DNA from: Polytrichum commune
Taxonomy: Eukaryota > Streptophyta > Polytrichopsida > Polytrichales > Polytrichaceae
Reading direction: 5' to 3'
DNA: 64,000 nt
NCBI GenBank assembly: GCA_950295325.1
Contig: OX485804.1
Span: 494,001-558,000 of the forward strand
Part shown: positions 1 to 64,000 of the stretch, in pieces
Layout of the letters: each line of letters starts with the position of its first letter
Numbering within the stretch: position 1 is the stretch's first letter
Made by a program: the position numbers and the translations under genes
The notes under the pieces: generated by a model
What the model was told of the DNA's origin: nothing
What the model saw: only the letters and a program-made list of their open reading frames with translations
The model's database searches: none

Positions 1-660
1 TGGGGGTCCGCCCATACAATTCAATTATGAATCAACCAAACAGTTCAAATCTTGGAACTATGTCCAAATTTAATCCAAAAACCGTTCATTGTCCCCAATC
101 AATATATGCATGGCTATAACCCAATGAAAATGAAGGTGTATGTGTCCAACCATGAGGCCCAATTGCTTGCCTCTCATTTGAGAGTTCTAATGATAAAATG
201 AGGTAGTGGGGGATGTCAATCCAACTACACTCTTTGGACTCCTCTATCAAGAGTTTTTGAAAATATTTGTATTTGTTTGGAGTTACAAGCTCTTATTTCA
301 TACCATCTATATTGCCTAAATTTGTTGTATATATATGTTTAAGCTCATATTTATTATGATGATTTCGTATTCCCTTAGTAATATGACAACTTTACGCCAC
401 TTGTCATATGAATGAGAAGACGACACCTAGATAACATGACCTTTTTGTGTTTCTTAGACGTGTCATACTGAAGAGGGTGAACAATAATGACATTCATGTT
501 CTGTTTGGATGAATTTGCATGTTAATCTCTTTAATTCTTGGAGGACATAACTCTCGTCCATCACTTAAGGTCATCCTAAGTCGGTATCAATAAGATAACC
601 TCGAAGTGCAAGGCTTGGAAGAAATTTCACCAGATTTTAAGAAGAACGACATAATACTAT
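1..660. other. Intergenic, nothing recognised
   Basis: AT-rich DNA with no open frame resembling a known protein on either strand and no clear repeat. Only short chance frames are present. Confidence 0.6.
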
Positions 661-706
661 GGGTTAAGGGTTTAGGGTTTAGGGTTTAAGGTTTAAGGGG
701 TTTAGC
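661..706 (+). repeat. Short telomere-like tract (TTTAGGG variants)
   Basis: Several consecutive gggttta/gggtttaag units match or nearly match the plant telomere repeat TTTAGGG. The tract is short and degenerate, so it is an interstitial telomere-like sequence (or promoter-type telo-box cluster), not a chromosome end. It lies about 100 bp left of the large hairpin at 803-1138. Confidence 0.6.
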
Positions 707-802
707 ATGAATGCAAGAACATTGAGTGAGCATTCTTACTTGGTTCAAGGACAATGTAATTGGCATATTGTAGTTTGCGCTTGGGTCAAGATAGTGGTAT
801 TT

Positions 803-1138
803 GAGTTATCCTTTAATTCAACATGACTTTTGGTAGGGAGTTGGTTGTTTTGCTTACAAACCCTTCCATGTTTGGTAAGTTTTTGGTGCATGCGTGGAGG
901 TAGTGTGGAGGTTTGAACAAAGAACATTCTATATCGGTTCATGGAGGGCCAAACTCATTTTAGCACCTCATGGCGTGCCAAAATGAGTTTGACCCTCCAT
1001 GAACCAATATATAATGTTCTTTGTTCAAACCTCCACACTACCTCCACGCATGCACCAAAAACTTACCAAACATGGAAGGGTTTGTAAGCAAAACAACCAA
1101 CTCCCTACCAAAAGTCATGATGAATTAAAGGATAACTC
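803..1138. repeat. Near-perfect long inverted repeat (foldback hairpin)
   Basis: The left arm (803-961) and right arm (980-1138) are both 159 nt and align as reverse complements without indels. I count about four mismatches, located near the loop and near the outer end. The loop is 18 nt (962-979). A transcript from either strand would fold into an almost fully paired stem. The arms contain no recognisable coding sequence. It could be a young MIR or siRNA-producing inverted duplication, or a foldback transposable element; no flanking target duplication is evident. No second copy was seen in the window. Confidence 0.85.
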
Positions 1139-2231
1139 TATTATTTGATGTAAAGTGTAGACAACCAATCTCTGGTTATATTTGGTTATTAGATGCCTAT
1201 ATTTGAGTAGCACGTGGTTTGGTGTGGTGTCTACAAAGTAAGAATCAGTATTGTCGGCCCCATGCAATGGCTAAAATTATATGTGGATTTGGAAGTGCAT
1301 GCAATAGGCCCACATACTTCTACTCCAATCCATGAAAACAATGGTCTTCGCAATGGTGATTGTGATGTGGTCCTAGTCTCACTGCACATTTGAGGGGCCA
1401 TGGAACCTGCTCCATCATTCTCATGTGATGAAAGATAGTGGGTGTGATTAAGATATGTGTTTACAATATATTGGACTCGTGTTCAAATCACTTAATTATT
1501 CTAGATTTAATAGTCAACACGGTCGGAGATTCTATATGATCCTTTAATGAGCACAAGAATCTTTGCTTTGACATTGCATGAAGATATTCATACGAGCTCC
1601 ACAAATCATAAGGAGAGTTGCTAAAACCTCAATTTAGGGTCTAACCATCTTGAGCTCAAGTCTCATAGTGTGTTTCATATCTTACAAGAAGTAGGGTAGT
1701 TGGAAAAAATAACAATTTAAAGACTCATCTACCTAACATTACAATGGGTCATTCAACAATTGGTTACGCAACCGCAATAGTGAAATGCTTGCATAAAGTG
1801 CGAAGTGGCCATTTTAAGAACGCCTCACGGTAACACATCAAATAGCAATCTTGAGCCATATTGTTAAATTGGGAATACCAATCACCAAGAGAGTAGACCC
1901 TATACATATTCTACATGCTCGCTATACACAAAGCACTTCAAGGTGTGGGACCATTAAGCTTATGGTGAGTTTCCATGTAGGCTGCTCATCCATTGGATTT
2001 TAGAAAATATTGGGTTGGAGGGGTTTCTATGTAGTTAAGCACAAGCCGTCATCCAAACACATTATGACAGTCCGCTAGAATGTGGGGGTTCATGGACACA
2101 TGCCGCTAAATTTCCATGCATCCACTCAAAAATCTTTAACTTACACGTTTCGGACACCAAAGGATTGAAGACCAAATTTTAGCATGGAGGAGGAGGTTAC
2201 TAATGGGCCTAAATTCATAAGTTGGGAGTAG
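1139..2231. other. Intergenic, nothing recognised
   Basis: AT-rich sequence without a recognisable gene, RNA or repeat. It is not part of the tandem unit, since no copy appears at the other unit boundaries. Confidence 0.5.
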
Positions 2232-2607
2232 CTACACTAAATATGATATTTAGTGCCACCAATGTTAATTGTCTTGCTCAATACCAATTGTAAACTATGG
2301 TAGTGTCACCAACACTAGATGTTAAGTTAACATTATTTGTCATTCCTTGTAATATTTTTGGGAGATTAAAGATTTACAGTGTTGTAATTACCGTCACTAA
2401 CCAAGTGGATTTTCATCCAAATTTGAGTCATCCATGACAATATTTCATCACAAATGACTAACAAGAGAAGGCAGGGCTTTGAACAATGGATGAACTCATC
2501 CATCATCAATGACAATATTTGTTGACTTATTCACAAGAAGTGCCATCCAAAAAGTTACCATAGTGACATTAAGTACCATATGACACTGAATATCATGTTT
2601 AGTGTAG
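2232..2607 (-). mobile_element. MITE, family A (complete copy, about 376 bp)
   Basis: The ends are inverted repeats: left begins ctacactaaatatgatattt, and the right end read on the other strand begins ctacactaaacatgatattc. Each end is itself palindromic. The interior is non-coding and aligns in inverted orientation with the elements at 47609-47976 and 8703-9072; shared blocks include ggtagtgtcaccaacac and gacaatattt. A clear target-site duplication was not identified. It is a non-autonomous DNA element with no transposase. Confidence 0.75.
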
Positions 2608-3598
2608 TTGGCACATGCGAACCCTACCCACTAGATTCCCTCTACATTTGGGCGGGTTTGTCCTTATTAATACTAGAATATGACAGGCAAGGGGCCTACA
2701 TGAAAACTCATCCTTTTATGAACTTGCAAAACACGAGCTTTTGCATAGAAAAATGGAGCTAAATTTCTATTTGGTCAAAGATTACAAATTATTGATGGTT
2801 GATTCCTTTATGTAGGGGTGAAGATCTCATACACTCCATATGTTGCATATTTGAAGGGGAGAAGACAACTTCTATTTTGCGAGGATGGATCATGGGAACA
2901 TGTGAATGACTGCTCTTTGGTTCAAATTCAACCTTCAACATACAATTGGAGATGTTGGTATTGACAACATGTCCCAACATTGTCTAGTGCTCTAACCATG
3001 TTTTAGGATTGCCAAGGTGAGATTTTACAAAGTAGGTATGCACACATTATCGTTATTTGCAAATGAGAGATGTTATTTCCATTTTAAACTCTCCCAACCC
3101 CTTCAAAATGCAACATAGAGGGGGGACAATATCAACTCTTATATAATAAGAGAATCATTCCCCACTTATGTCATGATTTTGATTAATATGAAGTCATGAT
3201 TTCCAAAAAAAAATTTGGAACTCTTATGTATTGCAAGAAACTAGTTGTAACTCATGCCATCCCAACATGTTGCACCCTTGCATATGAAATATGAAAACAT
3301 TAAATGAAGTCCGCTTGTGATCTAAGGTGACCCCTTTGCTCATGTTCTTAGAATGATGGGACAAGGCCCTCACACCCACCAACTACAACTATGTTGTATA
3401 TATAATTTACTTTAACATATTTTAGAATAGATCATAAGACCCAAAGCTTGAAGTGCTCATATAGAGTGAATGTGTGGAACACATAGATGTAAACTGACAC
3501 TCACATCATGAATTATCACATAATTGGTGTGTGGGTTTAGATTTCAGTACAACTACTGAGTTTAAAACGTTTTTGGCCCTTGAGTTTGATTAGGTCAA
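2608..3598. other. Intergenic, nothing recognised
   Basis: No gene is supported. Short frames exist on both strands but lack family resemblance, codon bias or conservation elsewhere in the window. Confidence 0.5.
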
Positions 3599-3684
3599 TG
3601 AGTTTTTGTGTGTCATGAGATGTAAAATGGAACTCACATCATGAGTTTTTGTGTGTGATGCGATTTAAAATGGCACTCACATCA
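3599..3684. repeat. Tandem repeat, 43 nt x 2
   Basis: Two adjacent copies of a unit starting gagtttttgtgtgt and ending ctcacatcat, differing at a few positions. A further partial ctcacatcatga occurs about 100 bp upstream. Local duplication in non-coding DNA. Confidence 0.65.
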
Positions 3685-3709
3685 TGAGCATGAGTTCCTC
3701 CATGTCTCT

Positions 3710-3951
3710 TTGGGGAGGGGACGTCATTACCCTTGCATTTTCCTCGGGCAGGCTTGGTTGCCCGGGCGATGTCAATGACGCCAAAGTACAACCGGTTGCT
3801 CCGGTAGCCACCCGTCAACGATGACGGGCGTACTCACCAACCGCGGGTGCAAGGGTACAGCAGCGAGAGCGAGGCTAAGACGGCAAGAGCGAGGCTGCGA
3901 CCGCGAGCACCAAGCTGTGAAAGCCAAGCAACCGTGCATATTGTATTCCAT
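3710..3951. other. GC-rich block at the left edge of the tandem array
   Basis: Base composition rises sharply here relative to the AT-rich flank, and there is an internal duplication of agagcgaggct. Homology with units 2 and 3 starts immediately after it, at the agcctccgcctgg sequence (3952). Short frames here (for example 3821-4021) have no family resemblance and run into the array, so they are not called as genes. Confidence 0.5.
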
Positions 3952-4094
3952 AGCCTCCGCCTGGACGCGACACAGTGCCGACGCGGGCCGGACGACTTCC
4001 TACACTCCCTTCAGAACATGATTTTGATGCAATGGCTTCTTGCTTGCGGTGGTAGCGTCATCCTCTCACTGTTTTCTCTCTTGCTGCCACTTAG

Positions 4095-4196
4095 GTGAAA
4101 TGTCGGCAAAGTGACCACGTAATCGATGCAGTTTGCAACTCACAAGGGTTTGGAATTCTAGTCAGCTTCGCTCTACGGCCTCCTGGGAAAGACCGG
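4095..4196 (+). promoter_or_regulatory. Putative non-coding 5' exon of single kinase, unit 1 (donor lost)
   Basis: A pyrimidine-rich run ending in cacttag (AG at 4093-4094) precedes 102 nt that are strongly conserved in units 2 and 3 and, less closely, upstream of the double kinase (13552-13657). In units 2 and 3 the block ends in a canonical donor, gg|gtatgt; here the donor reads gg|gaatgt, so GT has become GA. Inferred to be a 5' UTR exon that may not be spliced normally in this copy. No transcript evidence. Confidence 0.45.
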
Positions 4197-4774
4197 GAAT
4201 GTACTCTTCCTTCTGCACAATAGTTCCGATCTAATTTAAGTTGACCACCAGAGCGTCATAGCAGATTATTGGTTTGATGAGGTTACGTTATTGATATGGT
4301 GCTCCAGTTGTTTCTGGAAGGTGGTCCCATAGGATTTAAGAAGACAAGAGGTGGACCCAATCAATGTGCACATTCAACTCCTTATGGTGGTTATGGTATA
4401 ATTGGATTCGATATCAAAATTTGACAATGTGTAAGTGGACCATGTAAAGAATCCTCACTATGTTCAAATTGTAGACATGGTTACAGCTTATAGCCACAAT
4501 TTTCTTCTTGCAAAGATTGCAGTTTGGTGTTGAATGACGCTCATAGGTGGAGTGAGCTGTAGCCCCAAGTTGAAGTGCATACAAGTCTACATTCTGAGAG
4601 TTTCAACGTGATAGTGCTGTAGAGGGGACCCCATCTCTCTCTCCCTCCCCTTAAGTTTTCTGGAAAAATAGGTTGTTTGTGAACTACTATGGAAAACCCT
4701 ACGGATCGGAGCAAGAAGTGTTTGCCGAGGTTGAATGTCCGTGCAGGCCGACTTATTTTAAGGTTTTTGGGGGA

Positions 4775-4780
4775 TATAAA
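4775..4780 (+). promoter_or_regulatory. TATA-like box of single kinase, unit 1
   Basis: The sequence ggatataaagttgtg is conserved at the same distance (about 285 nt) before the ATG in all three single-kinase copies (29068, 54678). A start about 30 nt downstream would give a 5' leader of about 250 nt. It competes with the alternative that the true promoter lies upstream of the putative 5' exon. Confidence 0.35.
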
Positions 4781-5059
4781 GTTGTGACCCCACTTGTTAC
4801 GGATTCTTGTAGGGAATAGTGAGCAGGTAGAAAGGGACGAGCACGCGTATCGCGAAAATTAGACGCTTGCCGGATGGAAAGGCAACCCAAGGAATCGGCG
4901 GGCAGAGAGGGAAGGGGTGCCCTTTGGAGCGCTTCTCTTGTCGACAAGATATCTTCAAAATTGCGGTGTTTATGGAATAGTGGAACTGAAGGCTGGAGTT
5001 TCATCGCTGTCATTGCCTCTACTTTTTATTCAACGAGCAGGTCTCCATTGGGCCCAAAA

Positions 5060-6697
5060 ATGTCAACCTGGGTGAGGTGGTTGTTTCATGCCATTGGACT
5101 TTGTTCCAGTTCTTCTCTTGAACCAGATTACTTGAAACTCTCTGTTGACTGTGTGCAAGATATCAAGAATGTCTTACGTGCTGGTCATGAATTGCAATTA
5201 AACGGGAGGCAGTGTCAGGATCTTGCTTCGAAGCTTGAAGTTTTCGTGGAGAAGATGCAAAACCTAGTCTTAAATGTTGAAGCATCAGGTTTGAGATCCT
5301 TTTATCCAGCTTTGAGGAACATGTACAGAGTCTCGGAGAAAGCGAAGTTGCTTGTCAATGACTGCTCCAAAGAAGATTGGTGTAGAGAATCCATGTTTCA
5401 GATCCATAATGAAGAAGCATTTGGAGAGATTTTGCGGGAGATAGGGTTATGCGACGAGCAAGCTAAAGCTATAATAATGCTTGGCCAATTGAAAGAGCAT
5501 AATCGAGTCAAAGATCTCTGTCCGTCTTCAACAATTTCACCCGCATCGGAGACAAATGACCTGGTTCTAGAAGATCGACATACATTGAAGGAGAGACTTC
5601 AAGACATGGCCAAAAGCAGTACCTCATCAGATAAGCATACAGAGTACCTTGTGAGATTCATGTTCAGAAAAATTGAAGTTTGGTCTGCAGAGCAAAGGAT
5701 TGAGAATTTGGACCCATATGATCCAATAAGTTTGGGTACCATTTCAGAAGTGCAAGATACAGAGGACAATGCATTGTCGGGCGAACAGGAACTGGCGTCT
5801 AAAGTGCAAAGAATTGAGAATGTGGGCATGTCTGATGCAATAGATTTGGGTTCAGATTCAGAATTGCAACATGGATGGAAGAATGCCAATTTAAAAATCA
5901 TTGGAAGCGGAGCACATGGAGCTGTTTTGTCCACCAAATGGCATGGCATCCCCTGCGCCAAGAAGGTATTTGATGTGAAGACCAGTCACATTTATCAAAG
6001 GGAAGCAGCTGTGCTTAGATGCCTCAACCACCCAAACATTGCCAAGTTCTTCTTTTGTGGCACTGAAAACCAGCAATGTTTCATTGCGATGGAGCTAATG
6101 CATATGAGTCTGCATGAATTGATCAAGGAACGTAAAGGAAGGCCATTTTCGACTGATGTAGCAATAAACATCATTTTGCAAATCGCGAATGCAATGTACT
6201 ATCTACATAAACAGGGGATTGCACATCGTGACCTCAAATCACTTAACGTGGTGATCAACAAAGTGTCAACCACTCCACACCCTGGTGACAAATTTCAGGT
6301 GAAGTTGGTTGATTTTGGGTTGTCAAAGACAAAGGTGGAAGCTTCCAAGGCCAACCCAGTGTCTATAAGAAATTGTGGCACCACAACATATAGAGCACCA
6401 GAGGTGTTTCCCAAGGGAGATGATCCTGAAATGGTGGTTTGGTTCAAGGCGGATGTATATAGTTTTGCTTTGATCTGCTCAGCAATTTTGTCCTTGAAGG
6501 AGCCCTTTGAAGGTGTATACGCCAAGACCTTGATCTGCCAGCTGCGCAACGGTGTGAGGCCACGTCTCCCACAAGATTGCCCCAAAGAGTTGGCTGCACT
6601 CGTGGAAGAATGTTGGAATGCAGAACCTAAGTCACGACCTACTTTTCTAGCCATTCGCACAAGGTTGGAGAAACTTGTTTTCTCAAGTGAGAATTGA
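5060..6697 (+). CDS. Helical-domain TKL-type protein kinase, unit 1
   Basis: Predicted active Ser/Thr kinase of 545 residues, single exon. Residues about 22-145 form a helical region with the N-G-R-Q-C-x-x-L pattern seen in MLKL/HeLo-like four-helix N-terminal domains of plant kinases (a family-level inference). The kinase domain is about 277-540: glycine loop GSGAHG (282-287), beta-3 Lys301, alpha-C Glu315, HRDLKSLN (389-396), DFG (418-420), APE (446-448), Asp465 and Arg526 are all present. The linker contains an imperfect 38-residue direct repeat (QRIEN at 212 and 250). I chose the ATG at 5060 because it is the first in-frame ATG in the other two copies. Here a one-base deletion near 4962 also opens the frame back to an ATG at 4874 (62 extra residues, probably untranslated). 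Probable role: signalling or cell-death/defence; not demonstrable from sequence. Confidence 0.9.
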   Translation: MSTWVRWLFHAIGLCSSSSLEPDYLKLSVDCVQDIKNVLRAGHELQLNGRQCQDLASKLEVFVEKMQNLVLNVEASGLRSFYPALRNMYRVSEKAKLLVNDCSKEDWCRESMFQIHNEEAFGEILREIGLCDEQAKAIIMLGQLKEHNRVKDLCPSSTISPASETNDLVLEDRHTLKERLQDMAKSSTSSDKHTEYLVRFMFRKIEVWSAEQRIENLDPYDPISLGTISEVQDTEDNALSGEQELASKVQRIENVGMSDAIDLGSDSELQHGWKNANLKIIGSGAHGAVLSTKWHGIPCAKKVFDVKTSHIYQREAAVLRCLNHPNIAKFFFCGTENQQCFIAMELMHMSLHELIKERKGRPFSTDVAINIILQIANAMYYLHKQGIAHRDLKSLNVVINKVSTTPHPGDKFQVKLVDFGLSKTKVEASKANPVSIRNCGTTTYRAPEVFPKGDDPEMVVWFKADVYSFALICSAILSLKEPFEGVYAKTLICQLRNGVRPRLPQDCPKELAALVEECWNAEPKSRPTFLAIRTRLEKLVFSSEN

Positions 6698-8702
6698 TCC
6701 TATGTGCAACCAGACTAATTACTCCTAACTGCAAATGCTCCAGAGAAGATAACAGTAGTCGAGGTAACCATCATTGATTAATTTCCTTATTATGATTGTT
6801 TTCCCACTAGGTCAATTCCATGTAAAATTGGTTGGATTGGTTCAAAGTTAGATATTTATTATCAGTGATACGTTGTGGTCTGCCAAAACTTCTGCTGGTT
6901 ATTGTTAACTCAGTGATTGCTACCTTAATGTTTGTTGATTAATACAATATTTACATTTCACAATCGTCCAATGTAATGAGATTAAATCATACCTTGATTA
7001 TTTACACCTAGTACTTAGGGCCACTTTACACTATGGCCAAGTGTCATGACCATGAAATTGTGAGGGACCAGGGTCCATGAAACTCATTTGAAGGCCGTAC
7101 CATGGAAACTAAAACTGGATTTGGTGTGGTCACGGGCCTTCGAGTGTAATGTAAAGACATAGTATGCGACCGGGCTCTCCACCGAACGTCATTCCATTAC
7201 CATCTTTTTCATGTAGGCCCTTCTACACAATGAGGTTTAATAGATCAAGAGTTGCAAGATCTTGAATAGTCATGGTCTTCCGGTTCTGTGGTTTGAGGTA
7301 GGCTTCACACAAAAGTCGATAGATCATGTAAAATTATCCCGTTAATGTCATGTAGGCTTCCAATGTAGGTTCAATCATTCAAACTCCCTTGGCCCCTTAG
7401 GCCCTCGAGCTCTAGTAGTAATGTGCGCAGGCTCATACTAACAGTAAAGAACTACAGAAAATAATCTAGACTTGGATATGAGTGGGCGGCCTTCCTAAAT
7501 ATAAATTGCTCATACAAGGAGATGTTCACCTCTACTTGTTTGGCTCATACTTTCCCCACTATTTGTTTTAGCTTACAAAGCTTATGAGGGATATGGAGGA
7601 GATGTTTCGATGGAATTAGAATTTGGATCAAATTCTCCACTTGTAATTATGGTCTGAAGAATTTATACTGAAACAAAACCTCCAGCCCTTGAGACAAGAA
7701 AACTTTATGAAGACTTCTCACCTGCACATTCAAAAAACATAGATGTATTAGGCCCGGCAGGTTTTTCACAATTCCGCATGTGCAACAATTTCCGAGCATC
7801 AAGGCAATCTACTGTGGAACGGTTCCCAAAGATTATCCCACAATCAGTTCAACCTGCGTTGGTGATATATCCTTGATGATATATTCTTGCAAACCAATTG
7901 AGCACCTTGCAGTCTTACCTGCTTATTTGTAAGAAGCTTGAAAAGAATGCAAGTTTGCCCAAAGTATGGCAAACTAAGCTCTAGAGAACATGAAATTGCT
8001 TATATGTGGAAGGGTTGTGATACACATCTTGCAAGTTTGATGGCCCAAGGTAAATGAATTTGGACCCTTACATGCGTATAAAATGGTGGAGCACAGGTTC
8101 CTCCTTTTTTGGAGTGATTTGAGACCATTAAACATGAAAACTCTACAAGTTCAAATTGTAGTAGCATGTATACTTTGGTTTTATGATTGCAAGATGTCAA
8201 TGTTGCAAGGTAGTATGGGATGTGTAGATGGTAAGGTGCGAGTAAAGGTAAAGCGAGTTGTGTATCCTTATGTTGGTCTTTTGTATGGTGAAGTTTCTAA
8301 GATTACATTCGATAGAAAATATTTTGTTTCTAGAAAAACAGTTGCATAGACGTATGGACTCTGCAACACTGGTCTTCACAACACCCAAAAGGCTATTCAT
8401 AGAGGTCTTCATTGCACCAAAAAAGAGGTCACAACTTTGTTTGGCCCTCTTATAAACAAACATGGCTATAGGTATACTCACTCAAAGGACGAGGAGCTCA
8501 TTGCTAGAGTGGAAAGAAATAAATGATTACACACCAAAAGTCAGGTGGAAAAGGCTGGGATGGCACAACCCCATACTACTTGCCATACATGTGATGGCCA
8601 AGCATTTTGCCTAGGTCAATGTTTTGTGACATGGCATGCAAAATAGGTATAAGATATATATACATGTTTACTAACTCGAAAGGGGGGGGGTTAAGGTGGG
8701 AA
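6698..8702. other. Intergenic 3' region of single kinase, unit 1
   Basis: Non-coding DNA conserved in all three units, with no RNA gene or protein family recognised. At about 8155 this copy lacks about 0.9 kb that units 2 (about 32465-33362) and 3 (about 58043-58930) retain. The join falls between gttcaaa and ttgtagtagcatg. Small frames around 8083-8481 span this deletion and are not considered genes. Confidence 0.6.
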
Positions 8703-9072
8703 CTACACTATTTAATATCATATGGTATGTTAGGTCATTGTGAAAACTTTTCTAGTGACACATTTTATGTATAAGTTTACAAGTATTGTCATCCCAACTT
8801 ACTCTTTGTTCATTCAAATGCCAATCATTCATAATTTTTTCTAAATTTTGTATATTAACATTTATGTGATGAGATATTGTCATGTATGATTGAATTTTGG
8901 ATGAAAAATCATTTTGTGAGTGACAATTTTTACAAATACTGTAAATATGTAATGCCCAATTTATTTTCACAAGGAATGACAAATGATGTTAGGTTTACAA
9001 TTAGTGTTGGTGACACTACATGGGCAGCAAGACAATAGAATTGGTGACTCTAAAATTAATACTTAAGTGTAC
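8703..9072 (+). mobile_element. MITE, family A copy, unit 1
   Basis: A diverged relative of the element at 47609-47976. It begins ctacactatttaat, shares the internal blocks gacattttatg..aagtttacaagtattgtcat and tgacaaat..gttggtgacacta, and ends near acttaagtgtac. It is orthologous in position to 33900-34292 and 59475-59842, so insertion predates the unit duplications. Confidence 0.6.
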
Positions 9073-11412
9073 AGAGGTTGAAAAGTTTCAATTCCTCTCA
9101 CTAGTCGTTTTTAATGTATTCATTTTACATGAAATAAAAGTGATTATCCGTAATACCTTATATCCGATGTAATATGTAAAAGCAATGATATGACATGTCC
9201 AGTTGAAACATTATTCATCAGGAATTGTAGGTAGAAATAAGTTTTTGGGTGAGGAGGATTATTTAATAATAATAAAAGGACAGTAAACCATGACATGGAG
9301 CGGGTAACAAGGAAGAGACCTGGAGGGATTTCTTTAGGAGCCGCCCAAAGTTCAATCTCAAAAATTAGTTTCACAACTCCCAACAGTAGGGGACATGTCC
9401 TGCATGAGGTCCAACTAGCCAATGGACTTTGACCGAGCATAACTTCATAAGATTATTAAGCAGTGTGCTTCATTCATCTGGACACCGAGAATATAACCAT
9501 GGAGACATAATTTGAATTTGCACTAGTTGCGGCATCCATAGTTATATTTTAAGGATCCGCATGAATGAACCCACACTACATAATAATTTTTTGTTGATCA
9601 CAAAGAGTCCAAACCAATATTTCAAAGATGGAGTAGGAATTTATATGTGATGGAGCAAATGAACATCAACATTTTTTGAGGGTCCAATGTCAACTTGCCA
9701 TCGATATATAGAAAACACGACTATTTTTTTGGTTGCCCCTACTTAATTGACATTTGGATATATTTGGACAACCCACTTGTCCAAAAAAAACAAGGGATGT
9801 GCACATGTGGGGGACAAAAACATCATATGACAACTACAAAAATAACAACACAATAGTCACAACTTTGAATGTTTGTATTTCATTTTTGCCAACCACCATA
9901 TTTGCATAGTGTTGCGATTTAGTGTACGTCATGTTGATGGTTGAAATTGTCCAAAATTCATGCAAAAATCCAAGTAAACTTAAATCCTAGCTTTGGATAA
10001 TTGAACTTTGACACCATTGGTTTTTGTGAGATTTCTATGGATTTTAGATTTTCTTGAAACAAAAGATGTGTGTTAATTCTAGGTAACACAAACAAAGGCC
10101 CAATCATTAACAATGTGTTTGGTATGAAATACAAGTAACCTAAGTAACATTGGACCGTGGGGCAAGAAAGGATTAAGCCTTGATAATTGTCAACATCACC
10201 ATCTGATTATGAGATAGTTCCTCTAACCCATGTAGCACTCTAAAGTTGGAGGTCCTTTTTTTATTAGGGATTAAAAATTGGGGGAGTGTTCAAGGTTTAC
10301 TTCATATTAACATTTTGAAAAGTGGACTTGGGTTTATCATAGTATTCAATGGTTCTATATTCAACACATAGCCAATCTCCCAACCGGTGAATAATTTTCA
10401 CAACATAGTTGTTGTATTCATGACAACTACCAATTGACTTTCAATCCTTTAATGATTTTCCTCTCAAAAGAATAATTTTTGGTAATAAATTTCTCTAATC
10501 ATGGAGTGAACAAAATGTAGTAGAAAGTTGAAACTATCTAGATTTTGATTTTAGAAAGCATTAACTCAACATTAAACTTAAATAATTTGTAGGAGATGCT
10601 AATTGTATGAGTTTTGTTTCAAATTTTGTATGCGTATAACAAAGATGATTACGTATGTTGGGTAAAAAGTTAGAAAAAAACATCATCTTGATGAACTCGA
10701 TAACAAGTATTCAATTTCATTAACAAGAGTTGTTCACATTCTCTACAAATAAATGATAATTTCTTTACACATGTTGCAAAATGTGACTAGTTTTTAGAAA
10801 GTGAACTTAAACATCAAATATCCAAACAAACTAATGCCATCTCCAATTTTATAATATTTTCTTTAATTTTTGCTTTGAAAATGGTTGCCATACTCGAAGC
10901 TAATGACATTTTAGAAAAGGTTCGATCGTACAAATGTGTTCTCCAACAATTTTTCTTCATGAATGTTTCCTAAAGCAAGCTTGCAAATCTCATTTTATAA
11001 TTGACCTTGAAAATACATAAAGTTTTAAAAGATAATGTGGGTTGAACCTATCATAGGATTACTAAGCGGCTAGATGATGGTCTCTTTTTAAAGAAAGAGG
11101 CCGCATTTTAAAAACTATGATTAATCTTAGCTACTAATTGTTGATACATAACTTTGTAATACACAACATGAGTGCTCCCCATAAATGGGTGAATTCCGAA
11201 ATTAAAGGAGAGTTATGCTCGCCCGATACCTGGTCCCACGGAATGCACCCAAGGAGTTGAACTTAATAAATGGCAAAATACTACTCAATATGTTTTGGTA
11301 GAACTTCCCTTGACTATGGTAAATTCAGTCAACTTTGGGGAAAGAATGAAATTGCAATTTTTAGATATATAAGGGCCTGGGCCCGGGTGAGGGGGAGGAT
11401 GGGCCCACAAGG

Positions 11413-11442
11413 TATAATAATAATAATAATAATAATAATAAT
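11413..11442. repeat. Microsatellite (TAA)n
   Basis: About ten uninterrupted taa units followed by atgtatg. Simple sequence in non-coding DNA. Confidence 0.9.
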
Positions 11443-11496
11443 GTATGAATCTTAATTTAAAATAAAATTATTTTTTAATAAAATTATTTAAATTTA

Positions 11497-11518
11497 TGTG
11501 TGTGTGTGTGTGTGTGTC
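11497..11518. repeat. Microsatellite (TG)n
   Basis: About eleven tg dinucleotides, about 55 bp after the (TAA)n tract. Absent from unit 2 because the region is replaced there. Confidence 0.9.
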
Positions 11519-12447
11519 CAAGATCCCAATCTTGAAGTTTGGGGACGAAGAAGTGTTGGTTCACAAGGATGGCCAACACTAGGCCCACTTTATACAAGGC
11601 TTGGGGCTGTTCTAATTCATGTGCAATTAAGCCCTCAATTTGGTCCTCCTTTATCAACTTTTGTGGGCCCAACCTTGTCACATGTAAAGTGATGAGGCCC
11701 GATTTTAGGTTCAAATGTTCTTGAGGGGAAAGTGTAGTGAAGAGAATTAATCTTTAATGGACTGGCGGTTAAGATGTTCATTATCCAACAAGTGAATCCA
11801 ATCCGGGCCATGTTGAGAGTTTGGGCCAAGGAAAAGCTCGTCCTTATATCTTCAACCTGGCCCGAAGTTTTGGCGCCAAAATTATGCTCCCTAGGACGCC
11901 AAATGGGATGAGTGACTGTTCATGCCCAACTCTAGCATAAAGCCCTTGGGCCGGATTTGATGAAATTGAGCGGTCTTATTGAACCCAATTTTTAGGCTTT
12001 GGGCCAGCCCTCAATCCAACCCCAAGTGTAACTTGGCCCTAAGGGTCACTTCACACAAAAGACTGAGAGCCCGTGACTAGTGTACTTCAAGCACGCTCAT
12101 TGGTGGAAAAGGCAAAGCTGGTCCAAGTTCGCTTCATACGACGCTTGAGGGACCAACGGAGTATGTGAATGCAAGATGGCTGTAAAGTCTACATGGATTC
12201 CTACACGGCATCGAATGGATCATTTTAAAAGTCACTTGCATTATTTTCAAAATCACCTCTTGGAAGAGACCTAACACAAAACCAGAAGACCATGGCACTC
12301 CGAACGCTCACAACAGTTGGTTTATTTTATTTTATCATGTGACCCACATGAAAAGAAATTTATTGAAATGACATTTGGTTGAGGACCCGGTCACATATGA
12401 CTTCACGCGGCACTTGAGGATCGGTGACCACACTACATGATTTTGGA

Positions 12448-14845
12448 GGTGGCTTAGGACGACCAGTGGACACTTTCTTTTGGGATCTCACAATTTCGTG
12501 GTCACGGCTCTTGGCTCGTGTGAGGTGGCCCTAACAACAGAGGCTGCCCCAAAGGATCCCCAAAGGAGGAGAGTATCGTGGGAGACATCCATCAATGCTC
12601 CTGCGTTGTTTGTCTATCTCATCAGATTCCAACTTCTCAAAGAACGCCACCACTCGAGGATCCATTAAGTACTTACTGTCATCTGCAGCACGAAATCATT
12701 TTCATTCCATGCATCCCGTGGCCGGCCAGCCAGCCAGCCAGCCAGGGATCCTAGCAGCAACCGCAGCTTTCAGCGGGTGCCACGCTTCTTCATACAAGTT
12801 GTTTGTTCCTCCGTCCTTTGTGAATCCGGGTGAGTTCCTCCTTATGAGTTAACTCTATAAGCACTATTGAGGCAGACTCCCTCATGCGGAGGACACACAC
12901 GTTTGGAAACACAACACTGGTTTTGAAAAGGAGTACATTAAGCCAAGGCAAGGTAAGAGAATTTCGGTCTTGACATGGGCCTAACTTCGAGGAGCTTGGT
13001 TCCCAGGTTGGTCAGTACAAACGTCCGTTTTCAGCTCTGATACTCTAATTCAAGACGGTGATTTTGCAAGGCTGGATACCCAATCGGAGTTGGAAAAGGA
13101 TGGTTTTGACCAAAAAGAAAGTGCCTAAATTCTTTTACCTTGGCCTCCCAAAGCCGGTTCCCAAACCGGCGTTTTCGAACGCGTGTGTCATACTCTTGAC
13201 CATTAGCCCCACGCCCTGCAATGTTTTGAAGTTTTTTTTGTTGTAAACAGCACAGCCAGTGTTTGGGGACACAAGTATGTGAGCGTTTCATGCGTAAAGC
13301 CACGGTTGTGCGTGCCCCTTGGCCCGCCCTGCATCAGATTAGTTGACGGCACCCAAGGGGGCTTCAGATGCAGAAGCTACTTGAATCCACCCATCAGCAG
13401 TGCACGATCCGGTGTCTCCCTCACCGCTCATTAGTATGAGGTGACGATCGTTTCATATTGTGGAGATGTTATTGATGCATAGATTCATTCGATAGACCTG
13501 CTTGCGGCGGTAGTGTCATCCTCTCAATGTTTTCTCTCTTGCTGCCACTAGGTGAAACGTCGCGGGCAAAGTTGATGACGTATTCGATACAGGTTGCAAC
13601 TCGCAAGGGTTTGGAATTCTAGTCAGCTTCGCTCTATGGCCTCCTGGACAGGGCCAGATATGTACTCTTATTTCTGCACAATAGTTGCGATCTATTTGAG
13701 TTCCGACGAGAAAGTCATAGCAGATTATTAGTTTGATGAGGATACTTTATTGATATGGTGCTCCAGATGTTTCTAGAAGGTGGTCCCATAGGATTTAAGA
13801 AGAAAGAGGCGGAACTAATCATATGCACTTTAAACTCCTTATGGTGGTCATGGTGTCACTGGATTCAATATCAAAATTTTGACAATGTATAAGTGGACCA
13901 TCTAAAGAATCCTCACTATGTTCAACCGGTAAACATGGCGCTGCTGCCTAATCAGTTTAGAACAGGTGCGACCGACTTTGAGGGAAGGCAGTGACTCCTA
14001 TCGATTCCAAGACGAACTTACCCTCCCAGATACAGCTTATAGCCATAGCCACATTTTGCTTCCTGTAAAGCTCGCAGCTTGATGTTACATGAGGCTCATT
14101 GGTGAGCCTTCTGATATTTTGTCTAGATTCTGAGAATTTCATGGTGATTGTGGTTATTTGGATGCCAGAGGTGTCGGATGGGGTTGTTGAAAAGGCCTTG
14201 GAAGGATAATCTGGACGTGCAAAAGGAATCAATTGTCTGGCTACTAGCATTCTAATTATATGTGGAAGACTGTGTGGTTGCCGAGCTGATGCTGTGAGCT
14301 ATGACCCGACTAGCAAATTCGAAAGGTATGCGCCTTAACTGTCATAGGTGTCAAAATCTCTAGCTACGAACAGAAACTTCAGATATATGAAGCTGGTTGT
14401 GCTGCTTTAACCATCCAACGGAGGCATGGCCTATCAGTGATCCTCTCATCGTCCCAGCCTTTCGTAGTAACTTCAAATTCATCTCTTCCAAGTTCAAGAA
14501 AGTTTCAAACGCAGTAGTGATTCTACATTACCTAATTTTGTCATGACTGACTCCTTTGTCGATGCTGTTCTGTGCAGACAAGGGATCACTCCAAGAAATG
14601 ATTTCCACTTTCAATGTGTGACATGCTTCTTCACGATGTTATTACGTCCATGTGAATCCTGGTGAGTTCCTTCTGTAATTATAGTGCTGCAACAAATTGC
14701 CCGACACTCTTGAGAATTGACCCATACTCTGCAAGGTTTTGAAGGTTTGCTAGTGTAAATAACAAGCTTGACTTGGTGGTTATGTGGTGAAGATAGAAAC
14801 AGGTATGCGGGAGATTGTGCATCTCCAAGGTTGTGTTGAAGGGGC
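12448..14845 (+). promoter_or_regulatory. 5' flanking region of double kinase, unit 1
   Basis: Conserved with 38724-41148 in unit 2. It contains a CAGC microsatellite (12727-12748) and a stretch at about 13490-13900 homologous to the 5' region of the single kinase (about 4020-4430). Two donor-like sequences of the form gaatcc(tg)|gtgagttcc lie near 12829 and 14662. Several untranslated exons are plausible, but no exon chain can be fixed without transcripts. No clear TATA box was found next to the ATG. Confidence 0.45.
13552..13657 (+). promoter_or_regulatory. Putative non-coding 5' exon of double kinase, unit 1 (donor lost)
   Basis: Preceded by a pyrimidine-rich run ending cactag (AG at 13550-13551). 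The 106-nt block aligns with the 5' exon candidates of the single kinase genes. In unit 2 it ends in ccag|gtatgt, a textbook donor; here it reads ccag|atatgt, so the donor GT has become AT. Inferred, without transcript evidence. Confidence 0.42.
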
Positions 14846-17800
14846 ATGGCCATGGCTAGCGCCGTATTTGCGACAAGTGGTGTTGGTGAAACTTCCTCGC
14901 CCACAGGAACAGATTACTTCACAACCTCGATCCAGTCATGTGTGCAAGGTATCGAAGCCCAACTTGTAGGTCATAAATCCCTGCTAAACGGGAGGCGATG
15001 TCTGGATCTCTGTACAAAACTTGTCAAGACCGTCGAGAATGTTCAGAAACTAGTTTCACATTCTCAGGTAGCATCTGGAAGAAATGAAACCTTGCGACCA
15101 GCCTTGGAGAACTTGCATAGAATCTTGGAGAAGGCGAGGTTTCTTATCAAGGGGTGCTCTGAAGCAGATTGTAAAGCGTTGATATTTCAGATGCAGAATG
15201 AAGAGGCCTTTCGAGAGATTTTGTATGAGGTAGGTTTGTGTTACAATGCCATCTACGAGCAAGCCAAACATATGGTACAATCGGAAGGGAGGATTCTTGG
15301 AGTAGAAGATCTCCGTGAGTCGAGTTCTACATTTGTGCCGGCACTGGAAAGAGAGGTTCTCGAAGATCAACACACACTGCAGACAATACTTGAGAATCTT
15401 GTCAGGAGTCCATCAAATGACACAAAGATTCAATGCCTTGCAAAGTACTTGTTGGACAATCTGAAATTCATATGCGAATATAGCGGGGGGAACAGAGTGG
15501 CCCGCTCGATGATGTCTAATGCGGTGATGTGGGTGACCGAAACAGAAACGCAAGGTACTTGGAATATCAAAGGCTTCGTTGGAAATGGAGCAGGGGCTAA
15601 AGGTGTTTTGCACACTGAATGGCTTGGAATCCCCTGTGCCAAGAAGATTTTCAAAGCTCACAACTCAGAGTATGCCGATTTCCAAGGGACTCTTGGCTAT
15701 TTGGTAACCGCATATATCCCAAATTTGTTTGGCATCCAATCTATAAAGAAGGAGCTTCACAACCAATTGGAGGATTTCACTTTTCGGAAGGAAGTGGCAC
15801 TCCTGGCACGCCTCAATCATCCGAATGTTGTCAAGTTCTTCTGTTGTGGTAGTGATTCAGAAGATGAATGTTTCATTGGGATGGAGCTTATGGAGATGGA
15901 CCTGGCTTACTTGATTAGAAGGCGTGAAGGAAAGCTGTTTGCGATTGAAGTGGCACTGGACATCATTTTGCAAATTGCGCGTGGGATGCTCTATCTTCAT
16001 GACCGAGGGATTGCACATCGAGACCTTAAACCTTTGAACGTGGTAATCAGCAAAGTTCCTAACTCTCCACATCTTGTTGAAAATTTCTGTGTGAAGTTAA
16101 TTGACTTTGGTTTGTCAAAGGCTAAGGTACAAGCCTCCATGTCCAGTACAGTATCAATCCCGAACTGTGGCACCGTAACATATAGAGCTCCAGAGGTGTT
16201 TTCCAAGGCACATGAGCACGTTCCGCGTGGAGGTGAACAGAAGGTGAATTGGTTCAAGGCGGATGTATACAGTTTTGCTTTGACATGCTCAGTGATTCTG
16301 TCCTTGAAGAAACCCTTTGAAGGGCGGTACCTTGAAGACGGGGAGGAGGATGGGCGGTACCTGGAGTTAATAAATGGTACTCGGCCAGAGATTCCCTCAA
16401 GCTGCCCTAAAGAGTTGGATGCACTTTTGAAAGAATGTTGGGAGACAAATCCTGAAAGAAGACCCCATTTCTCAACCATTTGCACGAGGCTTGAGAAGTA
16501 CAAGCATGGTCTTTTAAGAAGCCTATCTACTTCTATGGATGAAGGTTTGGAGGAGGTGAATTATGATGCAACAAGTGAGTACAACGCATGCATTGAGAGG
16601 ATCCTTGAAGAGTGTTCTCGGCATCGGAGTTCTATTAAGGATCTTGCCACAAATTCATCTGCTGTCAAAGCTGAGGTATTCATAAAGGCAATCATGATGA
16701 TACCCTACTATGTGGGTCGTGGAATCCTGTTGAATGGATGGCAATTGTCCTCAAACCTGCCAAGCTGGTTTAGACGGTGGTACAAATCTGTTGGAGCTGC
16801 TGCTCATCTTTCTTCTCTTGAAGCAGAGTACTCAAGTCTTAAACTTGATTACTTGTTACTCTCCGTGCAATGTGTGGAAGATATTGCACAGGTTCAACGT
16901 GTTGGGCACGAAACTCTGCTAAACGGAAAGCAATGTCAGCATTTATCTTCGGTGTTTGTTAAATGCGTTGAGAACATTCAGAAACTAGTGTCAGATTTTG
17001 GAGCATCAAGAGCAAAATCCTTTCGACCAGGATTGTGGAACTTCTACATAATCTCGGAGAAGTTGAGAAGGCTCGTGAATCAGTGCTGTGAAGCAGATTG
17101 GTGTAGAGCAGCCGTTTTCCAGATTCGCAATGAAGTGGCCTTTCGAGAGATCTTGGTGGACATAGAATTCGGTTACAATGCGATTTTCGACGAAGCCAAG
17201 AGTATGAGTGATCAGGAAGGGAAGACTTCTGAAGTAGAAGTGCTTCGCCGGTCTTCAACATTTTCCCTCGTATCGGAGGGTGAGATTTTTGAAGATCGTT
17301 GTAGCGTGAAGAAGAGACTCGAGAACATGGTGGAAAGTGCCGGCTCTTCAGATGAGCATAAGCAATGCCTTGCAAGATACTTGTTGGGGAGATTGGGATT
17401 CATATATGAAGAGCATCATTTAGAAATATTTGCATCTATAAAGGAACTTGAGGACTTGGTTAATAGTACCGCGTCATCAAAAAACCTGGACCAGTTGGAT
17501 CTTTGTGTATCTGCATTGCCTTATTTAGAACATGGGTCAAAACTGTGGAATAAAATCTACGATTTGTCCAAAGGCATCGGCTATTTAGAAGTGGGAAAAC
17601 CACACTTTGCAAGTTCCTTGTTGCAGGGATTACAAGAAGAGCTTGTCACGCATCTGAGTGAAGCAACATTTTGGGTGACTAAGAAGGAACCGCCAGGGAC
17701 GTGGACACACGAAGGTAGAATTATTTCACAATCTTCTGCTGGAATTGTAATGTCTACCAAATGGCTTGGAATCCCCTGTGCCAAGAAATTTGTGTCTTCG

Positions 17801-18523
17801 GAGAATGCACATTATTTTTTTTGGAAACCTGCAAAAGTACTGGCACGTCTGCACCATCCCAATATTATTAGAGTCTTCTGTTGTGGCAAAGACGAACGAG
17901 AAGGGCATTATTTCATTGGGATGGAACTTATGGAGACGGACTTGTCTGATTGTATCAGAAGTCGCGAATGGAGGCCATTTCCAATCGTTGTAGCACTTGA
18001 CATTATTGTGCAAATAGCGTGTGGGATGCGCTATCTGCATAGTCAGGGCATTGCACATCGGGATCTCAGGCCAGTAAATGTGCTCATCAGCAGAGCACTT
18101 AACACCACAGAGCATGGCGACATTTTCTGTGTGAAGCTCACTAATTTTCTGCTTTGCAAGGCAAACATGGAAGCCTATAGGGCCGAACGACCAACAGCCG
18201 TGATTGGCTACTCCGGTTATCTGGCTCCAGAGGTCTACGATAGAAGAAACTTACCATTGCAACCGTTCAAGGCAGACATTTTCAGCTTCGCGATGACTTC
18301 CTCAGATATATTATCCTTCAAACGACCCCCTGCTTTGGTGTCCGGGAAACTCTTCAGAGAGTATGTAGGAGCGATAGATGCGGGTGTGAGGCCCGAGATC
18401 GCATCAAGGTGCCCCAAAGAGTTGGTTGCTCTTCTGAAAGAGTGTTGGGATGCAAACCCCGAGTTACGCCCCGACTTTGATGCCGTTTGTACAAGGTTGC
18501 AGAAGATTGTTCTGTGTCACTGA
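14846..18523 (+). CDS. Double protein: helical-kinase-helical-pseudokinase, unit 1
   Basis: 1225 residues, single exon; an in-frame TGA lies just upstream, so ATG 14846 is the start (a second ATG is two codons on). Order: helical domain 1 (about 22-145, N-G-R-R-C pattern), kinase 1 (about 240-555), hydrophobic stretch about 611-629, helical domain 2 (about 660-790, N-G-K-Q-C), pseudokinase 2 (about 950-1222). Kinase 1 keeps Lys266, Glu316, HRDLKPLN (391-398), DFG (420-422), APE (448-450), Asp473 and Arg539, with an insert of about 35 residues between beta-3 and alpha-C. Domain 2 keeps Lys980 and HRD (1071-1073), but the glycine loop reads SQSSAG, the alpha-C Glu is Pro995, the HRDLK Lys is Arg1075, and DFG is NFL (1100-1102). 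It resembles plant tandem kinase-pseudokinase immune proteins in layout. Residues 638-680 match the N-terminus of the single kinase, so it probably arose by fusion of neighbouring copies. Confidence 0.92.
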   Translation: MAMASAVFATSGVGETSSPTGTDYFTTSIQSCVQGIEAQLVGHKSLLNGRRCLDLCTKLVKTVENVQKLVSHSQVASGRNETLRPALENLHRILEKARFLIKGCSEADCKALIFQMQNEEAFREILYEVGLCYNAIYEQAKHMVQSEGRILGVEDLRESSSTFVPALEREVLEDQHTLQTILENLVRSPSNDTKIQCLAKYLLDNLKFICEYSGGNRVARSMMSNAVMWVTETETQGTWNIKGFVGNGAGAKGVLHTEWLGIPCAKKIFKAHNSEYADFQGTLGYLVTAYIPNLFGIQSIKKELHNQLEDFTFRKEVALLARLNHPNVVKFFCCGSDSEDECFIGMELMEMDLAYLIRRREGKLFAIEVALDIILQIARGMLYLHDRGIAHRDLKPLNVVISKVPNSPHLVENFCVKLIDFGLSKAKVQASMSSTVSIPNCGTVTYRAPEVFSKAHEHVPRGGEQKVNWFKADVYSFALTCSVILSLKKPFEGRYLEDGEEDGRYLELINGTRPEIPSSCPKELDALLKECWETNPERRPHFSTICTRLEKYKHGLLRSLSTSMDEGLEEVNYDATSEYNACIERILEECSRHRSSIKDLATNSSAVKAEVFIKAIMMIPYYVGRGILLNGWQLSSNLPSWFRRWYKSVGAAAHLSSLEAEYSSLKLDYLLLSVQCVEDIAQVQRVGHETLLNGKQCQHLSSVFVKCVENIQKLVSDFGASRAKSFRPGLWNFYIISEKLRRLVNQCCEADWCRAAVFQIRNEVAFREILVDIEFGYNAIFDEAKSMSDQEGKTSEVEVLRRSSTFSLVSEGEIFEDRCSVKKRLENMVESAGSSDEHKQCLARYLLGRLGFIYEEHHLEIFASIKELEDLVNSTASSKNLDQLDLCVSALPYLEHGSKLWNKIYDLSKGIGYLEVGKPHFASSLLQGLQEELVTHLSEATFWVTKKEPPGTWTHEGRIISQSSAGIVMSTKWLGIPCAKKFVSSENAHYFFWKPAKVLARLHHPNIIRVFCCGKDEREGHYFIGMELMETDLSDCIRSREWRPFPIVVALDIIVQIACGMRYLHSQGIAHRDLRPVNVLISRALNTTEHGDIFCVKLTNFLLCKANMEAYRAERPTAVIGYSGYLAPEVYDRRNLPLQPFKADIFSFAMTSSDILSFKRPPALVSGKLFREYVGAIDAGVRPEIASRCPKELVALLKECWDANPELRPDFDAVCTRLQKIVLCH

Positions 18524-18845
18524 AGGTTCACGGCATGTGAGTTTTGATCAATGTGCAATCAAACTCACAGGCGCATGTGCACCATTGCACTTACCAATGC
18601 ACTTACCAATGCGGCGATCAGGTATATCATTATTGTACTTATTTGTGTGCATAACTAGGATCTTGAAGGATTTTACCTGAATTTGCTTGGATTCCTGTTC
18701 AATGTCGAAGTGAAAATTATAATATGTTGTGAATATTGCATGAGTGTAGTATCTTTGTGAGAGCTCAAACCCTAGAGAGAGCTCAAAATGTATCCACTAC
18801 AATTACTTTGGGATAGTGTAACCTTGGAGTTACAGTGCAAATGCT
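18524..18845. other. 3' flank of double kinase, unit 1
   Basis: Non-coding and conserved in unit 2. It contains a direct repeat gagagctcaaa separated by a few bases (about 18760-18788). No polyadenylation signal stands out. Confidence 0.4.
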
Positions 18846-18985
18846 GCACGAAATATTGTAGTTAGTGTCATATGGTAATTTATGTCACTGTGGTAAGTTT
18901 CCTAATGACACTCCTCACGAATAAGTTTTATAAGTATGGACTGTCATCCCAACTTACCTTTAGTTCATCCACAATTAGGTAGTGA
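18846..18985 (+). mobile_element. MITE family A, truncated half, unit 1
   Basis: Shares with the full elements the run of gtgtcatatggtaattta, tgtcactgtggtaag and aataagttttataagtatg..gtcatcccaactta, then stops; the right half is missing. The same truncation is present in unit 2 (about 45136-45275), so it predates duplication. Confidence 0.5.
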
Positions 18986-19049
18986 AACATTTTCATGAAA
19001 TGAAATGAAATTGAATTTGAAGTCCGGGAAGTTGAAAAGGCTAATGGGA

Positions 19050-19556
19050 TTAAAAGTACATCATGATGGGTTCCAACCTTCTAATTTTGTAGAAGGGCGG
19101 AGTGCAGTAGCCTACGTGAAGCTAATGTTAACTTGTTGGTCTAATTGAAAGGAAGACTTGAGGCTCCTTGAAAATATGTTCTCAAATAAGTTATGGAAAC
19201 TTATCTCTAATGGGGTTGTGTAGGGGACATTCCAACATGAAATGTGCCTCGTTTTCAACTACATTATAGGAGAAAAAGTGGCATAGTCTAGCATCTCTAG
19301 AGATAAGGATAATTGTCTGTCGTCTGGTTTCAATGACAAGTCTATGGTTCGAGGTGCGGTAGGCAACAATGATCTTGCGTTGTGGTGGAGTCAATGGTTG
19401 CTTCAAGTACAACTTACATTCATATGTAAGAAAATTCTCAAAGTGGAGATAATCTAGTTTCTTCCCAGAGAGATGGAATGACTTACACTCTTTAGCAAGA
19501 AAAGCCTCCTTGATATCCACATATGTTGTTTTTGATATAGAATTATAGAAACTCAT
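19050..19556 (-). pseudogene. LINE-type reverse transcriptase 3' end, degenerate, unit 1
   Basis: On the minus strand the open frame 19556-19191 ends in a VENEAHFMLECPLHNPIRDK motif, typical of the region after the reverse transcriptase in non-LTR elements (HFxLECPxYxxxR). It hits a stop after FP. Downstream frames (19190-19050) continue with a QLDQQVNIS-type tail interrupted by stops. No reverse transcriptase catalytic core is present, so this is a dead 3' fragment, as expected of a 5'-truncated LINE insertion. Family assignment is by motif memory only. Confidence 0.55.
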
Positions 19557-19695
19557 AATAATAGTATTGAAATATCTTTGGGTTACATATATGATGTAGT
19601 CATAAGCATGATATTATTATGGTCCGCAATCTCCAAAAGTTTTTCTAGAGAAATTGTTGTGAGGCACAAGTAATTGCACAATTGAAAACAACTTA

Positions 19696-19842
19696 ACATT
19701 ATTCAGATCCATAACAGTGTTATGTGGGACTCACAGTATTCCAGGGAATATTCTCCACATTCAGACCGAATGTGAAAATATAGGGAATATTCCTTAGAAT
19801 ACAGGCAGTCCCGCAGAACACTATTATGGATCTGAATAATGT
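19696..19842. mobile_element. Short foldback MITE with TA target duplication, 147 bp
   Basis: The ends acattattcagatccataa and its reverse complement bound an element that folds over nearly its whole length, with a centre at the paired gaatgt/acattc. A TA dinucleotide flanks each side (19694-19695 and 19843-19844), as in Tc1/mariner-derived Stowaway-like MITEs. Only the right half survives in unit 2 (about 45635-45740) because of a deletion that removed the left half and adjoining sequence. Confidence 0.7.
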
Positions 19843-20652
19843 TATGAAGAGCTTTCTAAAATCAGAGACTAATTAAATTTTCTTTCAGAGTGATCACTGA
19901 AAAAATACAACGTAAACTTATCTTAAATACTATTGATGAGAGTGTTCAATATGATTGACTAAAATCATATCTGTGCCAACAGAGTGATGGAAAGTTGAAA
20001 GCATTAGAATAGGATCCTGAAGTAGACAAACTATCGAAATCTTTCTTTAGGTGTAAGTCAAAAAATCATCTATTGGGAACATCTAGTCCGTTTATGATCA
20101 TGAAGTTTTTTTTTGTAAGTGATAGACAATTTTAGAAGTTACTCTAATTATCATTACCATGAAACTTTTTGTGATTATAAAGTTAGAAATAATTTATCCC
20201 AAAGTAAAAAAGGAATCAAATGGGAGTAAAAATCTATCTAAAATTTGACATAACTTCATCAAAGCAGTATAACATTCAAATTGGTTATTGCTATAATTCT
20301 CATCATTTTGACAGTTAGTAAAAACCTTCGTGTTCACAATTCTAGCCATTCTACTCCCAAAGTCAAGGAGGTGGGCCCACAAAGCATAAGGGGGATCAGT
20401 CCTAGGCATGAAGGGGGTTGGTACCCGGGATGCAAGGTGACGGTTTTGCAACTGAACTGGGTGGGATCATGGAGGTGGCTTTGTGCAGGGTTCCTAGTTG
20501 GGCTTTGATCTAGCTTGGGTCTAGTACCCAACTATGTTGTGTTGGTTCTAGGCAATGAAAGTGGGGGTCCTCATCATACGATGGCTCTTGATTCTTGAAC
20601 TAACAGATCTTTGCGAGTTTCCAACATTTTTTCCCTCCATTAAACAAGTACC

Positions 20653-21539
20653 GTTCTTGAAGATCAACAAACACTTCAGGGGAAACTCAAGGAATTGGAC
20701 AGAAGCGTAGGCTCTTCAGGGAAACAGTTTCCTTGCAAGATGGTACTTGCTGTGCGAGCTAAAATGCATATTCAAGAGTTGCACACGTGAAGGCCTGGGC
20801 ATGTGTGGTGCTATAGTGTTGGCCCGGAGTTGGCGAATGAAGCAGGTCAGCTGCATTGGAATTTTAAAGCTTTCATCAGCTATGGATCAAGTGGCACCAG
20901 TGTTATGAGAAAGAAAATGGCAAGGGCACCCCCTGTGCAGTTAAATAGAAAGAAATGCACATACCTTGACGACAATGACAATTTCCCTGTGATCAGAACC
21001 ACTTCTGGCACCCGGACTCTGTTGTAATATTCTTCTGTTGTCACAAGGACTTAGAGAAGCAGCAGCAGTCTTTCATTGCGATGGAGGTTGGAGATCATGG
21101 AGATGAGCTTGCATTGATCAATCATGAAAAGGAGATCTGTAGGTTTTCCTCGGATACCAGGGGGCCTCATTCTGCAACGTAGAGCTTGACATGGACTGGG
21201 GTAACATATGCATGACCTAGGGATTGTACGTACATTGCAACCTGGAGATGCTGAATGTGGTAACTGGTAACCAACGAAGCTCTCTGTCCCATAACTCTCA
21301 GGCGAATTTGATTGATTTCTGGTTTGTCAGAAGTTTGATCAGCTCTTTTGGGCATTTTTCTGTTCCTCAATCCACTTGATGAATGACTTGCTTATCCTAC
21401 GGCAAGTTTTTGGTCCGCTAATTTTAGGGCGAATTTATCCTCTGGAAAATTTGGGCCTCGATTTTGGAGCAACATTCAAACTCTTCATAGAGGCCCATGA
21501 TTGCAGCCAATTTAGACGAGGCTTGAGAAATACAAATAT
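20653..21539 (+). pseudogene. Kinase relic 1, unit 1
   Basis: Degraded copy of the helical-kinase family. Readable islands in order: a VLEDQQTLQGKLKELDRS island (20653 on) matching the VLEDxHTL linker of the intact genes; a beta-3-like island; HPDSVVIFFCC plus FIAMEV (about 21015-21100) matching HPN..KFFCCG..FIxMEL; and TRLEKYKY at the end (21516-21539), matching the C-terminal TRLEKYKH of kinase 1. Catalytic loop, DFG and APE regions are missing, and stops and frame changes break the reading frame. Conserved at the same place in unit 2. Confidence 0.75.
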
Positions 21540-21700
21540 GTGAGTCCAGAGCCCCGTGCAATGTTTGCAATTGTTACCATTAGTTATCAGCTTGGGAACT
21601 GGAATTTGCAGGGAAAGCTAATAATTTGTGAAGTAGAAAGTTGAATTGTTCAGTACTTGAATATGTAGATTGATATTCTTGGAGGCTCTTGGCACAAGTA

Positions 21701-21802
21701 CTCCACTAAATATGGCATATAGTGTCACTATACGGTGGTTTACAATTAGTATTTGAGCAAGACAATTAGAATGGATGACCCTAAATATCATATTTAGGAT
21801 AG
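21701..21802 (+). mobile_element. MITE family A with internal deletion, unit 1
   Basis: Only the two ends remain: ctccactaaatatggcatat at left and ctaaatatcatatttagg at right. The interior of about 265 bp seen in the orthologous element of unit 2 (47609-47976) is missing. The join lies between two gtgtcac/gtgacac-like sequences. Confidence 0.75.
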
Positions 21803-23234
21803 TTCATACACGTCAACAACAGAGTCACTGGAACAGCCCCACCTTGAGTATTTAATGTGTAAGTGGACCAATGAAGAGGGAGAATCAGCTGCTAGTTGCA
21901 GATGAACCAGTTGAGTTTAAGAAATAACTGAGTGAAGTTCAAGACTTCAAGAAATTACCGATCGTTTTAAAGTAATCTATGGAATCTACTTCAAAATAAT
22001 AAAGAATAACCAAACAAATCACAACATGTAACCTGTTTCGACAAGTTGGAAAACGTAGGAATTTGACCGGTTATGCCCAAAACTCCCCCTGGACACTGAA
22101 GTGGACACCTGGTGAGCAAGCCCATTGCTCCCTTAAATTTCACTCGGTGCTCTTTGTGGTCTAGTAAATCAATTGAATAGTTGCAGGCAACTTCATTACC
22201 TGGAAATCACTGAGATATGTAGGCAGCCCCATGAACAATATGCCTGCCTTCCATCCCGTGTCTGTAAGGTAGATGGGTCTTCAGTGGCTCGTTTTCTTAA
22301 TTGGACTTCTATATTTGATTGGGATGTGGTTTGGTGAGGATCAAAGAGCAAACATCATAGAGACACATTTTTAATGTAGAGTGAACTATGTCTTCAAATA
22401 TGAGTGAGTACTCTACATGCAATAGTGAACGTAAGTGGGAGGATCTATGTATCGAGTTAAGAAAATTACAAACATGCATTTCCGATAACCATAACCAAAT
22501 CAGGGGAGGTCCAATTTCCATTTTGGTTTTTGTAGATGTTCAATTGTAGATTTGCTAGTGCAACACGAGTTTTGTTGTGTAAATCTGAGCGGTAGAAGTT
22601 GGAGAACATGAAAAGTGAGCCAAATACCACCCACATACCTTTACCCCTTTGTACGAGACTTGCCTTTAAGCTAATGTAGCATGACCTACTTTTGAAACCT
22701 AAACAAGAGGCCACACAAGTTTGAAAACATTGGTTTCCAAAATGGAGATCATGGGCCAGCCCTAGTCACTAACAACTCCTCAAAATAGGGCCAATGCCTT
22801 TGCCAACCCCGCCCGAGATGGCTACCTACCATGCCCCACAAAAGCATTTTTGAAGGCCAGTTGACCATGAAACCCATATCGAGTGCACCTCACCTGCAAG
22901 TTCAGTTTACATATCTTCACTTCCTTCACAAATCAAGTAACTGGCTGATTTTTCATCTATCAATAAAGCATGTGATGGGTTTGGAAGTAAGAATATCATC
23001 AACATTCCTAATTAATAATAATGAGGTCATAACTTTTGTTTCTTACCATTTGAAATGGCCTTGTCGTTTCTAAATGAACTTAAACTCTTCCGCTAAATCG
23101 CTTTTCGTTTGTGAATTGAGTAGTTCTTTTGAATGTACATGAATAAGTGTGAGAATTTTGACTAATTTGTTTTATAATAATGTAATCAATGCCTTGTCCT
23201 TTCACAAGTATTCATACACATTTAAAGCATCTAA

Positions 23235-23405
23235 GTGTAATGAAAACCGTAAACCCAAAACTAAATCGTAAACCATAAACCTTTAACCCCCTTAATTAAG
23301 AGCCATAAACCTTAAACTAGACCATACACCGTGAACTGTAAACCCTTAGCCCTTAATTAAGGGCCCTAAACCCATTACCAAATCCTAAACCCTTAAACCC
23401 AAAAC
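23235..23405 (-). repeat. Degenerate telomere-like tract (CCCTAAA variants)
   Basis: Many taaaccc, ccctaaa, aaacctt and aacccttag units interspersed with degenerate spacers over about 170 bp. Unit 2 retains only the first part (49422-49490), because its deletion begins inside this tract. Confidence 0.6.
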
Positions 23406-23491
23406 GCTTGATTAGTTTGAATTAGGTTAATTGAGCATTAATTGCAATATTATAAAATGATTAAGTACGAGTTTCTACAAGTATTTATATA

Positions 23492-23522
23492 CTCAAAAGA
23501 ATCAAAAGAATCAAAAGAATCA
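23492..23522. repeat. 9-nt tandem repeat (CAAAAGAAT)
   Basis: About three copies of caaaagaat. Lost in unit 2 by the deletion that spans 23315-23855. Confidence 0.7.
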
Positions 23523-25453
23523 AGCAAAGGCAATTTACAAACGACAAGATCATCAATCTAAGTTCAATATTAAAATGACAATGGCCCTTTCAAATGGCAA
23601 AAGTCACAAAAACTAGAAGATAATTGCTAATGGAAATTTCTATTCATTTTCTTCCAAGCTCATTACATGCCTCACTAATGTGTGCCATTTTGGGAATGAA
23701 ATCCCATCAATTGCTTGTATGCTAAGTGAAAGTGAATGCATGTATATATTTGGTCTTGAAGAGTGATGCATTTGAAATGGAATTCTACCTAATGAAATCT
23801 ACATTGCCACTAGAATTTGGTGAGCAAACGTCCTACATGGAAACTAACCTTTAGTATGGCAAAGTGAAGGTACATTCATACTTGTGAGTAAGTTAGTGCG
23901 GGTAAGTTATACCATGTCAATAGAATTATCATGATTAGGCAGTTGCCAGAATTTCATGTTCAAGCGCAATGACATACTTGATATTATTCTTACACTAGCT
24001 CAATTGCTTATAGATTGAACATCTTAATTTCTTTCTAAATGTGATTTTTCCTACATCTGCCGCACATATAAATTCAACTTATGAACATATATATATATAG
24101 TTCAATTCCTCCAAAAATCATTCTTGGAGACATAGCTTCAGACTCATGAAATGATCCTTCAATCTTACATAATCTCATATAATTGTTAAAACTGTAAACA
24201 CATGTACAGATGGAGATTTGAAATTTCATACCACTTGCAGGCTTTCATAAATAGTGTCACTCCTATACAATATAGCCTCCCTAATATCAAGCCTGTGGCA
24301 ACCAAAGTGCACTGATATTAAAAAGGTTTGTACTGTTGACACGCATGCATGATAATAGAGAATTAGTGTAGCGTGTGACACATGGAATAACGCAAATTCA
24401 ACATAATTGCAATAATGACAATGATGACAATGTGATGTGTGTGAGGGTGTGGTTTGAATTCTTTGGTGGACAATTTTAATGTCAAAACCCATGATATATG
24501 GGAGGGAAATGTGACAACAATGAGGGAGATGTAAATTGAGCACATCCGTTCCCTAGGGTTTTGGGATTTAAGAGAGGAAGTAACATCACAAAGGGCTTCA
24601 TTATGGTGGTTAGGGTGTACTTACCCATTGACTTGCGAAAAGGAGGAAAGCTAATAGAAGCCTACAGACCCCCCACAAAGATTGTACACATGAACCGAAT
24701 TTTGTTGACCATTGTTGGACTATTAGAACTATCCATAAAGTCTCTCAAAGGGGGACAAAACCATGGATCCGATCCTTCCTTGAGGAATCTTTCTATTAAG
24801 AGCTCGTTAGTTCATAGTAGATTGGAGCCTATTTTGAAAGTTGGGTGACACTTTTGGGACATCTTTTTTCCACCCCTCAAACTTTGAGAGAATTTTAGGA
24901 TGTGCATGGAACTCATTGTCCTAAATTCCGGATCGGCTAATATGCAAGACTAGCTTGGTTCATCCATCCTAATAGGACAAGCTAGAAAGCTAATTTGTAA
25001 TAAACCAATACCACTCCCTTGTGTACAAAAATTTAAGCATTAAGAAAACTTGGTTAACTTTGTGTTGATTCTCATAAATTCAAGGTTTGGGACTAAATCC
25101 ATGGTTTCAACTTTCATCTCTACTTTACAAATTAACCTAAGAAGTTGGACAATTGCCATATGTTTTTGTGAACACTTGCTCCCAGTTATCAGCTTTGTGC
25201 ACTTAGGTTTTCATTTCGTGGGAATTATCATTCTTAAAAGCTATGGAATCCGGAAATGTTTTAATTGTGACAAGTGTGAGACAAATAGGTAGTACACAAT
25301 GTTGTGTCAACTATTCTACCTAATTTGTGAGTATTCATACATCATATCATTTAGGAAATCCATTGATGACCATTGAAATCCATTTGAGAAGATATGCTAG
25401 AAGATATGCTCGAATTCTTCTTTTATCATTGTTTTTTTTTTTTCATATTCTTA

Positions 25454-25612
25454 CTAACACTAAATTCAAACATATAATTTCCACACATTACTATAGTTGA
25501 TATGTAGTATTTGAGTTCACATTTAATGTTACTTACTTTCATAGGGTTATTGACATTTAGTATATGCATTTGTATTAAGTATATCCAACACTAAATGTCA
25601 AATTTAGTGTAG
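25454..25612. mobile_element. MITE family A-related short element, unit 1
   Basis: Bounded by ctaacactaaattcaaac at left and caaatttagtgtag at right, with an internal cactaaatgtcaaatttagtg palindrome like that in the family A ends. Non-coding; orthologous to 51098-51256. Confidence 0.5.
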
Positions 25613-25647
25613 TTCTACATCTTTGCCTACATAATTTCGGAAGCGAC

Positions 25648-25860
25648 GTTCTCAAAGGTCATCAAACACTTCAAAAAATACTTGACAAACTTGCAGTGAA
25701 CAACAACCCAACTATGGTAGCCGATACAATGATCAAATGCCTTGTAAATCACTAGTCATGGATAATATGAAATTCACATGTGCAAGTGGGAGGACTAAAT
25801 GGGCCTACGTGGGCATGTCTAATATATTGATGTGGGTGTTGGAAATGTAAGGAATTTTCC
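25648..25860 (+). pseudogene. Kinase relic 2 (linker fragment), unit 1
   Basis: Nucleotide-level match to the linker of the double kinase (about 15355-15560). Shared blocks include gttctc..atca.acac, caatacttgagaa/aaatacttgacaa, atgaaattcacatg/ctgaaattcatatg, and the island reading MSN.LMWV (ATGTCTAATatattgATGTGGGTG). Stops interrupt the frame. Weaker similarity may extend to about 25971, where gtgcaaagtgcccacaag recalls the CAKK region. Conserved in unit 2. Confidence 0.6.
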
Positions 25861-25971
25861 TTTGGCAATTTAGCAACACCTTGGCAATCAAGGGGTTGGC
25901 ATTATTGAAAATAAAGCATGTTCATGTGCACATTGAAAGTAAAGCATGTCATGGTGCAAAGTGCCCACAAG

Positions 25972-28233
25972 TTCGTACTTAGTCGTTCACCAACATCTAA
26001 CATTGGGTTTACGTGAGGATTCTAGGTCAAAGAAACTCCAAAATCGAGCAATCCTATCGGTTAAGAGTAAAATTTTGCACCTAAAGAGTTTACAATGAGA
26101 CACGAGTCCAAAGCATGAGAAACCATAATGGTGCTAATGCAACACCAATAATATCTTGTCAACACATGTTGGTCTCAATTCAAGAAAATACTCGACCCAA
26201 TTTGATAAACCAAACTTCAAACTTGAAGGAAGATACAATAAGGGGAGTTCCAAACTGTAGATTTCTTGGAGCCAAACCCTGCCCTAAGTTTGATTTCACA
26301 TTGGATCCAATGTCACATGTTGTGGACCATAAGTGAGCAAAATAAAATCATCTCCAGCCTAGTGGGAATGGTTGTAAATGTAAACGAGTGTAACTTAGCA
26401 TACACCTCAAAATGGGTTGGGATCCGTGGCACTCAAGTAAAGTCATCCAGTAACAAAAATCCGATGAGTCCATCAAGAAGTTTGGATGGAGCTTATTTTA
26501 CTGAAACTCCTCCAAGTTGGCATGTAAGACCATTTTCTTCCTCATAGCTATTGTGAATTATTAGCTATATTGTAAATATCCATTAGTTGGCTAGGGACAA
26601 TGATGTGGCCTTTGGATGCTCTAAGCCTATTTTCTAACCTCCCATGAGTTGTTTTCAAGGCCATGATGTGGCTTTGAATTCCACATGATTATTTTGATAA
26701 ATATCGCAAGATATCAACGTGTGCAACATATAATTATGACGTGTTGTCATAGACATTTTTTGTTTGTTCATAATTCATTTTTTTTTCATGGGTGTGATTG
26801 CTCAAATTTTGTAATATGTCAAAATAATATATATCACCTTATGGTAGATTGGTGAACTCAAAAGATCAATTCAATAATAATAATAATAATAATAATATGT
26901 AATGAGATTTATTTGAAAATAATTAATATACATCATGCGTTTTTAAAGATAATACAATATATGATGAGGATAAAATATTACAGTAATTCAAATAGGATAT
27001 AGTTATAACCTTATGATCTTTTGAGTATACCCCATCCATAACGTTGTCCCAGAAGTCTAATTCCAAATAACATACAATCTATTTACACCTCATATTATAT
27101 TATATTGATTTTTGTATAATATTTTTGTTATATGTTTTATATTCTATCTTCATTGTTTCATTTTGGTCATCTTATGAACACTTGCAATAATCTATCATCA
27201 TGATACACGTCAGGATAACAAAGATCATTTTAAATGGTAGGTTATAAAATTATGACCTCAATGTAATTGAGAATTTTGTAATGTTTTTGACCTCCAAATT
27301 AATTATGTGCTTCATTGATGGTTTCACTTTCAGAATGAAATCCCAATCGATTGTATATTTACTAATTGGAAGTGCACATATATATTGGATTTTAGACATT
27401 GAAGGTGAAGTGCACTCATTATGGGATTTGTAGTCAAGCAACCTTCAAGAATGCAAGGGCAATGTTTTTTTCGAAGTTGGACGGGATGGGAAACAATTTT
27501 CGGTTGGGTTCAAAAATTTAATTTAAAAAAAAAAATCTAGACTAGTAATGATAGGTTGGCAATGCATGATGCACCCACTTGCTTTTATATGAGTATTTTT
27601 TAATAATAATAAATTTTAAATGTCTAACCCCCTTTGTATTATTGCTTTAAGGATTAGATTAGACTAGGATTATTTAGAACTACTTAAACTTGGTATTTTT
27701 GAAACCCTTGAGACAAGAAGCCGATGACGTAAGGTAGTGTCTAAAGTGGTTCATCTCATCCGCAAGATGAAAGAACTCTCACTAATGAAAATACATGAGT
27801 GCCACGAATCCCCAGCCCCTCAAAATAGGGTAAGTGACACTATTATGCATGGGACACTAAAACCATAAATACCAGAAATTGTGTACTACTATTGCAAAAG
27901 TAATGAGCACTCCCACTTGATTAGGTAGAAGATGGTGAAGTTAACTCTTAAGTGTTCGAGAGGTGGACCACATTGGACCTCTCCATCCATAAAAACATGC
28001 CGTATTAAAACTATACACTTTTACTTCTAACTGATTATGTAAAAAAATGACCTTGTCGAATGCACTTTTTGAATCAGCTTAATACATTGATGTAATTGAA
28101 TGTTTAAGTTAAAATTTTGCAACTTGGGTGCCCTTGGATGCAAATACATACGTTGTATTTTGATCATTAGTGAACATGTGGGTTTATTTTGTGCTTAACA
28201 TAAGGTGGGAGGAAGGCGGGGCGGGTAGGAAGG
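25972..28233. other. Intergenic right end of unit 1
   Basis: No gene supported. Contains an (AAT)n microsatellite (26873-26896). The last about 60 bp is purine-rich and GC-rich (ggaaggcggggcggg) and abuts the start of unit 2. Confidence 0.5.
26873..26896. repeat. Microsatellite (AAT)n
   Basis: About eight aat units in unit 1. The orthologous site in unit 2 (52523-52546) instead has att units followed by gat units. Confidence 0.9.
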
Positions 28234-28376
28234 AGCCTCCGCCTGGACGCGACATAGTGCCGACGCCTGCCGGACGACTTCCGACACTCCCTTCAGAACA
28301 TGATTTTGATGCAATGGCTTCTTGCTCGCGGTGGTAGCGTCATCCTCTCACTGTTTTCTCTCTTGCTGCCACTTAG

Positions 28377-28478
28377 GTGCAACGTCGGCAAAGTGACCAC
28401 GTAATGGATGCAGTTTGCAACTCACAAGGGTTTGGAATTATAGTCAGCTTCGCTCTACGGCCTCCTCGGAAGCACCGG
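28377..28478 (+). promoter_or_regulatory. Putative non-coding 5' exon of single kinase, unit 2
   Basis: Pyrimidine-rich tract then cacttag (AG at 28375-28376), 102 conserved nucleotides, then gg|gtatgt (donor GT at 28479-28480). Splice signals at both ends are canonical, unlike unit 1. Confidence 0.45.
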
Positions 28479-29067
28479 GTATGTACTCTTCCTTCTGCAC
28501 AATAGTTCCGATTTAATTTAAGTTGCCCATCAGAGCGTCATAGCAGATTATTGGTTTGATGAGGTTACGTTATTGATATGGTGCTCCAGTTGTTTCTGGA
28601 AGGTGGTCCCATAGGATTTAAGAAGACAAGAGGTGGACCCAATCAATATGCACATTCAACTCCTTATGGTGGTTATGGTATAACTGGATTCGATATCAAA
28701 ATTTGACAATGTGTAAGTGGACCATGTAAAGAATCCTCACTATGTTCAAATTGTAGACATGGTTACAGCTTATAGCCACAGTTTTCTTCTTGCAAAGATT
28801 GCAGTTTGGTGTTGAATGACGCTCATAGGTGAAGTGAGCTGTAGCCCCAAGTTGAAGTGCATACAAGTCTACATTCTGAGAGTTTCAACGTGATTGTGTT
28901 GTAGAGTGCTGTAGAGGGGACCCCATCTCTCTTTCCCTCCCCCTAAGTTTTCTGGAAAAATAGGTTGTTTGTGAACCACTATGCAAAACCCTACGGATCG
29001 GAGCAAGAAGTGTTTGCCGAGGTTGAATGTCCGTGCAGGCCGACTTATTTTAAGGTTTTTGTGGGGA

Positions 29068-29073
29068 TATAAA
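29068..29073 (+). promoter_or_regulatory. TATA-like box of single kinase, unit 2
   Basis: Same ggatataaagttgtg context and distance to the ATG as in units 1 and 3. Confidence 0.35.
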
Positions 29074-29352
29074 GTTGTGACCCCAGTTGTTACGGATTCT
29101 TGTAGGGAATAGTGAGCAGGTAGAAGGGGACGAGCACGCGTATCGCGAAATTAGACGCTTGCCGGATGGAAAGGCAACCCAAGGAATCGGCGGGCAGAGA
29201 GGGAAGGGGTGCCCTGTGGAGAGCTTCTCTTGTCGACATGATATCTTCAAAATTCGCGGTGTTTATGGAATAGTGGAACTGAAGGCTGGGGTTTCATCGC
29301 TGTTATAGCCTCTACTTTTTATTCAACAAGCAGGTCTCCATTGGGCCCAAAA

Positions 29353-30990
29353 ATGTCAACCTTGGTGAGGTGGTTGTTTCATGCCATTGGATTTTGTTCC
29401 AATTCTTCTCTTGAACCAGATTACTTGAAACTCTCTGTTGACTGTGTGCAAGATATCAAGAATGTGTTATGTGCTGGTCATGAATTGCAATTAAACGGGA
29501 GGCAGTGTCAGGATCTTGCTTCGAAGCTTGAAGTTTTCGTGGAGAAGATGCAAAACCTAGTCTTAAATGTTGAAGCATCAGGTTTGAGATCCTTTTATCC
29601 AGCTTTGAGGAACATGTACAGAGTCTCGGAGAAAGCGAAGTTGCTTGTCAATGACTGCTCCAAAGAAGATTGGTGTAGAGAATCCATGTTTCAGATCCAG
29701 AATGAAGAAGCATTTGGAGAGATTTTGCGGGAGATAGGGTTATGCGACGAGCAAGCTAAAGCTATAATAATGCTTGGCCAATTGAAAGAGCAGAATCGAG
29801 TCAAAGATCTCGGTCTGCCTTCAACAATTTCACCTGCATCGGAGACAAATGACCTGGTTCTAGAAGATCGACATACATTGAAGGAGAGACTTCAAGACAT
29901 GGCCAAAAGCAGTACCTCATCAGATAAGCATAAAGAGTACCTTGTGAGATTCATGTTGAGAAAACTAGAAGTTTGGTCTGGAGAGCAAAGGATTGAGAAT
30001 TTGGACCCATATGATCCAATAAGTTTGGGTACCATTTCAGAAGTGCAAGATACAGAGGACAATGCATTGTCGGGCGAACAGGAACTGGCGTCTAAAGTGC
30101 AAAGAATTGAGAATGTGGGCATGTCTGATGCAATAGATTTGGGTTCAGATTCAGAATTGCAACATGGATGGGAGAATGCCAATTTAGAAATCATTGGAAG
30201 CGGAGCACATGGAGCCGTTTTGTCCACCAAATGGCATGGCATCCCCTGCGCCAAGAAGGAATTTATTGTGCAGGCCAGTCACATTTTTCAGAGGGAAGCA
30301 GCTGTGCTGAGATGCCTCAACCACCCAAACATTGCCAAGTTCTTAGTTTGTGGCACTGAAAACCAGCAATGTTTCATTGCGATGGAGCTAATGCATATGA
30401 GCGTGCATGAATTGATCAAGGAACGTAAAGGAAGGCCATTTTCGACTGATGTAGCAATAAACATCATTTTGCAAATCGGGAATGCAATGTACTATCTACA
30501 TAAACAGGGGATTGCACATCGTGACCTCAAATCACTTAACGTGGTGATCAACAAAGTGTCAACCACTCCACACCCTGGTGACAAATTTCAGGTGAAGTTG
30601 GTTGATTTTGGGTTGTCAAAGACAAAGGTGGAAGCTTCCAAGGCCAAACCAGTGTCTATAAGAAATTGTGGCACCACAACATATAGAGCACCAGAGGTGT
30701 TTCCCAAGGGAGATGATCCTGAAAAGGTGGTTTGGTTCAAGGCGGATGTATATAGTTTTGCTTTGATCTGCTCAGCAATTTTGTCCTTGAAGGAGCCCTT
30801 TGAAGGTGTATACGCCAAGACCTTGATCTGCCAGCTGCGCAACGGTGTGAGGCCACGTCTCCCACAAGATTGCCCCAAAGAGTTGGCTGCACTCGTGGAA
30901 GAATGTTGGAATGCAGAACCTAAGTCACGACCTACTTTTCTAGCCATTCGCACAAGGTTGGAGAAACTTGTTTTCTCAAGTGAGAATTGA
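29353..30990 (+). CDS. Helical-domain TKL-type protein kinase, unit 2
   Basis: 545 residues, no length difference from the other two copies. The first in-frame ATG is 29353; an in-frame TGA sits just upstream in this copy (within gacatgatatc), which fixes the start better than in units 1 and 3. Helical N-terminal region about 22-145, 38-residue linker repeat, then a kinase with GSGAHG loop, beta-3 Lys301, alpha-C Glu315, HRDLKSLN, DFG and APE intact. It is the most divergent copy in a short block around beta-3 and alpha-C: KEFIVQASHIF where the others read KVFDVKTSHI, KFLVCG where they read KFFFCG, and MSVHELIK where they read MSLHELIK. These changes cluster in the N-lobe and hinge region. 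Predicted catalytically active; substrates unknown. Confidence 0.9.
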   Translation: MSTLVRWLFHAIGFCSNSSLEPDYLKLSVDCVQDIKNVLCAGHELQLNGRQCQDLASKLEVFVEKMQNLVLNVEASGLRSFYPALRNMYRVSEKAKLLVNDCSKEDWCRESMFQIQNEEAFGEILREIGLCDEQAKAIIMLGQLKEQNRVKDLGLPSTISPASETNDLVLEDRHTLKERLQDMAKSSTSSDKHKEYLVRFMLRKLEVWSGEQRIENLDPYDPISLGTISEVQDTEDNALSGEQELASKVQRIENVGMSDAIDLGSDSELQHGWENANLEIIGSGAHGAVLSTKWHGIPCAKKEFIVQASHIFQREAAVLRCLNHPNIAKFLVCGTENQQCFIAMELMHMSVHELIKERKGRPFSTDVAINIILQIGNAMYYLHKQGIAHRDLKSLNVVINKVSTTPHPGDKFQVKLVDFGLSKTKVEASKAKPVSIRNCGTTTYRAPEVFPKGDDPEKVVWFKADVYSFALICSAILSLKEPFEGVYAKTLICQLRNGVRPRLPQDCPKELAALVEECWNAEPKSRPTFLAIRTRLEKLVFSSEN

Positions 30991-33899
30991 TCCTATGTGC
31001 AACCAGACTAATTACTCCTAACTGCAAATGCTCCAGAGAAGACAACAGTAGTCGAGGTAACCATCATTGATTAATTTCCTTATTATGATTGTTTCCCCAC
31101 TAGGTCAATTCCATGTAAAATTGGTTGGATTGGTTCAAAGTTAGATATTTATTATCAGTGATACGTTGTGGTCTGCCAAAACTTTTGTTGGTTATTGTTA
31201 ACTCAATGAATGCTACCTTAATGTTTGTTGATTAATACAATATTTACATTTCACAATCGTCCAATGTAATGAGATTAAATCATACCTTGATTATTTACAC
31301 CTAGTACTTAGGGCCACTTTACACTATGGCCAAGTGTCATGACCATGAAATTGTGAGCGACCAGGGTCCATGAAACTCATTTGAAGGCCGTACCATGGAA
31401 ACTGAAACTGGATTTGGTGTGGTCACGGGCCTTCTAGTGTAATGTAAAGACATAGTATGCGACCAGGCTCTCCACCGAACGTCATTCCATTACCATCTTT
31501 TTCATGTAGGCCCTTCTACACAATGAGGTATAATAGATCAAGAGTTGCAAGATCTTGAATAGTCATGGTCTTCCGGTTCCGTGGTTTGAGGTAGGCTTCA
31601 CGCAAAAGTCGGTAGATCATGTAAAATTATCCCGTTAATGTCATGTAGGCTTCCAATGTAGGTTCAATCATTCAAACTCCCTTGGCCCCTTAGGCCCTCG
31701 AGCTCTAGTAGTAATGTGCGCAGGCTCATACTAACAGTAAAGAACTGCAGAAAATAATCTAGATTTGGATATGAGTGGGCGGCCTTCCTAAATATAAATT
31801 ACTCATACAAGGAGATGCTCACCTCTACTTGGTTGGCTCATACTTTCCCCACTATTTGTTTTAGCTTACAAAGCTTATGAGGGATATGGAGGAGATGTTT
31901 GGATGGAATTAGCATTTGGATCAGATTCTCCACTTGTAATTTTGGTCTGTAGAATTTATACTGAAACAAAACCTCCGGCCTTTGAGACAAGAAAACTTTA
32001 TGAAGACTTCTCACCTGCACATTCAAAAAACATAGATGTATTAGGCCCGGCAAGTTTTTCACAATTCCGTATGTGCAACAATTTCCTAGCATCAAGGCAA
32101 TCTAATCAAGGCAATCTACTCTGTAATGGTTCCCAAAGATTATCCCACAATCAGTTCAATCTGCGTTGGTGATAGACCCTTGATCATATATTCTTGCAAA
32201 CCAATTGAGCACCTTGCAGTCTTACCTGCTTATTTGTAAGAAGCTTGAAAAGAATGCAAGTTTGCCCAAAGTATGGCAAACTAAGCTCTAGAGAACATGA
32301 AATTGCTTATATGTGGAAGGGTTGGGACACACAACTTGCAAGTTTGATGGCCCAAGGTAAATGAATTTGGACCCTTACATGCGCATGAAATGGTGGAGCA
32401 CAGGTTCCTTCTTTTTTGGAGTGATTTGAGACCATGAAACATGAAAACTCTACAAGTTCAAGTTCAAAACATGACCTTGAATACCAATCGAAACAAAAGC
32501 AAGGACCAATCTTGAGACAAAGCTCCACCACGAAAGACACATGTAAGGATGCATAATCATTTACCTTGGCCCACCAAATTTGCAAGCTTGAGCTTGAGCT
32601 CAAAGCTTGTGCATGGCAAGGGTATTAACAATTAATTGGTGAAGTACATAATTTCCACTTCACCATTTGTTGCCTTCCATCATTGACCATGCGTGTGTTG
32701 ATCCAATGCGCCATGAAGACCCTCCTCTAGTTCTTTCATGCCAACATGTCCTTCAATTCCAATATGGTAGATACTTGGGAACCTACCAAAAAAACATGTC
32801 CTCAAAAATGACATCTCACAACTTTGTAATTTTTGCCCACTCAAACAAATTGACAACTCCCTCCACCTCCTCTCATGTTGGAAAAACAAACACTTGTTAG
32901 ACAACCTCCACACCAACCGCCATAATGAAGAAATACATGCACTAGCTAAGAACCTATCGGTGCATCCCACCACAAGTTGCTTCACACTCATAAGTGCTGG
33001 CAAATTCAAAAATTATGCACCTAGTGTTTCAAAAGTGGCATTTGGATACATTTATGTGAGTCCACTAGGATTGATTTGCAGCTGATGAGATGGCAAATGG
33101 CGCATGCACCTGTTGGCGGGGATGGAGGTTTCATGTTGTCAATTTCAAATCACATCCTCGGGCTTATCCTTTGTCCCCCGCCTGCCTTACTTTCCCACTC
33201 CTTTGCATGCAATGGACACCTCATATGACTCGACTCTAACACCTTCTAATGCCTCATATTTGTTAGTAAGAGGCGGCCCCGCCTTTCCATCTCCGTTCTC
33301 CAAATTGCACACAAAAGTAGTGTGACAATTTGTTTTCCTCTATGTACACGTTGTTTTGGCAGTATGTATACTTTGGTTTTATGATTGCAAGATGTCAATG
33401 TTGCAAGGTAGTATGGGATGTGTAGATGTAAGGTGCGAGTAAAGGTAAAGGGTGTTGTGTATTGTTATGTTGGTCCTTTGTATGGTGAAGTCTCTAAGAT
33501 TACATTCGATAGAAAATATTTTGTTTCTAAAAAAACATTTGCATAGACGTATGGACTCTGCAACACTGGTCTTCACAACACCCGAAAGGCTATTCATATA
33601 GGTCTTCATTGCAACAAAAAGAGGTCACAACTTTGTTTGGCCCTCTTATAAACAAATACAGCTATAGGTATACTCACTCAAAGGACGAGGAGCTCATTGC
33701 TAGAGTGGAAAGAAATAAATGATTACACACCAAAAGACAAGTGGAAAAGGTTCGGATGGCACAACCCCGTACAACCTACCATACATGTGACAACCAAGCA
33801 TTTTGCCTAGGTTGGTGTTTTGTGACATGTCATGCAAAATTGGTATAAGATGTATGTACATGTTTAGTAACTCAAGAGGGGCGGGGGTTAAGGTGGGAT
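30991..33899. other. Intergenic 3' region of single kinase, unit 2
   Basis: Collinear with unit 3 (56601-59474). It includes about 0.9 kb missing from unit 1. Multiple short frames on both strands (for example 32667-33325) are not family-like, and no gene is called. Confidence 0.5.
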
Positions 33900-34292
33900 C
33901 TACACTAACTCTTGTATTTAATGTCATATGGTATTTCAGGTCATTGTGAGAACTTTTCTAGTGACACATTTTATGAATAAGTTTACAAGTATTGTCATCC
34001 CAACTTTCTATTTGTTCATTCAAATGCCAATTATTCAGAGTTTTTTTTTTTATATATTTTGCAACTTCACATTTATGTGATGAGATATTGTCATGTATGA
34101 TTGAATTTTGGATGAAAAATCACTTTGTAATATTTGAAAATGACATTTTTTGCAAATATTGTAAATGTGTAATGCCCAATTTTTTTTACAAGGGAATGAC
34201 AAATGATGTTAGGTTTACAATTATTGTTGGTGACACTACATGGGCAACAAGACAATAGAATTGGTGACTCTAAATTTAATACTTAACTGTAC
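33900..34292 (+). mobile_element. MITE family A copy, unit 2
   Basis: Begins ctacactaactcttg and ends near acttaactgtac. Orthologous to 8703-9072 and 59475-59842 but more diverged from both than they are from each other. Confidence 0.6.
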
Positions 34293-35269
34293 AGAGGTTG
34301 AAAAGTTTCACTTCCTCTCACTAGTCATTTTTATTGTATTCATTTTACATGAAATGAAAGTGATTATCCGTAATACCTTATATCCAATGTAATATGTAAA
34401 AGCAATGATATGACCTGTCCAGTTGAAACATTATTCAGCAGGAATTGTAGGTAGAAATAAGTTTTTGGGTGAGGAGTATAATTTAATAATAATAAAAGGA
34501 CAGTAAACCATGACATGGAGCGGGTAACGAGGAAGAGACCTGGAGGGATTTCTTTAGGAGCTGCCCAAAGTCCAGTCTCAAAAATTATTTGTTTCACAAC
34601 TCCAACAGTAGGGGACATTTCCGGCATGAGGTCCAACTGGCCAATGGACTTTGACTAAACATAACTTTATAACATTATCAAGCAATGTGCATTCATTCAT
34701 GTGGACACTGAGAATGTAACCATGGACACACGGTCTTAATATGCACTAGTTGTGGCATTCATAATTATATTTTTAGGGCCCGCATGAACGAACCCACACT
34801 ACATAGTAATTCTATGTTGATCATAGAGAGTCCAAACCAATATTTTAGAGATGGAGTAGCACTCTATATGTGATGAAGCAAATGAACATCAACATTTTTT
34901 GAGGGTCCAAGGTCAACTTGTCATCCATATATAGAAAACATCACTATTTTTTTGGTTGCCCCTATTTAATTGACATTTGGATATATTTGGACAAACCACT
35001 TGTCCAAAAAACCTAAAAAATATCATATGACAACTACAAAAACAACAACACAATAATTATAACTTTGAATGTTTGTATTACATTTTCGCCAACCACGATA
35101 TTTGTGTAGTGTTGCGATCTAGTGTACGTCATGTTGGGAGTTGGAATTGTCCAAAATTCATGCAAAAATCCAAATATACTTATGTCTTATCTTTGGATAA
35201 TTAAATGTTGACACCATTGATTTTGGATTTTCTTGAAATAAAAGATGTGTGTTAATTATAGGTAACACA
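34293..35269. other. Intergenic, unit 2
   Basis: Collinear with 9073-10095 of unit 1, with several small differences, and ends at the aggtaacacaaa junction where the hAT-like block begins. No gene supported. Confidence 0.5.
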
Positions 35270-37074
35270 AATGGGACCACAATTCCGTCCACAAGCGTGC
35301 TGAGAGGACATTTGCAGCACTGCATGTTAATGATATTGGAACCCTAGTTACAGTTGGGGCTCCTCCAAAACACAAGGAAGTGCAAATGGCAGTCATCTTC
35401 CACTTGTTACAATTTGGAAGATGTATGATAGAATATCCACCCATGAAGGAGCTGTTACAATTCCTGGGCGTTCCTAAGGTCAGAATCCTTCCTTTCCTTT
35501 CAGTTTCAGTTGCTCATGTTATTAATTTTGTTTTGAAACATCGTGTTGGTTATGAATGACACTTGAATGTATGTGCAAGTTCCATTGAAGCATTGGACCG
35601 AGGGGTCGGGTTGGGAAATGACTGAGAGTTTGTTTAACGTTGTGCAAATAAGGACAAAAGAAGTAGTAAGTACAACCCCTTACTTCTCTATCACTTGCGA
35701 TGAAGTCACAACGTTGGACAAACAATCTTGGATTAGCATGCATGTTTACACAATTCAAGATTGGAAAATAGTGCCAATGCTGTTGTGTTTGCAGCGTGTG
35801 ACTGAGGGTGGTGGTGCCGATAATATAACCAAGATGATTCTTGGTGCATTCACTAATGAAGGTGGGTTGATCCCACATCAGATTAGAGACTGATTCATGG
35901 CATTTGGGGCAGATGGTGCATCGGTTTTGCAAGGGAAGAAGAATGGTGTCACTAACAAGTTGTAGGTTTCTCATGTGCCACACATGCAAGGCATGCATTG
36001 TGTGGCGCATCGAAGCAACCTTGTAGTGCAATGTCTATCAGATCTGGAGATGGTGGCTAGGATTGAAATCCTACTAGCTGCTTTGCACAAGTATTTTAGT
36101 AAGTCCCCAAAACGTCATTTGGAGCTCCAAAAACTTGTTGAATTGCTTAAGTCTAAGGGCAGAAAAATTCTTCAAAATGTAAAAACAAGGTGGATTTCAA
36201 TGTTAAGTCCATTGAAACGTGTTTTGTCGGAGTACCGCACCCTTTTGGTGAAGATGTACTCTGATCATCGTGTAAAACCAACAATCCCGGCAGCCAAGGT
36301 AAATTATGAACTCATGGCTGATATCAAGTCTTTATTGACCTTGGCTGCAGTGCTACCTCTTCTAGAGGCTGTAAAAGCCTTGGTTGTCTTTGCACAATGT
36401 CCCAGTGTATATGTGTGTGATTTCACAAGGGCATTGAGCCTTTATATCTCATATGTGAATGATTTGTATTGTATAAACAATGCATTTATTTCAGATGCAT
36501 TTTCATGCTTCAAAAAGATATGAGAGCATCCGCCTAAGGTGACATCCAGATGTGAATGATTGTGTTGAGCACTTGGTTTTTGAGGCCTATTTGTCAACTT
36601 CAGCCGGTTCCCACCTCAATGCGACTTGCGTTGATCATGTCACACTTGAGGAGTTTTGTGACAAAAGACTTATTTGATAGAACGATATCGGAGGTGAAGG
36701 TCGAGGTTGCATGTATGTGTTTGTTTTTAGTTTTGTTTGTTTGTTTATGTTTTTGTATCTTTTGATTATATCAAGGTTTTGCATCCATGAGCATGGATCT
36801 AATGTGTTGGTTTTTTATTGTAGATGTTGCAGCCATGATGGTGATGGAATTGGGAAGTAGGTTTCCCCCTAGTGAGGTAATGGATGCACTGTCCATTGTA
36901 TATCCTCAATTTTGGCTTGAGTCAGGGCATGAGGACAAACTCACAGGGTACATGAACACTTTGAACACGATATTCAATATTTTGAGAGAGTAGGATCCTC
37001 TCAAAATAATATTGGCCATTTATCAACCTAAAAGTCATGTTGGGTTGATAAATACTAGATTATACTTCAGACGT

Positions 37075-37523
37075 GTAGTTTCCATTAAAATGAGAGTATG
37101 TTAAGCTAGGAAATCGACTCATTTAGGTTGAGTCGACCTAAATGAGGACAATATTTTGTCAATTTAGGTTGAGTCGACCTAAATGAGAACATTATGTTGT
37201 CAATTTAGGTTGAGTCGACCTAAATGAGGACAATTATATTAGTCAATTTAGGTTGAGTCAACCTAAATGAGGACACTATGTTAGTCAATTTAGGTTGAGT
37301 CGACCTAAATGACGACATTATGTTGTCAATTTAGGTTGGGTCGACCTAAATGAGCACAATATTTTGTCAATTTAGGTTGAGTCGACCTAAATGAGGACAT
37401 CATGTTGTCAATTTAAGGTTGAGTCGACCTAAATGAGGACAATTATGTTAGTCAATTTAGGTTGAGTCGACCTAAATGAGTCGATTTCCCAGCTTAACAT
37501 ACTCTCATTTTAATGGAAACTAC
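37075..37523. mobile_element. Inverted-repeat element packed with palindromic repeats
   Basis: Terminal inverted repeats of about 50 nt start gtagtttccattaaaatgag at the left, and identically on the opposite strand at the right, differing by about one base. Between them are nine copies of a 41-44 nt unit, each carrying the imperfect palindrome ttaggttgagtcgacctaaa. It interrupts the degenerate hAT-like gene between 36993 and 37680. No coding capacity and no convincing target duplication seen. Best described as a nested MITE with an internal minisatellite. Confidence 0.8.
37109..37482. repeat. Minisatellite, nine units of about 43 nt
   Basis: Unit core tttaggttgagtcgacctaa followed by atgaggacaa..ttgtcaa. 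Single-base variants occur (gagtcaacc in unit 4, gggtcgacc in unit 6, an extra a in unit 8). Every unit can form a short hairpin. Confidence 0.85.
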
Positions 37524-38250
37524 GGCGGAATTTACGGCGGAAAATAAAATGTTATTTTTTTACTTGTACTCTACAACTTTCCAGTGGTTTTCACTTCATT
37601 CTTGGATTAATAGTTTGCTTTATGTACTCTCAATTCACTGGAAAACTCTTATTTTAATGAATATTGTGTTTTTGAAGCAAACATATGCTCACACCAAGGA
37701 TTTCTCTAGCGCTACACATGTTTGTAATACATGTCCAGCAATGTTGAGTGCTATGGCACTTGATTGGCAGTTGCATTGGTTTGCTGTGGCTATGGCGAAT
37801 AATTCTCCTCATGCAATGAGGGCCATGGACACCCCCATTCATCCCTTAACCAAAGTATGGCGTGCCTTGGCACAATCTGGCCCTTTGAAGGGTATGTTTC
37901 CCGAGTTCTTTAAGCTCGCAGAAATTGCGATGATCCAGGTAAGGGGTTATATTTTGAAAATATGTTACTTCATTAAACTTTCTCATATTTTTTGTATTCA
38001 TGTTCTTGAATGCAAGTTGGCTTCTTACTGACTTTGTCTCTTTGCATCCATTTTGTAGGTTCTTGGGAGCGTAGAAGACGAAAGAACATTTTCCAATGTT
38101 TCTTTCTTGAAGAACAAACTCCGCAACCGCTTAATTGAACATTTACCTCTTGCTACAACAATGTTTGCACAAAAACATTACACATTGACATCATTCCCGT
38201 ACAAGGATGTCGTTTCAGATTGGAGAGCTTGCAAACCGAAGCGCGGCTGA

Positions 38251-38723
38251 TATGCACTTGGTGTTTGATTCGCATAGAATGAGACATTTAGGGGGTTTTT
38301 CCCACTTCTTCATAACTATTTAAAATACAAGGATCTTATATAACTTCTACTTTTAAGAGCCTACATCTCATACGGCTTATTGGCGATGCATGCCATTGTA
38401 AATAAAGAAGTGGTTTCCTCCTAAATTTTTTGTGACGTAATTTCAGGGATGTAATTTCGCATATTTACTACTGCATTTCCTTGTTCCAATAGTGGCCTTG
38501 CAATATTTTTAATTTTTCACTTAGCTAAACTTCCAAAAGGCATCACAACAAGTATCGCATTTGCATTTCTCTACTGTCCATTTTAGATAGCGGCAATTTC
38601 ATTCTACCACACATTTCATCGCAATGTTTACAATTTCCTTACATGTTCACATAGCCGAAACTGCAATGTAAAAACCATTATAATAGCCATTTCACCCCAG
38701 TAAAAAGTGAAAAAAAATTCGCT
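38251..38723. other. 3' end of the replaced block, unit 2
   Basis: AT-rich sequence after the hAT-like stop, ending at the gcttaggacgacc junction where homology with unit 1 (12448 on) resumes. Terminal inverted repeats for the hAT block could not be recognised. Confidence 0.4.
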
Positions 38724-41148
38724 GCTTAGGACGACCAGTGGACACTTTCTTTTGGGCTCTCACAATTAATTGTCACGGCATTTGGCTCGTGTGTGACGTG
38801 GCCCTAACAACAGAGGCTGCCCCAAAGGATCCCAAAAGGAGGAGAGTATCGTGGGAGATATCTATCAATGCTCCTGCGTTGTTTGTCAATCTCATCAGAT
38901 TCCAACTTCTCAAAGAACGCCACCACTCGAGGATCCATTAAGTACTTAGTGTCATCTGCAGCACGAAATCATTTTCATTCCATGCATCCCGTGGCCAGCC
39001 AGCCAGCCAGGGATCCTAGCAGCAACCGCCGCTTTCAGCGGGTGCCACGCTTCTTTCATACAAGTTGTTTGTTCCTCCGTCCTTTGTGAATCCGGGTAAG
39101 TTCCTCCTTATGAGTTAACTCTATAAGCACTATTGAGGCAGACTCCCTCGTACGGAGGACACACACGTTTGAAAAACACAACACTGGTTTTGAAACGGAG
39201 TGCAGTAAGCCAAGGCAAGGTAAGAGAATTTCGGTCTTGACATGGGCCTAACTTCGAGGAGCTTGGTTCCCAGGTTGGTCAGTACAAACGTCCGTTTTCA
39301 ACTCTGATACTCTGATTCAAGACGGTGGCGTTTCCAACTTTGATACTCTTTTTCAAGACGGCGATTTTGCAAGGCTGGATACCCGATCGGAGTTGGAAAC
39401 GGATGGTTGTGACCAAAAATAAGGTGCCTAAATTCTTTTACCTTGGCCTCCCAAAGCCGGTTCCCAAACCGGCGTTTTCGAACGCGTGTGTCACACTCTT
39501 GAGCATTAGCCCCACGCCCTGCAATGTTTTGAAGTTTTTTGTTGTAAACAGCACAGCCAGTGTTTGGGGAGATACAAGTATGTGAGCGTTTCATGCGTAA
39601 AGCCACGGTTGTGCGTGCCCCTTGGCCCGCCCTGCACCAGATTAGTTGACGGCACCCAAGGGGGCTTCAGATGCAGATGCTACTTGAATCCACCCATCAA
39701 CAGTGCACGATCCGGTGTCTCCCTCACCGCTCATTAGTTGGAGGTGACGATCGTTTCATATTGTGGAGATGTAATTGATGCATCGATTCATTTGATAGAC
39801 CTGCTTGCGGCGGTAGCGTTATCCTCTCAATGTTTTCTCTCTTGCTGCCACTAGGTGAAACGTCGCGGGCAATGTTGATCACGTATTCGATACAGGTTGC
39901 AACTCGCAAGGGTTTGGAATTCTAGTCAGCTTCGTTCTATGGCCTCCTGGACAGGGCCAGGTATGTACTCTTATTTCTGCACAATAGTTGCAATCTATTT
40001 GAGTTTCCGACGAGAACGTCATAGCAGATTATTAGTTTGATGAGGATACGTTATTGATATGGTGCTCCAGATGTTTCTAGAAGGTGGTCCCATAGGATTT
40101 AAGAAGAAAGAGGCGGAACTAATGATATGCACTTCAAACTCCTTATGGTGGTCATGGTGTCACTGGATTCAATATCAAAATTTTGACAATGTATAAGTGG
40201 ACCATCTAAAGAATCCTCACTATGTTCAACCGGTAAACATGGTGCCGCTGCCTAATCAGTTTAGAACAGGTGCGGCCGACTTTGAGGGAAGGCAGTGACT
40301 CCTATCGATTCCAAGACGAACTTACCCTCCCAGATACAGCTTATAGCCATAGCCACATTTTGCTTCTTGTAAAGCTCGCAGGTTGATGTTACATGAGGGT
40401 CATTGGTGAGCCTTTTGATATTTTGTCTAGATTCTGAGAATTTCATGGTGATTGTGGTTATTTGGATGCCAGAGGTGTCGGATGGGGTTGTTGAAAAAGC
40501 CTTGGAGGGATAATCTGGACGTGCAAAAGGAATCAATTGTCTGGCTACTAGGATTCTAATTATATGTGGAAGACTGTGTGGTTGCCGAGCTGATGCTGTG
40601 AGCTATGACCCGACTAGCAAATTCGAAAGGTATGCGCCTTAACTGTCATAGGTGTCAAAATCTCTAGCTACGAACAGAAACTTCAGATATATGAAGCTGG
40701 TTGTGCTGCTTTAACCATCCAACGGAGGCATGGCCTGTCCGTGATCCTCTCATCGTCCCAGTCTTTCGTAGTTACTTCAAATTCACTCTTCCAAGTTCAA
40801 GAAAGTTTCAAACGCAGTAGTGATTCTACAACACATAATTTGGTCATGACTGACTCCTTGATCGATGCTGTTCTGTGCAGACAAGGGATCACTCCAAGAA
40901 ATGATTTCCACTTTCAATGTGTGACATGCTTCTTCACGATGTTATTACGTCCATGTGAATCCTGGTGAGTTCCTTCTGTAATTATAGTGCTGCAACAAAT
41001 TGCCCGACACTCTTGAGCATTGACCCATACTCTGCAAGGTTTTGAAGGTTTGCTAGTGTAAATAACAAGCTTGACTTGGTGGTTATGTGGTGAAGATAGA
41101 AACAGGTATGCGGGAGATTGTGCATCTCCGAGGTTGTGTTGAAGGGGC
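38724..41148 (+). promoter_or_regulatory. 5' flanking region of double kinase, unit 2
   Basis: Collinear with 12448-14845. Differs by a shorter CAGC repeat (about 38995-39010) and by a local duplication around 39318-39365 (two versions of a tgatactct..ttcaagacgg sequence where unit 1 has one). Confidence 0.5.
39855..39960 (+). promoter_or_regulatory. Putative non-coding 5' exon of double kinase, unit 2
   Basis: Acceptor AG at 39853-39854 after a pyrimidine-rich run, 106 nt homologous to the other 5' exon candidates, and a perfect donor ccag|gtatgt at 39961. Supports a shared untranslated exon for both gene types. Confidence 0.45.
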
Positions 41149-44100
41149 ATGGCCATGGCTAGCGCCGTATTTGCGACAAGTGGTGTTGGTGAAACTTCCT
41201 CGCCCACAGGAACAGATTACCTCACAACCTTGATCCAGTCATGTGTGCAAGGTATCGAAGCCCAACTTGTAGGTCATAAATCCCTGCTAAACGGGAGGCA
41301 ATGTCTGGATCTCTGTACAAAACTTGTCAAGACCGTCGAGAATGTTCAGAAACTAGTTTCACATTCTCAGGTAGCATCTGGAAGAAATGAAACCTTGCGA
41401 CCAGCCTTGGAGAACTTGCATAGAATCTTGGAGAAGGCGAGGTTTCTTATCAAGGGGTGCTCTGAAGCAGATTGTAAAGCGTTGATATTTCAGATGCAGA
41501 ATGAAGAGGCCTTTCGAGAGATTTTGTATGAGGTAGGTTTGTGTTACAATGCCATCTACGAGCAAGCCAAACATATGGTACAATCGGAAGGGAGGATTCT
41601 TGGAGTAGAAGATCTCCGTGAGTCGAGTTCTACATTTGTGCCGGCACTGGAAAGAGAGGTTCTCGAAGATCAACACACACTGCAGACAATACTTGAGAAT
41701 CTTGTCAGGAGTCCATCAAATGACACAAAGATTCAATGCCTTGCAAAGTACTTGTTGGACAATCTGAAATTCATATGCGAATATAGCGGGGGGAACAGAG
41801 TGGCCCGCTCGATGATGTCTAATGCGGTGATGTGGGTGACCGAAACAGAAACGCAAGGTACTTGGAATACCAGAGGCTTCGTTGGAAATGGAGCAGGGGC
41901 TAAAGGTGTTTTGGACACTGAATGGCTTGGAATCCCCTGTGCCAAGAAGATTTTCAAAGCTCACAACTCAGAGTATGCCGATTTTTTGGCACTCCAACGG
42001 ACTCTTGGCTATTTGGCAAATATCCCAAATTTGTTTGGCATCCAATCTATAAAGAAGGAGCTTCACAACCAATTGGAGGATTTTACTTTTCGGAAGGAAG
42101 TGGCACTCCTGGCACGCCTCAATCATCCGAATGTTGTCAAGTTCTTCTGTTGTGGTAGTGATTCAAAAGATGAATGTTTCATTGGGATGGAGCTTATGGA
42201 GATGGACCTGTCTTCCTTGATTAGAAGGCGTGAAGGAAAGCTGTTTGCGATTGAAGTGGCACTGGACATCATTTTGCAAATTGCGCGTGGGATGCTCTAT
42301 CTTCATGATCGAGGGATTGCACATCGAGACCTTAAACCTTTGAACGTGGTAATCAGCAAAGTTCCTAACTCTCCACATGTTCAAAATTTCTATGTGAAGT
42401 TAACTGACTTTGGTTTGTCAAAGGCTAAGGTACAAGCCTCCATGTCCAGTACAGTATCAATCCCGAACTGTGGCACCTTAACATATAGAGCTCCAGAGGT
42501 GTTTTCCAAGGCACATGAGCACGTTCCGCGTGGAGGTGAACAGAAGGTGAATTGGTTCAAGGCGGATGTATACAGTTTTGCTTTGACATGCTCAGTGATT
42601 CTGTCCTTGAAGAAACCCTTTGAAGGGCGGTACCTTGAAGACGGGGAGGAGGATGGGCGGTACCTGGAGTTAATAAATGGTACTCGGCCAGAGATTCCCT
42701 CAAGCTGCCCTAAAGAGTTGGATGCACTTTTGAAAGAATGTTGGGAGACAAATCCTGAAAGAAGACCCCATTTCTCAACCATTTGCACGAGGCTTGAGAA
42801 GTACAAGCATGGTCTTTTAAGAAGCCTATCTACTTCTATGGATGAAGGTTTGGAGGAGGTGAAATATGATGCAAGAAGTGATTGCACCGCATGCATTGAG
42901 AGGATCCTTGAGGAGCGTTCTCGACATCGGAGTTCTATTAAGGATCTTGCCACAAATTCATCTGCTGTCGAAGCTGAGGTAATCATAAAGGCAATCATGA
43001 TGATACCCTACTATGTGGGTCGTGGAATCCTGTTGAATGGATGGCAATTGTCCTCAAACCTGCCAAGCTGGTTTAGACGGTGGTACAAATCTGTTGGAGC
43101 TGCTGCTCATCTTTCTTCTCTTGAAGCAGAGTACTCAAGTCTTAAACTTGATTACTTGTTACTCTCCGTGCAATGTGTGGAAGATATTGCACAGGTTCAA
43201 CGTGTTGGGCACGAAACTCTGCTAAACGGAAAGCAATGTCAGCATTTATCTTCGGTGTTTGTTAAATGCGTTGAGAACATTCAGAAACTAGTGACAGATT
43301 TTGGAGCATCAAGAGCAGAATCCTTTCGACCAGGATTGTGGAACTTCTACATAATCTCGGAGAAGTTGAGAAGGCTCGTGAATCAGTGCTGTGAAGCAGA
43401 TTGGTGTAGAGCAGCCGTTTTCCAGATTTGGAATGAAGTGGCCTTGCGAGAGATTTTGGTGGACATAGAATTCGGTTACAATGCGATTTTCGACGAAGCC
43501 AAGAGTATGAGTGATCAGGAAGGGAAGACTTCTGAAGTAGAAGTGCTTCGCCGGTCTTCAACATTTTCCCTCGTATCGGAGGGTGAGATTTTTGAAGATC
43601 GTTGTAGCGTGAAGAAGAGACTCGAGATCATGGTGGAAAGTGCCGGCTCTTCAGATGAGCATAAGCAATGCCTTGCAAGATACTTGTTGGGGAGATTGGG
43701 ATTCATATATGAAGAGCATCATTTAGAAATATTTGCATCTATAAAGGAACTTGAGGACTTGGTTAATAGTACCGCGTCATCAAAAAACCTGGACCAGTTG
43801 GATCTTTGTGTATCTGCATTGCCTTATTTAGAACATGGGTCAAAACTGTGGAATAAAATCTACGATTTGTCCAAAGGCATCGGCTATTTAGAAGTGGGAA
43901 AACCACACTTTGCAAGTTCCTTGTTGCAGGGATTACAAGAAGAGCTTGTCACGCATCTGAGTGAAGCAACATTTTGGGTGACTAAGAAGGAACCGCCAGG
44001 GACGTGGACACACGAAGGTAGAATTATTTCACAATCTTCTGCTGGAATTGTAATGTCTACCAAATGGCTTGGAATCCCCTGTGCCAAGAAATTTGTGTCT

Positions 44101-44832
44101 TCGGAGAATGCACATTACCAGTTTTGGAAACCTGCAAAAGTAATGGCACGTCTGCACCATCCGAATATTATTAAAGTCTTCTGTTGTGGCAAAGACGAAC
44201 GAGAAGGGCATTATTTCATTGGGATGGAACTTATGGAGACGGATTTGTCTGATTGTATCAGAAGTCGCGAAGGGAGGCCATTTCCAATCGTTGTAGCACT
44301 TGACATTATTGTGCAAATAGCGTGTGGGATGCGCTATCTGCATAGTCAGGGCATTGCACATCGGGATCTCAAGCCAGGAAATGTGCTCATCAGCAGAGCA
44401 CTTAACACCACAGAGCTTGGCGACACTTTCTGTGTGAAGGTCTCTGGTTTTGTCATTTGCAAGGCAAACGTGGAAGCCTCTAGGGCCGAAGTACCAACAG
44501 GCAAGGGCGCTTATGGCACTAAGGCTTATATGGCTCCAGAGGTCTACGCTAGAAGAGCTTTACCATTGAAACCGTTCAAGGCGGACATTTTCAGCTTCGC
44601 GATGACTTCCTCAGATATATTATCCTTCAAACGACCCCCTGCTTTGGTGTCCGGGAAACTCCTCAGAGACTATGTAGGAGCGATAGATGCGGGTGTGAGG
44701 CCCGAGATCGCATCAAGGTGCCCCAAAGAGTTGGTTGCTCTTCTGAAAGAGTGTTGGGATGCAAACCCCGAGTTACGCCCCGACTTTGATGCCGTTTGTA
44801 CAAGGTTACAGAAGATTGTTCTGTGTCACTGA
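41149..44832 (+). CDS. Double protein: helical-kinase-helical-pseudokinase, unit 2
   Basis: 1227 residues, single exon, same domain order and start context as the unit 1 copy. Kinase 1 is intact (HRDLKPLN, DFG, APE) and carries the beta-3/alpha-C insert, with a rewritten segment (DFLALQRTLGYLANIPN here). The second kinase domain again has SQSSAG in place of the glycine loop and Pro in place of the alpha-C Glu, but HRDLKPGN is intact, and the DFG position reads GFV (about 1100-1102) where unit 1 has NFL. The following activation segment is also different and two residues longer. Over the rest of the protein the two copies are nearly identical. Domain 2 is therefore a predicted pseudokinase in both copies, by independent changes at DFG. 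Likely signalling or defence role by architecture; not shown. Confidence 0.92.
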   Translation: MAMASAVFATSGVGETSSPTGTDYLTTLIQSCVQGIEAQLVGHKSLLNGRQCLDLCTKLVKTVENVQKLVSHSQVASGRNETLRPALENLHRILEKARFLIKGCSEADCKALIFQMQNEEAFREILYEVGLCYNAIYEQAKHMVQSEGRILGVEDLRESSSTFVPALEREVLEDQHTLQTILENLVRSPSNDTKIQCLAKYLLDNLKFICEYSGGNRVARSMMSNAVMWVTETETQGTWNTRGFVGNGAGAKGVLDTEWLGIPCAKKIFKAHNSEYADFLALQRTLGYLANIPNLFGIQSIKKELHNQLEDFTFRKEVALLARLNHPNVVKFFCCGSDSKDECFIGMELMEMDLSSLIRRREGKLFAIEVALDIILQIARGMLYLHDRGIAHRDLKPLNVVISKVPNSPHVQNFYVKLTDFGLSKAKVQASMSSTVSIPNCGTLTYRAPEVFSKAHEHVPRGGEQKVNWFKADVYSFALTCSVILSLKKPFEGRYLEDGEEDGRYLELINGTRPEIPSSCPKELDALLKECWETNPERRPHFSTICTRLEKYKHGLLRSLSTSMDEGLEEVKYDARSDCTACIERILEERSRHRSSIKDLATNSSAVEAEVIIKAIMMIPYYVGRGILLNGWQLSSNLPSWFRRWYKSVGAAAHLSSLEAEYSSLKLDYLLLSVQCVEDIAQVQRVGHETLLNGKQCQHLSSVFVKCVENIQKLVTDFGASRAESFRPGLWNFYIISEKLRRLVNQCCEADWCRAAVFQIWNEVALREILVDIEFGYNAIFDEAKSMSDQEGKTSEVEVLRRSSTFSLVSEGEIFEDRCSVKKRLEIMVESAGSSDEHKQCLARYLLGRLGFIYEEHHLEIFASIKELEDLVNSTASSKNLDQLDLCVSALPYLEHGSKLWNKIYDLSKGIGYLEVGKPHFASSLLQGLQEELVTHLSEATFWVTKKEPPGTWTHEGRIISQSSAGIVMSTKWLGIPCAKKFVSSENAHYQFWKPAKVMARLHHPNIIKVFCCGKDEREGHYFIGMELMETDLSDCIRSREGRPFPIVVALDIIVQIACGMRYLHSQGIAHRDLKPGNVLISRALNTTELGDTFCVKVSGFVICKANVEASRAEVPTGKGAYGTKAYMAPEVYARRALPLKPFKADIFSFAMTSSDILSFKRPPALVSGKLLRDYVGAIDAGVRPEIASRCPKELVALLKECWDANPELRPDFDAVCTRLQKIVLCH

Positions 44833-45339
44833 AGGTTCACGGCATGTGAATTTTGATCAATGTGCAATCAAACTCACAGGCGCATGTGCACCATCGCACT
44901 TACCAATGCTGCAATCAGGTATATCATTTTTGTACTTATTTGTGTCCCATAACTACGATCTTGAAGGATTTTACCTGAATTTGCTTGGACTCCTGTTCAA
45001 TGTCGAAGTTAATATTATAATATGTTGTGATTATTGCACGAGTGTAGTATCTTTGTGAGAGCTCAAACCCTAGAGAGAGCTCAAAATGTATCCACTACAA
45101 TTACTTTGGGATAGTGTAACCTTGGAGTGCAAATGCTGCACTAAATATTGTAGTTAGTGTCATATGGTAATTTATGTCACTGTGGTAAGTTTCCTAATGA
45201 CACTCCTCACGAATAAGTTTTACAGGTATGGACTGTCATCCCAACTTACCTTTAGTTCATCCACAATTAGGTAGTGAAACATTTTCATGAAATGAAATGA
45301 AATTGAATTTGAAGTCCGGGAAGTTGAAAAGGCTAATGG
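44833..45339. other. 3' flank of double kinase, unit 2
   Basis: Collinear with 18524-19050, including the truncated family A MITE (about 45136-45275) and the gagagctcaaa direct repeat. No gene. Confidence 0.45.
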
Positions 45340-45640
45340 GATTAAAAGTACATCATGATGGGTTCCAACCAGCTAATTCTGTAGAAGGGCGGAGTGCAGT
45401 AGCCTCCGTGAAGCTAATGTTAACTTGTTGGTCTAATTGAAAGGAAGACTTGAGGCTCCTTGAAAATATGTTCTCAAATAAGTTATGGAAACTTATCTCT
45501 AATGGGGTTGTGTAGGGGACATTCCAACTTGAAATGTGCCTCGTTTTCAATTGCATTATAGGAGAAAAAGTGGCATAGTCTAGCATCTCTAGAGATAGGG
45601 ATAATTGTCCGTCGTCTGGTTTCAATGATAAGTCTAGGGA
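45340..45640 (-). pseudogene. LINE fragment, degenerate, unit 2
   Basis: Minus-strand islands NLFENIF and SLKSSFQLDQQVNISFTEAT correspond to the tail downstream of the ECPLHN motif seen in unit 1. The upstream part is truncated by a deletion that removes sequence equivalent to about 19345-19745. Confidence 0.5.
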
Positions 45641-46554
45641 ATATTCCCCACATTCAGACCGAATGTGGAAATATAGAGAATATTCCTTAGAATACAGTCA
45701 GTCCTTGCAGAACACTATTATTGATCTGAATAATGTTATGAAGAACTTTCTAAACTCAGAGACTAATTAAATTTTCTTTCAGATTGATCACTAAAAAAAT
45801 AAAAATGTAAACTTATTTTAAATAGTATTGATGAGAGTGTTCAATATGATTGACTCAAATCATGTCTGTGCCAACAGAGTGATGGAAAGTTGAAAGCATT
45901 AGAATAGGATCTTGAAGTAGACAAACTATCGAAATCTTTCTTTAGGTGTAAGCAAAAAAATCATCGATTGGGAACATCTAGTCCGTTTATGAATTTTTAT
46001 GATCATGAAGTTTTTTTTGTAAGTGATAGACAATTTTAGAAGTTACTCTAATTATCATTACCATGAAACTTGTTGTGATTATAAAGTTAGAAATAATTTA
46101 TCCCAATGTAAAAAAGGAATCAAATGGGAGTAAAAATCTATCTAAAATTTGACATAACTTCATCAAAGCAGTATAACATTCAAATTGGTTATTGCTATAA
46201 TTCTCATCATTTTGACAGTTAGTAAAACCTTAGTGTTCACAATTCTAGCCATTCTACTCCCAAAGTCAAGGAGGTGGGCCCACAAAGCACAAAGGGGATC
46301 AGTTCTAGGCATGAAGGGGGTCGGTACCCGGGATGCAAGGTGACGGTTTTGCAACTGAACCGGGTGGGATCATGGAAGTGGCTTTGTGCAGGGTTCCTAG
46401 TTGGGCTTTGATCTAGCTTGGGTCTAGTATCCAACTATGTTGTGTTGGTTCTAGGCAACGAAAGTGGGGGTCCTCATCATATGATGGCTCTTGATTCTTG
46501 AAGTAACAGATCTTCGCGTGTTTCCAACATTTTTCCCTCCATTAAACAAGTACC

Positions 46555-47446
46555 GTTCTTGAAGATCAACAAACACTTCAGGGGAAACTCAAGGAATTGG
46601 ACAGAAGCGTAGGCTCTTCAGGGAAACAGTTTCCTTGCAAGATGGTACTTGCTGTGCGAGCTAAAATGCATATTCAAGAGTTGCACAAGTGAAGGCCTGG
46701 GCATGTGTGGTGCTATAGTGTTGGCTAGAAGTTGGCGAATGAAGCAGGTCAGCTGCATTGGAATTTAAAATCTTTCATCAGCTATGAATCAGGTGGAACC
46801 AGTTTTATGAGAAAGAAAATGGCAAGGGCACCCCCTGTGCAGTTAAATAGAAAGAAATGCACATATTACCTTGACGACAATGACACTTTCCCTGTGTATA
46901 AGAACCACTTCTGGCACCCGGACTCTGTTGTAATATTCTTTTGTTGTCACAAGGACTTAAAGAAGCAGCAGCAGTCTTTCATTGCGATGGAGGTTGGCGA
47001 TCATGGAGATGAGCTTGCATTGATCAATCATGAAAAGGAGATCTGTAGATTTTCCTGAGATACCAGGGGCCCTCTTTCTGCAACGTAGAGCTTGACATGG
47101 ACTGGGGTTACATATGCATGACCTAGGGATTGTACGTACATTGCAACCTGGAGATGCTGAATGTGGTATCTGGTAACCAACGAAACTCTCTGTCCCATAA
47201 CTCTCAGGCGAATTTGATTGATTTCTGGTTTGTCAGAAGTTTGATCAGCTCTTTTGGGCATTTTTCTGTTCCTCAATCCACTTGATGAATGACTTGCTTA
47301 TCCTACGGCAAGTTTTTGGTCCGCTAATCTTTGGGCGAATTTATCCTCTGGAAAATTTGGGCCTTGATTGTGGAGTAACATTCAAACCCCTTAATAGAGG
47401 CCCATAATTACAGCCGATTTGGACGAGGCTTGAGATTTACAAATAT
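46555..47446 (+). pseudogene. Kinase relic 1, unit 2
   Basis: Orthologue of 20653-21539. Here one frame stays open from 46732 to 47058 and reads HPDSVVIFFCCHKDL..FIAMEVGDHGDELALINHEK, clearly aligning with HPNIAKFFFCG..FIAMELMHMSLHELIKE of the single kinase. No catalytic loop or DFG remains. The C-terminal TRLEIYKY island ends at 47446. Confidence 0.78.
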
Positions 47447-47608
47447 GTGAGTCCAGAGCCCGGTGCAATGTTTGCAATTGTTACCATTAGTTTTCTGCTT
47501 GGGAACTGGAATTTGCAGGGGAAAGCTAATAATTTGTGAAGTAGAAAGTTGAATTGTTCAGTACTTGAATATGTAGATTGATATTCTTGGAGGCTCTTGG
47601 CACAAGTA

Positions 47609-47976
47609 CTCCACTAAATATGACATTTAGTGTCACATGGTATTTAATGCCACTATGGCAACATTTTGGATGACACCTCCTATGAATAAGTTCACAAATA
47701 TTGTCATGGATGATGGATGAGTTCATCCATTGGCCAATACCCTACCTTCTCTTCTCACGAACTTGTGATGAAGTACTGTCATGGATGATTATAACTTGGA
47801 TGAAATAAGTGACAGAAATTGCAACAGTATAAATCTATAATCCCCCAAAACATTTACAAGGGATGACAAATAATGTGGGTTTAGCATTTAGTGTTGGTGA
47901 CACTATACGGTGGTTTACAATTAGTATTGAGCAAGACAATTAGAATGGATGACCCTAAATATCATATTTAGCGTAG
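47609..47976 (+). mobile_element. MITE family A, complete copy, unit 2
   Basis: Left end ctccactaaatatgacattt and right end (read on the other strand) ctacgctaaatatgatattt. About 368 bp, non-coding. It is the undeleted counterpart of 21701-21802. Confidence 0.75.
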
Positions 47977-50900
47977 TTCATACACGTTAACAAGAGAGTC
48001 ACTGCAACAGCCCCACCTCGAGTATTTAATGTTTAAGTGGACCAATGAAGAGGGAGAATCAGCTACTAGTTGCAGATGAACCAGTTGAGTTTAAGAAATA
48101 ACTGGGTGAAGTTCAAGACTTCAAGAAATTACCGATCGTTTTAAAGTAATCTACGGAATATACTTAATAAAGAATAACCAAACAAATCACAACATGTAAC
48201 CTGTTTTGACAAGTTGGAAAACGTAGGAATTTGACCGGTTATGCCCAAAAGTCCCCCTGGACACTGAAGTGGACACCTGGTGAGCAAGCCCATCGCTCCC
48301 TTGAATTTCATTGGGTGCTCTATGTGGTCTAGTAAATCAATTGAATAGTTGCAGGCAACTTCATTACCTGGAAATGACTGAGATATGTAGGCAGCGCCAT
48401 GAACAATATGCCTGACTTCCATCCCATGTCTGTAAGGTGGATGGGTCTTCAGTGGCTTGTTTTCTTAATTGGACTTCTATATTTGATTGGTATGTGGTTC
48501 GGTGAGAATCAAAGAGCAAACATCATAGAGACACATTTTTAATGTAGAGTGAACTATGTCTTCAAATATGAGTAAGTGTTCTACATGCAATAATGAACGT
48601 AATTAAGTGGGAGGATCTATGTATCCAATTGAGAAATTTACAAACATGCATTTCCGATAACCATAACTAAATCAGGGGAGGTCCAATTTCCATTTTGGTT
48701 TTTGTAGATGTTCAATCGTAGATTTGCTAATGCAACATGAGTTTTGTTGTGTAAATCTGAGCAGTAGAAGTTGGAGAACATGAAAAGTGAGCCAAATACC
48801 ACCCACATACCTTACCCCCTTTGTACGAGACTTGTCTTTAAGCTAATGTAGCAAGACCTGCTTTTGAAACCTAAAACAAGAGGCCACACAAGTTTAAAAA
48901 AGCTGGTTTCTAAAATGGAGATCATGGGCCAGCCCTAGTCACTAACAGCTCCTCAAAATAGGGCCAATGCCTTTGCCAACCCCGCCTGAGATGGCTACTT
49001 ACCTTGCCCCACAAAAGCATTTTTGAAGGCCGCTTGACCACAAAACCCATATTGAGTGCACCTCACCTTAAAGTTCAATTTATATATCTTCACTTCCTTC
49101 ACAAATCAAGTAATTGGCTGAAATTTCATCTATCAATAAAACATGTGATGGGTTTGGAAGTAAGAATATCATTAACATTCCTAATTAGTAATAATGAGGT
49201 CATAACTTTTGTTTCTTACCATTTGAAATGGCCTTTGTTGTTTCTAATTGAACTTCAACTCTTCCGCTAAATCACTTTTCGTTTGTGAATTGAGTAGTTC
49301 TTTTGAATGTACATGAATAAGTGTGAGAATTTCGACTAATTTGTTTTATAATAATGTAATCAATGCCTTCTCCTTTCACAAGTATTCATACACATTTAAA
49401 GCATCTAAGTGCGATGAAAACCGTAAACCCTAAACTAAATCGTAAACCATAAACCTTTAACCTCCTTAATTAAGAGCCATAAACCTTAAGTATGGCAAAG
49501 TGAAGGTACATTCATACTTGTGTGTAAGTTAGTGCGGGTAAGTTATACCATGTCAATAGAATTATCATGATTAGGCAGTTGCCAGAATTTCATGTTCAAG
49601 CGCAATGACATACTTGATATTATTCCTTCACTGGCTCAATTGCTTATAGATTGAACATCTTAATTTTTTTCTTCAAAATGTGATTTTTCCTACATCTGCT
49701 GCACATATAAATTCAACTTATGAACATATATATAGTTCAATTCCTCAAAAAAATCATTCTTGGAGAAATAGCTTCAGACTCATGAAATGATCCTTCAATC
49801 CTACATAATCTCATATAATTGTTAAATCTTTAAACACATGTACAGATGAAGATTTTAAATTTCATACCACTTGCAGGCTTTCATAAATAGTGTCACTCCT
49901 ATACAATATAGCCTCCCTAATATCAAGCATGTGGCAACCAAAGTGCACTGATATTAAAAAGGTTTGTAGTGTTAATATGGACGCATGATAATTGAATTTA
50001 TTGTAGCGTGTGACATATGGAATAACGCAAATTCAACATTGCAATAATGACAATGATGACAATGTGATGTGTGTGAGGGTGTGGTTTGAATTCTTTGGTG
50101 GACAATTTTAATGTCAAAACCCATGATATATGGGAGGGAAATGTGACAACAATGAGGGAGATGTAAACTGAGTACATCCGTTCCCTAGGGTTTCGGGATT
50201 TAAGAGAGGAAGTAACATCACCAAGGGTGACATTATGGTGGTTAGGGTGTACTTACCCATTGACTTGCCAAAAGGAGGAAAGCTAATAGAAGCCTACAGT
50301 CCCCCGACGAAGATTGTACACATGAACCGAATTTTGTTGACCATTGTTGGACTATTAGAACTATCCATAAAGTCTCTCAAAGGGGGACAAAACCATGGAT
50401 CCGATCCTTCTTTGAGGAATCTTTCTATTAAGTGCTCGTTAGTTCATAGTACACTAGAGCCTATTTTGAAAGTTGGGTGACACTTTTGGGACATCTTTTT
50501 TCCACCCCTCAAACTTTGAGAGAATTTTAGGATCTAAAATAGGGTATGTGCATGGAACCCATTGTTCTAAATTCCGGATCGGCTAATATGCAAGACTAGC
50601 TTGGTTCATTCATCTTAATAGGACAAGCTAGAAAGCTAATTTATAATATCCCAATACCACTCCTTTGTGTACAAAAATTTGAGCATTAAGAAAACTTGGT
50701 TAACTTTGTGTTGATTCTCATAAATTCAAGGTTTGGGACTAAATCCATGATTTCAACTTTCATCTCTACTTTACAAATTAACCTAAGAAGTTGGACAATT
50801 GCCATATGTTTTTGTGAACACTTGCTCCCAGTTATCAACTTTGTGCACTTAGGTTTTCATTTCGTGGGAAATATCATTCTTAAATGCTATGGAATCCGAA

Positions 50901-51097
50901 AACATTTTAATGGTGACAAGTGTGAGACAAATAGGTCGTATACAATGGTGTATCAACTATTCTACCTAATTTGTGAGTATTCATACATCATATCATTTGG
51001 GAAATCCATTGATGACCATTGAAATCCATTTGAGAAGATATGCTAGAAGATATGCTCAAATTCTTTTTTTATCATTGTTTTTTTTATCATATTCTTA
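47977..51097. other. Intergenic, unit 2
   Basis: Collinear with 21803-25453 apart from a missing stretch of about 540 bp at about 49488 (equivalent to 23315-23855). Retains the beginning of the telomere-like tract (49422-49490). No gene supported. Confidence 0.5.
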
Positions 51098-51256
51098 CTA
51101 ACACTAAATTCAAACATATAACTTCCACACATTATCATAGTTGATATTTAGTATTTGAGTTCACATTTAATGTTACTTACTTTCATAAGGTTATTGATAT
51201 TTAGTGTATGCATTTGTATTAAGTATATTCAACACTAAATGTCAAATTTAGTGTAG
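51098..51256. mobile_element. MITE family A-related short element, unit 2
   Basis: Orthologue of 25454-25612 with the same palindromic ends. Confidence 0.5.
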
Positions 51257-51292
51257 TTCTACATCTTTTGCCTACATAATTTTCGAAGCAAC

Positions 51293-51505
51293 GTTCTCAA
51301 AGGTCGACAAACACTTCAAAAAATACTTGACAAACTTGCAGTGAACAACAACCCAACTATTGTAGCCGATACAATGATCAAATGCCTTTCAAATTACTAG
51401 TCATAGACAATATGAAATTCACATGTGCAAGTCGGAGGACTGAATGGGCCTGCTTGGGCATGTCTACTATATTGATGTGGGTGTTGGAAATGTAAGGAAT
51501 TTTCC
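51293..51505 (+). pseudogene. Kinase relic 2 (linker fragment), unit 2
   Basis: Orthologue of 25648-25860, with the same match to the double-kinase linker (aaatacttgacaa, atgaaattcacatg, attgatgtgggtg) and broken frames. Confidence 0.6.
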
Positions 51506-51614
51506 TTTGGCAATTTAGCAGCACCTTGGCAATCAAGGTGTTGGCATTATTGAAAATAGAGCATGTTCATGTGCACATTGAAAGTAAAGCATGTCATGGT
51601 GCAAAGTGCCCACA

Positions 51615-53844
51615 AGTTTGTACTTTGGTGTCGTTCACCAACATCTAATGGTGGGTTTATGTGAGGATCCTAGGTCAAAGAAACTCCAAAATCGAGCAAT
51701 TCTATCGGTTGAGAGTAAAATTTTGCACCCAAAGAGTTTACAATGAGACACAAGTCTAAAGCATGAGAAACCATTGTGGTGCTAATGCAACACCAATAAT
51801 ATCTTGTCAACACGTGTTGGTCTCAACTCAAGAAAATACTCGACCCAATTTGATAAACCAAACTTCAAACTTGAAGGAAGATACAATAAGGGGAGTTCCA
51901 AACTGTAGATTTCTTGGAGCCAAACCCTGCCCTAAGTTTGATTTCACATTGGATCCAATGTCACATGTTGTGGACCATAAGTGAGCAAAATAAAATCATC
52001 TCCAGCCTAGTGGGAATGGTTGTAAGTGTAAATGAGTGTAACCTAGCATAGACCTCAAAATGGCCGGGCATTCATGGCACTCAAGTAAAGTCATCCGGTA
52101 ACAAAAATCAGACGAGTCCATCAAGAAGTTGGGATGGAGCTTATTTGATTGAAAAATCCTCCAAGTTGGTATGTAAGACCATTTTCTTCCTCATAGCTAT
52201 TGTGAACTATTAGCTATATTGTAAATAACAATTAGTTGGCAAGGGGCAATGATGTGGCCTTGGATGCTCTAAGCCTATTTTCTAACCTCCCATGAGTTGT
52301 TTCCAAGGCCATGATGTGGCTTTGAATTCCACATGATTATTTTGATAAATATCGCAAGATATCAATGTGTGCAACATATAATTATGACATGTTGTCATAG
52401 ACATTTTTTGTTTGTTCATAATTCATTTATTTTTCACGGGTGTGATTGCTCAAATTTTGTAATATGTCAAAATAATATAGATCACCTTATGGTAAACTGG
52501 TGAACTCAAAAGATCAATTCAATATTATTATTATTATGATGATGATGTAATGAAATTTATTTGAAAATAATTAATATACATCATGCGATTTTAAAGATAA
52601 TACAATATATGATGAGGATAAAATATTACAATAATTCAAATAGGTTATAGTCAGAAGCTTATGATCTTTTTAGTATACCCCATCCATAACGTTGTCCCAC
52701 AAGTCTAATTCCAAATAACATAGAATCTATTTATACCTCATATTATATTACCTAAAAAACAAAATTGATTTTTATATTATATTTTGTTATATGTTTTATA
52801 TTCTATCTTCATTGTCTCATTTTGGTCATCTTATGAACACTTGCACTAATCTATTATTAGGATAACAAAGATACCACATGTAAATGGTAGGTCACAAAAT
52901 TATAACCTCAATGTTAATGAGGATTTTGTAATGTTTAAGACCTCCAATTTAATCATGTGCTTCATTGATGGTTTCACTTTTGGAATGAAATCCCAATCAA
53001 TTGTTTATTTACTATTTGGGACTGCACATATATATTGGATTTTCGACATTGAAGGTGAAGTGCACTCAATATGGGATTTGTAGTCAAGCAACCTTCAAGA
53101 ATGCAAGGGCAATGTTTTTTTTGAAGTTGGACGGGATGGGCAACAATTTTCGGTTGGGTTCAAAAAATTCTTTTAAAAATAACTAGACTAGTAGTGATAG
53201 GTTGGCAACGCATGATGCACCCACTTGCTTTTATACGAGGCAATTTTTTATTTTTATGTCTACCCCCTTTGTATTATTGCCTTAAGGATTAGATTAGACT
53301 AGGATCATTTAGAACTACTAAAACTTGGTATTTTTGAAACCCTTGAGACAAGAAGCCGATGACGTAAGGTAGTGTCTAAAGTAATTCATCTCATCCGCAA
53401 AGATGAATGAACTCTCACTAATGAAAATACATGAGTGCCATGAATCCCCGGCCCCTCAAAATAGGGTAAGTGACACTATTATGCATGGGACACTAAATAC
53501 CATAAATACCATAGATTGTGTACTACTATTGCAAAAGTAATGAACACTCCCACTTGATTAGGTAGAAGATGGTGAAGTTAACTCTTGAGTGTTCGAGAGG
53601 TGGACCACATTGGACCTCTCCATGCATAAAAACATGCTATATTAAAACTATACACTTTTACTTCTAACCGATTATATAAAAAAAATTCCTTGTCTAATGC
53701 ACTTTTGGAATCAGTTTAATACATACGTTGTAACTTGGGTACCCTTGGATGCAAATACATACGTTATATTTTGATCATCAGTGAACATGTGGGTTTATTT
53801 TGTGCTTAACATAAGGTGGGAGGAAGGCGGGGCGGGCAGGAAGG
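51615..53844. other. Intergenic right end of unit 2
   Basis: Collinear with 25972-28233. Contains an ATT/GAT microsatellite at 52523-52546 where unit 1 has AAT. No gene. Confidence 0.5.
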
Positions 53845-53986
53845 AGCCTCGGCCTGGACGCGACATAGTGCCAACGCCGGCCGGACGACTTCCGACACTC
53901 CCTTCAGAACATGATTTTGATGCATGGCTTCTTGCTTGCGGTGGTAGCGTCATCCTCTCACTGTTTTCTCTCTTGTTGCTGCTTAG

Positions 53987-54088
53987 GTGCAACGTCGGCA
54001 AAGTGACCACGTAATCGATGCAGTTTGCAACTCACAAGGGTTTGGAATTCTAGTCAGCTTCGCTCTACGGCCTCCTGGGAAGAACCGG
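53987..54088 (+). promoter_or_regulatory. Putative non-coding 5' exon of single kinase, unit 3
   Basis: Acceptor AG at 53985-53986, 102 conserved nucleotides, donor gg|gtatgt at 54089. Intact signals as in unit 2. Confidence 0.45.
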
Positions 54089-54677
54089 GTATGTACTCTT
54101 CCTTCTGCACAATAATTCCGATCTAATTTAAGTTGCCCACCAGAGCGTCATAGCAGATTATTGGTTTGATGAGGTTACATTATTGATATGGTGCTCCAGT
54201 TGTTTCTGGAAGGTGGTCCCATAGGATTTAAGAAGACAAGAGGTGGACCCAATCAACGTGCACATTCAACTCCTTATGGTGGTTATGGTATAACTGGATT
54301 CGATATCAAAATTTGATAATGTGTAAGTGGACCATGTAAAGAATCTCCACTATGTTCAAATTGTAGACATGGTTACAGCTTATAGCCACAATTTTCTTCT
54401 TGCAAAGATTGCAGTTTGGTGTTGAATGACGCTCATAGGTGAAGTGAGCTGTAGCCCCAAGTTGAAGTGCATACAAGTCTACATTCTGAGAGTTTCAACG
54501 TGATTGTGTTGTAGAGTGCTGTAGAGGGGACCCCATCTCTCTCTCCCTCCCTTTAAGTTTTCTGGAAAAATAGGTTGTTTGTGAACTACTATGCAAAACC
54601 CTACGGATCGGAGCAAGAAGTGTTTGCCGAGGTCGAATGTCCGTGCATGCCGACTTATTTTAAGGTTTTTGTGGGGA

Positions 54678-54683
54678 TATAAA
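54678..54683 (+). promoter_or_regulatory. TATA-like box of single kinase, unit 3
   Basis: Third conserved instance of ggatataaagttgtg, 285 nt before the ATG. Confidence 0.35.
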
Positions 54684-54962
54684 GTTGTGACCCCACTTGT
54701 TACGGATTCTTGTAGGGAATAGTGAACAGGTAGAAGGGGACGAGCACGCGTATCGCGAAATTAGACGCTTGCCGGATGGAAAGGCAATCCAAGGAATCGG
54801 CGGGCAGAGAGGGAAGGGGTGCCCTTTGGAGCGCTTCTCTTGTCGACAGGATATCTTCAAAATTCGCGGTGTTTATGGAATAGTGGAACTGAAGGCTGGA
54901 GTTTTATCGCTGTCATTGCCTCTACTTTTTATTCAACGAGCAGGTCTCCATTGGGCCCAAAA

Positions 54963-56600
54963 ATGTCAACCTGGGGGAGGTGGTTGTTTCATGCCATTGG
55001 ACTTTGTTCCAGTTCTTCTCTTGAACCAGATTACTTGAAACTCTCTGTTGACTGTGTGCAAGATATCAAGAATGTGTTATGTGCTGGTCATGAATTGCAA
55101 TTAAACGGGAGGCAATGTCAGGATCTTGCTTCGAAACTTGAAATTTTCGTGGAGAAGATGCAAAACCTAGTCTTAAATGTTGAAGCATCAGGTTTGAGAT
55201 CCTTCTATCCAGCTTTGAGGAACATGTACAGAGTCTCGGAGAAAGCGAAGTTGCTTGTCAATGACTGCTCCAAAGAAGATTGGTGTAGAGAATCCATGTT
55301 TCAGATCCAGAATGAAGAAGCATTTGGAGTGATTTTGCGGGAGATAGGGTTATGCGACGAGCAAGCTAAAGCCATAAGAATGCTTGGCCAATTGAAAGAG
55401 CATAATCGAGTCAAAGATCTCGGTCCGTCTTCAACAATTTCACCCGCATCGGAGACAAATGACCTGGTTCTAGAAGATCGACATACATTGAAGGAGAGAC
55501 TTCAAGACATGGCCAAAAGCAGTACCTCATCAGATAAGCATAAAGAGTACCTTGTGAGATTCATGTTGAGAAAACTAGAAGTTTGGTCTGGAGAGCAAAG
55601 TATTGAGAATTTGGACCCATCTGATCCAATAAGTTTGGGTACCATTTCAGAAGTGCAAGATACAGAGGACAATGCATTGTTGGGCAAACAGGAACTGGCG
55701 TCTAAAGTGCAAAGAATTGAGAATGTGGGCATGTCTGATGCAATAGATTTGGGTTCAGATTCAGAATTGCAACATGGATGGGAGAATGCCAATTTAAAAA
55801 TCATTGGAAGCGGAGCACATGGAGTTGTTTTGTCCACCAAATGGCATGGCATCCCCTGCGCCAAGAAGGTATTTGATGTGAAGACCAGTCACATTTTTCA
55901 GAGGGAAGCAGCTGTGCTAAGATGCCTGAACCACCCAAACATTGCCAAGTTCTTCTTTTGTGGCACTGAAAACCAGCAATGTTTCATTGCGATGGAGCTA
56001 ATGCATATGAGTCTGCATGAATTGATCAAGGAACATAAAGGAAGGCCATTTTCGACTAATGTAGCAATAAACATCATTTTGCAAATCGCGAATGCAATGT
56101 ACTATCTACATAAACAGGGGATTGCACATCGTGACCTCAAATCACTTAACGTGGTGATCAACAAAGTGTCAACCACTCCACACCCTGGTGACAAATTTCA
56201 GGTGAAGTTGGTTGATTTTGGGTTGTCAAAGACAAAGGTGGAAGCTTCCAGGTCCAACCCAGTGTCTATAAGAAATTGTGGCACCACAACATATAGAACA
56301 CCAGAGGTATTTTCCAAGGGAGATGATCCTGAAAAGGTGGTTTGGTTCAAGGCGGATGTATATAGTTTTTCTTTGATCTGCTCAGCAATTTTGTCCTTGA
56401 AGGAGCCCTTTGAAGGTGTATACGCCAAGACCTTGATCTGCCAGCTGCGCAATGGTGTGAGGCCACGTCTCCCACAAGATTGCCCCAAAGAGTTGGCTGC
56501 ACTCGTGGAAGAATGTTGGAATGAAGAACCTAAGTTACGACCCAATTTTCTAGCCATTCGCACAAGGCTAGAGAAACTTGTTTTCTCGAGTGAGAATTGA
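54963..56600 (+). CDS. Helical-domain TKL-type protein kinase, unit 3
   Basis: 545 residues, same architecture as the other single kinases. The frame is open upstream to 54819 but contains no ATG before 54963. Lys301, Glu315, HRDLKSLN and DFG are intact; the APE motif reads TPE because residue 446 is Thr (codon 56298-56300). The APE Ala is the least critical position, so activity is probably kept. The glycine loop is GSGAHG followed by VV instead of AV. Other private changes include EHKGRPFSTN (Arg to His, Asp to Asn) and a C-terminal EEPKLRPNF where the others read AEPKSRPTF. The protein mixes residues otherwise private to copy 1 (KVFDVKTSHI, KFFFCG) and to copy 2 (LRKLEVWSGEQ, VLCAGHEL). 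Confidence 0.9.
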   Translation: MSTWGRWLFHAIGLCSSSSLEPDYLKLSVDCVQDIKNVLCAGHELQLNGRQCQDLASKLEIFVEKMQNLVLNVEASGLRSFYPALRNMYRVSEKAKLLVNDCSKEDWCRESMFQIQNEEAFGVILREIGLCDEQAKAIRMLGQLKEHNRVKDLGPSSTISPASETNDLVLEDRHTLKERLQDMAKSSTSSDKHKEYLVRFMLRKLEVWSGEQSIENLDPSDPISLGTISEVQDTEDNALLGKQELASKVQRIENVGMSDAIDLGSDSELQHGWENANLKIIGSGAHGVVLSTKWHGIPCAKKVFDVKTSHIFQREAAVLRCLNHPNIAKFFFCGTENQQCFIAMELMHMSLHELIKEHKGRPFSTNVAINIILQIANAMYYLHKQGIAHRDLKSLNVVINKVSTTPHPGDKFQVKLVDFGLSKTKVEASRSNPVSIRNCGTTTYRTPEVFSKGDDPEKVVWFKADVYSFSLICSAILSLKEPFEGVYAKTLICQLRNGVRPRLPQDCPKELAALVEECWNEEPKLRPNFLAIRTRLEKLVFSSEN

Positions 56601-59474
56601 TCCTATGTCCAACCAGACTAATTACTCCTAACTGCAAATGCTCCAGAGAAGACAACAGTAGTCGAGGTAACCATCATTGATTAGTTTCTTTATTATGATT
56701 GTTTTCCCACTAGGTCAACTCCATGTAAAATTCGTTCAAAGTTAGATATTTATTATCAGTGATATGTTTTGCTCTGCCAAAACTTCTGTTGGTTATTGTT
56801 AACTCAATGAATGCTACCTTAATGTTTGTTGATTAATACAATATTTACATTTCACATGATTATACCTTGATCATACCTTGATTATTAACACCTTGTACTT
56901 AGGGCCACTTTACACTCTGGCCAAGTGTCATGACCATGAAATTGTGAGAGACCAGGGTCCTTGAAACTCATTTGAAGGCCGTACCATGGAAACTGAAACT
57001 GGATTTGGTGTGGTCACGGGCCTTCCAGTGTAATGTAAAGACATAGTATGCGACCGGGCTCTCCACCGAACGTCATTCCATTACCATCTTTTTCATGTAG
57101 GCCCTTCTACACAATGAGGTATAATAGATCAAGAGTTGCAAGATCTTGAATAGTCATGGTCTTCCGGTTCTGTGGTTTGAGGTAGGCTTCACGCAAAAGT
57201 CGGTAGATCATGTAAAATAATCCCATTAATGTCATGTAGGCTTCCAATGTAGGTTCAATCATTCAAACTCACTTGGCCCCTTAGGCCCTCGAGCTGTAGT
57301 AGTAATGTGCACAGGCTCATACTAACAGTAAAGAACTGCAGAAAATAATCTAGACTTGGATATGAGTGGGCGGCCTACCTAAACATAAATTGCTCATACA
57401 AGGAGATGTTCACCTCTACTTGTTTGGCTCATACTTTCCCCACTATTTGTTTTAGCTTACAAAGCTTATGAGGGATATGGAGGAGATGTTTGGATGGAAT
57501 TAGAATTTGGATCAGATTCTCCACGTGTAATTTTGGTCTGAAGAATTTATACTGAAACAAAACCTCCAGCCCTTGAGACAATAAAACTTTATGAAGACTT
57601 CTCACCTGCACATTCAAAAAACATAGATGTATTAGGCCCGGCAGGTTTTTCACAATTCTGTATGTGCAACAATTTCCAAGCATGAAGGCAATCTACTCTG
57701 TAACGGTTCCCAGAGATTATCCCACAATCAGTTCAACCTGCGTTGGTGATAGATCCTTGATGATATATTCTTGCAAACCAGTTGAGCACCTTGCAGTCTT
57801 ACCTGCTTATTTGTAAGAAGCTTCAAAAGAATGCAAGTTTACCCAAAGTATGGCAAACTAAGCTCTAGAGAACATGAAATTGCTTATATGTGGAAGGGTT
57901 GTGACACACAACTTGCAAGTTTGATGGCCCAAGGTAAATGAATTTGGACCCTTACATGCGTATAAAATGGTGGAGCACAGGTTCCTCCTTTTTTGGAGTG
58001 ATTTGAGACCATTAAACATGAAAACTCTAAAAGTTTTAGTTCAAAACATGACCTTGAATACCAATCGAAACAAAAGCAAGGACCAATCTTGAGACAAAGC
58101 TCCACCACGAAAGACACATGTAAGGATGCATAATCATTTACCTTGGCCCACCAAATTTGCAAGCTTGAGCTTGAGCTCAAAGTTTGTGCATGGCAAGGGT
58201 ATTAACAATTAATTGGTGAAGTACATAATTTCCACTTCACCATTTGTTGCCTTCCATCATTGACCATGCGTGTGTTGATCCAATGCGCCATGAAGGCCCT
58301 CCTCTAGTTCTTTCATGCCAACATGTCCTTTAATTCCAATATGGTAGATACTTGGGAACCTACCAAAAAAACATGTTCTCAAAAATGACATCTCACAACT
58401 TTGTAATTTTTGCCCACTCAAACAAGTTGACAACTCCCTCCACCCCATGTTGCAAAAACAAACACTTGTTAGACAACCTCCACACCAATTGCCATAATGA
58501 AGAAATACATGCACTAGCTAAGAACCTATCAGTGCATCCCACCACAAGTTGCTTCACACTCATAAGTGCTAGCAAATTCAAAAACTATGCACGTAGTGTT
58601 TCAAAAGAGGCATTTGGATACATTTATGTGAGTCCACTAGGATCGATTTGCAGTTGATGACATGGCAAATGGTGCATGCACCTGTTGGTGGGGATGGAGG
58701 TTTCATGTTGTCAATTTCAAATCACATCCTCGGGCTTATCCTTTGCCCCCCGCCTGCCTTACTTTCCCACTCCTTTGCATGCAATGGACGCCTCATATGA
58801 CTCGACTCTAACACCTTCTAATGCCTCATATTTGTTAGTGGTAGGTGGCCCGGCCTTTCCATCTCCGTTCTCCAAATTGCACACAAAAGTAGTGTGACAT
58901 TTTGTTTTCCTCTATGTACATGTTGTTGTAGTAGCATGTATACTTTGGTTTTATGATTGCAAGATGTCAATGTTGCAAGGTAGTATGGGATGTGGAGATG
59001 GTAAGGTGCGAGTAAAAGTAAAGGGTGTTGTGTATCCTTATGTTGGTCCTTTGTATGGTGAAGTCTCTAAGATTACATTGGATAGAAAATATTTTGTTTC
59101 TAGAAAAACATTTGCATAGACGTATGGACTCTGCAACACTGGTCTTCACAACACCCAAGAGGCTATTCATATAGGTCTTCATTGCAACAAAAAAGAGGTC
59201 ACAACTTTGTTTGGCCCTCTTATAAACAAACATGGCTACATGTATAGTCACTCAAAGGACGAGGAGCTCATTGCTAGAGTGGAAAGAAATAAATGATTAC
59301 ACACCAAAAGTCAGGTGGAAAAAGGTTGGGATGGCACAACCCCATACTACTTGCCATACATGTGATGGCCAAGCATTTTGCCTAGGTCAGTGTTTTGTGA
59401 CATGGCATGCAAAATAGGTATAAGATATATATACATGTTTACTAACTCAAAAGGGGGGGGGGTTAAGGTGGGAA
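56601..59474. other. Intergenic 3' region of single kinase, unit 3
   Basis: Collinear with unit 2 (30991-33899), including the 0.9-kb segment lost from unit 1. No gene called. Confidence 0.5.
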
Positions 59475-59842
59475 CTACACTATTTAATGTCATATGGTAT
59501 TTTAGGTCATTGTGAAAACTTTTCTAGTGACACATTTTATGTATAAGTTTACAAGTATTGTCATCCCAACTTACTCTTTGTTCATTCAAATGCCAATCAT
59601 TCAGAGTTTTTCTAAATTTTTTATATTAACATTTATGTGATGAGATATTGTCATGTATGATTGAATTTTGGATGAAAAATCATTTTGTGAGTGAAATTTT
59701 TTACAAATACTGTAAATATGTAATGCCCAATTTCTTTCACAAGGAATGACAAATGATGTTAGGTTTACAATTAGTGTTGGTGACACTACATGGGCAGCAA
59801 GACAATAGAATTGGTGACTCTAAAATTAATGCTTAAGTGTAC
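59475..59842 (+). mobile_element. MITE family A copy, unit 3
   Basis: Nearly identical to 8703-9072 of unit 1; begins ctacactatttaatgtc and ends at gcttaagtgtac. Confidence 0.6.
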
Positions 59843-61612
59843 AGAGGTTGAAAAGTTTCAATTCCTCTCACTAGTCGATTTTAATGTATTCATTTTACAT
59901 GAAATAAAAGTGATTATCCGTAATACCTTATGTCCGATGTAATATGTAAAAGCAATGATATGACCTGTCCAGTTGAAACATTATTTAGCAGGAATTGTAG
60001 GTAGAAATAAGTTTTTGGGTGAGGAGGATTATTTAATAATAATAAAAGGACAGTAAACCATGACATGGAGCGGGTAACAAGGAAGAGACCTGGAGGGATT
60101 TCTTTAGGAGCTGCCCAAAGTTCAATCTCAAAAATTAGTTTCACGACTCCCAACATTAAGGGACTTTCCCCACATGAGGTCCAACATGCCAATGGACTTT
60201 GACTAAGCATAACTTCATAAAATTATTAAGCAGTGTGCTTCATTCATGTAGACACCGAGAATATAACCATGGATACATAATTTGAATTTGCACTAGTTGC
60301 GGCATCCATAGTTATATTTTTAGGATCCGCATGAATGAACCCACATTACATAATAATTTTTTGTTGATCACAAAGAGTCCAAACCAATATTTCAAAGATG
60401 GAGTAGGAATTTATATGTGATGGAGCAAATGAACATCAACATTTTTTGAGGGTCCAATGTCAACTTGCCATCGATATATAGAAAACACGACTATTTTTTT
60501 GGTTGCCCCTACTTAATTGACATTTGGATATATTTGGACAACCCACTTGTCCAAAAAAAACAAGGGATGTGCACATGTGGGGGACAAAAACATCATATGA
60601 CAACTACAAAAATAACAACACAATAGTCACAACTTTGAATGTTTGTATTTCATTTTTGCCAACCACCATATTTGCATAGTGTTGCGATTTAGTGTACATC
60701 ATGTTGATGGTTGAAATTGTCCAAAATTCATGCAAAAATCCAAGTAAACTTAAATCCTAGCTTTGGATAATTGAACTTTGACACCATTGGTTTTTGTGAG
60801 ATTTCTATGGATTTTAGATTTTCTTGAAACAAAAGATGTGTGTTAATTCTAGGTAACACAAACAAAGGCCCAATCATTAACAATGTGTTTGGTATGAAAT
60901 ACAAGTAACCTAAGTAACATTGGACCGTGGGGCAAGAAAGGATTAAGCCTTGATAATTGTCAACATCACCATCTGATTATGAGATAGTTCCTCTAACCCA
61001 TGTAGCACTCTAAAGTTGGAGGTCCTTTTTTTATTAGGGATTAAAAATTGGGGGAGTGTTCAAGGTTTACTTCATATTAACATTTTGAAAAGTGGACTTG
61101 GGTTTATCATAGTATTCAATGGTTCTATATTCAGCACATAGCCAGTCCCCCAACCGGTGAATAATTTTCACAACATAGTTGTTGTATTCATGACAACTAC
61201 CTATGGACTTTCAATCCTTGAATGATTTTCCTCTCAAAAGAATATTTTTTGGTAATAAATTTCTCTAATCATGGAGTGAACAAAATGTAGTAGAAAGTTG
61301 AAACTATCTAGATTTTGATTTTAGAAAGCATTAATTCAACATTAAACTTAAATAATTTGTAGGAGATGCTAATTGTATTAGTTTTGTTTCAAATTTTGTA
61401 TGCGTATCACAAAGATGATTACGTATGTTGGGTAAAAAGTTAGAGAAAAACATCATCTTGATGCACTGGATAACAAGTATTCAATTTCATTAAAAAGAGT
61501 TGTTCACACTCTCTACAAATAAATGATATTTTCTTTACACATGTTGAAAAATGTGACAAGTCTTTAGAAAGTGAACTTAAACATCTAATATCCAAACAAA
61601 CTAATGCCATCT
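59843..61612. other. Intergenic, last part of unit 3
   Basis: Almost identical to 9073-10842 of unit 1, with only scattered substitutions. No gene supported. Confidence 0.55.
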
Positions 61613-61884
61613 TGTGAGCCCAATATGGTGTCCACATGTGTTCTTAATCGCAAGGGGTTAACAAAATTTGGACTTTCATTTGTGTTCAAATATTCAAAAA
61701 CATAAAAACAAGTTGTGTTCTTAGTTATTAGCTGAATTTAGTTGAAGCTAGGGTGTTAGTACTTGAGTGCTAGTAGGAATGGTTAGAGTTATTTAGAAGT
61801 TGGTTAATGGGGTTCCTAGGCTTAAGGCTTAAGCTTAATAAACGGGGTTTTATTAACCTATATAGATAGTCACTAGATTTTGGC

Positions 61885-61966
61885 ACATCCGCCTGTGGAT
61901 GCGAGTTGTGTGTAAGAGACTGGATTAAGGTCTGGACCGACCCGGGTTCGAATCCGGTTGGTTCCA
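61885..61966 (+). repeat. tRNA-like sequence (SINE head or tRNA relic)
   Basis: Contains an exact Pol III B-box ggttcgaatcc (61945-61955) inside a perfect palindrome ccgggttcgaatccgg, and an upstream stem-loop (agact..ggtct) placed like an anticodon arm. The acceptor stem does not pair and the A-box is poor, so it is not a functional tRNA. Confidence 0.45.
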
Positions 61967-61988
61967 TTGACTAGTGCTATCCCAAGAT

Positions 61989-62005
61989 GAGCTAGTGGTA
62001 AAAGC
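61989..62005 (+). repeat. Second tRNA-like 5' half (A-box-like)
   Basis: gagctagtggtaaaagc resembles the D-arm/A-box of tRNAs (TRGCNNAGTGG). It follows, rather than precedes, the B-box by about 35 bp, so the two may come from different tRNA-like pieces. Confidence 0.3.
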
Positions 62006-62468
62006 ATGAATAGTCTATAGGCGGATACGGAGAAGAAGTTACTACATATGTGTAAGTAGAACCTTCTCAATTACTTTTCATATTTTAGGGGTATTTTACT
62101 TATATTCACCTAACCGCTCACGGTTTATTAGGTTCGCGGGTTAATTGGAAAGGAAGTCAATGGTTCAAATTAAATTTAAGTTAAGTAATTCGTACGAAGA
62201 AGTCAAGATACTTGCGAAGGACACAAGGATGGCAACGAACGGAGGATGAAGACGAATGAAGGATGGCAACGGACGGTGGATGAAGCCGGACGGATGAAGA
62301 CCGTTTGATCAAGTGGATGGAAGACCAAGACCGTTGGATCTAGGGATGACGGCTTGAGTATGATGGCCGGCAATTCCAACCGTTAGATGTGGGTATGGTT
62401 AGATCTACGGCCGGTAAGGCTTGGTGATGGAAGGGGGTAGTCCCCCGAAGGGAAGGGCGGAGGTTCAT

Positions 62469-62532
62469 TCCCTCTCTCTCACTCTTGCGACTAGGACTAT
62501 TCCCTCTCTCTCACTCTTGCGACTAGGACTAT
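62469..62532. repeat. Tandem repeat, 32 nt x 2
   Basis: Two exact adjacent copies of a unit beginning tccctctctctcactcttgc, followed by a further CT-rich run. Confidence 0.85.
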
Positions 62533-62841
62533 CTCTCTCTCTCTCCTTCCTCTCTAGGAATGTGAGCTCTTAGAGCTAGAGAATATGTGGGCTTAGCTAG
62601 TTGGAGTTAGGAGAACGGGCCGAGTTAGGAGCCGGGTATGGACCATTGGCGAACCGGCCGATCATGGAGAAGGCCTAAGGGCACTAATGACACTTAGATG
62701 GTAGGCTATGTAATTAGGGATTTAAGTGTTGGTGTGTAAGTAACTTAGGGAGAAGGAGAATAGCATTTTTCAATGCTTGTATCCATGGGGATATTAACTA
62801 AAATGAGCCAATTGGGCCATTATGAGACAATTCGTACCGAT

Positions 62842-62876
62842 GGGAACGTGCATTGGGAACGTGCATTGGGAACGTG
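62842..62876. repeat. Tandem repeat, 13 nt x 2.7
   Basis: gggaacgtgcatt repeated, ending gggaacgtgg. Lies just before the first of the spaced palindromes. Confidence 0.85.
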
Positions 62877-62877
62877 G

Positions 62878-63431
62878 TTCACGAGTAAATACCCGTGAAT
62901 TGCCATCATTGACAAGGTTTAGAACAAGAGGAAGGTCATCAACATAGACTAACACACTATTTCATGCACATTGGTGTATATATATAAGCTAAAATAATGC
63001 ATATTCTAGCCCACATAAAAACTTAGCCCAGTTGTCACTACGGGTGTTCACTCGTGACCAACCAACACCCCGCAACAGATGAGCCTAGTATATCCATAAT
63101 ACAACATAAGTCGACACCACTAAGGAACAACCATGCGCATGTCAACAAATGTATGCAAATATAATGGGTCTAATCATAAAAGCTATCATGGGCACTTAAT
63201 ACTACTCAGAGAATACAAATACATCTAACCACGAGTGAACGCCCGTGACCAATCAACGCCATGCAACACACGATGCAAGATCCATAACACATGAAAGAAG
63301 GTCTACATGTCATATCCGACTACACAAATGAGGGTCAAAAAATCATTTGATTGAATCATAGATGCCACAGTGGGCACAAAAAATGTGAACAAAGTATATG
63401 AATTGTTGTATCCACGGGTGAACACCCGTGG
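62878..63431. repeat. Four spaced palindromes; part of a degenerate repeat of about 185 bp
   Basis: Palindromes built on cacggGTGttcacYcgtg occur at 62878-62899, 63041-63058, 63229-63247 and 63412-63431 (the last, ccacgggtgaacacccgtgg, is almost perfect). Flanks after the second and third align (gaccaayCAACrcc..gcaaca, atccataa), and those before the third and fourth share aatcata..gggcac. This indicates a decayed tandem repeat of about 180-190 bp. The second follows cactacggg (63036), compatible with a CACTA-type transposon end with subterminal repeats; that identity is inferred. Confidence 0.5.
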
Positions 63432-63456
63432 AAAATCTATCACCATAAAGGTCCGG

Positions 63457-64000
63457 CTATCTACAAGAGGAGTATGAATCCTTAATCATTTTCAACATCT
63501 TGTCATGAGGTTGTCTTTGAGCTATAGTACATTGCTTGCGCTTGACTTCTTCAAGCCGTTTTTTCTCCTCCATCAAAACTGTAGCTTCTCGAAGTTGTTT
63601 CACCCTTGCAGCCACGTAATCAGACATGGATGAGGTGGTATTGGGTGAACTACACCTCCAACATCCAGAACTATTTCCCGAGCCCGTGGGCTCACTGGGG
63701 TGAGTGGTTTGGAGAGAAAGGTGTCTCTTCACCCGAGCGCGTGTGACCGGACCCGCAACATCGACCGGAACAACCTCCTCAACCGCGACCGGAACAGCCA
63801 CCGCAACCGCGAGCGCAACATCGCGTGTTTGGAGCATATGTGTCTAACACAACAAACGACAAATTGTTATTAGAATCCCTGGGATGAAACACAACTAAAA
63901 AAATTGGGATTCATGTGGAAAATGAATTACCTTAGGGCATGGAGATGTCACTTCGGCGAAGTCGGCGTTAGCATCCGGAGGACGTTGTCGACATGGTGGA
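63457..64000 (-). CDS. 3' part of a spliced gene of unknown function (runs off window)
   Basis: Minus strand. The last exon is 63843-63457 and ends at a stop at 63457. It is joined in frame (phase 0) by an intron with canonical ends (GT at 63930-63929, AG at 63845-63844, intron 63930-63844) to an upstream exon open from the window edge to 63931, which reads PPDANADFAEVTSPCPK before the intron. The predicted protein has an A/V/P-rich stretch (alternating AVAV and VPVAVEE), a Ser/Thr/Gly-rich middle, and a charged, probably coiled-coil C-terminus (AARVKQLREATVLMEEKKRL). I do not recognise the family. The setting next to CACTA-like sequence suggests a transposon-associated gene, but a host gene is possible. 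The 5' end lies outside the window. Confidence 0.55.

Follow-up and report, generated by a model that had tools for sequence, protein, structure and literature searches.

A moss gene joining a HeLo-kinase and a HeLo-pseudokinase in one open frame, akin to plant MLKL and probably of immune function

The window, i.e., the whole stretch of 64,000 nucleotides of Polytrichum commune DNA that was analysed, contains the single HeLo-kinase genes K1, K3 and K5 and the double genes K2 and K4 (Table 1). The open reading frame of K2 reads in the order HeLo1, brace, kinase 1, linker, HeLo2, brace and pseudokinase. A previous sequence-only reading had described an unbroken 1225-residue frame of helical, kinase, helical and kinase-like parts, and this frame was found to be kept in five full-length copies. 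The Pfam families above cut-off in K2 are all of kinase type (PK_Tyr_Ser-Thr, Pkinase and kinase-like Kdo) and each covers two stretches. The two halves of K2 are homologous, with 44% identity between the kinase domains and 48% between the helical domains. In an AF2 model of low confidence the helices of HeLo1 comprise residues 21-40, 49-77, 84-104 and 109-146, and in the alignment an insert of approximately 40 residues separates beta-3 from alpha-C in kinase 1. The final part of the linker aligns to the 5' leader of the single genes, and residues 634-823 of K2 match residues 59-240 of K1 (blastp, E 3e-39); judged from this alignment, the leader-like end of the linker is likely a scar of the fusion. 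An upstream scan for bacterial-type promoters and terminators, a scan type unsuited to a plant, gave nothing above chance.

Table 1. Positions of genes, domains and the upstream module in the window
Feature	Position	Strand	Remarks
K1, single HeLo-kinase gene	4874..6697	+	complete kinase motifs; true start uncertain
440-bp upstream module, common to single and double genes	13499..13938	+	
K2, double gene	14846..18523	+	1225 aa, intronless; ATG at 14846, stop ends at 18523
HeLo-like four-helix domain 1 of K2	14906..15283	+	aa 21-146
Kinase 1 of K2	15521..16501	+	aa 226-552; Pfam kinase, motif table
Linker of K2	16502..16825	+	aa 553-660
HeLo-like helical domain 2 of K2	16847..17212	+	aa 668-789; helices in low-confidence model
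Pseudokinase of K2	17654..18505	+	aa 937-1220; motif table
Pseudokinase activation segment, DFG position to APE	18143..18232	+	aa 1100-1129
K3, single HeLo-kinase gene	29341..30990	+	listed start TTG, true start uncertain
K4, second double gene	41149..44832	+	1227 aa, 95% identical to K2
K5, single HeLo-kinase gene	54819..56600	+	listed start GTG, true start uncertain

At least five full-length double copies were found within an array of 330 kb, intermixed with single HeLo-kinase genes, and K2 shares 86-95% identity with the other four full-length copies. Tandem arrays are common for immune genes. The 440-bp upstream module recurs in the window at 4041-4481, 28323-28763, 39802-40243 and 53933-54373, and its 15 genome matches all lie within C2:398-737 kb. 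Among the five full-length copies 338 sites are variable and none of them carries a stop (P approximately 3e-6 if the changes were random), and all gap runs are multiples of three. It follows that the fused frame was kept, and on these comparisons K2 is not a chance open reading frame; the tandem of a kinase and a pseudokinase in one kept frame, as claimed from the sequence before, is real. The frame is also open across the linker in all eight copies that span it, i.e., the five full-length copies, two of approximately 875 residues and a partial one. The locus L005 contains two of these eight copies. The pseudokinase is absent from three shortened relatives, namely the two frames of approximately 875 residues and a partial copy with a stop; the shortened copies retain HeLo2.

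Kinase 1 possesses every catalytic motif, which agrees with the sequence-only reading: the glycine loop GAGAKGV (248), AKK with the catalytic Lys267, Glu316, HRD (391), DFG (420) and APE (448). Domain 2 of K2 retains the beta-3 lysine (981), HRD (1071) and APE (1127) and shows SQSSAG (961) in place of the glycine loop, Pro995 in place of the alpha-C glutamate and NFL (1100) in place of DFG. These losses had been noted before and were found again in K2, but the loss of the DFG aspartate is not uniform among second halves, since the sibling L001 retains it (DFR). In the motif table the alpha-C glutamate is absent in all six second-half domains of the C2 type and the DFG aspartate in five of these six, while the catalytic residues are complete in the 28 other tabulated modules (28/28), including both kinases of the double genes on C1. 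At the DFG position K4 carries GFV, and L003 and L006 carry GFG, like the AtMLKL structures 6lba and 6ka4; the second half of L003 additionally lacks the beta-3 lysine.

Both helical domains are supported as MLKL/HeLo-like by profile and model comparisons, in line with the earlier suggestion. In the VIA comparison the AtMLKL2 structure 6lba ranks first for each half (Z 14.1 and 14.5). The models compared are of low confidence (pLDDT 44 and 51), probably because the alignment of seven window modules from which they were predicted is shallow. For half 1, residues 21-554 were aligned to 6lba with 14.6 A across both domains, so that this value is no clean figure for the HeLo domain on its own. HeLo2 together with its brace superposes on AtMLKL3 (6ka4) with Z 13.1 and an rmsd of 3.1 A over 163 residues (model 67-233, i.e., residues 667-833), although helical bundles may reach a Z of approximately 13 through their common arrangement alone. 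Among its top 50 matches to the half models Foldseek listed kinases, with TM-scores of about 0.2 of the query, and the VIA comparison was a second look restricted to chains ranked by Foldseek, which favours kinases; what makes the MLKL match informative is above all that the alignment extends over the helical part too. Mouse and human MLKL chains are not among the best 50 rows, which is not evidence of absence. Furthermore, a profile of 17 helical domains finds AtMLKL2 (E 3.3e-4). The MLKL profile search that the sequence-only reading had proposed reached no curated MLKL cut-off in Pfam: the 17 members searched stayed below the curated cut-offs of MLKL_N, DUF1221 and RPW8, with best member E-values of 1.8e-4 (MLKL_N), 7.1e-5 (RPW8) and 2.5e-3 (DUF1221) and with 7/17, 5/17 and 3/17 members, respectively, at E up to 1 for MLKL_N, RPW8 and DUF1221. 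The first member scored 14.3 and 15.4 bits against cut-offs of 27 and 30.4, and for P0001 RPW8 was the only one of the three families listed (12 bits against 30.4). The missed cut-offs reflect the limits of detection and not a feature of the biology. The strict MLKL trait of a C-terminal pseudokinase is present in half 2 and absent from half 1, for which reason K2 was filed as a HeLo-kinase relative and not as a strict MLKL.

The variable sites are not spread evenly over the second kinase-like domain. Of the 168 variable sites between the four closest copies, 27 fall within the 32 aligned codons of the pseudokinase segment from the DFG position to APE, a segment chosen after inspection of the data. 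This is a 6.2-fold enrichment and comprises 16 replacement codons and no codon with silent changes only; the counterpart segment of kinase 1 has two variable sites in 31 codons, and outside the segment domain 2 shows no enrichment (0.80-fold). The wider stretch of residues 1096-1146 holds 38 variable sites, and the densest window of 53 codons starts at residue 1090 with 39 sites versus a maximum of 25 in 5000 random placements. When the more distant L003 is added, the densest 53-codon window shifts to the pseudokinase N-lobe, at residue 947 (48/343 sites). The pN/pS between copies is approximately 1 over the whole gene (1.06), kinase 1 included, so that at the present depth no purifying selection on residues can be seen. 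For residues 1096-1150 in five copies pS is 0.085 and pN 0.130 (pN/pS 1.53), i.e., silent differences are raised too, and the contrast of replacement to silent changes between residues 1096-1146 and the rest of the gene is not significant (p 0.11). Diversifying selection on the activation segment is thus suggested by the clustering, and part of the pattern may stem from gene conversion or relaxed constraint, given the raised silent differences and the non-significant contrast. A genome search with the divergent segment of K2 gave six matches, none of which is a donor: the segment itself, four array siblings (83-84%) and a copy on C3 (75%).

The same module is found at the head of NLR receptors. 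HeLo-kinase-NB-ARC-LRR proteins are encoded in one frame twice in the genome (L018 and L019), and at L015-L017 and L020-L022 the HeLo-kinase has an adjoining NB-ARC open reading frame. Judged by eye among the matches listed, NB-ARC matches follow just downstream, on the same strand, at 11 or more HeLo-kinase loci. The junction of kinase and NBS at L016 appears by eye to be of phase 0, as was described for the moss PNLs in the portion of the text available (PMC3352924). Four NB-ARC/LRR queries found neither domain in the 64-kb window (best tblastn E 0.087), while the same queries match the NLR loci at 1e-38 or better. As the module heads NLR receptors in the same moss, K2 is probably an immune protein. 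The earlier proposal of an ancient or parallel immune module gains in its first part, since an immune role has become likelier, but "ancient" is doubtful for the fusion, as the second family of fused genes, on C1, seems to have arisen independently. For a single fusion shared by C2 and C1 the AU test gave p 0.08 with the first halves and 0.029 with the second halves; run after inspection of the trees and under a long-branch warning, the test favours two fusions without proving them, and one shared fusion is not firmly rejected. The second half is sister to the single genes with weak support (78/65).

The chance is about even that K2 is an MLKL-like immune kinase with the fused pseudokinase as sensor or decoy, a reading whose immunity, bait role, cell death and gating we infer. 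K2 would then be an intracellular immune signalling protein made from two MLKL-related HeLo-kinase modules. Half 1, with HeLo1 and the complete kinase 1, would be the signalling or executing part: on activation kinase 1 would act and the HeLo bundle be released, whereupon membranes would be perturbed, as expected of MLKL-type proteins. Half 2 would be regulatory, its pseudokinase no longer depending on catalysis, and would most likely serve as bait or sensor and as latch on half 1, by analogy with what has been proposed for the pseudokinase of wheat tandem kinases. In some angiosperm immune kinases the activation segment is the surface that pathogen effectors modify. A more specific proposal is less probable, namely that of a "bait-and-execute" protein, in which an active, MLKL-like HeLo-kinase is joined to a HeLo-pseudokinase whose activation segment is under diversifying selection as an interchangeable bait to which pathogen effectors are drawn. 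Such proteins would have arisen in one moss on at least two occasions through fusion of neighbouring HeLo-kinase genes, and one executor module would be linked to an NLR in some cases and to a pseudokinase sensor in others.

A rather unlikely alternative is a necrosome in one chain, in which kinase 1 would phosphorylate or switch the pseudokinase of half 2 and thereby free HeLo2 as the executioner, like RIPK3 and MLKL. The catalytically complete half 1, the likeness of half 2 to the HeLo-pseudokinases of Arabidopsis MLKL, down to GFG in L003 and L006, and the retention of both HeLo domains are consistent with it, but it would be surprising for a fixed kinase within the chain to act on an activation segment that varies, both kinases of the C1 doubles are complete and the shortened copies have HeLo2 without the pseudokinase. 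It is likewise improbable that half 2 is a by-product of duplication with a pseudokinase decaying under relaxed constraint, which would leave an ordinary HeLo-kinase acting via half 1. A pN/pS near 1, the lost beta-3 lysine of L003 and the three copies without pseudokinase point to decay; however, the five full-length copies show no stop or frameshift, with 3.7% stops per random change the 130 variable sites of their domain 2 would be free of stops at P approximately 0.007 only, and the changes between the four closest copies cluster in one segment. Two genes or transcripts that share the open frame by chance are very unlikely in spite of the remnant of a single-gene 5' leader in the linker, since the linker frame is open in every spanning copy and the 440-bp module precedes half 1 and in none of its 15 matches half 2.

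If the reading as an immune kinase with a fused sensor or decoy is right, a moss would possess a HeLo-kinase module whose kinase is complete and which may stand near the parent form of plant MLKL, and a single genome would use this module in three settings: by itself, in a double with a pseudokinase and heading NLR receptors. Two questions would become testable: what the kinase end of moss kinase-NLRs does, which would be an MLKL-type executor bearing a HeLo domain, and whether tandem kinase-pseudokinase immune proteins of plants emerge repeatedly along the same path beyond the grasses. For binding and swap experiments the variable activation segment is a defined target, 30 to 50 residues long.

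Plant MLKL proteins (AtMLKL1-3; 6lba, 6ka4; DUF1221-kinase) are the best sequence and structure matches of K2, with which they share the HeLo four-helix domain, the helical brace and the kinase-like domain as well as the HeLo motif LxNxxQC, in which HeLo1 of K2 has R for Q. AtMLKLs consist of a single module with a pseudokinase (HGD or HGE, plus GFG, in two that were aligned), whereas K2 has two modules in one chain, of which the first kinase is complete, and comes from a moss. In the accessible parts of two articles the MLKL family is said to be conserved across seed plants (review, PMC9950082) and MLKL is counted among NLR-associated proteins across the tested species including bryophytes (PMC11218826). 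The moss PK-NBS-LRR proteins (PNL, Pkn-NLR) have the same HeLo-kinase module in the P. commune genome, while the window genes lack NB-ARC and LRR; the available portion of PMC3352924 describes PNLs by their kinase and does not mention a HeLo domain. According to the accessible sections of PMC10951266, Pm13 from Aegilops is a validated resistance gene encoding an MLKL_NTD and a kinase with all key residues, the kinase being RLK/Pelle DLSV and the N-terminal domain belonging to the MLKL_NTD rather than the DUF1221 cluster. Pm13 resembles K2 in its HeLo/MLKL_NTD domain, its complete kinase and the brace in between, and differs in being a single module. The animal RIPK3-MLKL necrosome, with animal MLKL likened by description, also pairs a kinase with a HeLo-pseudokinase, and RIPK3 and MLKL are two separate proteins.

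In the titles and abstract openings of the 12 papers listed among 1,339 open-access matches a doubled MLKL is not mentioned, and the open-access literature searched held no moss tandem kinase protein with a pseudokinase. K2 has two kinase domains in one chain with at least one predicted inactive and is in this respect a tandem kinase, like the Triticeae tandem kinase and kinase fusion proteins (Yr15/WTK1, Sr62, Lr9/WTK6-vWA), which combine a kinase and a pseudokinase in one chain. For these a model of the pseudokinase as decoy was proposed, and their descriptions in the available parts of the two articles name no HeLo domains, unlike K2 (PMC8956640; PMC10260399); the Sr62 kinases are assigned there to Pelle/DLSV (PMC8956640). 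The wheat tandem kinases run parallel to K2 in architecture, judged by domain order, and to that extent the likeness drawn in the sequence-only reading stands, but among the proteins found plant MLKL and the moss PK-NBS-LRR proteins are its nearest relatives.

The frame of 1225 residues claimed for K2 by the sequence-only reading was recovered as 1225 codons without interruption, and in a Pfam search only kinase families (including the kinase-like Kdo) exceeded their cut-offs, with RPW8 and DUF7792 listed far under theirs. For the PsaB encoded in this assembly, the best matches are 8htu, 6l35 and 7ksq, structures of moss photosystem I. The four further kinase ORFs of the window are all on the strand of K2. 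The window (C2:494001-558000 in a genome of 408 Mb) belongs to an array at approximately C2:412-740 kb with at least 16 loci, in which singles (one HeLo-kinase module) and doubles (two fused modules) nearly alternate. At least eight singles, at least five full-length doubles and at least three shortened doubles were counted, which are lower bounds with 38 of 710 first-look candidates scored; among eight array singles one has a short frame (417 aa) and one a stop.

Features of the window and of related loci
Feature	Location	Strand	Remarks
Double gene K2	window 14846-18523	+	HeLo1-brace-kinase1-linker-HeLo2-brace-pseudokinase
Single modules	window 4874-6697, 29341-30990, 54819-56600	same as K2	kinase ORFs
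Second double (K4)	window 41149-44832	same as K2	95% identical
440-bp upstream module	window 4041-4481, 13499-13938, 28323-28763, 39802-40243, 53933-54373		
Self-complementary stretch	window 803-1138		95.8% over 336 columns
Self-complementary stretch	window 37075-37523		79% over 465; internal tandem repeats
Doubles of contig C1	L007 3049-6549; L008 2829-6239		
Transposase-like ORF	L005 7142-7999	-	adjoins broken double gene
Kinase-NLR genes	L018 1832-9499; L019 363-6620		

The 440-bp upstream module is 86-87% identical between singles and doubles, the coding parts sharing about 37-43% of residues. All of its 15 genome matches lie within the array and 13 are directly 5' of a gene match; the matches listed include no gene in the roughly 2 kb that follow the copies at C2:398407 and C2:622091. 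The module suggests that singles and doubles may be under common regulation. The linker end of K2 aligns with a single-gene 5' leader (K2 634-823 to K1 59-240, E 3e-39), which reads as the putative scar of a fusion with a single gene downstream. Among the shortened relatives of the double gene at L004 and L005, two keep the frame open over about 875 aa as HeLo-kinase-HeLo, without pseudokinase, and the third is a broken partial copy, adjoined by an ORF that we take to resemble a pogo/tigger-type DDE transposase. The two self-complementary stretches of the window are possibly hairpin transposable elements.

The MLKL/HeLo type proposed earlier for the helical domains was supported. Single members match MLKL_N (best 1.8e-4), RPW8 (best 7.1e-5) and DUF1221 (best 2.5e-3), none reaching a cut-off where scores are shown, and AlphaFold models that are weak (pLDDT 44 and 51) contain four helices in the helical region of half 1 and at least four in half 2. 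A 14-member helical profile found AtMLKL2 (6lba) at E 0.0019, and a 17-member profile at 3.3e-4, above a designed helical protein (0.014), with AtMLKL3 at 0.095; the motif LxNxxQC, common to plant MLKL and the moss domains, is visible in alignments. AtMLKL2 (5.6e-39) and AtMLKL3 (8.4e-32) are also the nearest solved structures for the half-1 kinase. With the same weak models, 6lba was the VIA top rank for both halves (Z 14.1 and 14.5), and HeLo2 plus brace superposed on 6ka4 with 3.1 A over 163 residues. Whole-module superposition on 6lba gave an rmsd near 15 A, thus the HeLo-to-kinase arrangement of 6lba is not reproduced in the models.

A tree of 34 modules separates C2 first halves, C2 second halves, window singles, C1 doubles, C5-type singles and NLR types. 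Both halves of the C1 doubles group together (98/95). A test made once the tree had been seen disfavours one fusion common to the doubles of C1 and C2 (p 0.08 and 0.029). These C1 genes form a second doubled HeLo-kinase family with two complete kinases and a hydrophobic segment at the C-terminus. Lys, Glu, HRD and DFG are present in all 28 modules other than C2-type second halves. The losses reported before for domain 2 were confirmed: the alpha-C Glu is absent from all six C2-type second halves, and K2 has NFL at the DFG position. The others have GFV (K4, L002), GFG (L003, L006) or DFR (L001), so that Asp is lost in five of six; Lys is missing in one and HRD kept in all. In the available part of a wheat Lr9 paper, a change at the alpha-C Glu was taken as suggesting a pseudokinase (PMC10260399).

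We infer that half 1 would execute or signal in the manner of MLKL and that half 2, with its pseudokinase, would sense and restrain it; to this mechanism we give even chances. A rival reading is that K2 constitutes a one-chain necrosome. A second rival, that half 2 is decaying, would accommodate the pN/pS among doubles, which is 1.06 across the gene and 1.01 in kinase 1 alone; replacements thus proceed at about the silent pace while the frame is kept. In support of a real fused frame, five full-length doubles show no stop at 338 variable sites (3.7% of random single-base changes in K2 create one, hence P ~3e-6) and only gap runs in multiples of three. Further pN/pS values were 0.40 (kinase 1 vs kinase of a single gene), 0.69-1.00 (pseudokinase vs C3 relative), 0.96-1.28 (parts of C1 doubles), 0.54-1.09 (window singles), 0.56-0.83 (C5-type singles) and 0.35-0.72 (NLR-type modules). 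Coding divergence of the four closest copies (1.6-3.1%) is close to that in 600 bp upstream (1.2-3.0%), and in pairs with L003 it exceeds the latter (6.2-6.8% vs 2.0-3.2%).

Within the putative sensing half, a bait role is supported by the variable activation segment. In the four closest copies, 27 of 168 variable sites fall between DFG position and APE of the pseudokinase (32 aligned codons), a 6.2-fold enrichment over expectation, with 16 replacement and no silent-only codons; the wider aa 1096-1146 has 38 sites (22 replacement, 2 silent-only codons), the equivalent stretches of kinase 1 have 2 and 3 sites, and the remaining pseudokinase shows no enrichment (0.80-fold). As the choice of this region was post hoc, every 53-codon window of the gene was also scored; 39 sites fall in the densest one, which begins at aa 1090, and 5000 random placements reach at most 25. 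With L003 included, the segment is still 3.3-fold enriched and the densest window shifts to aa 947. The DNA alignment shows multi-base differences in short clusters with near-identical flanks. Silent differences are also elevated around the hot spot, so gene conversion may contribute; a genome-wide search for another donor of the divergent segment found none.

The same module heads NLR genes. In L018 and L019 HeLo-kinase, NB-ARC and a long LRR array follow in one open frame; their LRRs are dozens of near-identical repeats of the type LTSLxxLDLSGCEGLKEIPEALGN, which suggests fast turnover in repeat number. In L015-L017 and L020-L022 a HeLo-kinase ORF precedes an NB-ARC ORF, and comparison of match lists gave at least 11 HeLo-kinase loci with an NB-ARC match directly downstream. 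NB-ARC and LRR were sought in the window and neither is present, so the window genes represent an NLR-less branch. The array, this NLR kinship and Pm13 (PMC10951266) support a role in immunity.

The L016 junction, AAG|GTATT...TTTTCAG|CTT as read by eye, is phase 0, like that reported in the accessible part of a study on moss PK-NBS-LRR genes (PMC3352924). In the available literature excerpts kinase-NLR genes are described by the kinase alone, whereas here (L015-L022; C6, C5, C4) a HeLo/MLKL-like helical domain precedes it. Excerpts of an annotation survey already credit bryophytes with MLKL-class proteins and report a modest, variable response to a Physcomitrium kinase N-terminus in N. benthamiana (PMC11218826). 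For the proposed mechanism, the wheat tandem kinase model, as far as the excerpted source describes it, provides a precedent (PMC8956640).
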